64,000 bases of DNA, taken from positions 7,730,001-7,794,000 of the forward strand of contig NZ_JASTWJ010000001.1 of NCBI RefSeq assembly GCF_030499515.1, read 5' to 3'. The notes under the pieces were generated by a model. The model was not told the DNA's origin. It worked only from the letters and a program-made list of their open reading frames with translations, and made no database searches. The stretch is from Streptomyces sp. DT2A-34 (GTDB lineage: Bacteria; Actinomycetota; Actinomycetes; Streptomycetales; Streptomycetaceae). Shown piece after piece: positions 1-64,000 of the stretch; position 1 is the stretch's first letter; each line of letters starts with the position of its first letter. The position numbers and the translations under genes were made by a program.

Positions 1-408
1 GGGAAGGGCGCCCGCGTCGGCGCAGACCAGGGGGAACGCGCCGCCGATGCGCAGGGCGTGCTGCAGCTGGCGGTGGGAGAGGTCCAGGGCGACCGGGCGG
101 GCCCCCTGCGCGGCCAGCCAGCGCGAGCACTGGGCCGCTCCGGCGCCGATCTCCAGGACGTCCTTGCCCTTGAGGTCCTCCGGCGGGCCGAGCAGCTCGG
201 CCTCCACCTCGTCCAGGCCCTCGGGGCCCCACACGAAGCGGTCGTCGCCGAGGAACGTGCCGTGCTCGATCTGGTACTCGTCGGCGTTGCGGTCCCACCA
301 GCCCCGGTTGGCCCGGGAACTCTCCGCGACATCGGCGTCGCGCCGGGTGGCCTCCGCTTCGACGGAGGTGTCGGACGCGGTCTCGGGCGATACGGGCTCT
401 TGGATGAT
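1..408 (-). CDS. SAM-dependent methyltransferase, C-terminus outside window
   Basis: Class I methyltransferase, cut off by the left edge of the window. Translating leftwards gives an N-terminal lead rich in acidic residues, the conserved NRGWWDRNADEYQ stretch, then the SAM-binding loop VLEIGAGAAQC and SHRQLQHAL, as in family members of unknown substrate. No ATG, GTG, TTG or CTG lies in frame between the upstream TGA (433-435) and the conserved domain. The only site with a Shine-Dalgarno-like sequence (AGGGAG) is a pair of ATC codons at 403-408, which I use as a provisional start. The gene is divergent from rpsA. The family assignment is firm; substrate and start are not. Confidence 0.8.
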   Translation of the reverse strand, partial: MIQEPVSPETASDTSVEAEATRRDADVAESSRANRGWWDRNADEYQIEHGTFLGDDRFVWGPEGLDEVEAELLGPPEDLKGKDVLEIGAGAAQCSRWLAAQGARPVALDLSHRQLQHALRIGGAFPLVCADAGALP

Positions 409-558
409 CGGCTCCCTCGTCGTACTCTTCCGTCACCCGAATGGCGCGGCCCCTCCCGGTGGTGTCACGCAAGAGGCGCTCCAAGGCCTGCGTGGCCTCA
501 AGCGACAGGTTTTGTGCCGGGTATGCGGCGATCCGCCCCGGGTGTGCGGCTTCGCGCA

Positions 559-587
559 TTGACCCTGCCCGGCTGCCCCCGTATGCT
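559..587 (+). promoter_or_regulatory. Probable main promoter of rpsA
   Basis: TTGACC (559-564) and TATGCT (582-587) are separated by 17 bases, close to the consensus for the principal sigma factor. The predicted transcript starts near 594 and has a leader of about 190 bases before the rpsA ATG. That leader is long enough for autoregulation, which is known for rpsA in other bacteria but is not shown here. Confidence 0.6.
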
Positions 588-785
588 ACAAGTTGCGCTG
601 CGGGCCTGCGCACCTCAGACGTAGCAGGCTGCGCTCGCATCTGTTGTATGTCCCCTCGGTTGTCGAGGCGCATCACCAGCGTTGGTGAGGCGCTTCCTTG
701 GCTGTCCGGCTTCTTCAGAGCGAAACGGGCTCCCGGCGTAAGCAGTACCTACGACTTCAATGTCCGTACCGGAGCCCTTTCCCAC

Positions 786-2285
786 ATGACGAGCAGCACC
801 GAGACCACCGCAACCACCCCGCAGGTAGCGGTCAACGACATCGGTAACGAGGAAGCCTTCCTCGCCGCGATCGACGAGACGATCAAGTACTTCAACGACG
901 GCGACATCGTCGACGGCGTCATCGTGAAGGTCGACCGGGACGAGGTCCTGCTCGACATCGGTTACAAGACCGAAGGCGTTATCCCGAGCCGCGAGCTCTC
1001 GATCAAGCACGACGTCGACCCCAACGAGGTCGTCGCCGTCGGTGACGAGATCGAGGCCCTTGTTCTCCAGAAGGAGGACAAGGAAGGCCGCCTGATCCTC
1101 TCGAAGAAGCGCGCCCAGTACGAGCGTGCCTGGGGCACCATCGAGAAGATCAAGGAAGAGGACGGGATCGTCACCGGTACCGTCATCGAGGTCGTCAAGG
1201 GTGGTCTCATCCTCGACATCGGCCTCCGTGGCTTCCTCCCGGCCTCCCTGGTCGAGATGCGCCGCGTTCGCGACCTCCAGCCCTACGTGGGCAAGGAGCT
1301 CGAGGCGAAGATCATCGAGCTGGACAAGAACCGCAACAACGTGGTCCTGTCCCGCCGCGCCTGGCTCGAGCAGACCCAGTCCGAGGTCCGCCAGACGTTC
1401 CTCACCACCCTCCAGAAGGGTCAGGTCCGTTCCGGCGTCGTCTCCTCGATCGTCAACTTCGGTGCCTTCGTGGACCTGGGTGGCGTCGACGGTCTGGTCC
1501 ACGTCTCCGAGCTCTCCTGGAAGCACATCGACCACCCGTCCGAGGTTGTCGAGGTCGGCCAGGAAGTCACCGTCGAGGTTCTCGACGTCGACATGGACCG
1601 CGAGCGTGTCTCCCTGTCGCTGAAGGCGACGCAGGAAGACCCGTGGCAGCAGTTCGCCCGGACCCACCAGATCGGCCAGGTCGTGCCCGGCAAGGTCACG
1701 AAGCTGGTTCCGTTCGGTGCGTTCGTCCGCGTGGACGAGGGCATCGAGGGTCTGGTCCACATCTCCGAGCTGGCCGAGCGCCACGTGGAGATCCCGGAGC
1801 AGGTCGTCCAGGTCAACGACGAGATCTTCGTCAAGGTCATCGACATCGACCTCGAGCGCCGCCGCATCAGCCTCTCGCTGAAGCAGGCCAACGAGGCCTT
1901 CGGTGCCGACCCGGCCACGGTCGAGTTCGACCCGACCCTGTACGGCATGGCCGCGTCGTACGACGACCAGGGCAACTACATCTACCCCGAGGGCTTCGAC
2001 CCCGAGACCAACGACTGGCTCGAGGGCTACGAGACCCAGCGCGAGGCGTGGGAGCACCAGTACGCCGAGGCGCAGACCCGCTTCGAGCAGCACCAGCAGC
2101 AGGTCATCAAGTCCCGCGAGGCCGACGCCGCTGCTGCGGCCGAGGGCGGCGACGCCGCGGGCGCGGCTCCGGCCGCGGGTGGTGGCGGTTCGTACTCCTC
2201 CGAGGGTGCGGACACCTCCGGCGCGCTGGCCTCGGACGAGGCGCTGGCCGCGCTCCGCGAGAAGCTGGCCGGTGGTCAGAGCTGA
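786..2285 (+). CDS. rpsA: 30S ribosomal protein S1
   Basis: Ribosomal protein S1 binds mRNA and brings it to the 30S subunit. The 499-residue protein has four S1 OB-fold repeats at roughly residues 35-105, 120-190, 205-275 and 290-360. The last two contain the conserved FGAFV and GLVH[VI]SEL motifs. A 130-residue tail follows, first acidic, then rich in Ala and Gly, as usual for the short actinobacterial S1 (E. coli S1 has six repeats). The start MTSSTETTAT matches actinobacterial S1. An in-frame extension reaching back to 441 is not used, because it covers the promoter and has no S1 similarity. Monocistronic, with its own promoter and a strong terminator. Confidence 0.98.
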   Translation: MTSSTETTATTPQVAVNDIGNEEAFLAAIDETIKYFNDGDIVDGVIVKVDRDEVLLDIGYKTEGVIPSRELSIKHDVDPNEVVAVGDEIEALVLQKEDKEGRLILSKKRAQYERAWGTIEKIKEEDGIVTGTVIEVVKGGLILDIGLRGFLPASLVEMRRVRDLQPYVGKELEAKIIELDKNRNNVVLSRRAWLEQTQSEVRQTFLTTLQKGQVRSGVVSSIVNFGAFVDLGGVDGLVHVSELSWKHIDHPSEVVEVGQEVTVEVLDVDMDRERVSLSLKATQEDPWQQFARTHQIGQVVPGKVTKLVPFGAFVRVDEGIEGLVHISELAERHVEIPEQVVQVNDEIFVKVIDIDLERRRISLSLKQANEAFGADPATVEFDPTLYGMAASYDDQGNYIYPEGFDPETNDWLEGYETQREAWEHQYAEAQTRFEQHQQQVIKSREADAAAAAEGGDAAGAAPAAGGGGSYSSEGADTSGALASDEALAALREKLAGGQS

Positions 2286-2317
2286 ACGCCGGCCGCTGAG
2301 GCTTAGCCGGTAACTGA

Positions 2318-2347
2318 GGGGCCGTACCTTTCGAGGTGCGGCCCCTT
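2318..2347 (+). terminator. Terminator of rpsA
   Basis: The arms GGGGCCGTACCT (2318-2329) and AGGTGCGGCCCC (2334-2345) pair with one G-U and close a TTCG tetraloop, 32 bases after the rpsA stop. Confidence 0.85.
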
Positions 2348-2390
2348 GGCGTTGCCCTGGGGCGGGGCGGGGCGGGTCGCGTTTCGGCTG

Positions 2391-2459
2391 CCGGCCGGTG
2401 GGGGCTTGTCGCGCCCACGCGGCGGAGCCGCATATCGATACAGCCCCGCGCCCCTGGGG
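2391..2459. repeat. Streptomyces-type intergenic repeat
   Basis: The segment around GGAGCCGCATATCGATACAG followed by CCCCGCGCCCCTGGGG resembles, from memory, a non-coding element scattered between genes in many Streptomyces genomes. No gene fits the space between rpsA and the PAC2 gene. I cannot count copies from one window. Confidence 0.45.
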
Positions 2460-2506
2460 AGTTGTCGTCCCCGGCAAGATCATGCGCCCCTCCTTTTCGG
2501 GAATGC

Positions 2507-2526
2507 CAACGCCCGTAAGGGCGTTG
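2507..2526. terminator. Perfect hairpin upstream of the PAC2 gene
   Basis: CAACGCCC-GTAA-GGGCGTTG is an 8-bp perfect stem with a 4-base loop, 31 bases before the PAC2 start. It could be a second terminator for rpsA readthrough or part of the leader of the next gene. There is no U-tract. Confidence 0.45.
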
Positions 2527-2557
2527 TGCTGTACGAACACGAGGAGGAGCGGTCACA

Positions 2558-3496
2558 GTGCTTGATCCGCAGGGTTTGTACGCATGGGAGCCGAAGGGCC
2601 TGGCTGTCGTCGACATGGCGCTTGCCCAGGACTCGGCAGGCCTTGTCATGCTCTACCACTTCGACGGATACATCGACGCGGGTGAGACCGGCGACCAGAT
2701 CGTCGACGGCCTCCTGGACTCGCTGCCCCACCAGCTCGTCGCCCGCTTCGACCACGACCGACTGGTGGACTACCGCGCCCGGCGCCCGCTGCTGACGTTC
2801 AAGCGCGACCGCTGGGCCGCGTACGAGGTGCCCGCCATCGAGGTGCGGCTCGTCCAGGACGCCACCGGGGCGCCCTTCCTGCTGCTGTCCGGGCCCGAGC
2901 CGGACGTGGAGTGGGAGCGCTTCGCCGCGGCCGTCCAGCAGATCGTGGAGCGGCTCGGGGTGCGCCTGTCGGTGAACTTCCACGGCATCCCCATGGGCGT
3001 CCCGCACACCCGCCCGGTCGGCATCACTCCCCACGGCAACCGCACCGACCTCGTCCCCGGCCACCGCAGCCCCTTCGACGAGGCGCAGGTGCCCGGCAGC
3101 GCCGAGTCCCTGATCGAGTACCGGCTCATGGAGGCCGGGCACGAGGTGCTGGGTGTCGCCGCGCACGTCCCGCACTACATCGCCCGCTCCGCCTACCCGG
3201 ACGCGGCCCTGACCGTGCTGGAGGCCGTCACGGCGGCGACCGGCCTGGTCCTGCCGGGCATCGCGCACACCCTGCGCACGGAGGCCCACCGCACGCAGAA
3301 CGAGATCGACCGCCAGATCCGCGAAGGCGACGAGGAGCTCACCAACCTCGTCGAGGGCCTGGAGCATCAGTACGACGCGATCGCCGGCGCCGAGACCCGC
3401 GGCAACATGCTCGCCGAGCCCGTGGACATCCCGTCGGCCGACGAGATCGGACGGGAGTTCGAGCGGTTCCTGGCCGAGCGGGAGGGCGAGAACTGA
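2558..3496 (+). CDS. PAC2 family protein
   Basis: A 312-residue protein of the PAC2 (proteasome assembly chaperone 2) superfamily, conserved in actinobacteria. The fold is recognisable from the N-terminal [13 protein letters not shown] segment, the central [11 protein letters not shown] loop, the HVPHYIA motif and the acidic helical C-terminus. Archaeal relatives help assemble the proteasome. Streptomyces has a 20S proteasome, but a role for this protein there is only inference. It starts with GTG behind the strong ribosome site GAGGAGGAGCGG. coaE follows 57 bases downstream and may be read through. Confidence 0.85.
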
Positions 3497-3553
3497 TCGA
3501 CCGGCCCGCACCTTCCGCACCGTTGCCCAAGCGGAGCGTCTAGGCTTCCCGTC

Positions 3554-4189
3554 ATGCTGAAGGTGGGCCTGACCGGGGGCATCGGAGCCGGTAAGAGCGA
3601 GGTGTCGCGGCTGCTCGTCGAGTGCGGGGCCGTGCTGATCGACGCGGACCGTATCGCACGCGAGGTGGTCGCGCCCGGCACGCCCGGCCTTGCCGCCGTC
3701 GTGGAGGCGTTCGGTGAGGACGTGCTCACCGAGGACGGCAGCCTGGACCGGCCCAAGCTGGGCTCGATCGTCTTCGCCGACCCCGAGCGGCTCGCCGTAC
3801 TGAACTCGATCGTGCACCCCCTCGTCGGCGCCCGCTCCCGCGAGCTCGAAGAGGCCGCCGCCGAGGACGCCGTCGTCGTCCACGACGTCCCGCTCCTCAC
3901 GGAGAACGGCCTCGCCCCGCTGTACGACGTCGTGGTCGTCGTCGACGCCGGTCCCGAGACGCAGCTCGACCGGCTCGTCCGGCTGCGCGGCATGACCGAG
4001 GAGGACGCACGCGCGCGTATGGCCGCGCAGGCGACGCGGGAGAAGCGCCGGGAGATCGCGGACATCGTCATCGACAACGACGTACCGCTGGAGGAGCTTC
4101 AGCGGCGTGTGAAGGACGTATGGGACGAGCTCGTGCGCCGGGCCCACGGGGCACAGGGGAGCCGGCAGCCCCGGTCGCCGCAGGAATAG
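3554..4189 (+). CDS. coaE: Dephospho-CoA kinase
   Basis: Phosphorylates the ribose 3'-OH of dephospho-CoA with ATP, the last step of coenzyme A synthesis, in the cytosol. The 211-residue protein has the P-loop GGIGAGKS at residues 8-15, the [10 protein letters not shown] segment, [12 protein letters not shown] for substrate binding, and the conserved C-terminal [17 protein letters not shown] block with the LID helix. The length matches the single-domain bacterial enzyme; mycobacterial CoaE has an extra C-terminal domain, absent here. It lies downstream of the PAC2 gene on the same strand. Confidence 0.96.
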
Positions 4190-4239
4190 GGGCACGTCGT
4201 TCGCGCGTTGAAGTCCTCCAGCGAGGGAAGGACTTTGCC

Positions 4240-4619
4240 GTGCCCGAGACCAGCGGTTCCACCGGACGTACGCCGGAGACGCATGTCATCGACTTCCGTG
4301 CCGCCGAGCAGCTGCTCGCCGCGCGGGATCCGCGGGGTGCGGTGAAGCTGCTCGACGGGGTCATCGCCGTGCACCCGGAGAACACCGCCGCCCGGCTGCG
4401 CGCGCGCGTGCCTTCTTCGCCGCCGCGCAACTGCGGCCCGCCGAGCTGGAGTTCACCATCGTCCTGGAGCGCGAGCCGGACAACGCCTTCGCGCACTTCG
4501 CGCTCGCCCGGACGTATGAGCGCCAGGGGCGGCCCGACCAGGCCAAGCGTCACTTCCGGCTGGCGGCCGCGCTCGATCCGAACCCGGATTACCTCAAGGC
4601 GGCACGGTTCGAGGCGTGA
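4240..4619 (+). pseudogene. Tetratricopeptide repeat protein, frameshifted
   Basis: Small TPR protein. The first half is read from GTG at 4240 (after GAGGGAAGGA): VPETSGSTGRTPE, then a helical pair ending NTAARL. The second half, AFFAAAQLRPAELEF through LAAALDPNPDYLKAA to a TGA at 4617-4619, is in another frame. The frames meet in CTGCGCGCGCGCGT (4396-4409). Adding one base, or removing one CG unit, restores a continuous protein of about 125 residues with good TPR consensus. It is therefore a recent frameshift, a sequencing error in a CG run, or much less likely a programmed shift. Confidence 0.75.
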
Positions 4620-4653
4620 GCGGCGAGAGGGGGCGGCGGGCCGGCCGGTGCGA

Positions 4654-4950
4654 CTAGGGGTGGCGGTTCTCCGGCGGGGGCGGCCGGTAGGGGCGGCTCT
4701 CGGGCGGGCGGTACGGCGGAATGTCGCGGCCCGGCTGGTAGTGCGGGCCCTGGCGGATGTGCCTGAGGATCATGGCCATGTCGATCGTGATCACCAGCCA
4801 CAGCACTCCGCAGGCCGCCGCCCAGCCGGGGCGGCCGGCGAGCGCGAACGCGGCGGTGCCGAAGACCGCCCAGACCAGGCCCCACACGCACAGCCAGAAG
4901 CGGGCCCGCAGTGCACTGCGCGCTGTCGTCGGCTCACTGCCCGTACGCAT
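4654..4950 (-). CDS. DUF6343-type small membrane protein
   Basis: 98 residues: a short polar N-terminus (MRTGSEPTTARSALRARFWL), two adjacent hydrophobic helices (VWGLVWAVFGTAAFALA and WAAACGVLWLVITIDMAMIL), then a Pro/Arg-rich basic tail that should be cytoplasmic. This matches the streptomycete DUF6343 family of unknown function. ATG at 4950 is preferred because AAGGAG lies 11 bases upstream; in-frame GTG codons just before it sit too close to that site. It is convergent with the TPR gene and divergent from the next gene. Confidence 0.75.
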   Translation of the reverse strand: MRTGSEPTTARSALRARFWLCVWGLVWAVFGTAAFALAGRPGWAAACGVLWLVITIDMAMILRHIRQGPHYQPGRDIPPYRPPESRPYRPPPPENRHP

Positions 4951-5005
4951 CCGGATCACCACTCCTTCTTGAAACGTACTCCTCGTACTCCTCGCAGGGG
5001 GCCCC

Positions 5006-5917
5006 GTGCTGCCGGACACCGATGAACTGGCCGAAGCGCTGCTCGACCTCGGCGTACCCCACGAGGACATCAACGACCTCGTACGGATGGGCCGGCGGGT
5101 CACGGACGACCCCGAGCTACGGCAGATCCTGGAGCGGTCCGTCGGCGAGCTCGTCCAGGGGATGGGGGAGGTCGGCCGCCCGGTCGACCTGCCCGACCTC
5201 GACTGGGCCACGGGCGCCCTGCAGCGCTGCTTCCCCGTGTACGTCTTCCTCGCCGCGCTGCCGTACACGCGCGCGTACCACCGCGAGCGCGGCATCCCGG
5301 CCGACGTCTCCCGGCGCACCCTCGTCGGCCTCGGGCGGAACATGGCCGCGCACCGCAGGCGGCACGGCCGGGCGGGCGTGCAGGCTCCCCGGTGGCTCAC
5401 CCATCACTTCCGCGGCGAGCTGTACCAGCTGGGGCGGTTGCAGTTCGAGCGGGCGCGGCTCGGGCAGCGGACGGGGACGCGGCTCGCGGCGGCCGGCCTC
5501 GACGCGGGTCCGCACTCGCGCTGCCTCAACCTGCACATCCCCGACTTCCACGGCCCGCTGTCCCCGGCCGCCGTCGACCGTTCCCTGGCCCTGGCCCGGG
5601 AGTTCTTCGCCCTCCACTTTCCCGAGGAGCGGTACCGGACGGTGACCTGCCACTCCTGGCTGCTGGACGCGCAGTTCAGGAAGTACCTTCCCGGGGACTC
5701 CAACATCGTCCGGTTCCAGGAGCGTTTCGGCGTCGCCCGCGAGGACATGGAGCCGGCCGACACCGAGCCGGTCCGATTCGTCTTCGGGGACCCGGAGTTG
5801 CCCGTCGAGAGCCTGCCGCGCCGCACGGCCGTGGAGCGGGCGGTCGGGGACCATCTGCGGGCGGGCGGTCACTGGTACATCGGGCACGGGTGGCTGCCGT
5901 TGGGCGGGGGAGGGTGA
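5006..5917 (+). CDS. Acyltransferase-domain protein, GNAT-like fold
   Basis: A 303-residue cytosolic protein. I recognise the actinobacterial family usually called acyltransferase domain-containing protein, with an N-terminal helical domain (LAEALLDLGVPHEDINDLV) and a C-terminal GNAT-like half. The latter has the conserved LNLHIPDFHGPL, VTCHSWLLD and IVRFQERF motifs. The substrate is unknown. It starts with GTG at 5006, a few bases after GCAGGGGGC. The product ends in Gly repeats next to the stop. It stands alone on this strand. Confidence 0.65.
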   Translation: MLPDTDELAEALLDLGVPHEDINDLVRMGRRVTDDPELRQILERSVGELVQGMGEVGRPVDLPDLDWATGALQRCFPVYVFLAALPYTRAYHRERGIPADVSRRTLVGLGRNMAAHRRRHGRAGVQAPRWLTHHFRGELYQLGRLQFERARLGQRTGTRLAAAGLDAGPHSRCLNLHIPDFHGPLSPAAVDRSLALAREFFALHFPEERYRTVTCHSWLLDAQFRKYLPGDSNIVRFQERFGVAREDMEPADTEPVRFVFGDPELPVESLPRRTAVERAVGDHLRAGGHWYIGHGWLPLGGGG

Positions 5918-6003
5918 ATTCGGTTCGTACGGCGATGAGTTCCGGGGCGAGGCCCGGTCTACCTCTGTGACAGCACCACGGACCGCTTCACACTGGAGAC
6001 CCC

Positions 6004-6453
6004 ATGTCCGAGACCACTGCCTCCGCCATCGCCGAGTCCGCGACCCCGCGCGGCCGCCGGGCCCGTATCGCGCTGCGCGGCCTGCAGGTGCTGCTGGCGC
6101 TCTTCATGGGCATCGCGAGTGCCGTGCCCAAGCTGATCGCGCACTCCTCCGCGGCAGACACGTTCGACGAGCTCGGCTGGGGCAGCGCGGGCATGTACAC
6201 CATCGGTGTCCTCGAACTCGCCGGAGCCGTCGCGCTGTTGATCCCGGTGCTGCAGTCGGTGGCGGCCATGGCGTTCATCGGACTGATGGTGGGCGCGTTC
6301 GTCGTCCAGATCGCCGCCTTCGACGCGCAGTACGCCGCGACACCGCTCATCCTGATCGTGCCGTTCGCCCTGATCGCGTGGGCGCGGCGTGACTCCAACG
6401 CGGAGCTGCTGCGGCTGTTGCGACGACGGGCGCGACGTATGCGTGACGCATGA
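6004..6453 (+). CDS. DoxX family membrane protein
   Basis: 149 residues with four predicted transmembrane helices (about 27-47, 63-80, 86-106, 109-126) and the DoxX-like pattern: ALFMGIASAVPKL in helix 1 and GVLELAGAVALLIPVLQ in helix 2. DoxX-like proteins are small inner-membrane proteins linked to redox or thiosulfate metabolism, but the role here is unknown. ATG at 6004 follows CTGGAG. The C-terminus is Arg-rich and cytoplasmic. Convergent with the S4 gene, with a shared stem-loop between them. Confidence 0.8.
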   Translation: MSETTASAIAESATPRGRRARIALRGLQVLLALFMGIASAVPKLIAHSSAADTFDELGWGSAGMYTIGVLELAGAVALLIPVLQSVAAMAFIGLMVGAFVVQIAAFDAQYAATPLILIVPFALIAWARRDSNAELLRLLRRRARRMRDA

Positions 6454-6460
6454 CGGTGGT

Positions 6461-6497
6461 GGCGTCCGGCGCGGGCCTTCCAGGCTTACCGGACGCC
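6461..6497. terminator. Stem-loop between convergent genes
   Basis: GGCGTCCGG (6461-6469) pairs perfectly with CCGGACGCC (6489-6497), between the DoxX and S4 genes. It could end transcription from both sides. Confidence 0.6.
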
Positions 6498-6510
6498 GCC
6501 GCCGTACGGT

Positions 6511-7038
6511 CTACCGGCCGTCCGGACGCTTCGGCCCGCTCATGAGCCCGCGCAGCCGTTCCAGCTCGCGCCGGTCCCGTTTGGTCGGCCGGCCCGTGCC
6601 GCGGTCGCGGATGCCGGCCGGGGCGACGGCCTCGCGCGGCGGGGGAGGGGGCGAGTTGTCGACGTAGCACTGGACCGCCACCGGCGCGCCGACCCGCTTG
6701 CGGATGAGCCGCTTGACGATGACGATCCGCTCCCGGTTCTCCTGCCGCAGCCGTACCTCGTCGCCGACGCGCAGCGAGTGGGCGGGTTTCACGTTCTGGC
6801 CGTTCACGCGCACGTGCCCGCCCTTGCAGGCGGCGGCGCCCAGGGAGCGGGTCTTGACCAGACGTACGGCCCAGATCCAGCTGTCGATCCGCACGGGCTC
6901 GCCGCCGGCCGGGCCGGCGGCCTCGGCGGCGGCCACCGCGGCGGCGATCTTCGCATCGACGGCCGGCTCTGCGTTCGTCGCGTCCGGCTGTCCGTCGGCC
7001 GTGCTGCCGCTCTTCTCCTCGTCGTCCTCGGAAGGCAT
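6511..7038 (-). CDS. S4-domain RNA-binding protein (Hsp15/RqcP-like)
   Basis: 175 residues. An acidic, Ala-rich N-terminal extension (1-47) precedes an S4 domain at about 49-115 (RIDSWIWAVRLVKTRS, GGHVRVNGQNVKPAHSLR). A basic tail ending GTGRPTKRDRRELERLRG completes the protein. The architecture is that of heat-shock protein 15 (HslR/RqcP), which binds the 50S subunit carrying a stalled nascent chain. The ribosome rescue role is inferred from the family. A TAAGGT hexamer about 6 bases before the ATG suggests a leaderless transcript. Divergent from the glycosylase gene. Confidence 0.85.
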   Translation of the reverse strand: MPSEDDEEKSGSTADGQPDATNAEPAVDAKIAAAVAAAEAAGPAGGEPVRIDSWIWAVRLVKTRSLGAAACKGGHVRVNGQNVKPAHSLRVGDEVRLRQENRERIVIVKRLIRKRVGAPVAVQCYVDNSPPPPPREAVAPAGIRDRGTGRPTKRDRRELERLRGLMSGPKRPDGR

Positions 7039-7088
7039 GCCTCGACCTTAGTCCCCGTACGGGGCCAAGTCGGCTTTACGGTGGAGCT

Positions 7089-7802
7089 GTGGATGCCCTC
7101 GCTGATCTGGACCGGCGGATCGCGGGCTGCCGGGCCTGCCCGCGGCTGGTCGACTGGCGGGAGGACGTGGCCCGCACCAAGCGCGCCGCCTTCGCCGACC
7201 AGACGTACTGGGGCCGCCCGGTGCCCGGCTTCGGCCCGCCGGACGCCCGGCTGCTGATCGTCGGGCTCGCGCCGGCGGCGCACGGCGGCAACCGCACCGG
7301 CCGGATGTTCACCGGGGACCGCTCAGGGGACGTGCTGTACCAGGCGCTGTACGACGTGGGCCTCGCCTCGCAGCCCACGTCGGTCGCCGTCGACGACGGC
7401 CTGGAGCTGTACGGCGTCCGCGTCACGGCCCCGGTGCACTGCGCCCCGCCCGCGAACAAACCCACCCCGGGGGAGCGGGAGACCTGCCGGGCCTGGCTCG
7501 TGCAGGAGCTGAGGCTGCTGCGGCCGACGGTGCGGGCGGTCGTCGTGCTCGGCGCCTTCGGCTGGCAGGCCACGCTGCCCGTGCTGGCGGAGGCGGGTTG
7601 GAGCGTGCCCCGGCCGCGGCCCGCGTTCGCGCATGGGGCGCGGGTCGCGCTCGACGGGGTGGGCGGCCTCGACGGCCTCGAACTCTTCGGGTGCTTCCAC
7701 GTCAGCCAGCGCAACACCTTCACCGGCAGGCTGACGCCCGCGATGCTGCGGGAGGTGCTGCGTACGGCGGCGGAGGCGGCGGGGCTGCCGGGGACGCCGT
7801 AG
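7089..7802 (+). CDS. Family 5 uracil-DNA glycosylase (UdgB-like)
   Basis: Removes uracil and other deaminated bases from DNA. In 237 residues it shows four Cys placed for a 4Fe-4S cluster (CRAC at 14-17, then VHC and ETC near 120-137). Motif I is GLAPAAHGGNRTGRMF at 59-74 and the C-terminal motif is HVSQRNT near 212. The Ala in GLAPAAHG, where family 4 has Glu, is the mark of UdgB. It starts with GTG at 7089. A TACGGT hexamer 6 bases upstream suggests a leaderless transcript. I see no DNA-damage promoter here, unlike at uvrA and uvrB. Confidence 0.9.
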   Translation: MDALADLDRRIAGCRACPRLVDWREDVARTKRAAFADQTYWGRPVPGFGPPDARLLIVGLAPAAHGGNRTGRMFTGDRSGDVLYQALYDVGLASQPTSVAVDDGLELYGVRVTAPVHCAPPANKPTPGERETCRAWLVQELRLLRPTVRAVVVLGAFGWQATLPVLAEAGWSVPRPRPAFAHGARVALDGVGGLDGLELFGCFHVSQRNTFTGRLTPAMLREVLRTAAEAAGLPGTP

Positions 7803-7835
7803 GCAGGGGGTGCGCCAGGGCCTGTCCGGCCGGCT

Positions 7836-8510
7836 CTAGGGCAGGTCCTCGGCCGCCTTCTCGCCGAACAGCTGCCGTACCGTCGAGCGGTAGTTGGTCT
7901 GTACGTGGGTGAGTGCGTGCGCGCGGGCGCGGTTCGGGTCTCCGGAGGCGATCGCCTCGTACAACTCCCGGTGCTCCACGAGGAGTTGGCGCCATTCCTC
8001 GTTCCGTCGGGTCATCCAGCGCAGGCGGCCGGCGACCGGCTCCAGGGCCTCGATGAGCAGTTTGTTGCCCGCCATGGCCACGATGCGGTCGTGCAGCCGG
8101 CTGTTGACGTCCGTGATGGTCTCCGCGTCGCCCGCCGCGGTCGCGGTGGCCGCCTGGTCCAGGAGCCGCTCGACCTCGGCGAGACCCTCCGGTGTCGCAC
8201 GGGACGCGGCCAGTCCCGCCGCGTACACCTCCAAGGCCTCGCGCAGTTCGAAGAGTTCCTTGACGTCGGCCGGGGTCAGTCGGCGTACGACCGTGCGGCG
8301 CGCCGACTCGAAGTGGACGAAGCCCTCGGCGACCAGGGCCCGGATCGCCTCGCGGACCGGCACGCGCGAGACCCCGAGGCGCTCGGCCAGCTCCCGCTCG
8401 ACGAGCCGGTCGCCGGGCCGGAGGCGACCCACGATGATGTCCTGCCGCAGGGTCGCCAGGACGCGTTCCCGTACCGCGCCGAGGGGTTCGATCTTCGTCG
8501 GGGAGCTCAT
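7836..8510 (-). CDS. GntR-family regulator, FCD type
   Basis: 224 residues. Winged helix-turn-helix at about 12-75 (LRPGDRLVERELAERLGVS, VPVREAIRALVAEG), then the all-helical FCD ligand domain at 85-205. The latter has the metal-binding pattern LHDRIVAMAGN and HRELYEAIASGD. FCD regulators usually repress a neighbouring catabolic or transport operon and release on binding an organic acid. Here the divergent neighbour is a nucleobase/hydantoin permease and racemase operon. A perfect palindrome fitting the FCD operator consensus lies between them, so local control is very likely. Confidence 0.92.
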   Translation of the reverse strand: MSSPTKIEPLGAVRERVLATLRQDIIVGRLRPGDRLVERELAERLGVSRVPVREAIRALVAEGFVHFESARRTVVRRLTPADVKELFELREALEVYAAGLAASRATPEGLAEVERLLDQAATATAAGDAETITDVNSRLHDRIVAMAGNKLLIEALEPVAGRLRWMTRRNEEWRQLLVEHRELYEAIASGDPNRARAHALTHVQTNYRSTVRQLFGEKAAEDLP

Positions 8511-8601
8511 GGGGCCATTTTGGCCGACTCGGGGTGTGTTTTACGGAGCGTTAACAAGAGCGACATCGGTCGGAACTGTTGACGGGAGGACTATGTGCGC
8601 A

Positions 8602-8617
8602 GTTTGGTATACCAAAC
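8602..8617. promoter_or_regulatory. Operator of the FCD GntR regulator
   Basis: GTTTGGTATACCAAAC is a perfect 16-bp palindrome between the divergent regulator and permease genes, 63 bases before the permease GTG. Its core TGGTATACCA fits the FadR/FCD operator pattern TnGTnnnACnA (symmetrical form). Confidence 0.85.
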
Positions 8618-8679
8618 ACCCCCCCCGCGAGCAGTCCCCTCCATAAGCAGTCCTCCGTCCCCCGGCTCCTGGAGGCCCC

Positions 8680-10179
8680 GTGTCCCTCGCCGACCGTGCC
8701 GAAGTCACCGGCACACCAGCGTTCGTCCCCGATCCCAGGCTCACCAACGAAGACCTCGCGCCCGCCGGCAAGCGCAACTGGAAGGTCTTCGACCTCTTCG
8801 CGCTGTGGATGTCCGACGTCCACAACCTCGGCAACTACACGTTCGCGGCCGGCCTGCTGGTCCTCGGCATGAATGTGTGGCAGGTCTTCACCTCCCTGCT
8901 CGTCGGCTTCGTGCTCATCTACATCGGCATGAACTGGATGGGGAAGATCGGCCAGCGCCACGGCGTCCCGTTCCCCGTGGTCAGCCGCATCAGCTTCGGC
9001 GTCTGGGGTGCCAACATCCCGGCGCTGATCAGGGCCGTGATCGCCATCATGTGGTACGGCATCCAGACCTATCTCGCGTCCGTCGCCGTGAACGTGATGC
9101 TGCTGGCGGCCTGGCCCGGCCTGGAGTCCTGGACGCACAGCTCCTTCCTGGGCCTGCACGCGCTCGGCTGGGTCTCCTTCCTCTCCCTCTGGCTCATCCA
9201 GGCGTTGATCATCAGCCAGGGCATGGAGTCGGTGCGGAAGTTCCAGGACTTCTGCGGTCCGGCGATCTGGGTCGTGATGATCGCGCTGGCGGTCTGGATC
9301 TTCGCCAAGGCGGGCTGGACGATCTCGCTCACGAGCACCCCGCACCCGGTCTCCGTCGGCGAGCAGTGGCGGCAGTGGTTCGGCGCGATCGGCCTGATCC
9401 TCGCCACGTACGGCACGCTGATGCTCAACTTCTGCGACTTCTCGCGCTTCGCGCCCGACTACCCGACCGTCAAGCGCGGCAACTTCTGGGGTCTGCCCAT
9501 CAACTCGACGGCGTTCGTGGTGGTTTCGGTGATCGTCACGGCCGGTTCGCTGGAGGTGTTCGGCGAGGCCATCACGGATCCGGCGGAGCTGGTGGCGAAG
9601 GTCGGCAACACCTGGATCCTGGTCCTGGCCGCCCTGACGTTCGCCATCGCCACCATGGGCGTCAACATCGTCGCCAACTTCGTCTCACCGGCGTACGACC
9701 TGGCCAACGTCTGGCCGCAGAAGATCACCTTCAAGGTCGGCGGCATGATCAGCACGGTCGCGGCGCTCGTCGTGACCCCCTGGAACCTCTTCTCGAACCC
9801 GACGGTCGTGAACTACTTCCTGGGCGGCCTGGGCGCCTTCCTGGGCCCGCTGTTCGGCGTGATCATGGTCGACTACTACCTGGTCAAGCGCGGCCGCGTG
9901 GACGTGGACGAGCTGTTCTCCGCCGAGCCGGGCTCGCGCTACTACTACCGCAACGGCGTCAACCCCAAGGCGCTGTGGGCGTTCCTGCCGGCGGCCGGTG
10001 TCGCGGCGGTGCTGGCGCTGGTGAAGACGTTCAGCGATGTGGCGCCGTACTCGTGGTTCATCGGGACGGCGATGGCGGCGGGCCTGTACCTGGTGCTGTG
10101 CCGTGGTGAGCGCGCCGAGTCCGCCACCGACTCCGCCGGCGCGACCGATGCCGCCGAGTCCAGGGCGCAGGAGGTCTGA
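8680..10179 (+). CDS. NCS1 nucleobase/hydantoin:cation symporter
   Basis: 499-residue polytopic membrane protein of the NCS1 family, which imports cytosine, uracil, allantoin or hydantoins with H+ or Na+. Twelve hydrophobic helices are expected. Visible family marks are WKVFDLFALWMSDVHNLGNYT, RISFGVWGANIPAL in helix 3 and FCDFSRFAPDYPTVKRG in the middle. The racemase gene starts 5 bases after its stop, which favours a hydantoin or allantoin substrate. GTG start behind GGAGG. Regulated in all likelihood by the divergent GntR protein. Confidence 0.93.
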   Translation: MSLADRAEVTGTPAFVPDPRLTNEDLAPAGKRNWKVFDLFALWMSDVHNLGNYTFAAGLLVLGMNVWQVFTSLLVGFVLIYIGMNWMGKIGQRHGVPFPVVSRISFGVWGANIPALIRAVIAIMWYGIQTYLASVAVNVMLLAAWPGLESWTHSSFLGLHALGWVSFLSLWLIQALIISQGMESVRKFQDFCGPAIWVVMIALAVWIFAKAGWTISLTSTPHPVSVGEQWRQWFGAIGLILATYGTLMLNFCDFSRFAPDYPTVKRGNFWGLPINSTAFVVVSVIVTAGSLEVFGEAITDPAELVAKVGNTWILVLAALTFAIATMGVNIVANFVSPAYDLANVWPQKITFKVGGMISTVAALVVTPWNLFSNPTVVNYFLGGLGAFLGPLFGVIMVDYYLVKRGRVDVDELFSAEPGSRYYYRNGVNPKALWAFLPAAGVAAVLALVKTFSDVAPYSWFIGTAMAAGLYLVLCRGERAESATDSAGATDAAESRAQEV

Positions 10180-10184
10180 CGGAC

Positions 10185-10904
10185 GTGCGGATCGTCGTCA
10201 CCAACTGCAACACCACGCAGGAGATGACCGAGGAGATCGTACGAGGTGCCCGGGCCGCGGCAGGCCCGGGCACCACCGTGCTCGGGCTGACCCCCGCGTG
10301 GGGGCCCGAGTCCGCGGAGGGCTGGCTCGACAGCTACCTCTCGGCGGCGGCGGTCATGGACGCGCTGCGGACGTACGAGGGCCCCGCGTACGACGCGGTC
10401 GTCATGGCCGGCTTCGGGGAGCACGGGCGTGAGGGCGTCCGGGAACTGGTCGACGTACCGGTCGTCGACATCACGGAGGCGGCCGCGCATCTGGCCTGCC
10501 TGCTCGGACGGCGGTACGGCGTGGTGACCACGCTGGAGCGGTCGTGCGGGCAGATCGAGGACAGCCTCGATACCGCAGGGGTGGGCCGCAACTGCGTCGC
10601 CGTGATCGGCACCGGGCTCGGGGTGCTGGAGTTGGAGGACGGCGAGCGCACGGAGTCCGCCTTTCTGGCAGCCGCCGAACGCGCGCGGGACGCGGGTGCC
10701 GAGGTCCTGGTGCTGGGGTGCGCCGGGATGACCGGGTTGCAGCGGACCGTGGGGGAGAAGCTGGGGGTTCCGGTGGTCGACGGGGTGGGAGCGGCCGTCA
10801 AACTCGCCGAGTCGCTGGTCGCGTTGGGGCTGACGACGAGCCGGGCCGGGAGCTACGCGAAGCCGTTGCCGAAGCGGCGGACCTGGGGGTCGCCTCAAGG
10901 GTGA
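10185..10904 (+). CDS. Hydantoin/Asp-Glu racemase family protein
   Basis: 239 residues, aspartate/glutamate/hydantoin racemase fold: VVTNCNTTQEMTEEI at the N-terminus and VLVLGCAGMTGL near 174-185. Hydantoin racemases interconvert D- and L-5-substituted hydantoins using two cysteines, about positions 76 and 181 in characterised enzymes. Here the second is present (Cys179), but the first position reads AGFGEHG with Gly76 in place of Cys. It may therefore have altered activity. Translationally coupled to the permease (5-base gap, GGAGG inside the permease end). Its 3' end overlaps that of the convergent GNAT gene by 10 bases. Confidence 0.8.
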   Translation: MRIVVTNCNTTQEMTEEIVRGARAAAGPGTTVLGLTPAWGPESAEGWLDSYLSAAAVMDALRTYEGPAYDAVVMAGFGEHGREGVRELVDVPVVDITEAAAHLACLLGRRYGVVTTLERSCGQIEDSLDTAGVGRNCVAVIGTGLGVLELEDGERTESAFLAAAERARDAGAEVLVLGCAGMTGLQRTVGEKLGVPVVDGVGAAVKLAESLVALGLTTSRAGSYAKPLPKRRTWGSPQG

Positions 10905-11383
10905 CGCGGACGTGGGTGAGCCGGATGGGGGTGCCCCGGACGCCAGACGTACCGCACGTCCGGCTCGCGCTCCTCGTTGCCGCTGCCGTCCGTGTACTCG
11001 ACGGCGACGAAGCCGTGCCGCTCGTAGAAACGGTGGGCGGGCTTGTTGACCTGGAAGGTCCACAGGGTCAGTCCGTGCGGTCTGAGCTGTTTGGCGAGGT
11101 CCACGAAGCGGTCGCCGATGCCGCAGCCGCGCCGGTCGGGGTCGAGATAGAGCTGGGAGAGCTGGTCGCCGTCGAGCACCATGAGACCGACGATGCGGTC
11201 GGCGGCCTCGGCCACCCAGGTCTCCCGCAGCAGGACCACCACCTCCCGGAAGTACGTCCGCACGTCGTCGTCGGAGCGCGGCCGGACGACCGTCGGCAGG
11301 GCGGCGGCGAACGACCGCAGCCAGACGTCGGCGGCGGCACCGGCGTCGGTCGCAGTGGCGCGGCGGAGGGCGACACGGCTCAC
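10895..11383 (-). CDS. GNAT family N-acetyltransferase
   Basis: 162 residues with the acetyl-CoA binding segment LYLDPDRRGCGIGDRFV (motif A, Q/R-x-x-G-x-G) and the C-terminal NKPAHRFYERHGFVAVEYT typical of GNAT enzymes. Substrate unknown. I place the start at GTG 11383, which overlaps the RidA stop as GTGA, so the two are translationally coupled. A longer in-frame extension would run inside ridA and lacks similarity. Confidence 0.85.
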   Translation of the reverse strand: MSRVALRRATATDAGAAADVWLRSFAAALPTVVRPRSDDDVRTYFREVVVLLRETWVAEAADRIVGLMVLDGDQLSQLYLDPDRRGCGIGDRFVDLAKQLRPHGLTLWTFQVNKPAHRFYERHGFVAVEYTDGSGNEEREPDVRYVWRPGHPHPAHPRPRHP

Positions 11384-11796
11384 GGCTGTGTCCCCTCCTC
11401 CGGAACGACGGCCGTGGCCGTGATCTCCACCAACTGTCCCGTGTATCCGAGGCAGGCGACCCCCAGCAGCGTCGACGAGTGAGGACCGGCGCTCAGTCCC
11501 GACGCCTCCACGACCTCCCATACGGCGGACAGCACAGCCGTCTCACCGCTCACCACATACACGTCGCTCGACAGCACATGCGCCAAGTCACTGCCGACCG
11601 CGCGCAGTTGCTCTTCGAGGTTGGCGATCACCTGCTCGGCCTGCCGTACGGGGTCTCCTTCACCGACGAGCTTCCCGTCGGCGTCGAGAGGCACGGAACC
11701 GGCGAGGAAGGCGAGCTTCGTGCCGGCCTCGACGACGGAGGCGTGGGAGTAGGTGGGGGGTGGGAAGAGGGTGGGCGAGGTGACGCGGCGGATCAT
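11380..11796 (-). CDS. RidA family protein
   Basis: 138-residue member of the YjgF/YER057c/UK114 family. RidA enzymes hydrolyse reactive enamine/imine intermediates made by PLP enzymes; some divergent members have other roles. Visible features are the PPPTYSHASVVEAGTKLAFLAGSVPLD start, ANLEEQLRAVGSDLAHVLSSDVYV, and VACLGYTGQLVEITATAV at the end. The catalytic Arg normally found in RVCV...A is replaced by VACLGYTG, so this belongs to a non-canonical subgroup. First gene of a two-gene operon with the GNAT gene. Confidence 0.85.
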   Translation of the reverse strand: MIRRVTSPTLFPPPTYSHASVVEAGTKLAFLAGSVPLDADGKLVGEGDPVRQAEQVIANLEEQLRAVGSDLAHVLSSDVYVVSGETAVLSAVWEVVEASGLSAGPHSSTLLGVACLGYTGQLVEITATAVVPEEGTQP

Positions 11797-11924
11797 GGGG
11801 CCTCCTGGGTCTTTCCTGCCAGTTCGTGCCTTGTACGGCGAACTACTCGCCGATCATCCGGGGCCCTGGCCCACACCCGCATCCCAATTTCTCCCCGTCG
11901 GCGCCGGCTACCAGGAACGTCACC

Positions 11925-12297
11925 TCACCGCGTTCGCCTTCCCTGACCGCATACGCAGCGCACCGCCGGCTGCCAGGTCCAGTGCGTGTCCAGGCGGAAC
12001 ACATGCAGCCCTTCGGCACGGCAGGCGTCGTACACCATGGCCAGTGCGGCGGAGGCGACTCCTTGCCGACGGGCGACGGGCGACGGGATGGACGTAGAGC
12101 GACGTGACACGCACCGCGCCCACGCCCACGGGCCAGGTGTCGACGGTGATGGTCCCCACGGGCCCGCTCCCGCTACGGCTTCCCGGGGAACGGACCCAGT
12201 ACCGCCTGCGATAGTCGCCGTCGCGCCGGCGCTCACGCCCGTCTGAGCCCGGTCGGACCGATATGTCATCCTGGCGAAGGACCACGCTGCTGTTCAC
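11925..12297 (-). pseudogene. GNAT acetyltransferase remnant
   Basis: One GNAT-like protein is split over two frames. GTG at 12297 opens VNSSVVLRQDDISVRPG and runs through GTITVDTWPVGVGAVRVTSL to YVHPVARR. The continuation RQGVASAALAMVYDACRAEG then LHVFRLDTHWTWQPAVR is in another frame. The break coincides with a 7-bp tandem duplication (GGGCGAC twice, 12071-12084). After QPAVR the expected C-terminal strand is lost and a stop follows. The start overlaps the 3' end of the next gene. A non-functional remnant. Confidence 0.7.
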
Positions 12298-12958
12298 GCA
12301 CCCGACGTTCGCACTCCTGTGCAAGGTTCGGGTACGCCTTGGAAATGGCCGCGTAGACACGGTGCCAGAGCAACTCCTCGGCTGCGGCACGCCCCGTGCT
12401 CCCGTACAACTCACCGAGGATCTCGTGGTGCCGGGTCAGCCGGTGGCGTAGGTAGTCGACCTTCCACCGGTCGAGCGCGGCGGGCTCGGCACTCTCGACG
12501 GTGGCCGGCTCCGCCACGCGCCCCCGCCCTCCCTGCCACCGGCCGGACGTCCGCTTCTCCTCTTGGCGGTTCCGGTGTTCGACAGCCAGCGCCGCCAGCC
12601 TGTCCGGAGCCAGCTGCGGCACGTCCATCGGCTCCGCAGCGATCCGCGCCAGCACCTCCCGCCGCCTGCGCGCAGCGGCAGCCCGCGCCGCACCCGACCG
12701 CCGCGCGGCGGCGGCCGCGATGGCCCTGAACTCCTCACTGCGCTCAGCGGCCTCGATCCGCTCCATCCGGTAAAGCCGGGTCCGCGGGGCGGACCGGAAG
12801 ATCGGATGGCCCGCCAGCATGTCGGGCTCACCGAGCAGTTGCCGCACCATGCTCGGAGTCCAGCCCCGGGCCCGAAGCCCCGCTGCCGAGAGGTGCGGGT
12901 ACCTCGGCTGCGGCTCCTGACGGCCATGGCCCACGTGGTCCTGCTCGTGCGTCGTCAT
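12266..12958 (-). CDS. Hypothetical protein, Ala/Arg-rich helical
   Basis: 230 residues, not assigned to a family. The N-terminal segment YPHLSAAGLRARGWTPSMVR followed by QLLGEPDMLA resembles short DNA- or partner-binding modules seen at the front of streptomycete hypothetical proteins. The middle is a long Ala/Arg-rich helical, possibly coiled-coil stretch (residues 50-110). The C-terminal WKVDYLRHRLTRHHEILGEL segment is well structured. I choose ATG 12958 because GGGGGAAG lies just upstream; in-frame ATGs at 12979 and 13000 are possible. A DNA-damage-type promoter with one mismatch lies upstream (13000-13022). Confidence 0.6.
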   Translation of the reverse strand: MTTHEQDHVGHGRQEPQPRYPHLSAAGLRARGWTPSMVRQLLGEPDMLAGHPIFRSAPRTRLYRMERIEAAERSEEFRAIAAAAARRSGAARAAAARRRREVLARIAAEPMDVPQLAPDRLAALAVEHRNRQEEKRTSGRWQGGRGRVAEPATVESAEPAALDRWKVDYLRHRLTRHHEILGELYGSTGRAAAEELLWHRVYAAISKAYPNLAQECERRVREQQRGPSPG

Positions 12959-12999
12959 CAATGCTTCCCCCGTCGCCATTACGCTGAGTGACGACTTCA

Positions 13000-13022
13000 T
13001 TGATAACGCGCACCACTGACAA
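13000..13022 (-). promoter_or_regulatory. Near-match to the RecA-NDp damage promoter
   Basis: On the minus strand TTGTCAGTG (13014-13022) is followed after 8 bases by TATCAA (13000-13005). The consensus is TTGTCRGTG-N8-TAnnnT, so only the final T is missing. It lies 41 bases before the start used for the hypothetical gene. Confidence 0.5.
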
Positions 13023-13101
13023 TCACCTACCGGGCCCGACCGCCACCGGGCGGCTCACGCAACCCGCAGGAACCGTCGGCTCGATTCAGTCACCCCGACC
13101 G

Positions 13102-13731
13102 TCAGGACCCCTCTGACCTGCGGGGGGGGGTGCCCCGATCTGCCCCCGTCTCGGGAGAACGCGGCGACCTCGGAGCCCGCGGCGCAGGAAGGTCGATCAG
13201 ATCGCTGACGTTCGCCACCTCCTGCAAGGTCCGCGCCAGCGACACCAGCGTCTCCCGTACGGCGGCGATCTCGCGGCGCAGGGTCTCGGCATGCTCCCAT
13301 TCGCGTTCGTGGACCACGGGATCGCGCCCCGCCGGCCGCTGGGCCTCGTACGCGGTCAGGCGGGGATGCCACTGGGCGAGGAGCGGACGCAGCACGCGGT
13401 TGAGGACGGTGACGGCCAGGACGCCGAAGCTGACGTGGCCGGGAGCCAGGGGCGGGGCGACGTCGGGGCCGTAGCGGCGGAGGATCTCACGTGTGGTGTT
13501 GAAGAAGGTGTAGAGGGAGGAGAGCGCCTCGCGCAGAAAGCCCTCGTCGGGGTCGAGCTCCTCGACCGACACGCGCGTGACCAGCTCCAGATAGAGCTCC
13601 CAGGCCGCGCTGCGCTCCGCGTCGGCCGGCTCCCACATGCCGGATATCTCGCCGACGAACGGAATCGTCAGCTTGGCCGTGATCTGCGACGGACCGCTCG
13701 GTCGACGTCGCCTGCGCTGCCTGTGTCCCAT
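13102..13731 (-). CDS. Conserved protein of a TIR-associated family (domain X)
   Basis: 209 residues, not in a family I can name. A basic N-terminus (GHRQRRRRRP) precedes a conserved strand-turn, KLTIPFVGEISGMWEPADA. A helical domain follows at about 35-175 (ELVTRVSVEELDP, LREALSSLYTFFNTTREIL, WHPRLTAYEA, AETLRREIAAVRETLVSLA). The same helical domain forms the C-terminus of the divergent TIR-NTPase: ELVTR, LREALxSL, RPxxxxWHPRLxAYEA and the paired HExxW helix all align. I infer a partner or regulator of that protein. The C-terminus is uncertain because it is read through a run of nine G (13122-13130). Confidence 0.75.
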   Translation of the reverse strand: MGHRQRRRRRPSGPSQITAKLTIPFVGEISGMWEPADAERSAAWELYLELVTRVSVEELDPDEGFLREALSSLYTFFNTTREILRRYGPDVAPPLAPGHVSFGVLAVTVLNRVLRPLLAQWHPRLTAYEAQRPAGRDPVVHEREWEHAETLRREIAAVRETLVSLARTLQEVANVSDLIDLPAPRAPRSPRSPETGADRGTPPRRSEGS

Positions 13732-13755
13732 GATCGCCCTCCCCGGTACCCACAG

Positions 13756-13762
13756 TAGGGTA
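13756..13762. promoter_or_regulatory. Overlapping -10 elements of the TIR gene pair
   Basis: TAGGGT (13756-13761, plus strand) and TACCCT (13757-13762, minus strand) share five base pairs inside a 38-base intergenic gap. On the plus strand the hexamer lies 8 bases before the GTG, typical of a leaderless transcript. This implies mutually exclusive or jointly regulated transcription of the divergent genes. Confidence 0.45.
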
Positions 13763-13769
13763 AGTCGCC

Positions 13770-15743
13770 GTGTGGGACGTCTTCCTCAGCTACAGCCGCG
13801 GTGACGTGGAGCGGGTCCGTCCGCTCGCGCGGGCGCTGCGCGACGGCGGGCTCGAGGTGTTCACGGACGAGACCGGCGTCGAGTCCTTCGCCGGCATCAG
13901 CGCCACCATCCGGCGCGAACTGGGCCGTTCCAAGGCGCTGCTGGCCTTCTACTCCACCGGCTACCCCGAGCGCGAGGCCTGCCAGTGGGAGCTGACCACC
14001 GCCTATCTGGCGGGACTTGGGGAGGGCGATCCGCGGCGCCGGGTCATGGTGGTCAACCCGGAGCGGACGGCGGACCACATCCAGCCCGTGGAACTGCGTG
14101 ACGCCAGACACGCCGCGCCCGACGACCTCCCCGCCCTCGTGGCCGACGTACGCGCGCACGTGGCCCGCCTCGACGGCCCGATGACGATCGCGGAACCCGG
14201 CGTACGGCACTGGCTGCTGGGCACCCCACGCCCCCGCCCCGACTTCCTGGGCCGCCTCTTCGAGCTCTGGCAGGTGCACTCCGCCCTGCACGCCCACGCC
14301 GCACCGCTCGTCACCGGCCGCGCCGCAGCGCACGCCGTGCAGATCCGCGGCATGGCGGGCATCGGCAAGAGCCTGCTGGCCCAGGAGTACGCCCTGCGCT
14401 TCGAGGCGGCGTACCCCGGCGGCGTGTACTGGGTGGACGGGGAGGCGTACGAGGATTCCGTGCACGCCCTCGGCGACGCGGGCGCAGGTGTCGGCGGGAC
14501 AGGTGTCGCCGGGACAGGTGTCGGCGGGCCAGGTGGCCTCTTCGCCTACTTCGACGCCATCGGCGAACCGTTCCTGTGGATCGTCGACGCCGCCCCCGCC
14601 GACCGGCTCCCCGCCCGCGACATCGCGGCGATGGCGGCACCGCACCCCCTCGGCCACACCCTCTTCACCCTGCGCAGCCGCGCCTACGACACCCTCGGCA
14701 CCCCGGTCGACCTGGGGCCGCTCGACGCGCCCCACGCGCGCGTGCTGGCCGGTGACGAGGCACTCGCCGACGCGGTCGGCGGCCATCCCCTCGCGCTGGG
14801 CCTGCTGGGCCGTGCGGTCCGCGCCGGCCACCACCCCGGCGCGCTCTACGACCGGCTGCACGCCCGGGGCCGCTCCCTCCTCGACGCCCTCGCCGACGAG
14901 GACGTCACGGGCGCCGTCGTACGGGACGTGGACACGGCGGACGCCGCCGACGTCCTGCGCTGCGCCGCCGCCCTCCACCCGCTGCCCCTCAGCACCGACG
15001 ACGCGGCCCACGTCCTCGCCGCCGCCGACCGCGTCCCGCAGATCGTCGCCCGCCGGCGCGCCGCCAACGGCGTCCGTGAACTGCGCGCCCGCAGCCTGCT
15101 GACCCCGGCGGCCGACGAACGCTGGTCCCTGCACCCCGTGACCCAGCACGCCTGGCACCACCACGACCCGGCCCCCGCCCGCACGGAGGCCCTCCGCCAC
15201 GCCGCCCTGCGCACCCTGTGCGGCCGCCGCGACGCGCGTGACCCGGTTACGCTGGCCTTCCCCGGTACCCGGAGGGAGGCACCCATGGCAGCGCCCAGCG
15301 AGTCGGAACGGATGGCCGCCTACGACATCCAGATCGAGTTGGTCACCCGGATCGGGGTGCAGGAGCTGGCACCGGGGACGGGGAGCCTGCGGGAGGCGCT
15401 CACCTCCCTGAAGTCGCTGATCGACTTCACGCGCGCGACCCTGCACACATACAGCGTGAGCCTGGAACACGGCTCGGAAACCGGCGCGCCGACGGTCCAG
15501 AACCTCGCGTACGCCCTGATCAACGAGACGATTCGGCCCTTCACCAGCACCTGGCACCCTCGCCTTGCCGCCTACGAGGCCCGCTGCCCGGCGGACGTGG
15601 CCCCGCTCGACCACGAGGCGGCCTGGCCGCAGGCGGAGGCGATGCGGGCCGAACTGGCCGCGCTGCGCGAGCCGTTGGTGCGGATCGCGGAGGGGCTGGG
15701 CGGCATCTCCGGGGCGGACTTCGGGGTGGCGGCCACGGGGTGA
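13770..15743 (+). CDS. TIR-domain STAND-type NTPase with C-terminal domain X
   Basis: 657 residues in three parts. Residues 1-135 are a TIR domain: FLSYSRGD at 5-12, FTDETGVESF at 31-40, and CQWEL with Glu74 at the position of the NAD-cleaving glutamate. Residues about 165-500 are an NB-ARC-like NTPase with Walker A GMAGIGKS (194-201), a Walker B-like FLWIVDAA and a winged-helix segment. Residues 506-657 are the same helical domain X as in the divergent gene. TIR-STAND proteins in bacteria commonly act in immunity by depleting NAD. That role is inference here. Unusual features are a Gly-rich 15-bp repeat in the NTPase and a well-placed internal start at 15285. Confidence 0.85.
   Translation: MWDVFLSYSRGDVERVRPLARALRDGGLEVFTDETGVESFAGISATIRRELGRSKALLAFYSTGYPEREACQWELTTAYLAGLGEGDPRRRVMVVNPERTADHIQPVELRDARHAAPDDLPALVADVRAHVARLDGPMTIAEPGVRHWLLGTPRPRPDFLGRLFELWQVHSALHAHAAPLVTGRAAAHAVQIRGMAGIGKSLLAQEYALRFEAAYPGGVYWVDGEAYEDSVHALGDAGAGVGGTGVAGTGVGGPGGLFAYFDAIGEPFLWIVDAAPADRLPARDIAAMAAPHPLGHTLFTLRSRAYDTLGTPVDLGPLDAPHARVLAGDEALADAVGGHPLALGLLGRAVRAGHHPGALYDRLHARGRSLLDALADEDVTGAVVRDVDTADAADVLRCAAALHPLPLSTDDAAHVLAAADRVPQIVARRRAANGVRELRARSLLTPAADERWSLHPVTQHAWHHHDPAPARTEALRHAALRTLCGRRDARDPVTLAFPGTRREAPMAAPSESERMAAYDIQIELVTRIGVQELAPGTGSLREALTSLKSLIDFTRATLHTYSVSLEHGSETGAPTVQNLAYALINETIRPFTSTWHPRLAAYEARCPADVAPLDHEAAWPQAEAMRAELAALREPLVRIAEGLGGISGADFGVAATG
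14485..14529 (+). repeat. 15-bp tandem repeat inside the TIR-NTPase gene
   Basis: Three units of CAGGTGTCGGCGGGA (14485-14499, 14500-14514, 14515-14529, one or two changes each) plus a partial fourth. They encode a Gly/Val-rich insert at about residues 239-254, between Walker A and Walker B. Being a multiple of three, copy changes keep the frame. Confidence 0.9.
15271..15287 (+). promoter_or_regulatory. Internal ribosome site and ATG within the TIR-NTPase gene
   Basis: GGAGGGAGG (15271-15279) is spaced 5 bases from an in-frame ATG (15285). A TTACGCT hexamer lies about 23 bases further upstream. The 152-residue product from this ATG would be exactly domain X. Confidence 0.5.
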
Positions 15744-15813
15744 GGACGGAGGGGCGAGTCCGGCGGGCGTAATTGCCTGGAGACGCGGCGGCAGGGCTGC
15801 GTACGCTGCGCGC

Positions 15814-16650
15814 ATGCCCTGCCTCCCCGACCCCGCCTCCCTTCCTGACCCCGCCTCCCTTCCTGACCCTGCCTCCCTCCCCGGCACCGCCGCCCTCTCC
15901 GACTCGGCCTTCCTCGACGCCACCGCCGATCGCCTCGCCGCCCTCCCCACCGTCCGGGCCGTCGCTCTCGGCGGCTCGCGAGCCCAGGGCACCCACATGC
16001 CCGACAGCGACTGGGACCTGGCGATCTACTACCGGGGCGCCTTCGATCCAGCGGACCTGCGCGCGGTCGGCTGGGAGGGCGAGGTCTCCGAGGTCGGCGG
16101 CTGGGGCGGCGGTGTCTTCAACGGGGGTGCGTGGCTGACCGTCGACGGGCGGCGCGTCGACGTCCATTACCGCGATCTCGACGTCGTGGAGCGGGAGTTG
16201 GCCGAGGCGGAGGAGGGGCGGTTCCGGGTGGAGCCGTTGCTGTTCCATCTCGCGGGGATTCCCAGCTACTTGGTCGTCGCTGAGCTGGCGATCAACCAGG
16301 TGCTTCGGGGTGCGCTGCCCCGGCCGGCCGGCTATCCGCGGAAGTTGCGTCACACGGCGCGCGAGCGTTGGTACGGCACCGCCCGGGCCACCCTCGGGTA
16401 CGCGCAGGCCAACCATGTCCCGGCGGGCCGCCGCACCGAGGTCGCGGGGGCGATCGCCACGGCTGCCGTGCAGACGGGGCATGCGGTGCTGGCGGGGCGG
16501 GGGGAGTGGGTGACGAATGAGAAGCGGTTGCTGGAGCGGGCGGGGCTGCGGGGCGTTGACGGTGTCATCGGGTCGCTGGGTGGGCGTCCCGACCAGTTGA
16601 GCGGGGCGGTCGCGGAAGCGGAGGCGCTGTTCGAGCGGGCTATGGGCTGA
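15814..16650 (+). CDS. Nucleotidyltransferase-domain protein
   Basis: 278 residues. The catalytic core has the Pol-beta type motif GGSRAQGTHMPDSDWDLAIY, and a third acidic residue in RRVDVHYRD. The C-terminal half (from about residue 150) is helical, as in DUF4037/AadA-like enzymes, some of which inactivate aminoglycosides and others of which are MNT toxin or antitoxin components. The substrate is unknown. The N-terminus carries SLPDPA repeats from an 18-bp tandem repeat. TACGCT 7 bases before ATG 15814 suggests a leaderless transcript. It lies 70 bases after the TIR gene on the same strand. Confidence 0.8.
   Translation: MPCLPDPASLPDPASLPDPASLPGTAALSDSAFLDATADRLAALPTVRAVALGGSRAQGTHMPDSDWDLAIYYRGAFDPADLRAVGWEGEVSEVGGWGGGVFNGGAWLTVDGRRVDVHYRDLDVVERELAEAEEGRFRVEPLLFHLAGIPSYLVVAELAINQVLRGALPRPAGYPRKLRHTARERWYGTARATLGYAQANHVPAGRRTEVAGAIATAAVQTGHAVLAGRGEWVTNEKRLLERAGLRGVDGVIGSLGGRPDQLSGAVAEAEALFERAMG
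15835..15888 (+). repeat. 18-bp tandem repeat at the nucleotidyltransferase N-terminus
   Basis: Units GCCTCCCTTCCTGACCCC at 15835-15852 and 15853-15870, with degenerate copies on each side. They encode SLPDPA hexapeptides in front of the folded domain. Confidence 0.85.
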
Positions 16651-16895
16651 GGGCACCGCGTACGCTTCCCGCGTCCTCGGCTTCGCCGTCCCCGGACTGA
16701 CACCGCGCCTTCGCCGCGCGGGCTCCCGCAGTTGCGTTCATAAAGAACGTGGCGTTTCCACGTATCGTCACATCCCCGAAACACCGGCGTCCCATCGCCT
16801 CCAAGAACCCGCCCTACCGTGGACGCCACAGCCCCAAGCCCGGCCACCGTCGCCCGAAGGCTCACCCCCGCCCTCGACGAGACGACTGGAGCCCC

Positions 16896-18866
16896 GTGTC
16901 CCGCCCCGCAGTCCCGGCCCTCACCCTGCCGCCCTGGCTCGCCCACGCCCTGCGCACCCAGCGCGGACCCGTTCCCTGGAGTGCGGTCACGCGAGGGGCC
17001 TTGGCGGCCGGGCCCCTCCTCCTCGCCGCCGTCCTCGCCGACCGCGTCTCCCTCGGCGTCGTAGCAGCGATCGCGGCCATGCTCGCCGGCATCAACGACC
17101 GCCCCGGCAGCCGCCGTGCCTCCGTCAAGCGGCTCGGGGTGCCCGCGCTGGCAGGGGCGGCCGGGCTGCTCGTCGGGACGTACGCCGGGGACCATGTCGG
17201 AGCCGTCCCGCTCACCCTCCTCCTCACCGGCCTCGGGCTCTTCGCCGGCGGCATCAGCGCGGTCGGTCCCGTCTCCTCCGGCGCCGGCACGCAGTTGCTC
17301 GTCGCCTCCGCCATCGGGGCCGGGATGCCGTTGCCCGATGCCGGGTGGCAGCGGGCGCTCGCCTATCTCGCCGGTGCCGTATGGCTGCTCGCGTTGCGGC
17401 TCGTGCTTCCCACGCCCGGTTCCCTCGCCGGCGACTTCCGGTTCGACGGGGAGCGGGACGCCGTCGCCGCCGTGTACGACGCCGTCGGTGAGCTCCTCGA
17501 CGCCGCGGGCACCGAGCAGGCCTCCGCCCGGCGCGTGGCGCTCACCGCCGCCCTCGATCACGCGCAGGACGCCCTCGCCGGGCCCCGGCTGCGGCGGTAC
17601 GCCTCCTCGTCCACCGAGCGGCGGCTGCACGCGCAGTACGCGGCGGCCCTTCCCCTCGCCGAGGCCGCCACCGCGCTCGCCTGGGCCGGGGAACCCGTGC
17701 CCGCCCGGGCCTGCGAAGGCCCCCGACGCCTCGCCGCCGCCGTACGCGGCAACACGCACACCGGACCCCTCCCCGCGCCCTCCCGGTCCGCGCCCGCGCT
17801 GCGCGCCCTCGACGACGCCCTGCTGCATGCCGCCGAGGCCTTCGACCGGGGCAAGGGCAACCGCGACCTGCACACCCGGCGTCGTAGGCCCAAGGACCTT
17901 GTCCGTTCCCTGTTCGGGGCCGGCGGGCGGGAGTACGGCCTGCGCGTCGCCCTCTGCTTCGGGGCCAGCGCCGCCATCGCCCAGGCCCTGCACCACGCCC
18001 AGTGGCACGGGCAGCACGAGCACTGGTACTGGCTCCCGGCCACCGCCGTCTTCCTCGTCAAGCCCGACCTCGGGCCGCTCGCGTCCCGGGTGCTGTGCCG
18101 GGCCGCCGGCACGGTGCTGGGCGCCCTCCTCTTCGCCGGGTTCGCGGCCGTGCTGCCCCGGCCGGAAGGGCTCATCGCGCTCGTGGCTCTCAGCGGCGCC
18201 CTCATTCCCGTGGCCACTCGGCACTTCGCCGCCCAGACCGCCGTCGTGACCGTCCTCGTGCTCGCGCTGGTGATGGTGGGCGGCGAGCCGCAGGCCTCCG
18301 CGAGCCGGATCGGGGAGACGCTGCTGGCCTGCGCGATCGTGCTGGTCGTGGGGCATCTGCCGATGCCGGGGCAGCGGGGCGGGGGAGTACGGGCACGGCT
18401 CACAGCGGCCAACCGGGCCGCGCACGCGTACCTGGCGCATGTTCTGCGGGAGTCCGATGCCGCGGTGCTGCGCGAGTCCGACGCCGAGGCGCTGCGCGAC
18501 GCCGACGCCCGTACCCCGCTCCCGTCCGACGGCCGTGGCCCCGCCCCTTCCGGCGACCGTGCCCTGCGCTGGACGCTTCGCCGCGAGGCCTACCGCACGC
18601 TCGCCGAGGCCCGGACCGCCATCGCGCTCGCCGCCGCGGAACTCCCCGCCCTCGCCCGGCACACGGAGGGCGCGGACGACGTCGTCGCCACCCTCGAACA
18701 GCTCGTCGACACGACCACCGCGTGCGCCGTGCACCTCGACGACTCGGGCCGGCTCACGTCCTGGCACACCGCCCACCTCGCCGAGTTGCTGGACGAGCTC
18801 GCGCGCGAGCGCGACCGGGTCGGACTACGCGGCCCCGAGGTCCCCGACGTGCCGCTCGCAGGCTGA
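16896..18866 (+). CDS. FUSC family membrane protein
   Basis: 656-residue integral membrane protein of the FUSC/aromatic-acid exporter-like family. Two blocks of hydrophobic helices lie at about 30-170 and 385-500, separated by a helical soluble region. A second soluble helical region follows to the C-terminus. The second block holds the conserved YWLPATAVFLVKPDLG segment, with RAAGTVLGALLF after it. Relatives export aromatic acids or fusaric acid, but the substrate is not predictable. GTG 16896 is preferred because CTGGAG precedes it; an upstream in-frame ATG at 16749 would add a basic unstructured stretch. Confidence 0.85.
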   Translation: MSRPAVPALTLPPWLAHALRTQRGPVPWSAVTRGALAAGPLLLAAVLADRVSLGVVAAIAAMLAGINDRPGSRRASVKRLGVPALAGAAGLLVGTYAGDHVGAVPLTLLLTGLGLFAGGISAVGPVSSGAGTQLLVASAIGAGMPLPDAGWQRALAYLAGAVWLLALRLVLPTPGSLAGDFRFDGERDAVAAVYDAVGELLDAAGTEQASARRVALTAALDHAQDALAGPRLRRYASSSTERRLHAQYAAALPLAEAATALAWAGEPVPARACEGPRRLAAAVRGNTHTGPLPAPSRSAPALRALDDALLHAAEAFDRGKGNRDLHTRRRRPKDLVRSLFGAGGREYGLRVALCFGASAAIAQALHHAQWHGQHEHWYWLPATAVFLVKPDLGPLASRVLCRAAGTVLGALLFAGFAAVLPRPEGLIALVALSGALIPVATRHFAAQTAVVTVLVLALVMVGGEPQASASRIGETLLACAIVLVVGHLPMPGQRGGGVRARLTAANRAAHAYLAHVLRESDAAVLRESDAEALRDADARTPLPSDGRGPAPSGDRALRWTLRREAYRTLAEARTAIALAAAELPALARHTEGADDVVATLEQLVDTTTACAVHLDDSGRLTSWHTAHLAELLDELARERDRVGLRGPEVPDVPLAG

Positions 18867-18957
18867 CGTCGGCGCGGTGGCCCGCACGCGGACCGGGCTG
18901 CTCCCCGATGCGCGGTTCACCTCACGCGCCCCCGCGACCGCGTCGTACGTTGGCGTG

Positions 18958-20322
18958 ATGACGCCTTCTCCCGCAGAAGCTCCCGCCGACCTCGTCATCA
19001 CCGGATGCACCGTCCTCGTGCACGACGACCAAGAGCGGATCGGGTTCGAGGAGGATGCCGCGATCGTCGTACGGGGCGGGGTCGTCGAGGCTGTCACGAC
19101 CGCCGACGCCGTGCGCGACCGACCCGCCGTCGAGCGCCTCGACGCAGCAGGCCAGGTCGCCCTCCCCGGCCTCGTCAACTGCCACACCCACGCCCCGATG
19201 GTCGCCCTGCGCGGTGTCGCCGAGGACCTGCCCACCGAGGAGTGGTTCAACGACGTCGTCTGGCCCGTCGAGTCCAACCTCACCGAACGGGACGTGGAGT
19301 GGGGGGCGCGGCTCGCCTGCGCCGAGATGATCCGGGGCGGCGTCACCTGCTTCGCCGACCACTACTTCTCGATGGACGCCGTGGCCGCCGTCGTCGCCGA
19401 GTGCGGGATGCGGGCCCACCTCGGCGAGGCCTTCTTCTCCTCCCAGGGGCCTCAAGGGCGGGAGAAGTCACTGGAGTTCGCGCTACGGCAGCGCGGCGGC
19501 GCCGACGGCCGTATCACCACCGCCCTCGCCCCGCACGCCCCCTACACCGTCGACGACGCCGACCTGGCCGCCACCGCCGAACTCGCCCGCGACCACGGCC
19601 TTCCCGTCCACCTCCACGCCTCCGAGAACCGCGACCAGGCCGAGACCAGCCTCGCCCGCCACGGCGTCACCCCCATCGAGGTCCTGAAACGCACCGGAAT
19701 CCTCGACGTCGACGTCCTCATCGCCCACGGCACCGGAATCCTCGACCGCGACCTGCCGGTCCTGGAGCATGCCTCCGGTCGTACGGCCGTCGCCAGCGCC
19801 CCCCGCGGCTATCTGAAGTTCGCCTGGCCCACCACCACACCCGTACGCGCCCTGCAGGACATCGGCATCCCCGTCGGGCTCGCCACGGACGGCGCCGCCT
19901 CCAACAACTCCCTCGACGTATGGGAGTCGATGGCCCTCACCGCCCTCATCCAGAAGTCGACCACCGGCGATCCGCGCTGGCTGACATCTCGTCAGGCCCT
20001 GCACCACGCCACCCTGCAGAGCGCCCGCGCGGTCGGGCTCGGTGACGTGGTCGGCAGCATCGCAGCCGGTCGGCGCGCCGACATCATCCTGGTCGACCTC
20101 ACCGGCCCGCACAGCCAGCCCGTCCACGACCTCGCCGCCACCCTCGTGCACAGCGCCCGCTCCTCCGACGTCCGCACGACCGTCGTCGACGGGCGGATCC
20201 TGATGCGCGACCGGGAACTGCTGACGATCGACGTGCCCGCGGTGGTGAGGGAGCTGGGGGAGCGGATGCCCGCCCTCCTGGACCGGAGCCACGGCAAGCG
20301 CATCCAGGAATACGACACATAG
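18958..20322 (+). CDS. Amidohydrolase of the TRZ/ATZ/MtaD type
   Basis: 454-residue metal-dependent deaminase/hydrolase. Metal ligands are seen in CHTHAPM (about 77-83), HLHASE, IAHGTGI and ATDGAASNNSLDV. The C-terminal beta-sandwich closes with AGRRADIILVDL. The closest functional groups are S-adenosylhomocysteine/5-methylthioadenosine deaminases and triazine hydrolases. The HLHASE motif with Glu fits a deaminase, but the substrate is not certain. ATG 18958 follows TACGTT by about 8 bases, so the transcript is probably leaderless. It lies 91 bases after the FUSC gene. Confidence 0.88.
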   Translation: MTPSPAEAPADLVITGCTVLVHDDQERIGFEEDAAIVVRGGVVEAVTTADAVRDRPAVERLDAAGQVALPGLVNCHTHAPMVALRGVAEDLPTEEWFNDVVWPVESNLTERDVEWGARLACAEMIRGGVTCFADHYFSMDAVAAVVAECGMRAHLGEAFFSSQGPQGREKSLEFALRQRGGADGRITTALAPHAPYTVDDADLAATAELARDHGLPVHLHASENRDQAETSLARHGVTPIEVLKRTGILDVDVLIAHGTGILDRDLPVLEHASGRTAVASAPRGYLKFAWPTTTPVRALQDIGIPVGLATDGAASNNSLDVWESMALTALIQKSTTGDPRWLTSRQALHHATLQSARAVGLGDVVGSIAAGRRADIILVDLTGPHSQPVHDLAATLVHSARSSDVRTTVVDGRILMRDRELLTIDVPAVVRELGERMPALLDRSHGKRIQEYDT

Positions 20323-20471
20323 CCCGAACATAGCCCGAGGCCCATGGAGCCCGCCGGTCACCAGGCGAGCAGGGGCGCGCGTCGGCTCTTGGGGCGTCTG
20401 CGGGCAGTGAGCGCATCCGTATCACGATGAGTGAGACAATTGATGCGGGGCGTAGCGGTTGATCATCGAGA

Positions 20472-20487
20472 GTGAGCGGGCGCTCAC
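20472..20487. promoter_or_regulatory. Palindrome upstream of the small protein gene
   Basis: GTGAGCG-GG-CGCTCAC has perfect 7-base arms and lies 110 bases upstream of the 61-residue gene. It has the size and shape of an operator for a dimeric repressor; no regulator gene is adjacent. Confidence 0.5.
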
Positions 20488-20597
20488 ACATCGCGGTGAA
20501 CGAGTGTCAACTACGTCTCAGTCCCGTCACCGGGCGAGGCGTTTCACCTCCGGCAGGCGTTAACTCCTACAAGTACGACGCTTTCTGGAGGTGCAGG

Positions 20598-20783
20598 ATG
20601 GTGAACGGGCGAACAGTGCTCGAACGCTTTCCCGCGGGCGGGCCGCGAGGGTCGTGGCCGGCGGAGGAGTTCGCACACGCGCGGCGCATGGAGGGTCTGG
20701 ACGCCGAGGTCGTCATGGACCTCGCGACGGACGCGTTCCTGGTGATCGTCCGCGGTGACCTCGCGGCTGACGCCGCCGCGTGA
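20598..20783 (+). CDS. Small conserved hypothetical protein
   Basis: 61 residues: MVNGRTVLERFPAGG, then SWPAEEFAHARRMEGLDAEV and VVMDLATDAFLVIVRGD. It has a single compact alpha/beta pattern, no membrane segment and no known domain that I can name. ATG 20598 has a very good ribosome site (GGAGGTGCAGG). An upstream in-frame extension to 20472 is unlikely, since it would cover the palindrome. Convergent with the ABC transporter gene. Confidence 0.6.
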   Translation: MVNGRTVLERFPAGGPRGSWPAEEFAHARRMEGLDAEVVMDLATDAFLVIVRGDLAADAAA

Positions 20784-20823
20784 CATGAGGGCCGGGGCGT
20801 TCCCCGTCGGGCCCTCGCGCTGA

Positions 20824-22767
20824 TCAGCCTGCCTTCGGGGCGGGCACCCGGGTCGTGAACTGCTCCGCCTGGAGCGAGTACAGCTCGGCGTAGACACCGC
20901 CGGTGGCCAGCAGTTCGTCGGGCGTGCCGGACTCCACGAGCCGCCCCTGGTCGAGGACGTGCACCAGATCGGCATGGCGTACGGACGCCAGCCGGTGGGT
21001 GATGAGGACGACCGTCTGCCCGGCGGAGGCCAGCGCGCGGATCTTCTCGAAGACCTCCAGCTCGGCCCGTGCGTCCAGGGCCGCGGTCGGCTCGTCCACG
21101 ATCAGGATGTGACCGCGCCGGTAGGCGGCCCGCGCGATCCCCAGCCGCTGCCACTGACCGCCCGACAGCTCGTGCCCGCCGCTGAAGTGCCGGGCCAGCA
21201 GGGTGTCCAGGCCGCGCGGCAGATCGGCGACCACGTCCTCGGCGCCGGCCTCGGCGAGCGAGGCGGCCAGACGTTCCTCGGTGAGGGGTGCGGAGGAGCG
21301 GCCGACGGCCACATTGACCCGGGCTGTGAACGGCCAGCGCTTGAAGTCCTGGGCCACCATCGCGATGCGCTCGGCGAGTTGGTGCCGGTCGGCGGTGGCC
21401 GCGTCGACGCCGTCCCAGAGGATGCGGCCCCGGTCCGGCGTGTAGAGACCCGCCAGCAGCTTCACCAGAGTGGTCTTCCCGGAGCCGTTCTCGCCGACCA
21501 GGGCGACGATCCGGCCGAGGGGGAGGGTGAGCGTGACATCGTCGAGGGCGGGGCGGGCGGATTCGCCGGGGTAGGAGAAGCTGACGTTCTCGAAACGGAC
21601 CTCCCGCGGGTCCTCGGGCAGGGTGGCCCCACCGACCGGAATCGCCCGTTCGGCCGCCTCGACGTACAGCCGCTGAAGGTCGCCCACGAAGAGGGCCTCC
21701 TCGTGGAGGGCGTTGACCTCCAGGACGAGGGTGTCGAGGCTCGACGAGCCGGTGCGGATCGCGATGACGGCCGTACCCGCCACGGAGAGCGCCATCGCGC
21801 CGGCGAGCAGCAGTCCGCCCAGCGTGGCGTACGTCGCGACGGTCGCGAGCCCCGTCCACGCCGCCGCGATGAGCCCCGTACGCGCTGCCAGCCGGGCCAG
21901 CCGCGCCTGCTCCGCCTCCGCCGTCTCCGACATGGCCCGGTAGTGGCGCAGGAGGAAGGGCCCGACGCCGTGGACGCGGATCTCGGGCGCGGCGGCGGGC
22001 TCGGTGAGCAGCCCGCTGATCAGATGGCCGGCCCGGGAGTGCTGCACCCAGGTGTGGAAGGACTCGTAGCGGCGCCGCGCGTTGGTCAGGGCGCTCCACG
22101 CGCTGGGCAGCGTCATGGTGGCGAGGAGGGGGAGCAGGGCGGGGTGCAGCACGGTGAGCACGCCGGCCGCGGCGATCAGCGAGATGCCCGCGTTCACGAC
22201 GCGCGTGCTGTACGCGATCATGCGGCGGGCGGCCCCCGCGCCGTACTGCGCGGTGTCCAGCAGCTTGTGGAAGGCGTGGTCCTCGATCGCGGCCAGCTCC
22301 ACGGCCGCCGCCCGCTCCAGATACAGCTCGGTCGCCACCCGCTCCACCTTGGGCTCCAGACGCCCGGCGGCGTACGTCGAAGCGGCCCGCAGCAACGTGG
22401 AGACCACCATCACGACGGCCATGGTGACGAGCGCGGGAACGGCACCCCGTAACCGCTCCTCCAGCGCCCCGCCGCCGATCAGCCGCCCCAGCACACTGTT
22501 CACGGCAAGCAGCCCGACCGCCTGCCCCAGCCCACGCCCCACCTCGGCCACCAGCACGGTCCGCGCGGCCCGCCGATCGGCCTGCCAGGCGAGCCGGAAA
22601 CTCGACGCCATCAGCGACGGCAGCCGCGTCACCATGGCCCGGAAGCTCAGCTCCAGAAAGGCGTCCCGATGCTGATTCCACCCCATGTCGTACCGCAGCG
22701 GACCCCCGAAGAGCAGCCGCTCCGACTCGGACACCTCAGCCGCACCAGCACCGCGCTTCTTCCCCAC
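20824..22767 (-). CDS. ABC transporter, fused membrane and ATPase domains
   Basis: 647-residue half-transporter. The N-terminal membrane domain (about 45-340) has roughly six helices, and the nucleotide-binding domain covers about 385-630. Walker A is GENGSGKTT, the signature LSGGQWQR and Walker B ILIVDEPTAALD, with the H-loop ITHRL. It works as a homodimer or with a partner, exporting peptides, lipids or drugs; no substrate gene is adjacent. The N-terminus has a cytosolic FGGPLRYDMGWNQHRDAFLE segment that is common in streptomycete exporters next to peptide clusters, but I see no precursor peptide nearby. Confidence 0.9.
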   Translation of the reverse strand: MGKKRGAGAAEVSESERLLFGGPLRYDMGWNQHRDAFLELSFRAMVTRLPSLMASSFRLAWQADRRAARTVLVAEVGRGLGQAVGLLAVNSVLGRLIGGGALEERLRGAVPALVTMAVVMVVSTLLRAASTYAAGRLEPKVERVATELYLERAAAVELAAIEDHAFHKLLDTAQYGAGAARRMIAYSTRVVNAGISLIAAAGVLTVLHPALLPLLATMTLPSAWSALTNARRRYESFHTWVQHSRAGHLISGLLTEPAAAPEIRVHGVGPFLLRHYRAMSETAEAEQARLARLAARTGLIAAAWTGLATVATYATLGGLLLAGAMALSVAGTAVIAIRTGSSSLDTLVLEVNALHEEALFVGDLQRLYVEAAERAIPVGGATLPEDPREVRFENVSFSYPGESARPALDDVTLTLPLGRIVALVGENGSGKTTLVKLLAGLYTPDRGRILWDGVDAATADRHQLAERIAMVAQDFKRWPFTARVNVAVGRSSAPLTEERLAASLAEAGAEDVVADLPRGLDTLLARHFSGGHELSGGQWQRLGIARAAYRRGHILIVDEPTAALDARAELEVFEKIRALASAGQTVVLITHRLASVRHADLVHVLDQGRLVESGTPDELLATGGVYAELYSLQAEQFTTRVPAPKAG

Positions 22768-22933
22768 CCCAGCCCCTCCCCCGGCCGCCCTCGTGACGGA
22801 GGGCCACTATGGCGGGGTGGGGGCGTTCGGGGGAGGGCGCGAGTGAGGGGCGGCGGGCACGCGCGGGCGTACGCCGTGCGGGCGAGGGCGGCGGGGCCGA
22901 AACGGGTGGTCACGCTTCGGCGCCGGCCCGCGC

Positions 22934-23022
22934 CATCCAGCCCGTCCGGCGTTTGAGGACGGGGCCCGTTCAGGGCCGAAGCGGGGGTCCAGGGGGCGGC
23001 AGCCCCCTGGTACGGGACGGAA
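22934..23022. repeat. Streptomyces intergenic repeat
   Basis: The stretch beginning CCATCCAGCCCGTCCGGCG, with TTTGAGGACGGGGCCCG and GGGGGCGGCAGCCCCCTGG inside, matches an element I know to be widespread between streptomycete genes. The last part is itself a hairpin. It fills most of the 312-base gap between the ABC transporter and the next gene; I see nothing else there. Confidence 0.7.
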
Positions 23023-23079
23023 GGTGCGGCACCGCTCCCACCACGGCACCCGCAGCCACCCCGCCCCACCGGCGGAGCC

Positions 23080-23514
23080 TCACGCGCTGATGTGCCGAGA
23101 CCACGTAGGCGTAGTCCCCGTCACCCGGCACAACACCAAATACAACGGAATCGGCGGCGTATAAGGAACCGTCCCGTCCGGCTGATGAATCAGCCGAGGC
23201 GCGTCCAGCACCACCGCCCCCGTCGTGTACCGCACCATCGCCGGCCACTCCAGCGCATAGTCGGAGTCGGACGGCACGATCCACCACCAGTGCGTCTCGT
23301 CGGCGTACACGCACCCCACACGAGGCAGCCGAGCCAGGACCAGAGGCCCGAAGCGGGCGGGCACCGCCACCGCGTCGCAGCCCAGGGGCGCCGTCATGCC
23401 GTCGGGAACGGGCAGCCGTCGAGGAGCCGCAGCGGAACGCAGGCCGCGGCGGAGCCGTACCAGCGAGTCCAGGCTCAGCACCTGACCGCCGCCGGACGCG
23501 CCGCTCACAGCCAT
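23080..23514 (-). CDS. Hypothetical protein downstream of an ATPase regulator
   Basis: 144 residues, no family recognised. A basic helical N-terminus ([20 protein letters not shown]) is followed by a beta-rich domain with conserved-looking Trp and Tyr residues (CVYADETHWWWIVPSDSDY, WPAMVRYTTGAVVLDAPRL). Proteins of this kind often sit with the ATPase/XRE/DUF397 genes in Streptomyces. ATG 23514 overlaps the end of the ATPase gene by 10 bases, so translational coupling is likely. Confidence 0.65.
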   Translation of the reverse strand: MAVSGASGGGQVLSLDSLVRLRRGLRSAAAPRRLPVPDGMTAPLGCDAVAVPARFGPLVLARLPRVGCVYADETHWWWIVPSDSDYALEWPAMVRYTTGAVVLDAPRLIHQPDGTVPYTPPIPLYLVLCRVTGTTPTWSRHISA

Positions 23515-24140
23515 GCGGGCCCCGTTCCCCCGCCGTGCCGCGCCCGCGTCCCGTCCTCGTCGCCCGAGTCCCCGGACGGACCCGGCTTGGGCCGGGACCC
23601 CCACCCGAGGTCGTTGTACGGCCCGATGCCGCGGCGGGCAGCGTCCCGGAGCCCGGCCGTGCGCGGCAGATCCGCCCAGACGACGAGCCCGGACTCCTGT
23701 TCCCGGGTCCCCCAGGCGTGGCAGAGGGCGTCGATGAGAAGCAGTCCCCTCCCGTGCTCCTCGTCGGGCCGCGCCGCCAACGGGTGCGGCTCACCCGGCG
23801 CGCACCCTTCGTCGCGCACGGCTATGCGCACCAGCTCGGCACCGTCGTGCAGCTCACAGACGATGTGCTCGCTCGCCGTGTGCACGATCGCGTTGGTGAC
23901 CAGCTCGGACACGACCAGAGCCGCCGTGTCGCAGGTGTCCTCGCACACCGCCCAGCCGTTCAACCGAGCCCGGGTCAGGCGTCTGGCCTGCGCGGGAGAA
24001 CCCGGATGCGCGGCCAGTTCGAAGCGGAACCGGCGCTCGGCAGCGGCGCCCAGCTGGGGGCCGACTCCCGTGGCGGCGCCGAAGCCGTGGGGGGCAGCGG
24101 CGTCTGTTCCTAAGGGCGGGGACGGAATCACGCTTGCCAC
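23505..24140 (-). CDS. HATPase-type anti-sigma-like regulator
   Basis: 211 residues with a GHKL ATPase fold as in RsbW/SpoIIAB: LVVSELVTNAIVHT (N box with Asn), VRDEGCAPG (G1 box) and HGRGLLLIDAL (G2 box). A disordered acidic tail follows. Such proteins are very numerous in Streptomyces, commonly beside an XRE regulator and a DUF397 protein, and influence development and antibiotic production. The start GTG 24140 is preferred. The next XRE gene is divergent, with two inverted repeats between them. Confidence 0.85.
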   Translation of the reverse strand: MASVIPSPPLGTDAAAPHGFGAATGVGPQLGAAAERRFRFELAAHPGSPAQARRLTRARLNGWAVCEDTCDTAALVVSELVTNAIVHTASEHIVCELHDGAELVRIAVRDEGCAPGEPHPLAARPDEEHGRGLLLIDALCHAWGTREQESGLVVWADLPRTAGLRDAARRGIGPYNDLGWGSRPKPGPSGDSGDEDGTRARHGGGTGPAWL

Positions 24141-24156
24141 TATCGCCCCGCCGTGA

Positions 24157-24171
24157 ACACTTGGCAAGTGT
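24157..24171. promoter_or_regulatory. Inverted repeat 1 between ATPase and XRE genes
   Basis: ACACTTG-G-CAAGTGT, perfect 7-base arms around one base. Placed directly upstream of the ATPase start, probably at its promoter. Confidence 0.6.
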
Positions 24172-24192
24172 CACTCTGAAAATTGCAGAGTG
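24172..24192. promoter_or_regulatory. Inverted repeat 2 between ATPase and XRE genes
   Basis: CACTCTG-N7-CAGAGTG with an A/T-rich spacer, starting one base after inverted repeat 1. Likely a binding site of the XRE regulator. Confidence 0.6.
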
Positions 24193-24382
24193 CTGTGTGA
24201 CGCGGTGGAAGGCCGTGGCACACTGCTCGCAACAGCATGTCGAGCGGCGCCAGTTGGGATCGCCGAGGATCCGCCGGTTCTCACCGGGATCTTCGAATTG
24301 GTCTTCGAATGGCGCCGTCGGCCTGTCGGGATTCATGTCGGGATTCAGCCGGCCTGTCGGGACTCATTCGTGGAGGTGGAGC

Positions 24383-25243
24383 GTGAGCGAGCCGCGGTCC
24401 GCGCCGACGGTCGGTCAGGTCGTCCTCGGCCGACGCCTGCTGGACCTGCGTGAACGCGCCGGGCTCAAGCGTGAGGAGGCCGCCCGCATCCTCCGCGTCG
24501 CCCCCGCCACGGTCCGCCGCATGGAGATGGCCGAGGTCGCGCTCAAGATCCCGTACCTCCAACTGCTCCTGAAGGCCTACGGCATCTCCGACGACGAGGC
24601 CGACGGCTTTGTGCAACTGGCCGAGGAGGCGAACAAACCCGGCTGGTGGCAGCGGTTCCACGACATCCTGCCGGGCTGGTTCTCGATGTACGTCAGCCTG
24701 GAGGGCGCGGCCGGCCTCATCCGGTCGTACGAACCCCACTTCGTGCCCGGCCTGTTGCAGACCGAGGACTACGCGCGCGCGGTGCTGAGGTCGGGGGCCG
24801 TCGGCCAGACCAGCCCCGACGACATCGAGCGCCATGTCGCCCTGCGTATGCGACGCCAGCAACTGCTCACCCGTGAGGACGCGCCCCGGCTGTGGGTCGT
24901 GATGGACGAGACCGTGCTGCGCCGCCGGGTCGGCGGCCCGGAGGTGATGCGTGCCCAGATCGACCGGCTGCTCGAGGCCACGAAGCTGCCCAATGTGACG
25001 CTGCAGGTGGCCCCGTTCGCGAACGGACCGCACCCCGGCACCTACGGGCCTTTCGTGCTGTTCCGATTTGCCATGTCAGAACTGCCGGACATGGTCTACA
25101 GCGAGTACCTGACCGGCGCCGTCTACCTCGACGCGCGCGCCGAGGTGGCGACCCATCTCGAGGTCATGGACCGCATGGCGGCGCAGGCTGCTACGGCACA
25201 TCGCACGAAGGGGATCCTCCGGGATCTCCGCAAGGAGCTGTGA
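24383..25243 (+). CDS. XRE-family regulator with DUF5753 domain
   Basis: 286 residues. Helix-turn-helix at about 15-70 (LGRRLLDLRERAGLKREEAARI with recognition helix APATVRRMEMAE). The large DUF5753 domain follows, with SYEPHFVPGLLQTEDYARAV, WVVMDETVLRRRVGG and the C-terminal LEVMDRMAAQA. The architecture is that of the BldB/WhiJ-associated regulators of Streptomyces. GTG 24383 follows TGGAGGTGGAGC; an in-frame upstream extension would cover the operators. Its stop abuts the DUF397 ATG, giving a two-gene operon. Confidence 0.92.
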   Translation: MSEPRSAPTVGQVVLGRRLLDLRERAGLKREEAARILRVAPATVRRMEMAEVALKIPYLQLLLKAYGISDDEADGFVQLAEEANKPGWWQRFHDILPGWFSMYVSLEGAAGLIRSYEPHFVPGLLQTEDYARAVLRSGAVGQTSPDDIERHVALRMRRQQLLTREDAPRLWVVMDETVLRRRVGGPEVMRAQIDRLLEATKLPNVTLQVAPFANGPHPGTYGPFVLFRFAMSELPDMVYSEYLTGAVYLDARAEVATHLEVMDRMAAQAATAHRTKGILRDLRKEL

Positions 25244-25498
25244 ATGGATCGCATCAAGCCGCGCATACGCGTCTACAACGGCATGCCCGCGCGGGACTTG
25301 GGCAGCGAGGGCTGGCACAAGCCGTGGAGCGGCGGCAACGGAGGCAACTGCCTGGAGGCGATGAAGCTCGCCGACGGCCGGATCGCCGTCCGCCAGTCGA
25401 CCGACCCGGACGGGCCGGCGCTGATCTACACCACGGACGAGATCACGGCGTTCATCGAGGGGGCGAAGGCGGGGGCGGCGGACTTCCTCCTTTCCTGA
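25244..25498 (+). CDS. DUF397 protein
   Basis: 84 residues with the DUF397 pattern WSGGNGGNCLEAMKLADGRIAVRQSTDPDGPALIYTT in outline: a Cys before the central strand, RQS and a final helix FIEGAKAGAADFLL. DUF397 proteins act with the XRE partner encoded just upstream, probably as antagonist or ligand. The ATG follows the XRE stop without a gap (TGAATG), so translation is coupled. Confidence 0.92.
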   Translation: MDRIKPRIRVYNGMPARDLGSEGWHKPWSGGNGGNCLEAMKLADGRIAVRQSTDPDGPALIYTTDEITAFIEGAKAGAADFLLS

Positions 25499-25505
25499 GC
25501 TGCTC

Positions 25506-25557
25506 GAGCTACTTGAGCCACATGAGCTACTTGACCCACATGAGCTACTGAGTCACT
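25506..25557 (+). repeat. 18-bp tandem repeat after the DUF397 gene
   Basis: Three units of GAGCTACTTGAGCCACAT type: 25506-25523, 25524-25541 and a partial 25542-25557. It begins 8 bases after the stop and is not translated. Confidence 0.8.
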
Positions 25558-25628
25558 TGCCTGCCTCTCTCGCAACTTCCTTTACTTGGTGCTCAGTTGA
25601 TAATCCATTGCGTCCTACGGAGTGCCTC

Positions 25629-26417
25629 ATGATCGAGATCGACACCAGCAAGCCGCATCCCGCGCGGATGTACGACTGGTATCTCGGCGGCAAGGACAAC
25701 TACCCCGTCGACGAGGCCATGGGGAAGCAGATGCTCGCCCTCGACCCGCGCGTCCCGGTGATGGCGCGGGTCAACCGCGCGTTCATGCACAGGGCCACGC
25801 GCTGGCTCGCCGAGCAGGGCGTACGTCAGTTCCTGGACATCGGCACCGGCATCCCGACCGAGCCGAACCTCCATCAGGTGGCCCAGGGGGTCGCCCCCGA
25901 CGCGCGCGTCGTCTACTGCGACAACGACCCCATCGTGCTGGCCCACGCGGCAGCCCTGCTGCGCGGCACGGACGAAGGCACGACCGAGTACCTGCAGGCC
26001 GATGTGCGCAGCCCCGAGGCGATCATCGAGGGCGCGAAGAAAGTCCTGGACTTCAGCCGCCCCGTCGCCCTTTCCCTCGTCGCGCTGCTGCACTTCGTCT
26101 CCGACGAGGACGGCGCGCACGACTTGGTGACCCGGCTGCTGTCCGAACTCCCCTCCGGCAGCTACCTGGTGGTGACCCACGCGACCGCCGACTTCACTCC
26201 CGAGGAGTCGAAGGCGGCGACCGAGAAGCTCAAGGCGGCCGGCGTCACCCTGGCCCTGCGCTCCCGCGAGGAGTTCACCCGCTTCTTCGCCGGCCTCGAA
26301 CTCGTCGAGCCCGGCGTCGAGGTGCCGCACCACTGGCACCCCGAACTGGGTGAGCCCGTACCCGGACAGGACGACGGGGTCATCCCCGGGTACGGGGCGG
26401 TGGGGCGCAAGCCGTAG
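25629..26417 (+). CDS. SAM-dependent methyltransferase, DUF574 type
   Basis: 262 residues of the actinobacterial DUF574 (S-adenosyl methyltransferase) family. MYDWYLGGKDNYPVDE at the N-terminus is diagnostic. FLDIGTGIPTEPNLHQVA is the SAM loop, VVYCDNDPIVLAHA the acidic loop and PVALSLVALLHFVSD motif IV. The family is greatly expanded in Streptomyces; substrates are mostly unknown. ATG 25629 follows GGAG. Its stop lies inside a 22-23 bp tandem repeat shared with the end of the convergent phosphatase gene. Confidence 0.9.
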   Translation: MIEIDTSKPHPARMYDWYLGGKDNYPVDEAMGKQMLALDPRVPVMARVNRAFMHRATRWLAEQGVRQFLDIGTGIPTEPNLHQVAQGVAPDARVVYCDNDPIVLAHAAALLRGTDEGTTEYLQADVRSPEAIIEGAKKVLDFSRPVALSLVALLHFVSDEDGAHDLVTRLLSELPSGSYLVVTHATADFTPEESKAATEKLKAAGVTLALRSREEFTRFFAGLELVEPGVEVPHHWHPELGEPVPGQDDGVIPGYGAVGRKP

Positions 26418-26475
26418 TCCCCCTACGGGCAAGCCGTAGTTCTCCTTACGGGCAAACCGTAGTTCGCCTTACAGG
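26408..26475. repeat. 22-23 bp tandem repeat at the convergent gene ends
   Basis: Three units of CAAGCCGTAGTTCTCCTTACGG type at about 26408-26429, 26430-26452 and 26453-26475. The first carries the methyltransferase stop (TAG) and the last carries the phosphatase stop (TTA on this strand). Confidence 0.8.
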
Positions 26476-27173
26476 TACGACATCATGCGCCGCGGAGCGT
26501 CCACCAGGCGGCTGAGGACCACCACCGGCAGCGGGGGCTGCTCCACCTTGGCCGGGCTCAGGTTCAGCCCGTAGTAGATCTGCTCGATCGAGGGCGGTCC
26601 GACCGCGAGGTTGCGCCGGACCGCCTGCGACGGCGACTCCTCACCGGTCTTCACGAGGTACGCCGCGACCATCGCGCCCGTACGGCCGACACCCGCGCCG
26701 CAGTGGACGAACACCGGGCCGGACGCCGACGAGACGACGTCGAGGAAGCGCTGCACCTGCTGGGGTGACGGCGTCTGCCCGTCACGGATCGGCATGCGCA
26801 CGGCCTTCAGCCCGGCCTCACCCGGTTCGGCCAGCTCGGCCGCGCTCAGGTCCTCGGCGCGCAGGTCGACGACGGTGGTGATGCCCATGCTCGCCAGTGC
26901 CCGGTAACCGGCCGGGGAGGGGGCGGAGCCGCGCCACAGCCGGCCGTCGGTGTCCACCGGCTGGAAGTGGTTCACGCCCTGGACGGAGCGCGTACCGGCA
27001 GGCACTGGAGTCTCCTCGCGGGCCAAGAACGACAGGCCCAGGATGCTGCCTGCGCCGGCGACCCACAGGGCGATGTAGCCGATGACGAGGCCGAGGAGGA
27101 TCCGCAGCGCGCGCCGGGACAGCGGGCGCTTGCGGAGAGCAGGGGAGGGCAGGGTTGCGGTAAGGACAGCCAT
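26469..27173 (-). CDS. Membrane-anchored dual-specificity/tyrosine phosphatase
   Basis: 234 residues. A basic N-terminus, then one transmembrane helix (about 24-50, ILLGLVIGYIALWVAGAG) that puts the catalytic domain on the outer side. The active-site loop HCGAGVGRTG (Cys-x5-Arg) is present, with the general-acid loop in DLRAEDLSAAEL or MPIRDGQTP. The substrate may be a phosphoprotein or phosphoinositide. Monocistronic by spacing. Confidence 0.85.
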   Translation of the reverse strand: MAVLTATLPSPALRKRPLSRRALRILLGLVIGYIALWVAGAGSILGLSFLAREETPVPAGTRSVQGVNHFQPVDTDGRLWRGSAPSPAGYRALASMGITTVVDLRAEDLSAAELAEPGEAGLKAVRMPIRDGQTPSPQQVQRFLDVVSSASGPVFVHCGAGVGRTGAMVAAYLVKTGEESPSQAVRRNLAVGPPSIEQIYYGLNLSPAKVEQPPLPVVVLSRLVDAPRRMMSYL

Positions 27174-27321
27174 GGGCGACCCGGGGGACTAGGGGGCGGG
27201 GGTCGTTGGAATCGTAACCTGCGGTATGTGATCAACTGTGCGATAAGTCCGTTTTGTGCGATAAGTCTCACCTGTCATGTTTGGTGCGCACAGTCGGTCG
27301 GTCACGGTCGGCGCGGCACGT

Positions 27322-28239
27322 TCAGCCCTCATCCGCCTCCGCGTCGCCGACACCGACCACCGTGAGATGGGCGCGATCCAGGGTCGCGTCCTCCAGGCAG
27401 CCGCGCAGCCGCATGAGGTCGTGCTCGGTGAGCGCGGGCCGTACGACCCCCGCGAACGTGCCGTCTCCCAGGTCGCCGAGGGCGGCGTGCCGCAGCGGTG
27501 CGGCCGTGGAGTGCCGGCAGCTCTCCCAGATCTGCTGTGCGGCCAGCGCCTTCCCGGCGGACGACATGTCCACGCCCCGCAGCTCGATCTGGACGACCAC
27601 GGAGGTCGCCTCGTTCTCGTTGGCCTCTTCCTTACGGGTCTGGGTGAGGTCGGCGAGCCCCACGATCAGGGCGGCGAGCAGGGCGGCACCGGCGAGGGCG
27701 ACGGTGGCGAGACGTGCGGTACGGCCCCGGGAGCGTCCACCGCCCAGCGGTGGCAGGTCCTCCAGGTCGTCGGCGGCTGCCGGGTCGGGGGCGGCGAGCA
27801 CGGCCAGCCGCCCGGCCAGGCGCCGCTCGGCGGGTTTCGCCGTGGCCGACGCGACCCGCTGCACCACCCAGGCGAGCCCGGACAGCAGGACACCGGCGAA
27901 CATGAGGACCGGCACGAAGACGTACCTCCGCTCCGCCGGGTCCTCCAGCCACCGGAACCGCGTCTCCTCGTGCGCCACGGCCGGCTCGCGCAACCGCGTC
28001 AGTACGTCCTCCTGGCGGGCGTCCAGCTCCCGCTGCCGCCGGTCGGTGTCGCGCAGCCGCTCCTCGATCCGGTTCAGCCGCCCCAGCGTCACCAGGCCGA
28101 GCAGCATCACCTCGACGACCAGCAGCAGGACCCCGCAGATCATCGCCCGCTGCCACTGCCAGCGGTACAGGTAGACGACGAGGTAGGTGCCCGCGCCGGC
28201 GGCGACCAGCGCTCCGAAGACGTACGCGATCTTCCTCAT
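27322..28239 (-). CDS. Membrane protein, partner of the PEP/pyruvate-binding protein
   Basis: 305 residues, no known family. Two N-terminal hydrophobic helices (about 5-25 and 33-53) precede a charged coiled coil (IEERLRDTDRRQRELDARQED). A helix follows near 105-125, then an Ala-rich soluble stretch and another helix near 178-198, and finally an extracytoplasmic domain with two Cys (WESCRHS, LRGCLED) that may form a disulfide. The ATG overlaps the stop of the upstream rifampin-phosphotransferase-like gene as ATGA, so the two are co-expressed. Function unknown. Confidence 0.65.
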   Translation of the reverse strand: MRKIAYVFGALVAAGAGTYLVVYLYRWQWQRAMICGVLLLVVEVMLLGLVTLGRLNRIEERLRDTDRRQRELDARQEDVLTRLREPAVAHEETRFRWLEDPAERRYVFVPVLMFAGVLLSGLAWVVQRVASATAKPAERRLAGRLAVLAAPDPAAADDLEDLPPLGGGRSRGRTARLATVALAGAALLAALIVGLADLTQTRKEEANENEATSVVVQIELRGVDMSSAGKALAAQQIWESCRHSTAAPLRHAALGDLGDGTFAGVVRPALTEHDLMRLRGCLEDATLDRAHLTVVGVGDAEADEG

Positions 28240-30662
28240 GACGCGTCCCCCAGTCGTACGTCACCTGCCGTCCCGTCGACCGTCAGCCGGGAGCCCGGCG
28301 GGAAGCGGCGTACGGCGTCGGTGGCGCCGACGACCGCGGGGAGCCCGAACTCCCTTGCCAGGACGGCCAGATGGGACAACGCGCTGCCGGTCTGGGCGAC
28401 CAGGCCGGTCAGGCCGGGCAGCAGCGGGGCGAGCGCGGGGTCCAGGGAGCGCACGACCAGCACGGGGTCCGTCGGCCGGGGACCCGCCCCGTCCCACACG
28501 GTTCCGACGACGCGCCCCGCGGACACGCCCCGTACGCCGTCGCCCCGGGCGCCTCCCCGCTCGGCGACGACGACCTGACCGTCCGCGAGCCGGAAGGCGT
28601 CCGGCAACGGCGGCGACTCGGCCTGCGGCACGCGTGCGTGGAGATCGCCGGGCAGGGCCCCGCCGTCCAGCACGGTGGCCAGCTCCGCCCACCGCAACAG
28701 CCCGACACGCTCCAGGCCGATCCCCAGCCGCCGAGCCACCTCGCGCACGAGCCGGACCTGCAGTTCCTGCACCCAGCGGATGCGGAGGCGGAGGGCTTCA
28801 CGGGGTGGGAGGGGGGTGAGGGAGGGGGAGTGGAGGGTCGTGGGGCGGGGGGTGTCCATGGGCGCAGTGGCCTGGGTGGCCTCTGCGGGTGCGGGGGACT
28901 GAGACGCCTCTGCGTGCCAAGCGGCCCGTGTGGTGCCGGTGTGCGGGGTGGCGTAGATGGCGAAGGCCGCGCTCGTGGGGGTGGCTCGCTGGGCCGGCTC
29001 ACGGGAGGGCGGGCGCGGAGCGGGCGGGCGGCGGCTGCCGTTGGCGGTGGGTGCGGCGTGGGTGGGCCGCGTCGGTGTGGTGGCGTCCGGCGCCGGTTCC
29101 TGGGCGATCACTGTCGCCCACGTGCGGTGCGTCCCCGTGCCCTGCGGAGCGGCTTGGCCGGAGTCGTTCGTCGGCGGTGACGGCGTCGCCGTAGCGCCCG
29201 GCGGTCGCCCCCGTCTGCGCAGGCTCGGGGCGGTGAGGGTCAGGACCACCGGGTTCTCGGCGACCACCTGCTCGTCGGGGATGCCCAGGGCACGGGACTC
29301 GGCCAGGACGGCCAGGGCCGTGCCGGCCGCTGTGCGGCTCCTGGGCGGTTCGTCGAGGAGGGCTCCCGCGAGGGCCTCCTGGGCGTGCAGGGAGACCAGG
29401 ACCCGGCGGGCCCAGCGGAGCTCCGCGGCCAGGGCCGAGCCGGAGAGCCCGGTGGGTGACGGGATCCCGGCGAGGCGGCGGTCGACGTCCGCGGCGAGGT
29501 CGGTGGCAAGGCCGGGCAGGGCGGACGCGAGGCGACCCACCCGCCAGGCCGCGGTGAGCCGGCGCGCTCCGGGTGCCGGGTTGAGCAGCGCGAGCCACCG
29601 GTGCCGGGGTGGCACGGCGCCGAGGAGCCGCAGATCGGCGGCGGCACGCCCAGTGACCGTAGTGACCACCGGCACCGAGTTCAGCAGCCGACGCGGCGCG
29701 GTGCCCCCGATGTCCAGTGCGGCGGCGAGCCCACGGGCCATCGGCGCCACCCACAGGTCCTCCTCCAGCGGCGTCAGCTGCTCCGGCAGCGTCTCCGCCA
29801 CCGGACCGGGCCCGAGCAGTCGCGCGCCGCGTGCCGGTCGCGCCGCCATCGCGGTGATCGGCCGACTCTGGAACAGCCACAGCCGCCCGTCCGCGTCGAA
29901 CCCGAACTCGACGTCCTGCGGCCCGCCGAAGACCCGACGGACCTGCCGCGCCAGCCGCGCCAGCCGGAACAGCTCGACGCGCGTGAGCAACGAACCGGAG
30001 GGCTCCGCCGGGACCTCCGACGACTCCGTCCGCAGGAGCCGTCCGTGCCCGCTCAGCCAGTGGTCGGTGCCCGACCGCGCCCCGCTCACCAGGCTGTCCG
30101 GCCCGCCGCGCACCGCGCTGACCAGCAATCTGTCGGCCCGCCCAGCGACCGGGTCGGCACCGAACATCACCCCGCCGACCCGAGCCGTGAGCATGGGCTG
30201 CACCAGCACCGCCATCGGCGCCGTGGAGCCGTCGGGCCGGTGCGCCGAGCCGAGCACGGTCTGTACGGCCGTACGAAAGTCCCGCCAACCGCGCACGTCG
30301 AGCACCGAGGTGAACTGGCCCGCCAGGGACGACTCCTCGGTGTCCTCCTGGGGCGAGGACGACCGTACGACGAGCGGGCGGGTGCCGCCGTCGGAGAGCT
30401 CGTCCCAGGCGCGCCGCAGGGCGACCGTGTCGCGCATTGCCTGGTGCGGTATCACGAAACCGGGAAGCACGGGCAGTCCGGCGCGGGCCGCGCGGGCGAG
30501 GTTCGCGGCCTTGGATCCCATCAGCCGGGGGAGCGCGGCGCCGGGCAGGTCCAGCGGGACGACGGCCGGACCGTACGTCTCGACCTCGGCCGGCGTGACG
30601 TCGCCCCGGAACTCATCCCCGTCGCGCGCACCTTCTCCGTGACGTTCATCGAGCGTCGTCAT
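28236..30662 (-). CDS. PEP/pyruvate-binding (rifampin phosphotransferase-like) protein
   Basis: 808 residues. The N-terminal ATP-grasp domain (LMGSKAANLARAARAGLPVL, VVRSSSPQEDTEESSLAGQF, QDVEFGFDADGRLWLFQSRP) covers about 35-320 and a middle domain runs to about 480. A 130-residue Pro/Thr/Ala-rich linker follows at about 480-612. The C-terminal swivelling domain carries TGSALSHLAVL with the phospho-carrier His764. This order is that of rifampin phosphotransferase and PEP synthase. The low-complexity linker in place of part of the substrate domain is unusual, so rifampin may not be the substrate. I start at ATG 30662 (MTTLDERHG); upstream in-frame codons look non-coding. Confidence 0.8.
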   Translation of the reverse strand: MTTLDERHGEGARDGDEFRGDVTPAEVETYGPAVVPLDLPGAALPRLMGSKAANLARAARAGLPVLPGFVIPHQAMRDTVALRRAWDELSDGGTRPLVVRSSSPQEDTEESSLAGQFTSVLDVRGWRDFRTAVQTVLGSAHRPDGSTAPMAVLVQPMLTARVGGVMFGADPVAGRADRLLVSAVRGGPDSLVSGARSGTDHWLSGHGRLLRTESSEVPAEPSGSLLTRVELFRLARLARQVRRVFGGPQDVEFGFDADGRLWLFQSRPITAMAARPARGARLLGPGPVAETLPEQLTPLEEDLWVAPMARGLAAALDIGGTAPRRLLNSVPVVTTVTGRAAADLRLLGAVPPRHRWLALLNPAPGARRLTAAWRVGRLASALPGLATDLAADVDRRLAGIPSPTGLSGSALAAELRWARRVLVSLHAQEALAGALLDEPPRSRTAAGTALAVLAESRALGIPDEQVVAENPVVLTLTAPSLRRRGRPPGATATPSPPTNDSGQAAPQGTGTHRTWATVIAQEPAPDATTPTRPTHAAPTANGSRRPPAPRPPSREPAQRATPTSAAFAIYATPHTGTTRAAWHAEASQSPAPAEATQATAPMDTPRPTTLHSPSLTPLPPREALRLRIRWVQELQVRLVREVARRLGIGLERVGLLRWAELATVLDGGALPGDLHARVPQAESPPLPDAFRLADGQVVVAERGGARGDGVRGVSAGRVVGTVWDGAGPRPTDPVLVVRSLDPALAPLLPGLTGLVAQTGSALSHLAVLAREFGLPAVVGATDAVRRFPPGSRLTVDGTAGDVRLGDAS

Positions 30663-30906
30663 CGAACACCCTCCAGGACCGACCGCCAACAGGGGGGACG
30701 CGCTGGGGTGGCCCTGCGCCTGACGACGGAACGAAGGATGGGGGCGAGCCGCTGCCGTCCCGGACCCGGGTACGACGACAGCACACCTCCTGCTCCGATG
30801 ATCCCACTCCTGTTCGGATCCATGTAGCCCGGAAGTCATCTTTCGGACACATGCGAGAACAAATCTGAAAGTGACGGTATGCCGGGAATGAGTGATTTAT
30901 CCAGCC

Positions 30907-32431
30907 TTAGTGGCTCTCGCCCGGCGGCAGCACCCCGCACAGCGCCTCCAGCGCCGCCCCGTACGCGTGCTCCGAGGGCGTCGCGTATCCGACGACGATG
31001 CCGTCACGGACCGGCATGGCCCTCGCCACGGCGTCCGGGTGCCGGAACTCGGCGAGGCCGTCCAGGGCGATGCCCTGCCAGGTGGCCGCCTTGACCGTGG
31101 AACGTTCGGTGCCGGGCGGCAGCCGCAGCACCGCGTGCAGTCCGGCGGCGACACCGGTGACCTCGATGTGCGGCGCGTGCGTGGCGAGCGCCGCGACGAG
31201 GCGGTCGCGGCGGCTCCGGTACCGCTGCCGCATGCGCCGTACATGACGGTCGTACGCCCCGGAGACGATGAAGTCGGCGAGGCTCAGCTGATCGAGGACG
31301 CTCGCCCACGCCTCGCGCTCGCCCTTGGTCACGAGCACGTCGTCGACGTACCGCTCCGGCAGCACCATCCACCCGAGCCGCACCGCCGGCGACAGGCTCT
31401 TGCTGACCGAGCCGATGAAGATCACTCGCTCGGGATCGAGACCCTGGACGGCGCCGACGGGTTTGCGGTCGTAGCGGAACTCCCCGTCGTAGTCGTCCTC
31501 CAGAACGACGCCCCCACGCGCGCGTGCCCAGTCGATCACGGCGGCACGGCGCTCGGGATGCAGCGGGCCGCCGGTCGGGAACTGGTGCGCGGGCGTGAGC
31601 AGTACGGCCCGTTCGCGTCCCAGCACGTCGACGCGTGCGCCGTCCTCGTCGAGGGGGAGCGGTACGGTCCGTGCGCCCGCGGCGGCGAGGAGTTCCCGGT
31701 GGAAGCCCAGCCCGTACCCCTCCACGGCCAGTGGGCCGCGCAGCACACCGCCGCCTGTGCCTGTGCCTGTGCTTGTGCTTGTGCTTGTGCACCTGTCCTG
31801 GCCGAACAGCAGCCGCAGGGCGTGCGCGAAGCCGGAGCAGATCACGATCCGGTCCGGCTCGGTGCGCACGCCACGCGCGCGTGCCAGGTACTCGGTGAGC
31901 GCCTCCCGCAGTTCCACGCGCCCGGCGGGATCACCGGGCCCGAAGACCTCGTTCGGCGCCTGCTGGAGGGCCCGCCGATAGGAGGCCAGCCAGGCCGCAC
32001 GCGGGAACGCCGACGCGTCCGGGGTGCCCTGCCGCAGGTCGTGCCGAGGCCCACGCGCGCGTGGGAGGCGCCTTACGGGGCACCCGCTCGGCGCGTCGCA
32101 GGGGGTCGGCACGCTCGGCCACCCTCGTCCCCGAGCCCTGGCGGGCGGTGAGCCAGCCCTCGGCCACCAGCTCCGCGTACGCGTCGGCCACGGTGTTGCG
32201 GGCGACCCCCAGGTCGGCGGCGAGCGAACGGTACGGCGGCAGCCGGGTACCGGGCGCGAGCCGCCCACTGCGCACGGCCTCGCGCAGCGCACGGATCAGC
32301 GCGGCCCGGCGGCCGCCCGGCGCGGATGAACCGGATGCCTCGGACGACCCGGACGGCTCGGAGGGCTCGGACAGATCCACATGCAGGTCGGCGCCGATCC
32401 GCTCTGCCGAATTGACCCACGATTCCGCCAT
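30907..32431 (-). pseudogene. MocR-type GntR/aminotransferase regulator, frameshifted
   Basis: A PLP-binding regulator of the MocR/PdxR family in two frames. The N-terminal winged helix (LREAVRSGRLAPGTRLPPYR, DLGVARNTVADAYAELV) starts at 32431. The aminotransferase-like domain (HDLRQGTPDASAFPRAAWL, VLEDDYDGEFRYDRKPVGA, FIGSVSKSLSPAVRLGWM with the PLP Lys) is in another frame down to 30907. The frames meet at a perfect palindrome with a CG run (32050-32065); one extra CG would restore the protein. The domain also carries a hexanucleotide repeat encoding a Ser/Thr/Gly tract. Divergent from the AhpD-like gene. Confidence 0.8.
31755..31790. repeat. Hexanucleotide repeat inside the MocR gene
   Basis: Six units: CTGTGC three times, then TTGTGC three times. 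On the coding strand this is a Thr-Ser/Thr-Gly tract inserted near LFGQDR of the aminotransferase-like domain. In-frame at any copy number. Confidence 0.95.
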
Positions 32432-32478
32432 GGAAATGCACCCTACAACCGGTCTTTTCGGCCCGTAGGTTGATCCAC

Positions 32479-33012
32479 ATGACGACGAACACGACCGACA
32501 CCAAGCTCACCGAGTCCATCGCCGAGTCCATCAACGAGGCCGAGGCCGCCCGCACCCGCCTCGACTTCGCGAAGTCCGCCCCGAAGGTCTTCCGCGCCAT
32601 CGTCGGCTTCGACGCCGCCGCCCGCGAGGGCCTGGACCCCGCACTCGTCGAACTGATCCAGATCCGCGCCTCGCACCTCAACCACTGCGCCTACTGCCTC
32701 CACATGCACACGGGCGACGCCCGCAAGGCCGGTGAGAGCGAGGACCGGCTGCACATGGTCGCCGTCTGGCGCGAGGCCCGCCACTTCTTCACCGAGAAGG
32801 AACAGGCCGCCCTGGCCCTGACGGAAGCGGTGACCCTGGTGGCCGACGGAGGGGTCCCCGACGAGGTCTACGCCCAGGCCGCGGCCCACTTCGACGAAGC
32901 GGAACTGGCACACGTCCTGGCCCTGATCCTCACGATCAACACATGGAACAGGGTGGCGTTGGCGACGGGGAAGGTGGCGGGGACGGACGAGCGGCGTCAA
33001 GGACGTCAGTGA
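32479..33012 (+). CDS. Carboxymuconolactone decarboxylase/AhpD-like protein
   Basis: 177 residues with the AhpD-type redox motif NHCAYCLHMHTGDARK (CxxC plus His). Such proteins reduce peroxidatic partners or act on small organic substrates; many actinobacterial copies are induced by oxidants. ATG 32479 follows TAGGTT at 7 bases, so the transcript is probably leaderless. It is divergent from the MocR gene with a 47-base gap, and CAACC/GGTTG half-sites flank the promoter. It is therefore the likely target of that regulator, now perhaps deregulated. Confidence 0.88.
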   Translation: MTTNTTDTKLTESIAESINEAEAARTRLDFAKSAPKVFRAIVGFDAAAREGLDPALVELIQIRASHLNHCAYCLHMHTGDARKAGESEDRLHMVAVWREARHFFTEKEQAALALTEAVTLVADGGVPDEVYAQAAAHFDEAELAHVLALILTINTWNRVALATGKVAGTDERRQGRQ

Positions 33013-33042
33013 GCCGTTTCCCGCGCCCGCGATCACTGCCCG

Positions 33043-34530
33043 TCAGACGGACATGGGGCGGTCGTACGGCGAGATCGGCGCCGGAAGCCGTGAACTCCCC
33101 GTCAGACAACGGTCGACGGCCGCCGCGACCGCCCGCCCCTCCGCGATCGCCCACACGATGAGCGACTGGCCCCGGGCAGCATCCCCCGCGGCGAACACGC
33201 CGGGGACATTCGTGGCGAACCCGGCATCCCGCGTGATCGTCCCGCGAGGCTCCAGCTCCAGCCCCAGCTGGTCGATCAGCCCGTCTCCCCGGTCGGGCCC
33301 GGAGAAGCCGAGGGCGAGCAGGACGAGGTCGGCGGGCAGCGTCCGTTCGGTGCCCGCCAGCGGGCTGCGCCGTGCGTCCACCTCGGTCAGGTGGAGCGCC
33401 CGTACGTGTCCGTCGGCGTCACCCGTGAAGTGGAGCGTGGACGCCGCGAACAGCCGCGCGTCCGCGTCCGCCGCGGGGGCCGTCCGAAGATCGCGCGCCT
33501 CCTCGTGCGCGGCCGACAGACGGTAGATCTTCGGGTACGTCGGCCAGGGTTCGGCGTCCTCGTCCCGCTCGGCGCCCGGCTGGGCGTAGATGTCCAGCTG
33601 GGTCACGGACGCGGCGCCCTCCCGAACGGCGGTGCCGAGACAGTCGGCCCCCGTGTCCCCGCCGCCGACGATGACGACGTGCTTCCCGGCCGCGGACATG
33701 GGGGAGGTCTCCAGATCACCCTCGCACACCCGGTTGGCCAGCGGCAGATACTCCATCGCCTGATGGATGCCGCTCAACTCCCGCCCGGGGAGGGGAAGTT
33801 CACGCCAAGCCGTGGCCCCCGTGGCGATCACCACGGCGTCGTAGCGCGACCGCAGCTCGGCGGCTCCGATGTCCCGCCCGACCGCCGTCGACGTACGGAA
33901 CTTGGTCCCCTCGGCCCGCATCTGCTCGATCCGGCGTTCCAGATGGTGCTTCTCCATCTTGAACTCGGGGATGCCGTATCGCATCAGCCCGCCGATCCGG
34001 TCGTCCTTCTCGTACACGGCGACCGTGTGCCCCGCCCGGGTCAGCTGCTGCGCCGCGGCGAGCCCGGTGGGCCCCGACCCGATCACCGCGACCGTGCGCC
34101 CGGACAGCCGGTCCGGCGGGCTCGGGGGCGCGAACCCCTCTTCCCAGGCGCGGTCGGCGATCGCGCACTCGACGTTCTTGATGGTGACGGCCGGCTGGTT
34201 GATCGCCAGCACGCACCCCGCCTCGCACGGCGCCGGACACAACCGCCCGGTGAACTCCGGGAAGTTGTTCGTCGCGTGCAGCCGGTCGGCGGCCGCCCGC
34301 CAGTCCTCCCGCGACACCAGGTCGTTCCACTCGGGGATCAGATTGCCCAGCGGACAGGCGTCGTGGCAGAAGGGTATGCCGCAGTCCATGCAGCGGTCGG
34401 CCTGCTTGCTGATGATCGGCAGCAGCGCCCCGGGGACGTACACCTCGTCCCAGTCCTTGACCCGCTCCTCGACGGGCCGGCGCGGCCAGTCCTGGCGGGG
34501 GGTGGTCATGAAACCCTTGGGATCGGCCAT
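33043..34530 (-). CDS. gltD: Glutamate synthase small subunit
   Basis: 495 residues. The N-terminal ferredoxin-like part has Cys-x2-Cys-x4-Cys-x3-CP (CMDCGIPFCHDACP) and a second set (CPAPCEAGCVL) for two 4Fe-4S clusters. FAD- and NADPH-binding loops are VIGSGPTGLAAAQ and IVGGGDTGADCLG, and the closing FAD motif is VFAAGDAARGQSLIVWAI. It passes electrons from NADPH to the large subunit for glutamate synthesis. No gltB is adjacent, so it is either a solitary paralogue or works with a distant gltB. ATG 34530 gives the usual MADPKGFMTTPRQ start. Confidence 0.93.
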   Translation of the reverse strand: MADPKGFMTTPRQDWPRRPVEERVKDWDEVYVPGALLPIISKQADRCMDCGIPFCHDACPLGNLIPEWNDLVSREDWRAAADRLHATNNFPEFTGRLCPAPCEAGCVLAINQPAVTIKNVECAIADRAWEEGFAPPSPPDRLSGRTVAVIGSGPTGLAAAQQLTRAGHTVAVYEKDDRIGGLMRYGIPEFKMEKHHLERRIEQMRAEGTKFRTSTAVGRDIGAAELRSRYDAVVIATGATAWRELPLPGRELSGIHQAMEYLPLANRVCEGDLETSPMSAAGKHVVIVGGGDTGADCLGTAVREGAASVTQLDIYAQPGAERDEDAEPWPTYPKIYRLSAAHEEARDLRTAPAADADARLFAASTLHFTGDADGHVRALHLTEVDARRSPLAGTERTLPADLVLLALGFSGPDRGDGLIDQLGLELEPRGTITRDAGFATNVPGVFAAGDAARGQSLIVWAIAEGRAVAAAVDRCLTGSSRLPAPISPYDRPMSV

Positions 34531-34671
34531 GGCCGTCTTCCTTGCGTGCGCGTGTGACGTGTTGGAGCCGTGCGTCATCGGGCGGCACTCTTCCGGCCAC
34601 GATACGTCCCACGGGCCACGGGCGCAGAGTGGCGGGACAGCGCTTTCTCCGTGGGGCGAGCGGGGGCGGGG

Positions 34672-35151
34672 TCAGCTGAGGGCCAGCACGTAGGACACCG
34701 TCGCGGCGGCCGAGGCGACCGCGCGGACGTGGTTCCACGCCGTCCACTCGCGCACGTACGTCGGCCAGTAGGCAGCCGCCTCCGGAGTGCCCGCGTCGAG
34801 CTTGAGCAGCGCCTCGTTGCGCGGCACGTTCGCCACCATGGTCACTCCGAACGAGCCGAACAGATACAGCGCACTGCCCAGCAGCAATTCCACGGTCGCT
34901 TCGTCCGGCCAGAGCACGAACGTCACCACGGCGATCACCGCGCACAGCACCGCCGACCCTATGAACACCAGCATGAACGCCGGCAGCAACGCCGCCACAT
35001 TGATCGCCTTCATCGCGGCCACGCCCTGCGCGGGCGGCAGCGCGGCGAGCCCGCGCATCACGAAGGTCGAGAACGCGCAGAACACCCCGGCCACGAGACC
35101 GGTGCCGACCACACCGATCACGATCAGTACGAAGTACGGTCCATCAATCAC
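34672..35151 (-). CDS. DUF1772/anthrone oxygenase-like membrane protein
   Basis: 159 residues with four hydrophobic helices (about 7-30, 52-80, 86-106, 139-157). It carries the DUF1772 pattern of a conserved Asn-Val/Pro-Arg-Asn-Glu loop (ANVPRNEALL) and a C-terminal WTAWNHVRAVAS. Some members are anthrone oxygenases in polyketide tailoring; most are unassigned. No polyketide genes are close. Its upstream region (35152-35628) contains a minisatellite. Confidence 0.8.
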   Translation of the reverse strand: MIDGPYFVLIVIGVVGTGLVAGVFCAFSTFVMRGLAALPPAQGVAAMKAINVAALLPAFMLVFIGSAVLCAVIAVVTFVLWPDEATVELLLGSALYLFGSFGVTMVANVPRNEALLKLDAGTPEAAAYWPTYVREWTAWNHVRAVASAAATVSYVLALS

Positions 35152-35361
35152 GTCAGCGTCAACTCCCGCGTCCCGCCGGGATCATGCCCGGCTCCCTCCA
35201 GCATTACCAGTGAAACCTTGTACGAGATCCGTGACCATGGCCGAGCGGCGCGCGCACATACGCGAGCGGCCTGCCGGTCGGCCGGGCGGCGGAGGACGGG
35301 CGCCGCAGTGAACGGTGCGCTTTGAGGCGGCGGGGCATCGTGCAGGGGCCGGTTGGCTTCC

Positions 35362-35466
35362 CGGCGGTTCACCTCCCGGCGGTTCACTTCCCGGCCGTTC
35401 ACGTCCTGGCCGTTCAGGTCCTGGCCGTTCACGTCCCGGCCGTTCACCTCTCGGCGGTTCACGTCC
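35362..35466. repeat. 15-bp minisatellite, seven units
   Basis: Seven contiguous units of the form CGGCsGTTCACsTCC (35362 to 35466) with one to three changes each. They lie in the 477-base gap between the DUF1772 gene and the DUF2293 gene. No Shine-Dalgarno-preceded reading frame with known similarity crosses it, though the frame stays open on both strands. Confidence 0.95.
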
Positions 35467-35628
35467 CGGCCCCCGCGCGGCTGGCGGCATCGGCTCGGCC
35501 GTTCCTGACCACGTCGGCTGCACATGATCGATCCGCGCGGCAAGGCAATGGCGGCCGTGCTGCCCGGCGGTGCCGAACGACCGCACCTGACACGGCCTGC
35601 CTCCGGGTCCCGTCTCTCCGGACCACTC

Positions 35629-36345
35629 TCAGCCGACCCCCGACACCTCCGCCCGCCACGCCCGCAACGTCGACTCCACCGCCGCCGCGATCCGACGCCG
35701 AGCCTTGTGTCGCGGCACCCCGCTCATCAACAGCTGGTCGTACGGCGTGTCCATATGCCGTACGGACGCCACGACCGCCGACGTCACCGCCGCCTCGGAC
35801 AACGCCCGCCCCGCCGCACTCCGCCCCACCCGCCCGCTGCCCCGCACCGACGCATGCGCGGCGACGTCCCGCGCCCGGCCCGCCGGGCACCCCGGGAACA
35901 GCCGCCGGATCTCCCCCGCGAACGCCGCCGCGAACCGCACGTCCTCCCGCGCCCGCCGCCGGGCGTCCCGCACCCGGCGCCGCCGCCGGGCCTCCGCGTC
36001 CGCCAGGCACCGCTGCTCGGCGCGGGCGAGCCCCGCCTCCTCGACGAGGACGCCCTGCCGCTCATAACGGCTCCTGCGTCGGTTGAAGCGCACGACCACC
36101 GCCGACAGCGCACTCTCCTCCCGTGACCGACGCGTCAACGCCGTGTCGCCGCGCGGCAGAAACACCAGATGCCCGAGGTCGGCACAGTCGAGACACCGCG
36201 GCGCACCCTCCTCCAGCACGAGCATCCGCAACGGTCCCGCATGACACTCAGCACAGTGCCGCCGCTTGAGGGGCTGGATCACGATAAGGCCGGTTCGGGG
36301 CGGGGGAGCTGCGAGCGGTGCCATACGGGGTTCATGCGGTGCCAT
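35629..36345 (-). CDS. DUF2293-domain protein with N-terminal zinc-ribbon-like segment
   Basis: 238 residues. N-terminal Cys pairs (RHCAECHAGPL and PRCLDCADLGH) look like a zinc ribbon. A Arg-rich helical middle follows (RFNRRRSRYERQGVLVEEAG, ARRRRRVRDARRRAREDVRF), and the C-terminal DUF2293 domain closes it (HMDTPYDQLLMSGVPRHKAR). Function unknown; basic composition suggests nucleic acid binding. The start is ambiguous: a perfect 21-bp duplication (36315-36356) supplies two in-frame ATGs, 36324 and 36345. I use the outer one. Confidence 0.8.
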   Translation of the reverse strand: MAPHEPRMAPLAAPPPRTGLIVIQPLKRRHCAECHAGPLRMLVLEEGAPRCLDCADLGHLVFLPRGDTALTRRSREESALSAVVVRFNRRRSRYERQGVLVEEAGLARAEQRCLADAEARRRRRVRDARRRAREDVRFAAAFAGEIRRLFPGCPAGRARDVAAHASVRGSGRVGRSAAGRALSEAAVTSAVVASVRHMDTPYDQLLMSGVPRHKARRRIAAAVESTLRAWRAEVSGVG

Positions 36346-36356
36346 ACGGGGTTCAT
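36315..36356. repeat. Perfect 21-bp tandem duplication at the DUF2293 gene start
   Basis: GCGGTGCCATACGGGGTTCAT occurs twice without a gap (36315-36335, 36336-36356). Each copy supplies one in-frame ATG for the DUF2293 gene and a repeat of seven residues (MAPHEPR). Confidence 0.95.
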
Positions 36357-36535
36357 TCCCCTCGGGGCAGGCCCGGGGAACTCCCTGACCGGGGCAGAGA
36401 AGCCGTCTGATCAGGCCGGGGAGCCCGACCGACCGGGTCTGGAACGCGACCGAGCGTGTCTGGGGAACGGTGTGGTCGGGTCCGGGACGGTCTGGTCGGT
36501 CCGGGGGCGGTCGGTTCGGGCCTGGAGACGGTCTG

Positions 36536-36622
36536 CTCGGATTCGGGGGACGGTCTACTCGGATTCGGGGGACGGTCTGAGCGAGGGCGAGGGCGAGGGC
36601 GAGGGCGAGGGCGAGGGCGAGG
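36536..36622. repeat. 22-bp repeats followed by a GCGAGG hexamer run
   Basis: CTCGGATTCGGGGGACGGTCT is repeated at period 22 (36536, 36558). Looser copies extend upstream to about 36425. Seven GCGAGG hexamers follow directly (36581-36622). This fills the 417-base gap between two genes; I see no gene in it. Confidence 0.9.
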
Positions 36623-36762
36623 AGTAGGGCCAGGGCGGGGGTGAGGGCGCGGGACAGGGATAGGGGCGCGGCGGGGGTGAGGGCGAGTGGGGGCAAGGGG
36701 GGAAGCGACGGCGGTGGTGCGGCCGCGGAGCGCGCCGCACCCCGGCCGCGTCCTGCCGCATC

Positions 36763-37404
36763 ATGGGCCGTGTGCGACTCGAAGCGATCACCTGGGAACG
36801 GCTCGGCGACCTGCTGGCGGAGCGGCTGTTCGACCTGAAGTCGGCCGATGGCAGCGCTTGGCCGCGCATCGCGTTCGACGGTGCCCCGGCGGCCCGCCCG
36901 GGAGACCTCGCCGAGCGCGTCGGTGAGGCGCTGCGCATACGCGGCCGCCCCTCTCTCACCGTCGGCACGGAGGGCTTCCTGCGCCCCGCCTCGGTCCGCC
37001 TGGAGTACGGCCACCGGGACGTGGACGCCTACTACGACGGCTGGTTCGACACCGGTGCCCTGTGGCGCGAGGTCTTCGGCCCTCTCGAACCCGGCGGCGA
37101 CGGTCGCGTCCTGCCCGACCTTTGGGACCCGGTCACCGACCGAGCCACCCGCAGCTCCTACGTCCAACTCCCGCCCGCTGGCTTGCTGTTGCTGCACGGT
37201 CCCCTCCTGTTGCGTCACTGGTTCCCCTTCGACCTGACCGTCCATGTCCTCCTCTCGCCCGGTGCCCTGCGCCGCCGTACCCCCGAGGCCGAGCACTGGA
37301 CCCTCCCCGCCTTCGAGCGCTACGACCACGAGACCGACCCCGCCGGCACTGCGGACGTCCTGGTCCGTGCCGACGATCCGCGGCACCCGGCGTGGAGTGG
37401 TTGA
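36763..37404 (+). CDS. Uridine kinase-like protein without a P-loop
   Basis: 213 residues resembling streptomycete uridine kinase-like proteins: LEAITWERLGDLLAERL, RIAFDGAPAARPGDLAERV, and HRDVDAYYDGWFDTGALWREV, where the DYDDFY-like kinase motif is seen as DAYYDGWF. The phosphate-binding loop, normally GxxxxGKS, reads DGAPAARPGD and lacks the Lys. It is either an inactive paralogue or binds nucleotide differently. ATG 36763 or GTG 36772 could be the start. Confidence 0.65.
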   Translation: MGRVRLEAITWERLGDLLAERLFDLKSADGSAWPRIAFDGAPAARPGDLAERVGEALRIRGRPSLTVGTEGFLRPASVRLEYGHRDVDAYYDGWFDTGALWREVFGPLEPGGDGRVLPDLWDPVTDRATRSSYVQLPPAGLLLLHGPLLLRHWFPFDLTVHVLLSPGALRRRTPEAEHWTLPAFERYDHETDPAGTADVLVRADDPRHPAWSG

Positions 37405-37454
37405 GCGGTTTGAGCCATTGAGCAGTTGAACCCGAGTCGGCAAACCCCTTCTAT

Positions 37455-37466
37455 ATGCACGTGCAT
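37455..37466. promoter_or_regulatory. Palindromic operator before the oxidoreductase gene
   Basis: ATGCACGTGCAT is a perfect 12-bp palindrome in an A/T-rich stretch 18 bases before the ATG, overlapping where the promoter must lie. It has the look of a MarR-type repressor site. Confidence 0.65.
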
Positions 37467-37483
37467 TTAATTACTCTGTCTCC

Positions 37484-37897
37484 ATGGCGACCTCCACGAG
37501 TGATCCGATCTCCTTCGACGACTCCGTCCGCTCCCTGCTCGACGGCAGGAACTTCGCCAGCGTGGCCACCCTCGGCCCCGACGGCGCCCCGCAGAACTCG
37601 GTGGTCTGGATCAAGCGCGAGGGCGACACCGTGCTCTTCTCCTCCGTCGACGCCCGCCAGAAAGTGCGCAACCTCCGCCGCGACCCCCGCATCAGCGTCT
37701 CGGTCTACGACCTCGCCAACCCCTACACCTCCGTCGAGATCCGCGGCACCGCCGAGATACTCCCGGACGACGCCAAGCGGCTCCCGTTCGAGCTCTCGCA
37801 CAAGTACCTCGGCATCGACCCGCCCGCCGAGAAGGACGACGAGACCCGGGTGATCATCCGCGTCGTCCCACGGAAGATCGTGGGCTTCTCGGCCTGA
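37484..37897 (+). CDS. PPOX-class F420-dependent oxidoreductase
   Basis: 137-residue split-barrel flavin/deazaflavin protein: SVRSLLDGRNFASVATLGPDGAPQNSVVW at the N-terminus in outline, DARQKVRNLRRDPRISVSV, and a C-terminal barrel strand IRVVPRKIVGFSA. The family reduces substrates with F420H2, a cofactor found in actinobacteria. Substrate unknown. A palindromic operator close to the start suggests tight repression. Confidence 0.88.
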   Translation: MATSTSDPISFDDSVRSLLDGRNFASVATLGPDGAPQNSVVWIKREGDTVLFSSVDARQKVRNLRRDPRISVSVYDLANPYTSVEIRGTAEILPDDAKRLPFELSHKYLGIDPPAEKDDETRVIIRVVPRKIVGFSA

Positions 37898-38031
37898 TCG
37901 CCGCCCGCTGCCGGTGGCCGTCACCGCTCGGTTCCGGGTGCGGGTGCCGGAAGGCACGGCGAGAATGAAGGGCGCCGGGACTAGCGGTGCGTCCTGCGCC
38001 GCGCCGGCCGTCCGGCATCGGGAGGTACTCC

Positions 38032-38469
38032 ATGACCACTGCCGGAGACATCATGCACCGTGGCGCCCAGTGGATCCCCGCCCACGAGACCCTGGACCGC
38101 GCCGCCCAGCTCATGCGCGAGCTGGGCGTCGGAGCCCTGCCCATCAGCGACCAGAACGAGCGGCTCTGCGGCATCCTCACCGACCGCGACATCGTCATCG
38201 GCTGCGTGGCCGTGGGTCGCGACCCGAGCAAGGTCACCGCCGGCGAGATGGCCCACGGCACCCCGCGCTGGATCGATGCCAACGCCGACATCAGCGACGT
38301 GCTGCGGGAGATGAAGGAGCACCAGATCCGCCGGCTCCCGGTCATCGAGAACAAGCGCCTGGTCGGCATGATCAGCGAGGCCGATCTGGCCCGGAACCTG
38401 CCGGAGGACCAGGTCGCCCACTGGGCCGAGAGCGTCTACGCCAGGACCACGGCGCCGACGACGCACTGA
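38032..38469 (+). CDS. CBS-domain protein
   Basis: 145 residues made of two CBS repeats (about 5-60 and 70-125), which together bind adenine nucleotides. Visible: ELGVGALPISDQNERLCGIL then TDRDIVIGC, and HQIRRLPVIENKRLVGMIS then EADLARNL. Free-standing CBS pairs often regulate partner proteins by energy state. ATG 38032 behind GGGAGGTA. Convergent with corA, with a bidirectional terminator between. Confidence 0.92.
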   Translation: MTTAGDIMHRGAQWIPAHETLDRAAQLMRELGVGALPISDQNERLCGILTDRDIVIGCVAVGRDPSKVTAGEMAHGTPRWIDANADISDVLREMKEHQIRRLPVIENKRLVGMISEADLARNLPEDQVAHWAESVYARTTAPTTH

Positions 38470-38497
38470 CCCGGCGCACGTCCCTCACCTGAGGTGC

Positions 38498-38532
38498 CGT
38501 CCCCGTCCGGCCGACCGTGCCGGACGGGGACG
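38498..38532. terminator. Bidirectional terminator between CBS gene and corA
   Basis: CGTCCCCGTCCGG (38498-38510) and CCGGACGGGGACG (38520-38532) form a perfect 13-bp stem with a 9-base loop between two convergent genes. Confidence 0.9.
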
Positions 38533-38566
38533 CACCGCAGTCGGCCGGAGACCGGCGAGGGGAGCG

Positions 38567-39694
38567 TCAGAGCCATCCGTTGCGTCGGAAGCCGCGGTAC
38601 AGCGTCACACACGCCACGGATATCACGCCTATGACCAGCGGATAGCCGTAAGTCCAGCGCAGCTCCGGCATGTAGTCGAAGTTCATCCCGTACAGCCCGC
38701 ACACCATCGTCGGTACGGCGACGATCGCGGCATAGGCCGTGATTTTCCGCATGTCCTCGTTCTGCGCGACCGTGACCTGTGCCAGGTGCGCCTGCAGGAT
38801 CGAGTTCAGAAGTTCGTCGAAGGCGGCTATCTGCTCCTTGGCCCGCAGCAGATGGTCGGAGACGTCGCGGAAGTAGGCCTGTATCTCCGGCTCGACCACC
38901 CGGATGGGCCGCGTGGCCAGTTCCTCGAGCGGACGGCCCAGTGGAACCACGGCCCGCTTCAGCTCGAGGAGTTCCCGCTTGAGCTGGTAGATCCGGCCCG
39001 GGTCGGCACGCGCGCCGTTCTCCGCGAACACATCCGTCTCGACCTGGTCGATGTCCTCCTGCATCGAGTCGGTGACGCTCAGATAGTCGTCGACCACATG
39101 GTCCGCGATCGCGTGCAGCACGGCGGCGGGACCTTTGGCGAGCTGCTCGGGGCTCGATTCCAGCTCCTCGCGCAACGGGCCCAGCGAACCGTGCCGCCCG
39201 TGCCGCACCGTGATCACGAAGTCCCGGCCGACGAACACCATGATCTCGCCGGTGTTCACGACCTCGCTCGTCGCCGTGAGTTCCTCGTGATCGACGTAGC
39301 AGACCGTCTTGAACACCGCGAACAGTGTCTCGTCGTAGCGCTCCAGCTTCGGCCGCTGATGCGCCTCGACCGCGTCCTCGACGGCCAGCGGATGCAGGGC
39401 GAACAACTCGGCGATGCCCGCGAACTCCTGGTCCGTCGGCTCATGGAGGCCGAGCCAGACGAATCCGGCGCCGCGCTTGCGCACCTTCTGCACGACGTCG
39501 ACCAGATCGCCGCTCTCCGGGACCCGTACGCCGTCCCGGTACGTCACGCAGTTCACCACTGAGGAGCCCAGCGGGGATCTGGCGGGATGGCTGAGGTCGA
39601 CGCGGGGGCGCCGTCGAGTCAGCCGTGCCACCTTGCGGAGGCCGCCGACCTTGCTGAGGCCCGTGACCTTCCGCAGATTCCCTGCCATGGACAT
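38567..39694 (-). CDS. corA: Magnesium/cobalt transporter CorA
   Basis: 375 residues. A large cytosolic N-terminal domain (residues 1-310) with the long helix QEDIDQVETDVFAENGA, and two C-terminal transmembrane helices. The first ends in the signature YGMNF, which forms the selectivity filter, followed by the short MPEL loop. It works as a homopentamer in the membrane. ATG 39694 has AAGGAG at 7 bases; upstream in-frame sequence is not similar to CorA. Divergent from a methyltransferase gene. Confidence 0.95.
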   Translation of the reverse strand: MSMAGNLRKVTGLSKVGGLRKVARLTRRRPRVDLSHPARSPLGSSVVNCVTYRDGVRVPESGDLVDVVQKVRKRGAGFVWLGLHEPTDQEFAGIAELFALHPLAVEDAVEAHQRPKLERYDETLFAVFKTVCYVDHEELTATSEVVNTGEIMVFVGRDFVITVRHGRHGSLGPLREELESSPEQLAKGPAAVLHAIADHVVDDYLSVTDSMQEDIDQVETDVFAENGARADPGRIYQLKRELLELKRAVVPLGRPLEELATRPIRVVEPEIQAYFRDVSDHLLRAKEQIAAFDELLNSILQAHLAQVTVAQNEDMRKITAYAAIVAVPTMVCGLYGMNFDYMPELRWTYGYPLVIGVISVACVTLYRGFRRNGWL

Positions 39695-39907
39695 CTGGAT
39701 CTCCTTGCGTGGATCTCCCCATTGAAGTGCGACTCGCCTCCGGGGCGCTCCAGCCCCTTCGGTTCGCTCGCGGTGCGCCGCATCTGAGCGCCCTGGCCCG
39801 CCAGTTTGCCAGGTGGCTGTGAGACGTGGGTAAGCCTGTGGGAGCAGGTGGTTCCGCTTTGTTCCCGGCTGTGGATGAAGAGTCCGTCCCGGCGTCACCA
39901 CTCGGAA

Positions 39908-39968
39908 GGGGCGGCCCTGCGGGATTCAGGGCCGTCCTGCCGAATTCGGGGCCGCCCTGCCGAGCGTC
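39908..39968. repeat. Degenerate 20-bp repeat between corA and a methyltransferase
   Basis: Three units of the form GGGCCGyCCTGCCGA plus five bases (about 39908-39928, 39929-39948, 39949-39968). The remainder of the 314-base gap shows no gene. Confidence 0.6.
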
Positions 39969-40008
39969 GCCCCCTCCGGACAAGCCGCGCAACTGGGATG
40001 ATCGCATC

Positions 40009-40803
40009 ATGACGCGAACCCACGGATATCTCCTCGGTAATCAGCAGGACGAGGCGGGCGAGCGCTTCGACGCCTTCGCCACTCTCTTCGACCCCACGAC
40101 GTTCCGACACCTCGAACGGCTCGGTGTCGGACCCGGCTGGCTCTGCTGGGAGGTGGGCGCCGGCGGCACCTCCGTGGTGTCCTGGCTGGCCAAGAAGGTC
40201 GGCCCGACGGGACGGGTCATCGCGACCGACATCGACACCTCACAGCTCACCCCGGCCGCCCGGCCGCCGGTCGAGGTCCGCGTCCACGACGTGGGTGCGG
40301 ACGAGCCGCCGGGGGAGGGGTTCGATCTGGTGCACGCCCGGCTCGTACTCGTGCATGTGCCGGACCGCGAACGGGCGTTGCGCTCGATGATCAGTGCCCT
40401 GCGCCCCGGCGGCCGGCTCCTGATCGAGGACGCCGACCCCGCTCTGCAGCCCCTGCTCTGCCCCGACGAGTACGGCCCCGAACAGCAGCTGGCGAACCGG
40501 CTCCGCAACGGCTTCCGCAAACTGCTCGCCGACCGTGGCGCCGACCTCTCCTACGGCCGCCGACTCCCGCGCCTGCTCCGCGAGGCAGGTCTGCGCCGGG
40601 TGGAGGCCGACGCGTACTTCCCGGTCGCCTCGCCCGCCTGCGCCGCCCTGGAGTCCGCCACCATCCGCCAGATCCGCGGCCGGCTCGTCACCGAGGGCCT
40701 CGCCACCGACAAGGACATCGACCGCCACCTCGCCAACGTCGCCGCCGGAGGCATGGACCTGGCCACCGCCCCGATGATCTCGGCATGGGGGCGCAAGGCG
40801 TAG
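40009..40803 (+). CDS. Class I SAM-dependent methyltransferase
   Basis: 264 residues. SAM loop EVGAGGTSVVSWLA, acidic loop VIATDID, motif DLVHARLVLVHVPDRERAL and GGRLLIEDADP are all in place. The start region MTRTHGYLLGNQQDEAGERFDAF is shared by a streptomycete subfamily. Substrate unknown. ATG 40009 is at the end of GATGATCGCATC, with no ribosome site, so the transcript is probably leaderless. Convergent with the psuK-like gene. Confidence 0.85.
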   Translation: MTRTHGYLLGNQQDEAGERFDAFATLFDPTTFRHLERLGVGPGWLCWEVGAGGTSVVSWLAKKVGPTGRVIATDIDTSQLTPAARPPVEVRVHDVGADEPPGEGFDLVHARLVLVHVPDRERALRSMISALRPGGRLLIEDADPALQPLLCPDEYGPEQQLANRLRNGFRKLLADRGADLSYGRRLPRLLREAGLRRVEADAYFPVASPACAALESATIRQIRGRLVTEGLATDKDIDRHLANVAAGGMDLATAPMISAWGRKA

Positions 40804-40854
40804 GGGAGTGGGAACTGACGTGGATTCAGCAGAGTCGCCAGAAGCCGGTCGCCG

Positions 40855-41823
40855 TCACTGCGCCGTGGGCGGCCTTCCACCCACCCGGTCCACCGCCAGC
40901 GCACCCGCCCGGCACCCCTCCCGCGCCGCATCCTCGGGCCCGGCGCCCGCGAGCAGGGCCGCGAGGAAGGCACCCGTGAAGGCGTCGCCCGCCCCCGTCG
41001 TGTCCCTCGGCGTCGCCGGCGCGGCGGGGACCTGGGCGCGCACCGCGCCGGACCGCGCCACCAGCGCACCGTCCGCGCCCTGCTTGACCACCACCAACGG
41101 CACCTGACGGCTCAGCTTGGCCGCCGCGTCCGCCGCGTCGGGCAACCCCGTGAGCAGGCACGCCTCGTCACGGCTGGGAAGCAGGACGTCCACCCCTTCC
41201 ACCAGCGCCAGGAAACGGTCGACGCCCAACTCCACGAGGAAACCGGCCGACGCCGGATCCAGACTCACCGGCACACCCCGCGCGCGTGCCGACGCCAGAG
41301 CTACCGCCACCAGCGCCCGGCTCGGCTCGGAGAACAACAGATAGCCCGAGAGGTGCAGCCGGGCGACACCGTCGAGCAGCGTGTCCGCCCAGTCGTCAGG
41401 GCCGAGCCGCAAGCATGCCCCGCTGTCGGTGAGGAACGTCCGCTCGGCAGCGGCGCCCGTGTCGACCAGGCAGATCACCGTCCCGGTCGGCACCTGCGGA
41501 TCCACGACGAGACGGGGCAGTACTCCGCTCGCGGACAGTTCCCGCTCGTGCCACGCGGCCGCGTCCGTGCCGACCCGCCCCAGGAGCCGCACCTGACTAC
41601 TGCCCCAATACGCGGCCCAGCAGGCCACATTGGCGCCCGCGCCGCCCGGCACCGTCCTGATGGCCGCGGCCGTGTCCGTGCCCGAGGCGAGCGGCCCCCG
41701 GTGCCGGGCGATGACGTCCGTCACCACGTCCCCGACGACCAGCAGCGCGCCGTCGCGCTCGTCGACCGGAGTGGGCCCGTCCCCCGCGCCGCCGTGCCCC
41801 GGCCCGTTCCCCGGCTCGCTCAC
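40855..41823 (-). CDS. psuK: PfkB-family kinase, probable pseudouridine kinase
   Basis: 322 residues of the ribokinase/PfkB family: VVGDVVTDVIARH, the substrate loop VPGGAGANVACW, and the C-terminal ATP/anion motif DTTGAGDAFTGAFLAALL with catalytic Asp. PsuK phosphorylates pseudouridine to pseudouridine 5'-phosphate. The assignment as PsuK rests on the neighbour: its GTG (41823) overlaps the psuG stop as GTGA, so the two are coupled. By sequence alone it could be another sugar kinase. Confidence 0.85.
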   Translation of the reverse strand: MSEPGNGPGHGGAGDGPTPVDERDGALLVVGDVVTDVIARHRGPLASGTDTAAAIRTVPGGAGANVACWAAYWGSSQVRLLGRVGTDAAAWHERELSASGVLPRLVVDPQVPTGTVICLVDTGAAAERTFLTDSGACLRLGPDDWADTLLDGVARLHLSGYLLFSEPSRALVAVALASARARGVPVSLDPASAGFLVELGVDRFLALVEGVDVLLPSRDEACLLTGLPDAADAAAKLSRQVPLVVVKQGADGALVARSGAVRAQVPAAPATPRDTTGAGDAFTGAFLAALLAGAGPEDAAREGCRAGALAVDRVGGRPPTAQ

Positions 41824-42734
41824 GCCCCGGCCCAGGCCGCCGCGATCCGCCCCGCCAGCCGTACGTTGCCGCGCACCGCCGCGAGATTGGCGCTCAGCGA
41901 GGCACCGTCCGTGTGTCGTACCAAGTAATCCAGCAGGAACGGCGTGACCGCCTGACCGGTGACGCCCTGCTCGTCGCACGCGTGCAGCGCGTCGGCGAGC
42001 ACACGCGTGTGCAGCTCGGGATCCAACTGCTCAGCCTCCGGCACCGGATTGGCGACGATCAGCGCCGACTCGGGACCGTCGAGCGCGTCCTGAGCGCACA
42101 TCACCTCAGCCACCTCCTGAGGTGACCGAAGCGTCCAGTCCACCGGATGCCCCGAGTCGGACAGATAGAAGCCGGGGAAGCGCTCGGTGCGGTAGCCGGC
42201 GACCGCGACGCCGAGGGTCTCCAGGCGTTGCAGGGTCGCCGGGACATCCAGGATCGACTTCACCCCGGCACACACCACGGTGATCCGCGTGCGCGCCAGC
42301 AGCCCCAGGTCGGCCGACTCGTCCTGCGTCACCGTCCACTCCCGGTGCACACCGCCGAGCCCGCCCGTCGCGAACACCCGTACGCCGGCGAGCGCCGCCA
42401 GCAGAGCCGTCGCCGACACCGTGGTCGCCCCGCTTGCCCCGGCGGCCACCGCGAGCGGCAGATCCCGGTGCCCCAGCTTGCGGATACCGTCCTCGTTCGC
42501 GATCCGCTCCAACTGCTCCTTGTCCAGCCCGACATGGGGCCGCCCGTCCAGCACGGCGATCGTCGCGGGAACCGCGCCCTCCCGCCGTACGACGTCCTCC
42601 AGCTCCAGCGCCACCTGCAGATTGCGCGGGCGCGGCAGCCCGTGCGCGATGATCGTGGACTCCAGGGCCACCACGGGTTGACGCGCGTTGATCGCCTCCC
42701 GCACTTCTTCGGACACCACCAGCACCACGCGCAT
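41820..42734 (-). CDS. psuG: Pseudouridine-5'-phosphate glycosidase
   Basis: 304 residues. Splits pseudouridine 5'-phosphate into uracil and ribose 5-phosphate, using a Lys Schiff base and a Glu. Both are seen: VALESTIIAHGLPRPRN with Glu near 25 and VCAGVKSILDVP with Lys near 158. GHRDLPLAVAAGASGATTVS and FATGGLGGVHR are also diagnostic. First gene of an operon with the kinase that makes its substrate. Confidence 0.95.
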   Translation of the reverse strand: MRVVLVVSEEVREAINARQPVVALESTIIAHGLPRPRNLQVALELEDVVRREGAVPATIAVLDGRPHVGLDKEQLERIANEDGIRKLGHRDLPLAVAAGASGATTVSATALLAALAGVRVFATGGLGGVHREWTVTQDESADLGLLARTRITVVCAGVKSILDVPATLQRLETLGVAVAGYRTERFPGFYLSDSGHPVDWTLRSPQEVAEVMCAQDALDGPESALIVANPVPEAEQLDPELHTRVLADALHACDEQGVTGQAVTPFLLDYLVRHTDGASLSANLAAVRGNVRLAGRIAAAWAGA

Positions 42735-42828
42735 GCCTCCCTGTCGTTCGGTCTTCCCTCATCTCTGGCGGGCGCCACGCCCGGTCAAACCCTTGCGGCC
42801 TGTGGGAGACGACACCAGCCTGGGACGC

Positions 42829-43257
42829 ATGAACGACAACACGACACGTCTCGACCACGTGGTCCTGTGGGTGCGCGACCCCGCCGCCTCGGCCGAGTTC
42901 TACGAGAAGACGCTCGGTATGGCACCGATCAGGCTCACCGAGTTCATCGCGGGTGAGGCGCCGTTTCCCTCGGTGCGCGTCAACGAGGAGACCATCCTCG
43001 ACCTCATGCCGATGGCCATGGTGGAGCGCATGAAGATGCTCCCCGGCGCCGACCGGAGCGCGGGACACCCGGTCAATCACGTCTGCCTGTCCTTGCCGGA
43101 GGCCGACTTCCGCGGCCTGCGCACCCACCTGGAGGAGCACGACGTACCTGTATCGGACTACTCGTACGACTCCTTCGGCGCCCGCGGCAAGGCCAGGCGC
43201 AGCTTCTACTTCCGCGACCCCGACGGCAACGTCTTCGAGGCCCGGCACTACGACTAG
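42829..43257 (+). CDS. VOC family (glyoxalase/dioxygenase fold) protein
   Basis: 142 residues with two beta-alpha-beta-beta-beta modules: LDHVVLWVRDPAASAEFYEK with the first metal His, and FYFRDPDGNVFEARHYD with the last metal Glu. VNHVCLSLPEADF supplies the middle His. Glyoxalase, dioxygenase or resistance function cannot be told apart from sequence. ATG 42829; divergent from psuG. Confidence 0.88.
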   Translation: MNDNTTRLDHVVLWVRDPAASAEFYEKTLGMAPIRLTEFIAGEAPFPSVRVNEETILDLMPMAMVERMKMLPGADRSAGHPVNHVCLSLPEADFRGLRTHLEEHDVPVSDYSYDSFGARGKARRSFYFRDPDGNVFEARHYD

Positions 43258-43409
43258 CGCGTTGAGAAGGGGGCCACACGCGGAGCTTGCTACCGCGTCC
43301 GTGCTCCGGCCGGCCTCCGCGCGGCTGTCTGGCAACAGCGGCGATCGGGAACAGCGAGGAAGCACCTGGCCTCCTCCGCCCCTGGGGGTGCTGCGAGCCA
43401 GTCCTGACG

Positions 43410-44669
43410 TCAGTCGCCCACCGGAACGTCGGCGGCCCGTCTGCCCCGCGTGAACAGCGCCAACGCCGCCAGCGGGAGCAGCAGGCAGGCGGCGGTGAAG
43501 TTCAGCCAGCCGTAGCTCGCCTGGGCGACGACGAGCCCGGCGGCCGCGCCACCGACGCCCGCGGAGGCGTTCATGACGAGGTCCGACAGACCCTGAGCGG
43601 CGGCCCGCGCGGGCTGCGGAACGGAGTCCGTGAGCAGCGCGGAACCGGAGACGAGCCCCGCCGACCAGCCGAGGCCCAGCACGAAGAGCCCGACGGCCGT
43701 CTGCCCGTGACTGCCGCCTGCCGTACCGGCGAGGAACGCCGCGCATGCCAGCAGCCCCACGGCGAGCCCGATCCCGGACAGCCGCCCCAGCCGGTCCGAC
43801 AACCGCCCCATGAGCGGTGCGAACGCGTACATGCCGGCGATGTGGCCGCTGATGACCAGCCCGATCAGGTCGATGCCCGCGCCGTGGTGCGCGAGGTCGA
43901 CCGGGGTCATCGCCATCACCGACACCATGGCCGTGTGCGCCACGGCAACGGTCACCACCGCGAGCCGCGCCCGCGGCGAGGCGGCCACGGCTGCCATCCC
44001 GGCGCGCAGTGAACGGGCCGCGGGCGACTGCTCCTCGGCCGGCGCGAGCGCACGCGCCGTCAGCAGCGGGTCCGGCCGCAGCAGTACGGCGACCACGACC
44101 GCGGATATCAGGAAGATCCCGGCCGCCCAGAGGAACGGACCCGCCGCCGCGGGTATCCCGAGGCCCGTGACGCTCCGACCGGCGGGCGAGGCGATGTTCG
44201 GGCCGACGACCGCGCCGATGGTGGTGGCCCATACGACGAGCGAGATGGCCCGGGCCCGCCGCTCCGGTTCGGCCAGATCGGCGGCCGCGAACCGTGCCTG
44301 GAGGTTCGCCGACGAGGCCGCGCCGAAGGCGGCCATCCCGCACAGCAGCAGCGGAAAGCTCCCGATGCCGGCCGCGACCACCGTGACACCGGCGCCGACG
44401 GCTCCTATGAGATAGGCCAGGACGAGTCCGGGACGCCGCCCGCGCGCGGTCATCAGCGCGGCCAGCGGCATCGACAGCACCGCCGTACCGGCCACGGTCG
44501 CGGTGGGCGCGAGCCCGGCCAGCGACTCGGTGCCGCTGACCTCCGTCGCCAGGACGGCCGCGAGCGCGATGCCGGTGGCGACGCCCAGCCCGCCCAGGAT
44601 CTGCGTCGCGACAACCGGTCGGGCGTGATGGACGCGACGGACCCTCGGACGACGGCGGTCACGATGCAC
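43410..44669 (-). CDS. MFS transporter
   Basis: 419 residues, about twelve hydrophobic helices. The A-like motif RLSDRLGRLSGIGLAVG lies between helices 8 and 9, and the first half has LMTARGRRPGLVLAYLIG between helices 2 and 3. Drug:H+ antiporter-like; substrate unknown. I start at GTG 44669, preceded by TACAAC at about 6 bases (leaderless). This gives an Arg-rich N-terminus before the first helix, so the true start could be further in. Confidence 0.8.
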   Translation of the reverse strand: MHRDRRRPRVRRVHHARPVVATQILGGLGVATGIALAAVLATEVSGTESLAGLAPTATVAGTAVLSMPLAALMTARGRRPGLVLAYLIGAVGAGVTVVAAGIGSFPLLLCGMAAFGAASSANLQARFAAADLAEPERRARAISLVVWATTIGAVVGPNIASPAGRSVTGLGIPAAAGPFLWAAGIFLISAVVVAVLLRPDPLLTARALAPAEEQSPAARSLRAGMAAVAASPRARLAVVTVAVAHTAMVSVMAMTPVDLAHHGAGIDLIGLVISGHIAGMYAFAPLMGRLSDRLGRLSGIGLAVGLLACAAFLAGTAGGSHGQTAVGLFVLGLGWSAGLVSGSALLTDSVPQPARAAAQGLSDLVMNASAGVGGAAAGLVVAQASYGWLNFTAACLLLPLAALALFTRGRRAADVPVGD

Positions 44670-44876
44670 ACCCGGTTGTACGGCGCGCCCGGGCGGCCCA
44701 CATGGAGCAGCCCCCCGGACCTGCCGGCAACGGGACAGCACACCGGACCGGCCGCGTACGGGTGGGTGATACCGGCCGCGTGCAGCCGGGTGAAATGTGT
44801 CGTCACAGGCGCAGTCTCCCCCTCTTCTCCCGCCTGTCTTCTCTTGCCTGTCCAGCTCTGCGAAAGACCGGATGCC

Positions 44877-45431
44877 TCAGAACAGCGGCTCCGGCAGCAC
44901 CCCCTCCAGCGCGAGCAGCTTCCGCTTGGTCTCCAGGCCGCCCCCGAACCCGCCGATGCCGCCGTCGCTCTCCACGACCCGGTGGCAGGGCACGACGACC
45001 GGCAGCGGATTGGCGCCCATCGCCATCCCCACCGCCTGGGCCGCGCCCGGCTGCCCCACCCGTCCCGCCAGGTCGCCGTACCCGACGACCGTGCCGTACG
45101 GGACACCGGACGCCAGCTCGCGCAGCACCTGCCGGTTGAAGCCGGAGATGAGCGACCAGTCCAGCGGCAGCTCGAAGTCGCGCCGGGAGCCCGCGAAGTA
45201 CTCCTCCACCTGACGTATCGCCTGGGCCAGCAGGGGAGAGCCGGGCGCCTCGACCGGCTCGGCGCCCAGCCTGGACGCCAGTCGGTCCAGCGTCTGGTCG
45301 CGCACGCTCTCCTTGGCGTGGAACACGACGCTGACCAGGCCGTCGCGGGTCGCGGCCAGCATCAGCGGACCGATGTCGGTACCGACGACGGCCCACACGA
45401 CCTGCTGCTCGTACTGCCCATGGCTGTCCAT
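44877..45431 (-). CDS. ogt: Methylated-DNA--protein-cysteine methyltransferase
   Basis: 184 residues. Repairs O6-alkylguanine by taking the alkyl group onto its own Cys. The active site PCHRVV is complete, with the helix-turn-helix segment FNRQVLRELASGVPYGTVVGY and AAQAVGMAMGANPLP. The product is of the Ogt type, with no Ada regulatory domain. A perfect match to the RecA-NDp damage promoter (45438-45460) places the ATG 6 bases after the -10, so it is a leaderless damage-induced gene. Confidence 0.95.
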   Translation of the reverse strand: MDSHGQYEQQVVWAVVGTDIGPLMLAATRDGLVSVVFHAKESVRDQTLDRLASRLGAEPVEAPGSPLLAQAIRQVEEYFAGSRRDFELPLDWSLISGFNRQVLRELASGVPYGTVVGYGDLAGRVGQPGAAQAVGMAMGANPLPVVVPCHRVVESDGGIGGFGGGLETKRKLLALEGVLPEPLF

Positions 45432-45437
45432 GCGCCC

Positions 45438-45460
45438 ACCGTACGACCCACCACTGACAA
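45438..45460 (-). promoter_or_regulatory. RecA-NDp type damage promoter of ogt
   Basis: On the minus strand TTGTCAGTG (45452-45460), 8 bases, TACGGT (45438-45443). Full match to TTGTCRGTG-N8-TAnnnT. Confidence 0.85.
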
Positions 45461-45495
45461 CGCCCCGGGAGCGGGCACCGGCTGCCGGCCTGGCC

Positions 45496-46365
45496 TCAGC
45501 CCTTGGGGAACGCGTCCCGCACCACGTCGGGACTGTTGGTGATGATGCCGTCGACTCCGTACCTGCCGACCAGCCGGGCGGTGTCCGCGTCGTTCACCGT
45601 CCAGGTGAAGACCTCCAGCGGCCCGCCCTGCGGTCCCTCGAACTCGTGGACGGAGGCGACATAGTCCGTGGAGATGGAGGAGTGCGAGGGGTTGATCTGG
45701 TCGACGAAGGTCGCGTACCAGGACAGGTCCGCCACGGCCGGCGTCCCGAGGAATCCGGTCTTCACGGCCGGCTTCAGCTCGTGGACGGTCCGCATGCTGT
45801 CGGCACTGAAGCTCTGCACGATCAGCCGCCTCGCCAGGTGGTCCGGGTCGAGCCAGCCCTCGTTGCCCAGGACCTTGAGGGTCTGCCGCTCGATGCCGGG
45901 GTACAGGTCGGGATTCTTGATCTCCAGGAGCAGCTTCTGGTGGTGCAGCTCCACGCGGTCCATGAACTGCTCCAGCGTCGGTACGCGCTCGCCCGCGTAG
46001 GCGGGGCCGAACCAACTGCCCGCGTCCAGGTGTGCGATCTCGGCGGCGGTGAAGTCCTTCACCTTCCACGGCGCCCGGTCGGGGAAGACCTCCTCCACAT
46101 CGGTCGTGCGCTTCAGATTGTCGTCGTGGAGGACGACCAGCTCGCCGTCCTTGGTGCGCTGGACGTCGTTCTCGACCCAGCTGACGCCCAACTCGGCGGC
46201 CTCGTCGACGGCGGCCAGCGTGTTCTCGGGGGCGTACGCGGAGGCCCCCCGGTGGGCGATGATCGTGGGCCGCTCGGCACCGGCCCGGGCGGCGGAGGCG
46301 GGGAGCAGAAGGGCGGCGGCTCCCAGGAGCGCGGTCGTCGTTGCGGCTACAGCGCGCGCGTGCAT
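45496..46365 (-). CDS. Secreted glycerophosphodiester phosphodiesterase
   Basis: 289 residues with a signal peptide (ATTTALLGAAALLLPASAARA, cut near 28). The GDPD barrel has HRGASAYAPENTLAA near 39, WVENDVQRTKDGELVVLHD and LLLEIKNPD with the metal-binding Glu. It hydrolyses glycerophosphodiesters outside the cell to glycerol 3-phosphate. The phosphate-regulon box expected for such genes is not evident in the short upstream region. Confidence 0.92.
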   Translation of the reverse strand: MHARAVAATTTALLGAAALLLPASAARAGAERPTIIAHRGASAYAPENTLAAVDEAAELGVSWVENDVQRTKDGELVVLHDDNLKRTTDVEEVFPDRAPWKVKDFTAAEIAHLDAGSWFGPAYAGERVPTLEQFMDRVELHHQKLLLEIKNPDLYPGIERQTLKVLGNEGWLDPDHLARRLIVQSFSADSMRTVHELKPAVKTGFLGTPAVADLSWYATFVDQINPSHSSISTDYVASVHEFEGPQGGPLEVFTWTVNDADTARLVGRYGVDGIITNSPDVVRDAFPKG

Positions 46366-46643
46366 GCGTACTCCTCGCGTCGAACGATCACGGACAGCTC
46401 AACTGTGACAGCAGAGGGTCAACGGTGGGGGTGTACAGAATGGCCACAGATTGAATGGAGTTGCCCGGGCCCGCTCACTCGTGCCGCACAACTGAGGCAA
46501 GGCCGTGTTTCTTTGCCGGAGAATCGTTCGACCATTCCGGTGGGGGTTACTCTCTGCCTCAACCCTGACCGCTCGGGCGGTCCTGGGAAGGGGCGCATTC
46601 CACAGAGTTCCGGGACGTAAGAGGGCGGGAAAGGCAGCCGCGT

Positions 46644-47510
46644 ATGCAGGGCACGATCGACGGATTCAGCTACGGACTCGTCACACCGCTGGTGGCCTAC
46701 CTGATGGCCTGCCTCGGCGGTGCCCTCGGCCTGCGCTGCACCACCAGATCGATGCTCGTCTCGCAGTCCTGGCGGCCGGGCTGGCTCGCCCTGGGGTCGG
46801 CGGCCATCGGCTCCGGCATCTGGACCATGCACTTCGTCGCGATGATGGGGTTCACGGTCAAGGAGACGCCGATCCACTACGACAAACCGATGACGTTCGC
46901 GAGCCTGGCCGTCGCCATCGTCATGGTGGGCGTCGGGATCTTCATCGTCGGCTACAAGGGCGCCAGCGGAGCGGCCCTGTTCACCGGCGGCACCATCACC
47001 GGCTTGGGCATCGCCTCGATGCACTACCTGGGCATGGCCGGCATGCGACTCGACGGCAAGCTGGAGTACAACACGTTCACCGTCGCCGTCTCCGTCGCCA
47101 TAGCCATGGTGGCGGCCACCGCCGCCCTGTGGGCCGCCGGACAGGTCAGGGGGCTGATGTGGAGCGTGGGCGCGAGCCTCGTCATGGGCCTCGCCGTCAG
47201 CGGCATGCACTACACCGGCATGGCCGCCCTCAGCGTCCATCTGCACGGCACGGAGGCCCCCTCCGCGGGCGACTCACCCGCCGCCCTGCTCGCGCCCATG
47301 ATGATCGGCCCGCTCGCCTTCCTGCTCCTCGCGGGCGCCGTCATGCTGTTCGACCCGAAGATGGTCATGGGGAAGCCCGCCGGCGTCCCCGTCGAGCACA
47401 AGCCCGGCGTCCCGGCCCACGCCACCGTCCCGCATCCGACCCGCCGCCCGTCGCTGCGGCCCCGCCGCGCCCTCGGGCAGCGAGGGCCCCGCACCCCGCA
47501 AAACCACTGA
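46644..47510 (+). CDS. MHYT-domain integral membrane sensor
   Basis: 288 residues. Seven transmembrane helices with three MHYT-type motifs: [10 protein letters not shown] near 63, [10 protein letters not shown] near 134 and [10 protein letters not shown] near 196. They are proposed to bind copper and sense O2, CO or NO. No output domain is attached; the C-terminus is a basic Pro-rich cytosolic tail. The signal is probably passed to another protein. The 278 bases upstream show no other gene. Confidence 0.9.
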
Positions 47511-47520
47511 TCGGGCCGCG

Positions 47521-47543
47521 TTGTCAGTGGCGGGTCGTACGGT
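47521..47543 (+). promoter_or_regulatory. RecA-NDp type damage promoter of uvrB
   Basis: TTGTCAGTG (47521-47529), 8 bases, TACGGT (47538-47543). Full match to the consensus. The uvrB ATG follows 7 bases later, so the transcript is leaderless. Confidence 0.85.
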
Positions 47544-47550
47544 TGATTCC

Positions 47551-49698
47551 ATGCGGCCCGTTTCCAGCATCGAACGCACGGTGGCGCCCTTCGAGGTCGT
47601 CAGTCCCTACCAGCCCAGCGGCGACCAGCCGCAGGCCATCACCGAGCTCGCCCGGCGCATCGAGGCCGGCGAGAAGGACGTCGTCCTGCTCGGCGCGACC
47701 GGCACAGGCAAGTCCGCCACCACCGCGTGGATGATCGAGAAGCTCCAGCGCCCCACCCTGGTGATGGCGCCGAACAAGACGCTGGCCGCCCAGCTGGCGA
47801 ACGAATTCCGCGAGCTGCTGCCGAACAACGCCGTCGAGTACTTCGTCTCGTACTACGACTACTACCAGCCCGAGGCCTACGTCCCGCAGTCGGACACCTA
47901 CATCGAGAAGGACTCCTCGATCAACGAGGAGGTCGAGCGCCTGCGCCACTCCGCGACCAACTCGCTGCTCACCCGACGTGACGTCGTCGTGGTCGCCTCC
48001 GTCTCCTGCATCTACGGCCTCGGTACTCCGCAGGAGTACGTGGACCGCATGGTCCCCCTCAAGGTCGGCGAGGAGATAGACCGGGATCAGCTGCTGCGCC
48101 GCTTCGTGGACATCCAGTACACGCGCAACGACCTGGCCTTCACCCGCGGCACCTTCCGGGTGCGCGGCGACACCATCGAGATCTTCCCGGTCTACGAGGA
48201 ACTCGCCGTCCGCATCGAGATGTTCGGCGACGAGATCGAGGCCCTGTCCACGCTGCACCCGCTCACCGGCGAGATCATCAGCGACGACGAGCAGCTGTAC
48301 GTCTTCCCGGCCTCCCACTACGTCGCGGGTCCCGAGCGTTTGGAGCGGGCCGTCAACGACATCGAGAAGGAGCTGGGGGAGCGTCTCGCCGAGCTGGAGA
48401 AGCAGGGCAAGCTCCTGGAGGCCCAGCGCCTGCGGATGCGCACGACCTACGACCTCGAGATGCTCCGTCAGATCGGCTCCTGCTCCGGCGTGGAGAACTA
48501 CTCGATGCACTTCGACGGCCGCTCGCCCGGATCCCCGCCCAACACCCTGCTCGACTACTTCCCGGACGACTTCCTGCTCGTCATCGACGAGTCGCACGTC
48601 ACCGTCCCGCAGATCGGCGCCATGTACGAGGGCGACGCATCCCGCAAGCGCACCCTCGTCGACCACGGCTTCCGCCTGCCCTCCGCCCTCGACAACCGCC
48701 CCCTGAAGTGGGAGGAGTTCCAGGAGCGCATCGGGCAGACGGTCTATCTGTCGGCGACCCCGGGCACCTACGAGCTCTCCCGCGGAGATGGCCAGGTCGA
48801 GCAGATCATCCGCCCCACCGGCCTCGTCGACCCCGAGGTCGTCGTCAAGCCCACCGAGGGCCAGATCGACGACCTGGTCCACGAGATCCGGGAGCGGGTG
48901 GAGAAGGACGAGCGCGTCCTGGTCACCACTCTCACCAAGAAAATGGCCGAGGACCTCACGGACTACTTCCTGGAGCTCGGCATCCAGGTGCGCTATCTGC
49001 ACAGCGACGTCGACACGCTGCGCCGCGTCGAGTTGCTGCGCGAACTGCGCGCGGGCGAGTTCGACGTCCTGGTCGGCATCAACCTCCTCCGCGAAGGCCT
49101 CGACCTTCCCGAGGTGTCCCTGGTGGCGATCCTCGACGCCGACAAGGAGGGCTTCCTGCGCTCCGGCACCTCTCTCATCCAGACCATCGGCCGCGCGGCG
49201 CGCAATGTCTCCGGCCAGGTCCACATGTACGCCGACAAGATCACCCCGGCGATGGCGAAGGCCATCGACGAGACCAACCGCCGCCGGGAGAAGCAGGTCG
49301 CGTACAACAAGGCGAACGGCATCGACCCCCAGCCGCTGCGCAAGAAGATCAACGACATAGTCGCGCAGATCGCCCGTGAGGGCGTCGACACCGAGCAGCT
49401 GCTCGGCACGGGTTACCGCGCCAAGAAGGACGGCCGGGGCACCAAGGCCCCCGTGCCCTCCCTCGGTGACAAGGCGGTCAAGGGCGCGAAGGCGGCCAAG
49501 TCCGCCAAGGGCAAGGCCAAGGAGACGGTGCCGACCGACCGGCCGGCGGCCGAACTTGCCGAGCAGATCGAAGAGTTGACGGAGCGTATGCGCGCCGCCG
49601 CCGCGGATCTGCAGTTCGAGATCGCGGCCCGGCTGCGTGACGAGGTGTCCGAGATGAAGAAGGAACTGCGCCAGATGAAGGAGGCGGGCCTGGCCTGA
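47551..49698 (+). CDS. uvrB: Excinuclease ABC subunit B
   Basis: 715-residue UvrB of nucleotide excision repair: verifies the lesion handed over by UvrA and recruits UvrC. Helicase motifs are clear: GATGTGKS at 48-55, [11 protein letters not shown], the beta-hairpin [11 protein letters not shown] that probes the damaged strand, LLVIDESH (motif II), [10 protein letters not shown] (III) and QTIGRAARN (VI). The C-terminal UVR domain ends in [16 protein letters not shown] for UvrC binding. A Lys/Ala-rich linker at 620-660 is typical of actinobacteria. I start at ATG 47551, directly after a damage promoter. Confidence 0.98.
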
Positions 49699-49707
49699 CG
49701 GGCCCAC

Positions 49708-49739
49708 GGGTGCCGGTCCACGCTCTGGAACCGGCGCCC
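49708..49739 (+). terminator. Terminator of uvrB
   Basis: GGGTGCCGG (49708-49716) pairs with CCGGCGCCC (49731-49739) with one G-U, starting 10 bases after the stop. Confidence 0.65.
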
Positions 49740-49815
49740 TCGAACGGCCTGCCAGGGCACGCCGAGCACGCGCTGTGTTGCAAGACCGACACAAAGTGCG
49801 GACCGGGGTACGGCA

Positions 49816-49838
49816 CTGTCAGTGGCCCTGCGTAGGGT
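49816..49838 (+). promoter_or_regulatory. RecA-NDp type damage promoter of terD
   Basis: CTGTCAGTG (49816-49824), 8 bases, TAGGGT (49833-49838). It differs from the consensus only in the first base. It lies 58 bases before the terD GTG. Confidence 0.75.
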
Positions 49839-49896
49839 TCTGGTCATCCGCGGTGTCCGCGGCCAACAGGGGACAGCTCGAGAGGGGAATCGGCAC

Positions 49897-50472
49897 GTGA
49901 CCGTCAACATGACCAAGGGTCAGGCCATCAGTCTGCAGAAGAGCGACGGCGGCAGCCTGACCGCGGTGCGCATGGGTCTCGGCTGGCAGGCGGCTCCCCG
50001 GCGCGGCCTGTTCGGGTCGCGCACGCGGGAGGTCGACCTCGACGCCTCCGCGGTCCTGTTCGCGGACAAGCAGCCGGTCGACGTCGTCTTCTTCCGCCAC
50101 CTGGTGAGCGACGACGGCTCGGTGCGCCACACCGGTGACAACCTCGTCGGCGGTGTCGGCCAGGGCGACGACGAGGCGATCCTCGTCGACCTCGCGCGCA
50201 TCCCGGTCCACATCGACCAGATCGTCTTCACTGTGAACTCCTTCACGGGCCAGACCTTCCAGGAGGTGCAGAACGCGTTCTGCCGCCTGGTCGACGAAAC
50301 CAACGGTCAGGAGCTGGCCCGCTACACCCTCGCGGGCGGCGGCGCCTACACGGCGCAGATCATGGCGAAGGTGCACCGCAACGGCCCGGGCTGGACGATG
50401 ACGGCCCTCGGCACGCCGGCCAATGGCCGCACCTTCCAGGACCTGATGCCGTCGATCCTGCCGCACCTGTAG
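49897..50472 (+). CDS. terD: TerD family stress protein
   Basis: 191 residues of the TerD/TerE family: MTKGQAISLQKSDGGSLTAV, VDLDASAVLFADKQPVDVVFF, and HTGDNLVGGVGQGDDEAILVDL with the calcium-binding acidic loop. The C-terminal strand LAGGGAYTAQIMAKVHR is also present. TerD binds Ca2+ and belongs to tellurite, phage and stress resistance systems. GTG 49897 follows GAGAGGGG. First gene of a cluster with the next gene; preceded by a damage promoter. Confidence 0.93.
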   Translation: MTVNMTKGQAISLQKSDGGSLTAVRMGLGWQAAPRRGLFGSRTREVDLDASAVLFADKQPVDVVFFRHLVSDDGSVRHTGDNLVGGVGQGDDEAILVDLARIPVHIDQIVFTVNSFTGQTFQEVQNAFCRLVDETNGQELARYTLAGGGAYTAQIMAKVHRNGPGWTMTALGTPANGRTFQDLMPSILPHL

Positions 50473-50543
50473 GACATGAAGGACCTCTAGAGCGGCCCGG
50501 TGAGCGGCACACCACACGACAAGCGACACAGGGGGACGAAGGC

Positions 50544-52619
50544 ATGACGGCCGAGCTGGTGCGGGGGCAGAACCACCCGCTCTCCCAGGCCCGTCTGGAG
50601 ATCCGGGTCTCGGCCGGCACGCCGATCGTGGCCGGAGCGGCGCTCGGTGACGAGCAGGGCAGGATCCACGGCGTCGAATGGGTGGCCCACCCCGGCGCCC
50701 CCACCCTGCCAGGCCTCGAGGTCTCCCGGCAGGCGGCCGCCGACCATCGCCTCGCGGTGGACCTGGACGCCATGCCGGAAGCCGTCCACCGCGTCAGTGT
50801 GCTGCTCGCCCTGCCCACCGGGGTCGCCGGTCCCACCCGGTTCGGTGCAGTCGCCACCCCCTTCGTCGCGGTCACCGGCCTCGACGGCACCGAGGTCGCG
50901 TCCTACACCATCACCGGCCTGGAGGCCGAGTCGGCTGTCGTCGCCCTTGAGCTCTACCGCCGCCAGGGTGCCTGGAAGGTGCGCGCCATCGGCCAGGGCT
51001 ACGCAGGCGGCCTCGCCGACCTCTTCACCGACCAGGGCCTGCCCCAAGCCCACCAACTCGCCGGCGGCATCAACGAAGCGGTGGCCCAGGGCATGGCCCG
51101 CAGCGTGCCGGCCCCCCCGCCCCGGCCGGACGGCGACCGCTCCCGGCAGACGGCCGCACCGGCACTCGGCCCGGACCAGGGCGGCCCCGCACCACAGGGC
51201 ACCTCCGGCCCCGTACCGCCTCCGCCGACCTCGCCCTACGGCACCCAGGCGCCCGGCACGTCCGGGCAGCCCACACCGCAGCCGAACTCCCCGTACGGCA
51301 CCCAGCCGCCCGGCGTACCCGGCCAGCCCCCGCAGCCGCCGCCGTATCAGGGCGGAACCGGCGCCACCGACCCCGCCCAGCCGTCCGTGCCCACGTCCGG
51401 CGGCCCGATCAACTACAGCCACCCGCGCCGCCAGAGCGCGGCCCCGCCGCCTCCGCCGACCGCACCACCGGCCCAGCCCGGGCAGCCCGCGCAGCCGGTC
51501 GCGGGTGACGCCACCGGCTGGTCCATGGACGAGCGGCTCTACAACCAGGTGTGGGGCATGTTCGAGGACCTGGCCCGCACGACCGCCGCCTACCGCAGCG
51601 CGGTCGACTTCGCCGACTCGCGCATGGAGAAGGAGCTCGACCAGGTCCTGTCGGATCCGCGCAGCCGGATCGGCGGACAGGGCGACGCCGCACGCGAGGC
51701 GGCCCAGGCCAAGCACGCCCAGCTGGTCAACCAGGCCAGGGCGGCGCTCGACCGGGACCTGGCCCAGCTCACCGCCGAGTCCGAGGTCGTCGAACCCGCG
51801 CTGCCGACCGCGTACGCGCGGTGGGACAACCCCGTCTGGCACGGCTACCGCGTGCCGATGGAGATCCCCATGGCGCTGCGCCTGGGCGACCTCCACCTGC
51901 CCGAGAGCGCCCCATTGCGCATACCGATGCTGGTCCGGCTGCCGTTGGAGCGCGGCTTGTGGATCGACAGCGGACGCGGCGGATCGCTCGACGGATCGTT
52001 CACCGACTCCCACGACCTGCGGCGCCTCGCGATGGAGACGGCGCTGGCGCACGCGGCCCGGCTGCTCGCCGTCTATCCGGCGGGCGAGTTCACCGTGCAC
52101 GTCATCGATCCTGCCGGTTCGGGCGCGCAGACGCTCGTACCGCTGGTGCAGACCGGCGTGCTCGCAGCCCCGCCCGCTGTGGGCGCGGCGGGTGTCACGG
52201 AGGTCCTCGCACGACTCACTCAGCGCGTCGACCTGGTGCAGATGGCCCTGCGCGGCGGTGCGCCCGACTCCCTGCCGCCGGGTTTCGACACCTCCGAGCA
52301 GCTGCTGATCGTCAATGACTTCCCGCACGGCTTCGACGACCGGGCCGTGAACCAGCTGCGCTACCTGGCGGACGAGGGGCCCGCCGTCGGCGTCCACCTC
52401 ATGATGGTCGCGGACCGTGAGGAGGCCGCCGCCTACGGCCCGTTGCTCGACCCGCTGTGGCGTTCGCTGATGCGACTGACCCCGGTGCCGGACGATCACC
52501 TCGCCGACCCGTGGGTGGGGCACGCCTGGACTTACGAGCCCCCGCTCGTGCCGCCCGGCAGCCAGGTGCTCCAGCAGGTGCTCACACAGGTCGCCGCAGC
52601 CCGGACCAAGCACAGGTAA
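50544..52619 (+). CDS. TerD-domain protein with C-terminal inactive FtsK/HerA-like domain
   Basis: 691 residues. Residues 1-165 form a TerD-like domain (HPLSQARLEIRVSAGTPIVA, ELYRRQGAWKVRAIGQGYAG). A Pro/Gln/Gly-rich linker covers about 185-335. The C-terminal half is a soluble domain (WHGYRVPMEIPMALRLGDL, LPLERGLWIDSGR, LLIVNDFPHGFDD, VGVHLMMVADREE) laid out like FtsK/HerA ATPases. The Walker A loop is absent; IDSGRGGSL stands at that place. Such TerD fusions are known in Ter stress systems; the exact role is open. It starts 71 bases after terD, probably the same operon. Confidence 0.8.
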   Translation: MTAELVRGQNHPLSQARLEIRVSAGTPIVAGAALGDEQGRIHGVEWVAHPGAPTLPGLEVSRQAAADHRLAVDLDAMPEAVHRVSVLLALPTGVAGPTRFGAVATPFVAVTGLDGTEVASYTITGLEAESAVVALELYRRQGAWKVRAIGQGYAGGLADLFTDQGLPQAHQLAGGINEAVAQGMARSVPAPPPRPDGDRSRQTAAPALGPDQGGPAPQGTSGPVPPPPTSPYGTQAPGTSGQPTPQPNSPYGTQPPGVPGQPPQPPPYQGGTGATDPAQPSVPTSGGPINYSHPRRQSAAPPPPPTAPPAQPGQPAQPVAGDATGWSMDERLYNQVWGMFEDLARTTAAYRSAVDFADSRMEKELDQVLSDPRSRIGGQGDAAREAAQAKHAQLVNQARAALDRDLAQLTAESEVVEPALPTAYARWDNPVWHGYRVPMEIPMALRLGDLHLPESAPLRIPMLVRLPLERGLWIDSGRGGSLDGSFTDSHDLRRLAMETALAHAARLLAVYPAGEFTVHVIDPAGSGAQTLVPLVQTGVLAAPPAVGAAGVTEVLARLTQRVDLVQMALRGGAPDSLPPGFDTSEQLLIVNDFPHGFDDRAVNQLRYLADEGPAVGVHLMMVADREEAAAYGPLLDPLWRSLMRLTPVPDDHLADPWVGHAWTYEPPLVPPGSQVLQQVLTQVAAARTKHR

Positions 52620-52638
52620 AGAGCCCCTGACCAGCACA

Positions 52639-52665
52639 CTTGGCCTTTCTTTTGCCAAGCGTTTT
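52639..52665 (+). terminator. Rho-independent terminator after the TerD-fusion gene
   Basis: CTTGGC (52639-52644) pairs with GCCAAG (52654-52659), followed by CGTTTT. It lies 20 bases after the stop and separates the TerD operon from terC. Confidence 0.7.
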
Positions 52666-52701
52666 ACCTTTCCTTGGTGATTGGGGTACTGTTCATCGCA
52701 C

Positions 52702-52839
52702 GGAGGGGAGTACTCCCTGTCTGCTGCGACGTACCCGTCAATACGGATCCGGCCAGATCCCGGGGCGTCGGCCCATCGTGGGTGGAAGAGACCTCCGGCG
52801 CGCGACGACGCTGACATTTGCCGTTACGACTGCCGGAGG
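52702..52839 (+). ncRNA. yybP-ykoY (manganese) riboswitch before terC
   Basis: The leader has the hallmark GGGGAGTA loop (52706-52713) and, at its 3' side, AGAGACC (52788-52794). The closing helix P1 is formed by CGGAGG (52702-52707) and CCTCCG (52793-52798). Metal sensing by this class is well established, and TerC-family genes are frequent targets. The P1 3' strand CCTCCGGC (52793-52800) is also perfectly complementary to GCCGGAGG (52832-52839), which contains the terC ribosome site. Two exclusive pairings are therefore possible: P1 closed frees the site, P1 open masks it. Confidence 0.75.
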
Positions 52840-52843
52840 CGCA

Positions 52844-53845
52844 GTGGATGTTTCCCCGACCCTATGGGTCCTGACCATCGTGGGCCTTGCCGCCCTGATC
52901 GCGGTCGACTTCTTCATCGGCCGCAAGCCGCACGACGTCTCGATCAAGGAAGCCGGTATCTGGACGGTCGTCTGGATCGTCCTGGCGGGCCTCTTCGGGC
53001 TCGGCCTGCTGATCTTCGGCGGCGGACAGCCCGCCGGTGAGTTCTTCGCAGGCTTCATCACCGAGAAGTCGCTGAGCGTCGACAACCTCTTCGTCTTCGT
53101 CCTGATCATGGCGAAGTTCGCGGTGCCCTCGCAGTACCAGCAGCGCGTGCTCCTCATTGGCGTCCTCATAGCCCTGGTCCTGCGCGCGATCTTCATCGCC
53201 GCGGGCGCCGCGATCCTCGCGAGCTTCTCGTGGGTGTTCTACCTCTTCGGTGCCTTCCTCATCTGGACCGCCTGGAAGCTCATCCAGGAGGCGCGGGCCG
53301 ACGAAGAGGACGAGGAGTACGAGGAGAACAAGCTGCTCAAGGCCGCCGAGCGCAAGTTCGGTGTCGCTGACCGCTACCACGGCACCAAGCTGTTCATCAC
53401 CGAGAACGGCAAGCGGATCATGACCCCGATGCTGGTCGTGATGCTGGCGATCGGCACCACGGACGTGCTGTTCGCCCTCGACTCCATCCCGGCGATCTTC
53501 GGCCTGACCCAGGACCCGTACATCGTGTTCACGGCCAACGCCTTCGCCCTGATGGGTCTCAGGCAGCTGTACTTCCTCATCGGCGGCCTGCTGAAGAAGC
53601 TGGTCCACCTGAGCTACGGCCTGTCGATCATCCTGGGCTTCATCGGCGTCAAGCTGGTGCTGCACGCGCTGCACGAGTCCGGTGTCCATGTCCCTGAGAT
53701 CAGCATCCCGGTCTCGCTCGGCGTGATCTGCTCGGTCCTGATCGTCACCACGATCACCAGCTTGAGGGCCTCCAAGAAGCAGGCGGCGGCCGAGGCGGCG
53801 CAGGAGCGGAGCGAAGGCGCTCCGAAGGACAGCATCGACGTCTGA
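52844..53845 (+). CDS. TerC family membrane protein
   Basis: 333 residues, about nine transmembrane helices. Acidic residues lie within the membrane in SLSVDNLFVFVLIM and IGTTDVLFALDSIPAIFGLT, the two signature motifs of the TerC/Alx family, which exports Mn2+ in E. coli (Alx) and B. subtilis (YceF/YkoY). A charged cytosolic loop (RADEEDEEYEENKLL) connects the halves. The preceding manganese-type riboswitch supports a Mn2+ exporter over a tellurite function. GTG 52844 follows CCGGAGGCGCA. Confidence 0.92.
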   Translation: MDVSPTLWVLTIVGLAALIAVDFFIGRKPHDVSIKEAGIWTVVWIVLAGLFGLGLLIFGGGQPAGEFFAGFITEKSLSVDNLFVFVLIMAKFAVPSQYQQRVLLIGVLIALVLRAIFIAAGAAILASFSWVFYLFGAFLIWTAWKLIQEARADEEDEEYEENKLLKAAERKFGVADRYHGTKLFITENGKRIMTPMLVVMLAIGTTDVLFALDSIPAIFGLTQDPYIVFTANAFALMGLRQLYFLIGGLLKKLVHLSYGLSIILGFIGVKLVLHALHESGVHVPEISIPVSLGVICSVLIVTTITSLRASKKQAAAEAAQERSEGAPKDSIDV

Positions 53846-53870
53846 TCACGTCGGACGTACGAAGAATCAA

Positions 53871-53915
53871 CACCGGGAGTGGTGCCCAGCGAATTGCCGA
53901 GCACCGCTCCCGGTG
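53871..53915 (+). terminator. Terminator of terC
   Basis: CACCGGGAGTGGTGC (53871-53885) and GCACCGCTCCCGGTG (53901-53915) form a 15-bp stem with one G-U, starting 25 bases after the stop. Confidence 0.85.
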
Positions 53916-53972
53916 CTTCGTTGGGCGCTGGGTGTCCCCGGCCGGGGACACCACGGCCGGGCGGAGGCACCT

Positions 53973-54288
53973 GTGGACGCACCCGTGAAGTTCGTGCAGA
54001 TCATCGACTTCGAGACCGAGCGCATCGACGAGATGCGGGAGCTGGGCCAATGAGACGGAACAGCGCCTGTCAGGTCGCACCGGCGGCCCCACGCGCCGTC
54101 TCGTCCTCAAGGACCGGGGCGAGGCCAACCGCTACCTCGTGGTGATCGAGTTCGACTCCTGCGAGGACGCCATGCGCAACAGCGACGACCCCGAGACGAC
54201 CAAGTTCGCGGAGCAGATGGCCGCACTGTGCACCAGGCCGCCGTCCTTCACGGACTGCGACGTACAGGAGATGACCGATTTCGCGTAG
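53973..54288 (+). pseudogene. Small monooxygenase-like (ferredoxin fold) protein, frameshifted
   Basis: GTG 53973, well placed after GGAGG, opens a frame ending in FVQIIDFETERIDEMRELGQ and a TGA at 54051. The rest of the protein is in the next frame: ETEQRLSGRTGGPTRRLVL, RYLVVIEFDSCEDAMRN, PETTKFAEQMAAL and SFTDCDVQEM, to TAG at 54286-54288. Removing one T at 54051 joins both into a protein of about 104 residues with a full ferredoxin-like fold, as in antibiotic biosynthesis monooxygenase-type families. Confidence 0.7.
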
Positions 54289-54306
54289 CGACACACGACC
54301 CACAGG

Positions 54307-54333
54307 GGCCCCGCATCCCGAGGGCGCGGGGCC
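54307..54333 (+). terminator. Stem-loop after the frameshifted gene
   Basis: GGCCCCGC (54307-54314) and GCGGGGCC (54326-54333), perfect 8-bp stem, 18 bases after the stop. Confidence 0.65.
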
Positions 54334-54391
54334 GCCTGACAACGATCCGGACCGGAGTGCGAACCCTCAACGCCTCTGCGACGATCGCTCC

Positions 54392-55492
54392 ATGATCGCT
54401 CGGCTCAGGCCGCTCACGACCCAGTGGACATACGTCGTGCCGGTGCTCGCGGTCGTCCTGCTGGCCTTCACCTGGGGACGGGACCTGCCCGGCGCCCTCG
54501 TCGCGCTGGTGACACTGGTCCTCGCGGGGGCCGTCCTGGCCGCCGTACACCATGCCGAAGTGGTCGCTCACCGGGTCGGCGAGCCCTTCGGCTCCCTGGT
54601 CCTCGCCGTGGCCGTCACGATCATCGAGGTCGCCCTGATCGTGACCCTGATGGCCGACGGCGGCGACAAGAGCTCCACCCTCGCCCGGGACACGGTCTTC
54701 GCGGCCGTCATGATCACCTGTAACGGCATCGTCGGCCTCTGTCTGCTGGTCGCCTCGCTGCGCCACCGTACGGCGGTCTTCAACCCCGAGGGCACGGGCG
54801 CCGCTCTCGCGACCGTCGCCACCCTGGCCACGCTCAGCCTGGTGCTGCCGACGTTCACCACGAGCAAGCCCGGGCCGGAGTTCTCCAGCGTGCAGCTGAC
54901 GTTCGCCGCGCTCTCCTCGCTGATCCTGTACGGCCTGTTCGTGGCGACGCAGACCGTGCGGCACCGCGACTACTTCCTCCCCATCACCCGGCAGGGCGAG
55001 GTGATCACCGCCGACCACCACGCCCATGCGCCCTCCGCCCGCACCGCGAAGATCAGCCTCGGGCTGCTGGGCCTGGCCCTGATCGGTGTGGTCGGCCTCG
55101 CCAAAGGCGTGTCGCCCACCATCGAGTCCGGGGTGTCGGCCGCCGGCCTGCCGCATGCCGTCGTCGGTGTGATCATCGCCCTGCTGGTGCTGCTCCCCGA
55201 GACGATCGCCGCGCTGCGCTCCGCCCGCCGTGACCGCGTGCAGACCAGCCTGAACCTCGCGCTCGGTTCGGCGATGGCCAGCATCGGCCTGACCATCCCC
55301 GCGGTCGCCCTTGCCTCCGTCTGGCTCTCGGGCCCACTCGTCCTCGGCCTCGGCCCCACCCACATGGTGCTGCTCGCCCTGACGGTGGTGGTGAGCTCGC
55401 TGACGGTGGTCCCCGGGCGGGCGACGCCGCTCCAGGGAGGCGTTCATCTGGTGCTGTTCGCGGCGTATCTGGAGCTCGCGATCAATCCGTAG
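54392..55492 (+). CDS. Calcium/cation:proton antiporter (ChaA-type, CaCA family)
   Basis: 366 residues, about eleven transmembrane helices. Two alpha-repeat motifs: GEPFGSLVLAVAVTIIEVAL in the first half and LLPETIAALRSARRDRVQTS then NLALGSAMASIGLT in the second. Each has the acidic residue needed for cation transport. ChaA exchanges Ca2+, Na+ or K+ for H+. ATG 54392. Convergent with the next MFS gene, with a strong shared terminator. Confidence 0.9.
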   Translation: MIARLRPLTTQWTYVVPVLAVVLLAFTWGRDLPGALVALVTLVLAGAVLAAVHHAEVVAHRVGEPFGSLVLAVAVTIIEVALIVTLMADGGDKSSTLARDTVFAAVMITCNGIVGLCLLVASLRHRTAVFNPEGTGAALATVATLATLSLVLPTFTTSKPGPEFSSVQLTFAALSSLILYGLFVATQTVRHRDYFLPITRQGEVITADHHAHAPSARTAKISLGLLGLALIGVVGLAKGVSPTIESGVSAAGLPHAVVGVIIALLVLLPETIAALRSARRDRVQTSLNLALGSAMASIGLTIPAVALASVWLSGPLVLGLGPTHMVLLALTVVVSSLTVVPGRATPLQGGVHLVLFAAYLELAINP

Positions 55493-55541
55493 CCGCTGTG
55501 CTCCGCGGCCGATCGTCCTTCGCGGCTGCGGAGCACAGCGG
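55493..55541. terminator. Bidirectional terminator between antiporter and MFS genes
   Basis: CCGCTGTGCTCCGC (55493-55506) and GCGGAGCACAGCGG (55528-55541) form a perfect 14-bp stem directly after the antiporter stop; the inner arms GGCC/GGCT extend it. Confidence 0.9.
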
Positions 55542-55562
55542 AGCCGTGCTGTCCGGAGCCCG

Positions 55563-56867
55563 TCACCCGATGGCGGGCTCCGGCGCCGCAGCAGGCGCCG
55601 GACGCGTCTCGGGCAGCAGTGCGAAGCACCCCAGGCTGAGCAGCGCGATCCCGGTCAGATAGGCCCCCACACCCCACGGCACCCGACCGCCCTGCTCGGC
55701 GAGCGCCGTCGCCACGATCGGTGTGAGCGCGCCCCCGAGGACGCCACCGAGGTTGTAGCCCACCGCCGCGCCCGTGCAGCGCACCCGGGGCTCGTACAAC
55801 TCCGGCAGATACGCGGCGATCACGGCGAACATCGTGATGAACGCGAGCATCGCCCCGAGGAAGCCCAGGAACATCAGCAGTGGCTCGCCCGTCGCGAGGA
55901 GCGCGACCAGCGGAAACATCCACAGGACGGCGGCAGCGCACCCGATCAGGGTCAGGGGCCGCCGCCCGTACCGGTCGCCGAGCATCGCCACCAGCGGTGT
56001 GAGCGAGCCCTTCACCACCACCGCGCCCATGACGCAGGTCAGCATGACGCCCCGGCTCACACCGAGCCGCTCGGTGGCGTAGGCGAGGGACCAGGTCGTC
56101 ACGGTGTAGAAGATCGCGTATCCGATCGACAGCGCCCCGGCCGTCAGCAGAACGAGCCGCCAGTGGTCGTGCACGACTTCGGCCAGCGGCACGCGCGCGT
56201 GGTCGTCGATTTCGAGGAACCGGGGGCTCTCGGTGAGCGACGACCGCAGCCAGAGCCCCACCACCGCGAGCACCCCCGCCGCCCAGAACGGCACACGCCA
56301 TCCCCACGCGGCGAACTGCGCGTCGGACAACGTCGCCGACAGCCCCAGCACCACACCGTTGGCGAGCAGAAAGCCCAGCGCGGGCCCGACCTGCGGGAAG
56401 CTCGACCACAGACCACGCCGCTCGGCCGGCGCGTGCTCCACGGTCAGCAGGACGGCCCCGCCCCACTCCCCGCCGAGCCCCAGGCCCTGCAGAAAGCGCA
56501 GCACGAGCAGCAGCAGGGGAGCGGTGACACCGATCGTGTCGTACGTCGGTACGCAGCCGACCGCGACCGTGGAGGCGCCGGTCAGCAGCAACGAGGCGAC
56601 GAGGACCGGCCGGCGTCCGTGCCGGTCCCCGATGTGCCCGAACAGCACCGACCCCAGTGGCCGCGCCACAAAGCCCACGCCGAACGTCGCGAAAGCGGCC
56701 AGGGTTCCCGCCACTGGCGAGAACGTCGGGAAGAACAGCGGCCCCAGGACCAGCGCCGCCGCGGTCCCGTAGACGAAAAAGTCGTAGAACTCGATGGCTG
56801 TTCCGGCGAGCGAGGCGGCCGCGAGCCGCAACATGGAGGGCGCCCTTACGGTGCGTACATCTTGCAT
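55563..56867 (-). CDS. MFS metabolite:H+ symporter (MHS family)
   Basis: 434 residues, twelve helices. Start MLRLAAASLAGTAIEFYDFFVYGTAAAL in outline is typical of the ProP/ShiA/KgtP subfamily. The motifs GHIGDRHGRRPVLVASLLL (loop 2-3), RFLQGLGLGGEWGGAVLL (helix 4) and LGDRYGRRPL (loop 8-9) are all in place. It imports organic acids, shikimate or osmolytes; the exact substrate is not predictable. Confidence 0.92.
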   Translation of the reverse strand: MQDVRTVRAPSMLRLAAASLAGTAIEFYDFFVYGTAAALVLGPLFFPTFSPVAGTLAAFATFGVGFVARPLGSVLFGHIGDRHGRRPVLVASLLLTGASTVAVGCVPTYDTIGVTAPLLLLVLRFLQGLGLGGEWGGAVLLTVEHAPAERRGLWSSFPQVGPALGFLLANGVVLGLSATLSDAQFAAWGWRVPFWAAGVLAVVGLWLRSSLTESPRFLEIDDHARVPLAEVVHDHWRLVLLTAGALSIGYAIFYTVTTWSLAYATERLGVSRGVMLTCVMGAVVVKGSLTPLVAMLGDRYGRRPLTLIGCAAAVLWMFPLVALLATGEPLLMFLGFLGAMLAFITMFAVIAAYLPELYEPRVRCTGAAVGYNLGGVLGGALTPIVATALAEQGGRVPWGVGAYLTGIALLSLGCFALLPETRPAPAAAPEPAIG

Positions 56868-56929
56868 GCCGCGTCAACTACCCACGGTGACCACGGGTTA
56901 CGGGGGCGTACAGGCGCGCCGGGGCTTGG

Positions 56930-57976
56930 TCAGTACGTGACGGTGATGCGCCGGGCGGGGCCGTCGACGCGGACGATGCCGCCGTAGGGGATCACGAGTT
57001 GTGGGTCGGTGTGCCCGTAGTCCACGTCGAAGACGATCATGGTGTCGGGAGCGTAGGCCCGCATGGCGCGCAGGACGGCCTCGCGCTGCTCGGCCGCGTA
57101 ACGAGCGGCCTCCTCGGGGCTGTTGGGGCGCTCGAAGGACCAGGTCTTCGCGCGGCCCATCAGGAGTGCGGAGAAGCGCTGGAGCAGCCCGCGCTCGCCC
57201 ATGTTGCGCATGGTGCGGAAGACCTCCTCGCCGCTCGGCATCTCCTCCGAGGTCTCCAGGAGCAGCACTCCGCCGTCGTATTCCGAGAGGTCGCGCGCGA
57301 TCTCCCGGTCAGCCATCAGCATCCAGCCGAGGATCTCCAGACAGCCGCCCCAACTGCGGCCTTCCACCACCCCGTCGGCGTTCACCCACGTCCATCCGTC
57401 GGAGGGTCGCATCTCCGGCTCCGCGTCGAAGGTCGCCGGGTCGGCCCAGTCACGGTTGATGTCGTTCCAGAGCTCTGCGGGCTTCAGCTCGTACTCGCCC
57501 GATGTGAAGAGCGCCGCCCGCAGTGACTCGGCGGTCAACTGGTCCATGGCAACAGGGCGGCCCAACGCGGTCATGACGGTCGCGCCGTGGTAGCCGACGA
57601 TGCCGGTGTTGCGCAGGAACATGAGCAGGTTCGTGTTGTCGCTCATCCCGAAGAACGGCTTTGGGTTTGCCCGGATCAACTCCCGGTCCAGCAGCGGCAG
57701 CACGGTGATCTGGTCGTCGCCGCCGATCGACGCGATGACCGCCTTGATGTCGGGATCGGCGAACGCGGCATGTATGTCGTCGGCGCGTTCCTGCGGCGTC
57801 GATCCCATCTTGCGCGTCGAGGGGTACTCGACCGGCTCGAGTTCGTAGTCCTTGCGCAGCCGCTCCAGGCCCAGTTCGTAGGGGCGTGGGAAGAGCCCGG
57901 GCAGGCCTGCGCCGGGGGAGATGACGGCGACGCGGTCGCCGGGGGACGGCTTGGGAGGGTACGAGATCATGGTCAT
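56930..57976 (-). CDS. S66 LD-carboxypeptidase family protein (MccF-like)
   Basis: 348 residues of the peptidase S66 family, which includes LD-carboxypeptidase of peptidoglycan recycling and the microcin C immunity protein MccF. The nucleophile lies in FFGMSDNTNLLMF, the Glu in LLLETSEE and the His in DVDYGHTDPQLVIPYGG. The length and the insert WSFERPNSPEEAARYAA are closer to MccF-type enzymes that cleave acyl-sulfamoyl nucleotides or similar. The ATG at 57976 is preceded by TACCCT at 7 bases, hence leaderless. Divergent from aroQ. Confidence 0.87.
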   Translation of the reverse strand: MTMISYPPKPSPGDRVAVISPGAGLPGLFPRPYELGLERLRKDYELEPVEYPSTRKMGSTPQERADDIHAAFADPDIKAVIASIGGDDQITVLPLLDRELIRANPKPFFGMSDNTNLLMFLRNTGIVGYHGATVMTALGRPVAMDQLTAESLRAALFTSGEYELKPAELWNDINRDWADPATFDAEPEMRPSDGWTWVNADGVVEGRSWGGCLEILGWMLMADREIARDLSEYDGGVLLLETSEEMPSGEEVFRTMRNMGERGLLQRFSALLMGRAKTWSFERPNSPEEAARYAAEQREAVLRAMRAYAPDTMIVFDVDYGHTDPQLVIPYGGIVRVDGPARRITVTY

Positions 57977-58080
57977 GACGGGAGGGTATGACTCGTGGCG
58001 TGGCCCGCGCACCGTGATAAACCGGGGTCTGAACAGCGGTCACCGACGGACCGCCACACCCTGAACGGACCGGAGGAACC

Positions 58081-58554
58081 GTGCCCCGCACCCTGGCCAA
58101 CGCCCCGATCATGATCCTCAACGGCCCCAACCTGAACCTTCTCGGCCAGCGTCAGCCGGAGATCTACGGCTCCGAGACCCTGACCGATGTCGAGGCCCTG
58201 TGCGCCAAGGCGGCGGCCGCGCACGGCGGCACGATCGACTTCCGGCAGTCCAACCACGAGGGCGAACTGGTCGACTGGATCCATGAGGCACGGCTGAACC
58301 ACAGCGGGATCGTGATCAACCCCGGCGCCTACTCGCACACGTCAGTTGCGATTCTGGACGCACTCAACACCTGCGACGGACTACCCGTGTTGGAGGTCCA
58401 CATCTCCAACATCCACAAGCGTGAGTCGTTCCGGCACCACTCGTATGTCTCCCTGCGCGCCGACGGCGTCATCGCTGGTTGTGGTGTGCAGGGGTACGTG
58501 TTCGGGGTGGAGCGGGTCGCCGCACTGGCGGGGGCGGGACAGGCCGACACGTGA
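58081..58554 (+). CDS. aroQ: Type II 3-dehydroquinate dehydratase
   Basis: 157 residues. Third step of the shikimate pathway: removes water from 3-dehydroquinate. [17 protein letters not shown] with the catalytic Tyr and Arg loop, [31 protein letters not shown] with the active-site His, and [17 protein letters not shown] are all complete. Dodecameric in Streptomyces. Start GTG/ATG at 58081 behind GGAGGAACC. Not linked to other aro genes here. Confidence 0.97.
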
Positions 58555-58600
58555 AGCGGCCGGGCGGGGCGGGCGTGTAGGTCCGGCGCACCTATGACCC

Positions 58601-58651
58601 CTGTGGATGCGTAAGGCCCGTGGACGTGTAAGTCCCGTGGATGTGTAAGTC
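58601..58651. repeat. 17-bp tandem repeat after aroQ
   Basis: Three units: CTGTGGATGCGTAAGGC, CCGTGGACGTGTAAGTC and CCGTGGATGTGTAAGTC (58601-58617, 58618-58634, 58635-58651), between aroQ and the convergent ABC gene. Confidence 0.85.
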
Positions 58652-58674
58652 CCGCCGACCATAGCGAGCGGTCC

Positions 58675-59427
58675 TTACAGTCGCCCCGCCTCCACGATCC
58701 GCCGCAGGAAGCGCTGGGTGCGCTCCTGCTGCGGATCGCCGAAGATCTGCTCGGCCGTGCCGCGCTCCAGCACCACGCCTCCGTCCAGAAAACAAACCTG
58801 GTCGGCGACCTCGCGGGCGAACCCCATCTCGTGCGTGGCCAGCACCATCGTCATCCCGTCCCCCTTCAAGTCGCGGACGACGGAGAGGACTTCACCCACG
58901 AGCTCGGGGTCGAGGGCGGCGGTGATCTCGTCGAGCAACAGCAGCCGGGGGCGTACGGCCAGGGCGCGGACGATGGCGACCCGCTGCTGCTGGCCGCCGC
59001 TCAGCCGGTCCGGGTACTCGCCCGCCTTGCCGGCCAGCCCGAGCCGTTCCAGCAGCTCACGCGCGCGTGCCTCGGCCTCCGCCCGGGACACACCGTGCAC
59101 CCGGCGCGGGGCGAGGGTGATGTTCTCCAGGACCGTCATGTGCGGAAAGAGGTTGTACGCCTGGAACACCACGCCGATACGGCGTCGTACGGCGTCCTGG
59201 TCGGCGCGCGGATCGGTGATCTCCTCGCCGTCCAGCCAGATCGCGCCGTCGTCGATGTCCTCCAGCAGGTTCGCGCACCGCAGCAGCGTGGACTTGCCGG
59301 AGCCGGAGGCGCCGATCAGCGCGGTCACGGTGTGCGGGGCGACCTCCAGGTCGACGTCCCGCAGCACGACCGAGCCGCCGAAGGTCTTGCGGACGGACTC
59401 CATGCGCAGCACAGGTGCGTCGCTCAC
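58675..59427 (-). CDS. Amino-acid ABC transporter, ATP-binding protein
   Basis: 250 residues of the GlnQ/HisP type: Walker A GASGSGKS near 39-46, Q-loop VFQAYNLFPHMTVLEN, signature LSGGQQQR, Walker B LLLLDEITAALDPE, H-loop ATHEMGFAREVAD. The usual DEPTSALD reads DEITAALD, a change tolerated elsewhere in the subfamily. Starts with GTG 59427, overlapping the permease stop as GTGA. Third gene of a binding protein-permease-ATPase operon. Confidence 0.93.
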   Translation of the reverse strand: MSDAPVLRMESVRKTFGGSVVLRDVDLEVAPHTVTALIGASGSGKSTLLRCANLLEDIDDGAIWLDGEEITDPRADQDAVRRRIGVVFQAYNLFPHMTVLENITLAPRRVHGVSRAEAEARARELLERLGLAGKAGEYPDRLSGGQQQRVAIVRALAVRPRLLLLDEITAALDPELVGEVLSVVRDLKGDGMTMVLATHEMGFAREVADQVCFLDGGVVLERGTAEQIFGDPQQERTQRFLRRIVEAGRL

Positions 59428-60344
59428 AGGGCTCCTCCTTGGGCGCGGCGACGGTCCATCCGGGCCGTCACCCAGTCCGTGAAGCGGGTCATCGGGATGG
59501 TCAGCGCCACGAAGACCAGGCCCGCGACGATGTACGGCGTGTAGTTGAGACTGCGGCCCGCGATGATGTCCGCGGCCCGTACGGCGTCCACCGCACCGCC
59601 GATCGACACCAGCCCGGTGTCCTTCTGCAGCGACACCAGGTCGTTCAGCAGCGGCGGCACCTGACGGCGCACGGCCTGGGGCAGGACGACGTGCCGCAGC
59701 GCCTGCCGGTTGGTGAGGCCGAGGGAGCGGGCCGCGGCGCGCTGCGAGGGGTGGACGGACTCGATGCCGGCGCGGAACACCTCGGCTACGTACGCCGAGT
59801 AGGTCAGCGTCAGCGCGGTACCGCCCAGCAGTACCGGATCGACGGTCACGCCCTGCAGCCGCAGCGCGGGGACGCCCAAGACGACGATCATCAAGTTAAT
59901 GATGAGCGGAAGCCCGCGGAAGAAGTCCGTGTACGCCGCCGCCAGCGCCCGCAGAGGGAAGAACACCGGGCCACGCAGCGTACGCGCGACGGCGATGAGC
60001 ATCCCGAGGACCAGCACGGCCGCACCGCAGACCAGCAGCAGCCGGACGTTGAGCCAGAGCCCTTCGAGGACCTTGGGGAACGCCTCGCGCGCGTACTGCC
60101 CGTTGAAGAACGTCTCCTTGGTACGTGGCCAGCCCGGCGCGTTGACCACGACCAGGTAGAGAGCGACGCCGGTGACCAGGGTGGAGAGGGCGGCGATCGC
60201 CGTGGCGCGGCGGGCGCGGTTGCGCTTGTAGCGCTCGCGGTCGAGACGTCGCTGCGAGGGGACGTAGCCGTCGCCGCCCGCGCCGGACATGCCGCCGTTG
60301 TCGTCCGCGCCCTCCTGGCCGGACTCCGCCTTCGTGACCGTCAC
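59424..60344 (-). CDS. Amino-acid ABC transporter permease
   Basis: 306 residues. Cytosolic N-terminus of about 45 residues, then membrane helices with the HisM/GlnP family motif EVFRAGIESVHPSQRAAARS and LGLTNRQALRHVVLPQAVR (EAA loop), which contacts the ATPase. FFRGLPLIINLMIV belongs to the third helix. GTG 60344 overlaps the stop of the binding-protein gene as GTGA. A second permease is not present, so it acts as a homodimer. Confidence 0.93.
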   Translation of the reverse strand: MTVTKAESGQEGADDNGGMSGAGGDGYVPSQRRLDRERYKRNRARRATAIAALSTLVTGVALYLVVVNAPGWPRTKETFFNGQYAREAFPKVLEGLWLNVRLLLVCGAAVLVLGMLIAVARTLRGPVFFPLRALAAAYTDFFRGLPLIINLMIVVLGVPALRLQGVTVDPVLLGGTALTLTYSAYVAEVFRAGIESVHPSQRAAARSLGLTNRQALRHVVLPQAVRRQVPPLLNDLVSLQKDTGLVSIGGAVDAVRAADIIAGRSLNYTPYIVAGLVFVALTIPMTRFTDWVTARMDRRRAQGGAL

Positions 60345-61225
60345 TTGAGCACCGGAGCGTCGACGGCGTCCGACAGCCACTGCTGCTCGAGCTTGGCCAG
60401 GGTGCCGTCCTTGCGCAGCGTGTCCACGGCGTCGGTCACGCACGCGGTGAGCGCGCTGCCCTTGTCGAGCACGAGCCCGAACTGCTCCGGCGTACCGCCC
60501 TGGTTCTCGAACTGCCCGACGATCGTCGCGTCCGTCACCTCGGCCGCGGTGATGTAGAAGGCGGTCGGCAGGTCGACGACGATGGCGTCGACCTGACCGT
60601 TCTTCAGCGCGGACTTGGCCTGGTCGTTCTTGGCGTACGCTGCGGCTTCCTGCGTCGGCTTCACCACGTCGTCGATGTAATCCAGGCTGGTGGTGCCGAC
60701 CTGTGCGCCCAGCTTGAGGCCCTTCAGGTCCGCGATGCTCTTCGCCTGGGCGGCCTTGGTGCCCTTCAACGCGATGACGGCCTGGCGGACGTCGTAGTAG
60801 CCGGAGGAGAAGTCCACGGCCTTCTTGCGCTCGTCGCTGATCGACACCTGGTTGATGTCGAAGTCGAAGGTCTTCTCGCCGGGCGCGAAGGCCTTGTTGA
60901 ACGGCACGCTCTGCCAGACGACGGCGCTCTTGTCGTAGCCGAGCTGCTTCGCCACGGCGTACGCGACCGCCGACTCGAATCCCTCACCGCCCGCGGGCTT
61001 GTCGTCCTTGAACCAGGGCTCGTACGCCGGTTCATCGGTGGCGATCGTCAGCTTGCCGGAGGCCTGGGTGGCCAACTTGCCCTTGGCACAGGTGTTCCCG
61101 GCCGACCCCGACGGCGCGTCGGCGGCCTTGTCGTCCGGCTGTGGAGCACAGCCGAGAGCGGTGGCGAGCAGGGCGGTTGTTGCGACGGCGACGGCGCGGC
61201 GCAGCGCGCGAGGGGCAAGGTGCAT
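60341..61225 (-). CDS. Amino-acid ABC transporter, lipoprotein binding protein
   Basis: 294 residues. Lipoprotein signal with lipobox LATALGC (Cys about residue 23), then a type II periplasmic-like binding domain: KLTIATDEPAYEPWFKDD, GFESAVAYAVAKQLGY, VSISDERKKAVDFSSGYYD and LKGLKLGAQVGTTSLDYI. The polar amino-acid family is clear; the ligand is not. I start at ATG 61225 (MHLAPRALRRAV), which gives a proper signal peptide. First gene of the operon. Confidence 0.92.
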   Translation of the reverse strand: MHLAPRALRRAVAVATTALLATALGCAPQPDDKAADAPSGSAGNTCAKGKLATQASGKLTIATDEPAYEPWFKDDKPAGGEGFESAVAYAVAKQLGYDKSAVVWQSVPFNKAFAPGEKTFDFDINQVSISDERKKAVDFSSGYYDVRQAVIALKGTKAAQAKSIADLKGLKLGAQVGTTSLDYIDDVVKPTQEAAAYAKNDQAKSALKNGQVDAIVVDLPTAFYITAAEVTDATIVGQFENQGGTPEQFGLVLDKGSALTACVTDAVDTLRKDGTLAKLEQQWLSDAVDAPVLK

Positions 61226-61465
61226 GGCGGGAGATTGACAGTACATCGTCGTGTTTGTCGAGGTCAGGACGGTAACTGTCCGCATAGTGGGAACGGTTGT
61301 TGCGTTCCTGTGAACAAGCCCTCGGTGCGCCGCCGGGGCCGCCGGCCGAGGGCGGGGATGGAGAGACCGGCGGCCCTTACCGCTCAGGAGCCGTCATCCT
61401 GTGCGGGGCTGCTTCCAGTTGACCGCGCAACAACGTCCGCCGGGAGCGCGCGCGTGGCACCGGCG

Positions 61466-61484
61466 CGTGTGAACGATTCACACG
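61466..61484. promoter_or_regulatory. Inverted repeat between ABC operon and MBL gene
   Basis: CGTGTGAA-CGA-TTCACACG, perfect 8-base arms. It is in the 314-base gap upstream of the ABC operon, about 240 bases from its start, and 56 bases from the MBL stop. The rest of the gap holds only CG-rich direct repeats (GCGCGCTCAC three times, about 61503-61543). Confidence 0.5.
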
Positions 61485-61539
61485 GGGCGCGTACGCGGGG
61501 GTGCGCGCTCACGTCCGCGCGCTCACCGTCCTCGCGCGC

Positions 61540-62193
61540 TCACCAGCCCCGCGCGCGCCACTCCGGCAGCTGCGGCCGTTCCGCGCCCAGCGTCGTGTCG
61601 TTGCCGTGGCCCGGGTAGACCCAGGTCTCGTCCGGCAGCACATCGAAGATCTTCGTCTCGACGTCGTGGATCAGGCTGGCGAACGCCTTTGGATCCTTAC
61701 GGGTGTTGCCCACGCCGCCCGGGAACAGGCAGTCCCCGGTGAACACATGGGGATGCCCGTGCGGGTCGTCGTAGACGAGGGCGATCGAACCCGGCGTGTG
61801 CCCGACCAGGTGGCGCGCGGTGAGCTCCACGCGCCCCACCCGGATGGTGTCGCCGTCGTCGACCAGGACGTCGGTCGGCACCGGGATGCCCTCGGCGTCG
61901 TCGCGTCCGGCATAAATGCGTGCCCCGGTGGCCTCGACGACGGCGGCGAGGGCCTGCCAGTGGTCGCCGTGCTGGTGCGTGGTGACGACGGACGCGATGC
62001 CGTCGTCACCGATCATGCCGAGCAGCGCCTCCGCGTCGTTGGCGGCGTCGATCAGCAGTTGCTCGTCCGTGGCCCGGCAGCGCAGCAGATAGGCGTTGTT
62101 GTTCATCGGGCCGACCGCGATCTTGGTGATCATCAGGTCCTTGAGCTCATGCACGTCGGCGGGGCCACCGACCGTCACCTGTCCGCTGTACAT
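61540..62193 (-). CDS. MBL-fold hydrolase, glyoxalase II-like
   Basis: 217 residues. Metal-binding motif HQHGDH near 96-101, with LVGHTPGSIALVY, FTGDCLFPGGVGNT and a final PGHGND supplying the other ligands. It resembles actinobacterial hydroxyacylglutathione/mycothiol hydrolase-type enzymes and persulfide dioxygenase relatives; which thioester it acts on is not seen. Two adjacent ATGs (62196, 62193); I use the inner one. The mycothiol-dependent enzyme gene lies 47 bases upstream on the same strand. Confidence 0.87.
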   Translation of the reverse strand: MYSGQVTVGGPADVHELKDLMITKIAVGPMNNNAYLLRCRATDEQLLIDAANDAEALLGMIGDDGIASVVTTHQHGDHWQALAAVVEATGARIYAGRDDAEGIPVPTDVLVDDGDTIRVGRVELTARHLVGHTPGSIALVYDDPHGHPHVFTGDCLFPGGVGNTRKDPKAFASLIHDVETKIFDVLPDETWVYPGHGNDTTLGAERPQLPEWRARGW

Positions 62194-62240
62194 CATGGCG
62201 GCAGCCTATAGCGGGAGAGCGGTCCAGGGCGGTCCAGGAG

Positions 62241-62927
62241 CTACAGCGGGGGGAGCGACGGCAGCGGGCCGCCCTCCACGGTCAGCCCGGATCCGTCGCG
62301 GCGCCCGGCGAGCCAGCCGAGCAGCTCGGGCGCGGGACCTCGGACGGTGATCTCTGCGGTGTCCGCCTCCCGGCCTGTGCTCCACGCGCGCGTGCCGTCC
62401 GCGAGACGGGTCGGCGGCACATCGGGGTGCCCGGTGAACCGCTCGGCGAGGAAGTCGATCTCCCGCTCCACGAACTCCGCCGGCAGGTCCTCCAACTCGT
62501 ACCCGATCCCGAGATCCACGTGATGCAACTCCACCTCGACCCAGCGCCGGAACGGCACCCGGGCCGCCGCGTCGGTGACCCCATTGCGCAGCTCCACGGT
62601 GCGCGACCAGTCCGCGGGCGCCGCCCCCGTCTCCTGGAAGCGGGCCGCGCTCTCGCGTACGTCTGTGAGCTGCGCGTCGAGGGGGCGCGGGGCGTCGCGC
62701 TCGATGTCGGCGTCCCGGGCCGTCGCCGAAACGTACATGGGGCGCCCTTGGAGGACGTTCACGAGGGCGTCGGCATTGCGGGCGAGGTGTGCGAGGACGT
62801 GGCCGCGGCTCCAGCCGGGGAGCCGTGACGGCTCGGCCACCGACGCGTTGTCCAGCTTGGCCGCTGCGGTGAGCAGCCGTTCCGTCGCTTCACGTACAGA
62901 CACCAGGTCACGAGCGTGATCAATCAT
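62241..62927 (-). CDS. Maleylpyruvate isomerase-type mycothiol-dependent protein
   Basis: 228 residues. DinB-like N-terminal four-helix domain with LPGWSRGHVLAHLARNADAL (first metal His), and VEVELHHVDLGIGYELEDLP with Glu and His completing the zinc triad. The C-terminal MDMPI_C domain has AEITVRGPAPELLGWLAGR. Such enzymes use mycothiol as cofactor or detoxifying thiol. ATG 62927 lies 11 bases after TAATGT. It is followed by the MBL hydrolase gene, a sensible partner for mycothiol conjugates or esters. Confidence 0.88.
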   Translation of the reverse strand: MIDHARDLVSVREATERLLTAAAKLDNASVAEPSRLPGWSRGHVLAHLARNADALVNVLQGRPMYVSATARDADIERDAPRPLDAQLTDVRESAARFQETGAAPADWSRTVELRNGVTDAAARVPFRRWVEVELHHVDLGIGYELEDLPAEFVEREIDFLAERFTGHPDVPPTRLADGTRAWSTGREADTAEITVRGPAPELLGWLAGRRDGSGLTVEGGPLPSLPPL

Positions 62928-63072
62928 GGTGCTGACATTAGCCCCGCCACACCTTTGGGTGAAGGTGGTGAACGAGTGCCGTAAATCGAATGCGCGTGCT
63001 ATAGGGTCGGTCTCGGCGTCGGGCATGCTGGATGGTCCGGGATTGTTGTCCCATTCGGGAATCCGACCGGCG

Positions 63073-63095
63073 TTGTCAGTGGCTCCCCCTAGTCT
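63073..63095 (+). promoter_or_regulatory. RecA-NDp type damage promoter of uvrA
   Basis: TTGTCAGTG (63073-63081), 8 bases, TAGTCT (63090-63095). Full match to the consensus; it lies 56 bases before the uvrA GTG. Confidence 0.85.
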
Positions 63096-63151
63096 GAAAA
63101 AGCACGGGGGCCTCGCCCCTGTCACTTCTCTCAAGAAAGGTGCGGACCGGC

Positions 63152-64000
<849 letters not shown>

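What the first reader, a model, noticed from the sequence alone, without database searches (positions are those of the whole stretch)
13102..15743. Divergent TIR-NTPase and domain-X gene pair, a candidate undescribed immune or conflict module
Seen: a 657-residue TIR + NB-ARC-like NTPase protein ends in a helical domain that is paralogous to nearly the whole product of the divergent gene (shared ELVTR, LREALxSL, WHPRLxAYEA and the paired HE..W helix). Known: bacterial TIR-STAND proteins can sense invaders and deplete NAD; Glu74 sits where the catalytic Glu is expected. Inferred: domain X is a homotypic sensor or adaptor, with the free copy acting as partner, trigger or inhibitor. The free copy has an extra N-terminal KLTIPFVGEISG segment that the fused copy lacks.
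Basis: partly seen in the sequence, partly recalled or inferred. Interest (0 to 1): 0.75.

Follow-up and report, generated by a model that had tools for sequence, protein, structure and literature searches.

The report
Unnamed partner domain of TIR proteins
A Streptomyces gene pair joins a TIR receptor built like plant resistance proteins to a small unnamed helical protein whose relatives often sit beside TIR immune genes in other bacteria, some archaea, plasmids and viral contigs, which points to a testable missing part of TIR-based immunity.

Summary
The pair is real. Window 13770-15743 (+) encodes TIR + NB-ARC + helical domain X; 13102-13731 (-) encodes a free X. The X copies are 42% identical over 143 aa. 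The genes start 38 bp apart, and 37-39 bp apart in the 32 related loci measured. The window's free X matches no Pfam, NCBIfam, PADLOC or PHROGs family.

In 90 loci grouped into 23 X clusters (60% identity), 15 have a TIR domain within 1 kb (below 0.1 expected at measured densities); 5 have none. In 11 of the 15 the TIR gene carries no X: ThsB-type, TIR-TPR, TIR-NB-ARC-TPR, TIR-nSTAND1. X is also fused to transmembrane segments and patatin-like phospholipases. The four viral contigs found with X each have an adjacent TIR gene. A residue signature (R53, R81, W121, mostly N111/R115/H122) persists across these contexts.

So a purely homotypic X-X adaptor does not cover the family. Best mechanism, inferred only: X reads the TIR state or its NAD-derived product and switches what it is attached to; free X tunes the TIR. 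No function was tested. HEPN membership found no support.

The parts
13102..13731 (-). free domain-X protein, 209 aa (ATG start, GGGGAGGG ribosome-binding site)
13633..13683 (-). N-terminal beta-hairpin (residues 17-33, includes KLTIPFVGEISG), absent from the fused copy
   Evidence: AlphaFold2 model; alignments
13213..13623 (-). domain X, four long helices (residues 37-173)
   Evidence: AlphaFold2 model (mean pLDDT 88.1, pTM 0.77)
13366..13389 (-). signature R115-P..W-H122 of free X (R-x6-H)
13732..13769 (.). 38-bp head-to-head spacer; conserved CAGTAGGGTAAG just upstream of the TIR gene; TAGGGT and TACTGT are -10-like by eye only (the consensus promoter scan found none)
13770..15743 (+). TIR-NB-ARC(STAND)-X protein, 657 aa (GTG start)
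13779..14105 (+). TIR domain (residues 4-112)
   Evidence: Pfam TIR_2 E 2.7e-13
13989..13991 (+). Glu74, at the expected catalytic position (CQWEL), invariant in the 55 sequences aligned
   Evidence: the catalytic role is recalled from TIR NADases, not tested
14226..15230 (+). NB-ARC/STAND NTPase and following region (residues 153-487); P-loop at about 14346-14372
   Evidence: NCBIfam FxSxx_TPR partial match E 3e-12, 45.9 bits against a cut-off of 300; Foldseek; invariant G194, G197, G199, K200
15285..15713 (+). fused domain X (residues 506-648), in the C-terminal position
15534..15557 (+). signature R589-P-F..W-H596 of the fused X

Best explanation
The pair is a TIR-based immune module: a TNL-like TIR-NB-ARC protein with domain X where other STAND proteins carry their sensor repeats, plus a free X protein made from the same 38-bp divergent region. 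Domain X is a recurrent partner of TIR proteins. Most likely mechanism: X is the receiving half of TIR signalling. Its conserved Arg/Asn/Trp/His patch binds the NAD-derived product of the TIR domain, or the active TIR itself. It passes that state to whatever X is fused to: a membrane segment (TM-X), a membrane phospholipase (patatin-X), or an NB-ARC switch (here). Free X, which has the stronger ribosome-binding site and no effector of its own, competes for the same ligand and so sets the threshold of the neighbouring TIR. Shown: architecture, conservation, TIR neighbourhood, fusions, presence on viral contigs and plasmids. Inferred: NAD cleavage, ligand binding, threshold role, abortive infection.
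For: TIR association: 75 of 90 loci hold a TIR by a local profile; in 23 clusters at 60% identity 18 representatives hold one and 15 have it within 1 kb of X, against 0.05-0.08 expected from TIR_2 densities measured in 9 actinobacterial genomes and 0.33 even at an assumed 5 per Mb. In 11 of those 15 the TIR gene has no X. The 4 viral contigs found with X each have an adjacent TIR gene, above Pfam cut-off in each (ThsB_TIR in L109 and L110, TIR_2 and ThsB_TIR in L111, TIR_2 in L103). Pfam confirms partners of many architectures. In CBASS and Thoeris (recalled), patatin, transmembrane and TIR domains are effectors attached to a signal-binding domain; X is fused to all three kinds. X-patatin in Mesorhizobium lies among at least three ThsB_TIR genes, as a Thoeris effector would. 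The polar signature is kept in solo, TIR-STAND and patatin contexts alike. Free X has the longer SD match in the 32 measurable loci (5-6 bases against 3-4).
Against: No ligand, activity or phage phenotype was measured. Free X beside a small TIR gene without any fused effector (L111; in L110 and L094 a nuclease-domain gene lies next to the module) does not fit a simple receptor-effector scheme unless another gene is the effector. Most of the conserved polar residues of helices 2-4 lie on a stripe 68-124 degrees from the hydrophobic face, which suits a protein interface as well as a pocket. TM-X of the window genome and of G315 lacks R115, and the second free copies (X1) mostly lack N111, R115 and H122. 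5 of 23 clusters have no TIR in the locus. Free X is kept in loci whose TIR-STAND gene is lost or decayed (whole in 8 of 10), which a mere threshold-setter would not need.
Confidence: 0.36

Rival explanations
1. Homotypic adaptor: free X and fused X bind each other, as effector-associated domains are proposed to do, so free X triggers or caps oligomers of TIR-STAND-X.
For: Free and fused copies are homologous and divergently paired. Second, degenerate free copies (X1) occur beside TIR-STAND-X in two Amycolatopsis, a Nocardia and a Herbihabitans locus. The EAD principle is published (PMC7159879, passages read).
Against: In 11 of 15 clusters the nearby TIR gene has no X. Free X proteins 60-67% identical to the window's lie beside TIR-WD40 proteins in other Streptomyces (L064 above both Pfam cut-offs, L059 with TIR_2 below cut-off). 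The conserved Arg/Asn/His set is unusual for a mere adaptor. No EAD family appears in the Pfam scans of X.
Confidence: 0.2
2. Antitoxin-like inhibitor: free X binds the neighbouring TIR domain directly and holds its NADase off until infection removes X; in TIR-STAND-X the fused copy does this in cis.
For: The TIR domain is the element that the partners share. X and TIR genes overlap or nearly touch in L083, L098, L099, L092, L109, L110 and L111. Free X has the longer SD match. TIR-STAND is lost or decayed with X kept whole in 8 of 40 window-type loci, as with orphan antitoxins; these loci were found through X, so the reverse loss could not be seen.
Against: Fusion of X to patatin and to transmembrane segments looks like an input domain, not an inhibitor. 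X stays under purifying selection without its TIR-STAND (mean dN/dS 0.21 against 0.14 in 15 pairs each; pairs not independent, losses may be recent). The reverse search (TIR-STAND-X without free X) got no answer.
Confidence: 0.22
3. X is itself an enzyme, a HEPN-like RNase effector activated in the TIR pathway (R115-x6-H122 plus E49-x3-R53 resemble the HEPN motifs Rx4-6H and Ex3[KR]).
For: Motif spacing lies inside the published HEPN range (PMC3710099, passages); four-helix model; three listed UniRef entries are named SAV-6107-like HEPN, on what basis is not shown (P0007, P0051, P0055); a two-gene TIR + X module (L111) would need an effector.
Against: No HEPN family in the Pfam scan of 23 members at E up to 1. 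The HEPN_SAV_6107 search of the own genome finds two other genes, not X. hhalign probability 0.3 of 100 (the target alignment has only two sequences). The residue after R is Pro, not N/D/H, and the motif lies within helix 3 of the model, not at its end. No HEPN structure is named in the listed fold matches, which does not exclude it.
Confidence: 0.08
4. Neighbourhood by chance or housekeeping: X is a general cytosolic protein that happens to lie in TIR-rich islands.
For: 5 of 23 clusters show no TIR in the locus (for example L091, between DnaJ-like and sigma-factor-like genes, named by eye, in a Bacillota MAG). X is patchy: 2 of 396 genomes drawn from the phylum had a match, one of them the own genome (only 8 candidates per genome scored).
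Against: 15 clusters with a TIR within 1 kb against below 0.1 expected. In Amycolatopsis arida and Herbihabitans the only TIR_2 match found in the genome is the one beside X (genomes picked because a TIR was near). Direct fusion with TIR-STAND; pairs on plasmids and viral contigs.
Confidence: 0.03

Closest known systems
TIR-NLR (TIR-STAND-TPR) defence protein of P4-like satellites (Rousset et al. 2022, PMC9122126; passages and section 10 read)
   Same: N-terminal TIR, central STAND NTPase; the published protein protects E. coli from phages as a single gene
   Different: C-terminal TPRs there, domain X here; a single-gene system there, a divergent free X gene here
Plant TNL receptors (RPP1, Roq1) and Apaf-1/CED-4
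   Same: TIR-NB-ARC order; Foldseek E 1e-11 to RPP1 (whole-chain TM-scores are low, 0.3-0.4)
   Different: no LRR; 657 aa; X in the C-terminal position; bacterial
Thoeris (ThsB TIR + ThsA effector)
   Same: ThsB_TIR genes beside X in Methanophagales, rhizobia, Vibrio and three viral contigs; X fused to membrane modules as in an effector
   Different: no SIR2-SLOG or macro ThsA among the proteins I scanned there; X matches no known ThsA receptor domain; signal untested
Effector-associated domains (EADs) of conflict systems (PMC7159879, passages)
   Same: small helical domain present free and fused to effectors
   Different: no EAD family in the Pfam scans; partners share TIR, mostly not X; conserved polar signature
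SLATT 2TM effectors (PMC7159879, passages)
   Same: two-TM protein beside TIR or SLOG genes (L013, L097)
   Different: no SLATT family in the Pfam scan of the L013 protein
HEPN domains (PMC3710099, passages)
   Same: four helices, R-x6-H and E-x3-R spacing
   Different: no profile match, Pro after R, motif placed differently

Membership tests
TIR-STAND / TNL-like receptors (bacterial NLR) | TIR domain | tested here: met
   Pfam TIR_2 50.9 bits, cut-off 28
TIR-STAND / TNL-like receptors (bacterial NLR) | NB-ARC/STAND NTPase with P-loop | tested here: met
   sequence models below cut-off (AAA_16 15.6, NB-ARC 11.8 bits), but the model matches RPP1, Apaf-1 and CED-4 and P-loop residues are invariant in the 55 sequences aligned
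TIR-STAND / TNL-like receptors (bacterial NLR) | C-terminal repeat sensor (TPR, WD40 or LRR) | tested here: not met
   domain X instead; no repeat family in the Pfam scan at E up to 1
TIR-STAND / TNL-like receptors (bacterial NLR) | NAD cleavage and phage resistance | not testable with these tools
   needs the bench
Thoeris | ThsB-type TIR enzyme | tested here: not met
   the window TIR matches TIR_2, ThsB_TIR is not listed at E up to 1, PADLOC ThsB only E 0.047. Met by partner TIRs of other X loci (PF08937 over cut-off in L094, L095, L101, L102, L104, L109, L110, L111)
Thoeris | ThsA effector with a domain that binds the TIR product | tested here: inconclusive
   X-patatin and TM-X occupy that place in gene order; binding unknown
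HEPN | profile match to a HEPN family | tested here: not met
   0 of 23 members at E up to 1 in Pfam; own-genome HEPN_SAV_6107 search misses X; hhalign probability 0.3 (thin target)
HEPN | HEPN fold | tested here: inconclusive
   no HEPN named among the listed Foldseek or VIA rows; a missing row does not exclude it
HEPN | Rx4-6H motif with polar residue after R | tested here: inconclusive
   R-x6-H is present, but Pro follows R
EAD (effector-associated domains) | match to a named EAD model | tested here: not met
   no EAD family listed for X in the Pfam scans
EAD (effector-associated domains) | homotypic partners in the same locus or genome | tested here: inconclusive
   met in the window pair; in 11 of 15 clusters the nearby TIR gene has no X
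Toxin-antitoxin | toxic protein neutralised by its partner | not testable with these tools
   gene order and TIR-STAND losses fit; no assay

The most novel reading that the evidence does not exclude
Domain X is a previously unnamed receptor of TIR-made NAD-derived signals, with a fold unlike the SLOG or macro receptors of Thoeris. X with a TIR gene is then a broad immune class found in bacteria, archaea, plasmids and viral contigs, with membrane (TM-X), phospholipase (patatin-X) and NLR-type (TIR-NB-ARC-X) outputs, and the free X is its tuning subunit.
Probability: 0.28. Interest if true: 0.88.

Novelty: new variant of a known kind. Interest (0 to 1): 0.72.

Why it matters
TIR enzymes are central to immunity in bacteria, plants and animals, but how many bacterial TIR proteins are regulated or read out is open. 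An unnamed domain that sits beside TIR genes in several phyla, is fused to three kinds of effector-like module and lies next to ThsB-type TIR genes on viral contigs gives a concrete handle. The smallest modules (one TIR gene plus one gene of about 160 codons) can be cloned and tested at once. If X binds TIR products it would be a new receptor class; if it inhibits TIR directly it would be a new control principle.

Tried and rejected

Polar core: I expected the invariant polar residues to face the bundle core; the helical-wheel estimate put most of them on an edge stripe, so a pocket is not shown. dN/dS of X with and without TIR-STAND was too confounded by shared ancestry to decide. TIR-STAND-X on viral contigs: none found. 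In print: searched the open library; none of the listings or passages I read described X, but the library lacks most subscription papers and the 2015 nucleotide-network paper was not held. PMC8195603 was seen in passages, PMC13174449 as abstract and outline.

TIR profile: the first local TIR profile contained two seeds translated on the wrong strand (L001, L002); it was rebuilt and only that version is counted. 9 of its 15 seeds lie beside an X gene or belong to a TIR-STAND-X protein, so Pfam was used as the independent check. It missed the TIR of the L105 WD40 protein, which Pfam finds (38.6 bits). L059 TIR_2 scored 24.9 bits, below its cut-off of 28. The TIR densities behind the expectation come from 9 actinobacterial genomes, eight of them picked because a TIR lies near X.

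Rows left out: 5 of 149 X hits in L016-L105 were not in the residue counts (two in L079, remnants in L043 and L049, and the Vibrio X of L102). The tree used 87 of the 149 copies. Two further Streptomyces longwoodensis plasmids with X were not fetched.

Reverse question (TIR-STAND-X without free X): not answered, because the genus-wide genome search never replied; sampling through X cannot show it.

Full report
The observation. Both genes are present as described. The 657-aa plus-strand protein carries TIR_2 at residues 4-112 (E 2.7e-13). The minus-strand protein aligns with its residues 506-648 at 42% identity. Glu74 and the P-loop residues are invariant in the 55 sequences aligned. AlphaFold2 gives mean pLDDT 87.1 for the long protein, and Foldseek ranks the plant TNL RPP1 first (E 1e-11), with NRC resistosomes, Apaf-1 and CED-4 following. 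So it is a compact TIR-NB-ARC protein with domain X in the C-terminal place where other such proteins carry repeats.

Domain X. The free protein is modelled as a beta-hairpin (17-33) followed by four long helices (pLDDT 88.1, pTM 0.77). It matches no Pfam family at E up to 1 and nothing in NCBIfam, PADLOC or PHROGs at E up to 0.1. Of 23 members, a few have scattered weak Pfam hits that I take for chance. No fold match reached E 0.001. Yet the family is large: 473 proteins match the single sequence and 3581 match a profile among 7996 candidates scored. It is patchy: 2 of 396 genomes drawn from the phylum match, one of them the own genome (8 candidates scored per genome). Free X proteins from Methanophagales, Bacteroidota, Bacillota, Armatimonadetes and Eremiobacterota MAGs are 47-57% identical to the window copy.

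The TIR link. I examined 90 loci: 80 from species genomes (the best 80 of 138 confirmed), 9 from plasmids (of 11 records with a match) and one viral contig. A local TIR profile finds a TIR in 75 of 90. In 23 clusters at 60% identity, 18 representatives hold a TIR and 15 have it within 1 kb of X; L084, L086, L088, L091 and L100 have none. In 4 of the 15 the TIR gene also carries X; in 11 it does not. TIR_2 counts in nine X-bearing genomes are 1 to 13 (eight picked because a TIR lies near X). At these densities 0.05-0.08 clusters would be expected within 1 kb, and 0.33 at an assumed 5 per Mb. Viral-contig scans with three X alignments end at the same four contigs, and each has a TIR gene directly beside X, over Pfam cut-off in each. 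Two tblastn searches of annotated phage records with free X proteins and one with the TM-X protein of L109 found none.

The partners differ. Pfam, over cut-off unless noted, shows TIR-TPR (L083; L099 with TPRs below cut-off), TIR-NB-ARC-TPR (L090), TIR with TPRs (L081, L093), TIR-nSTAND1-FGE (L092), TIR-WD40 (L064, L098, L105; L059 with TIR below cut-off), plain TIR (L094), TIR in longer proteins (L096, annotated GUN4; L103), ThsB_TIR (L094, L095, L101, L102, three genes in L104, L109, L110, L111), and TIR with SLOG cluster 2 (L089; separate genes in L105). X is also fused: to two predicted transmembrane segments in the own genome, in G315 and on a S. longwoodensis plasmid, with one predicted on the S. 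cynarae plasmid; to three in a viral contig (hydropathy only); and to Patatin domains in three rhizobia (L104 35.8 and L105 29.6 bits over the cut-off of 27.7, L101 25.3 below it). In the own genome a second locus (L013) has a TIR-SLOG gene (TIR_2 24.4 bits, below cut-off), a 2TM-X gene, an IS110 transposase and a second TIR-STAND-X gene.

Conservation. On 149 X copies (5 further hits left out), R53 is kept in 87/88 solo, 51/51 TIR-STAND, 5/5 second-copy, 2/2 TM and 3/3 patatin copies; W121 in all; R81 in all but one solo and one second copy; R115 in 87/88, 51/51, 2/5, 0/2 and 3/3; H122 in 87/88, 51/51, 1/5, 2/2 and 3/3. One 'solo' row is the split fusion of L048, and the TM-X proteins of L097 and L098 count as solo there. 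So the patch looks like a shared functional site in most contexts, and the second free copies are degenerate. A helical-wheel estimate places most of it on an edge stripe, not in the core, so pocket and interface remain open.

History and expression. In a tree of 87 copies the fused X domains form one group (support 82/91, not starred) that also holds the split L048 copy; the second copies group beside them, and the free copies lie elsewhere (several long branches). Of 40 window-type loci, 30 have an intact TIR-STAND gene, 6 a decayed or split one and 4 none. In these 10 the free X is whole in 8; L052 lacks the hairpin and L079 is truncated. They were found through X, so the reverse loss could not be seen. 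Free X has a 5-6 base SD match and TIR-STAND 3-4 in the 32 measurable loci, with a 37-39 bp spacer.

Interpretation. Because the TIR domain is the element that the partners share, X most likely acts on TIR or on what TIR makes. Its fusion to effector-like modules favours an input role. I commit to the receptor/threshold model at 0.36, with direct inhibition (0.22) and homotypic adaptor (0.20) close behind. For comparison, a single-gene TIR-STAND-TPR protein and a three-gene TIR + transmembrane locus of phage AC1 protect E. coli (PMC9122126, passages and section 10); whether the AC1 proteins contain X was not checked.

Novelty. TIR-STAND immunity is known. What I did not find in the libraries and papers searched is domain X and its tie to TIR across phyla. 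I therefore file it as a new variant of a known kind.

Noticed in passing
own genome L013 (G000:C1:2272000-2291900): Second X locus: TIR-SLOG(LD_cluster2) gene, 2TM-X gene, IS110 transposase, second TIR-STAND-X gene.
   Followed up: partly
L110 7617-8720 and L094 2-286: A nuclease-domain gene (Pfam SNase, 54 and 58 bits) lies next to the ThsB_TIR + X genes in a viral contig and in a Methanophagales contig: a possible third component.
   Followed up: partly
L104 (Mesorhizobium plasmid) 3865-10384: X-patatin amid ThsB_TIR genes, with a confirmed Nmad2 gene beside one TIR and a similar gene beside another; uracil-DNA glycosylase and NTP pyrophosphohydrolase annotated nearby.
   Followed up: partly
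L096 (Calothrix plasmid) 281-11246: Two X genes and seven TIR-profile hits, including two short proteins with two TIR hits each.
   Followed up: partly
L049 5708-5932 (-): An internal deletion of the TIR-STAND gene has joined the TIR start to the end of X, while the free X gene beside it stays intact.
   Followed up: no
window 15850-16650 (+): Nucleotidyltransferase-domain gene (NTP_transf_2) just downstream of TIR-STAND-X; similar genes lie near X in L023, L037 and L049.
   Followed up: no
window 12266-13000 (-): 244-aa gene with no convincing Pfam match; similar genes lie next to free X in L034, L049 and L052.
   Followed up: no
L091 5989-6507: Free X in a Bacillota MAG between housekeeping-like genes (named by eye) with no TIR found in the locus, an exception to the TIR rule.
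   Followed up: no
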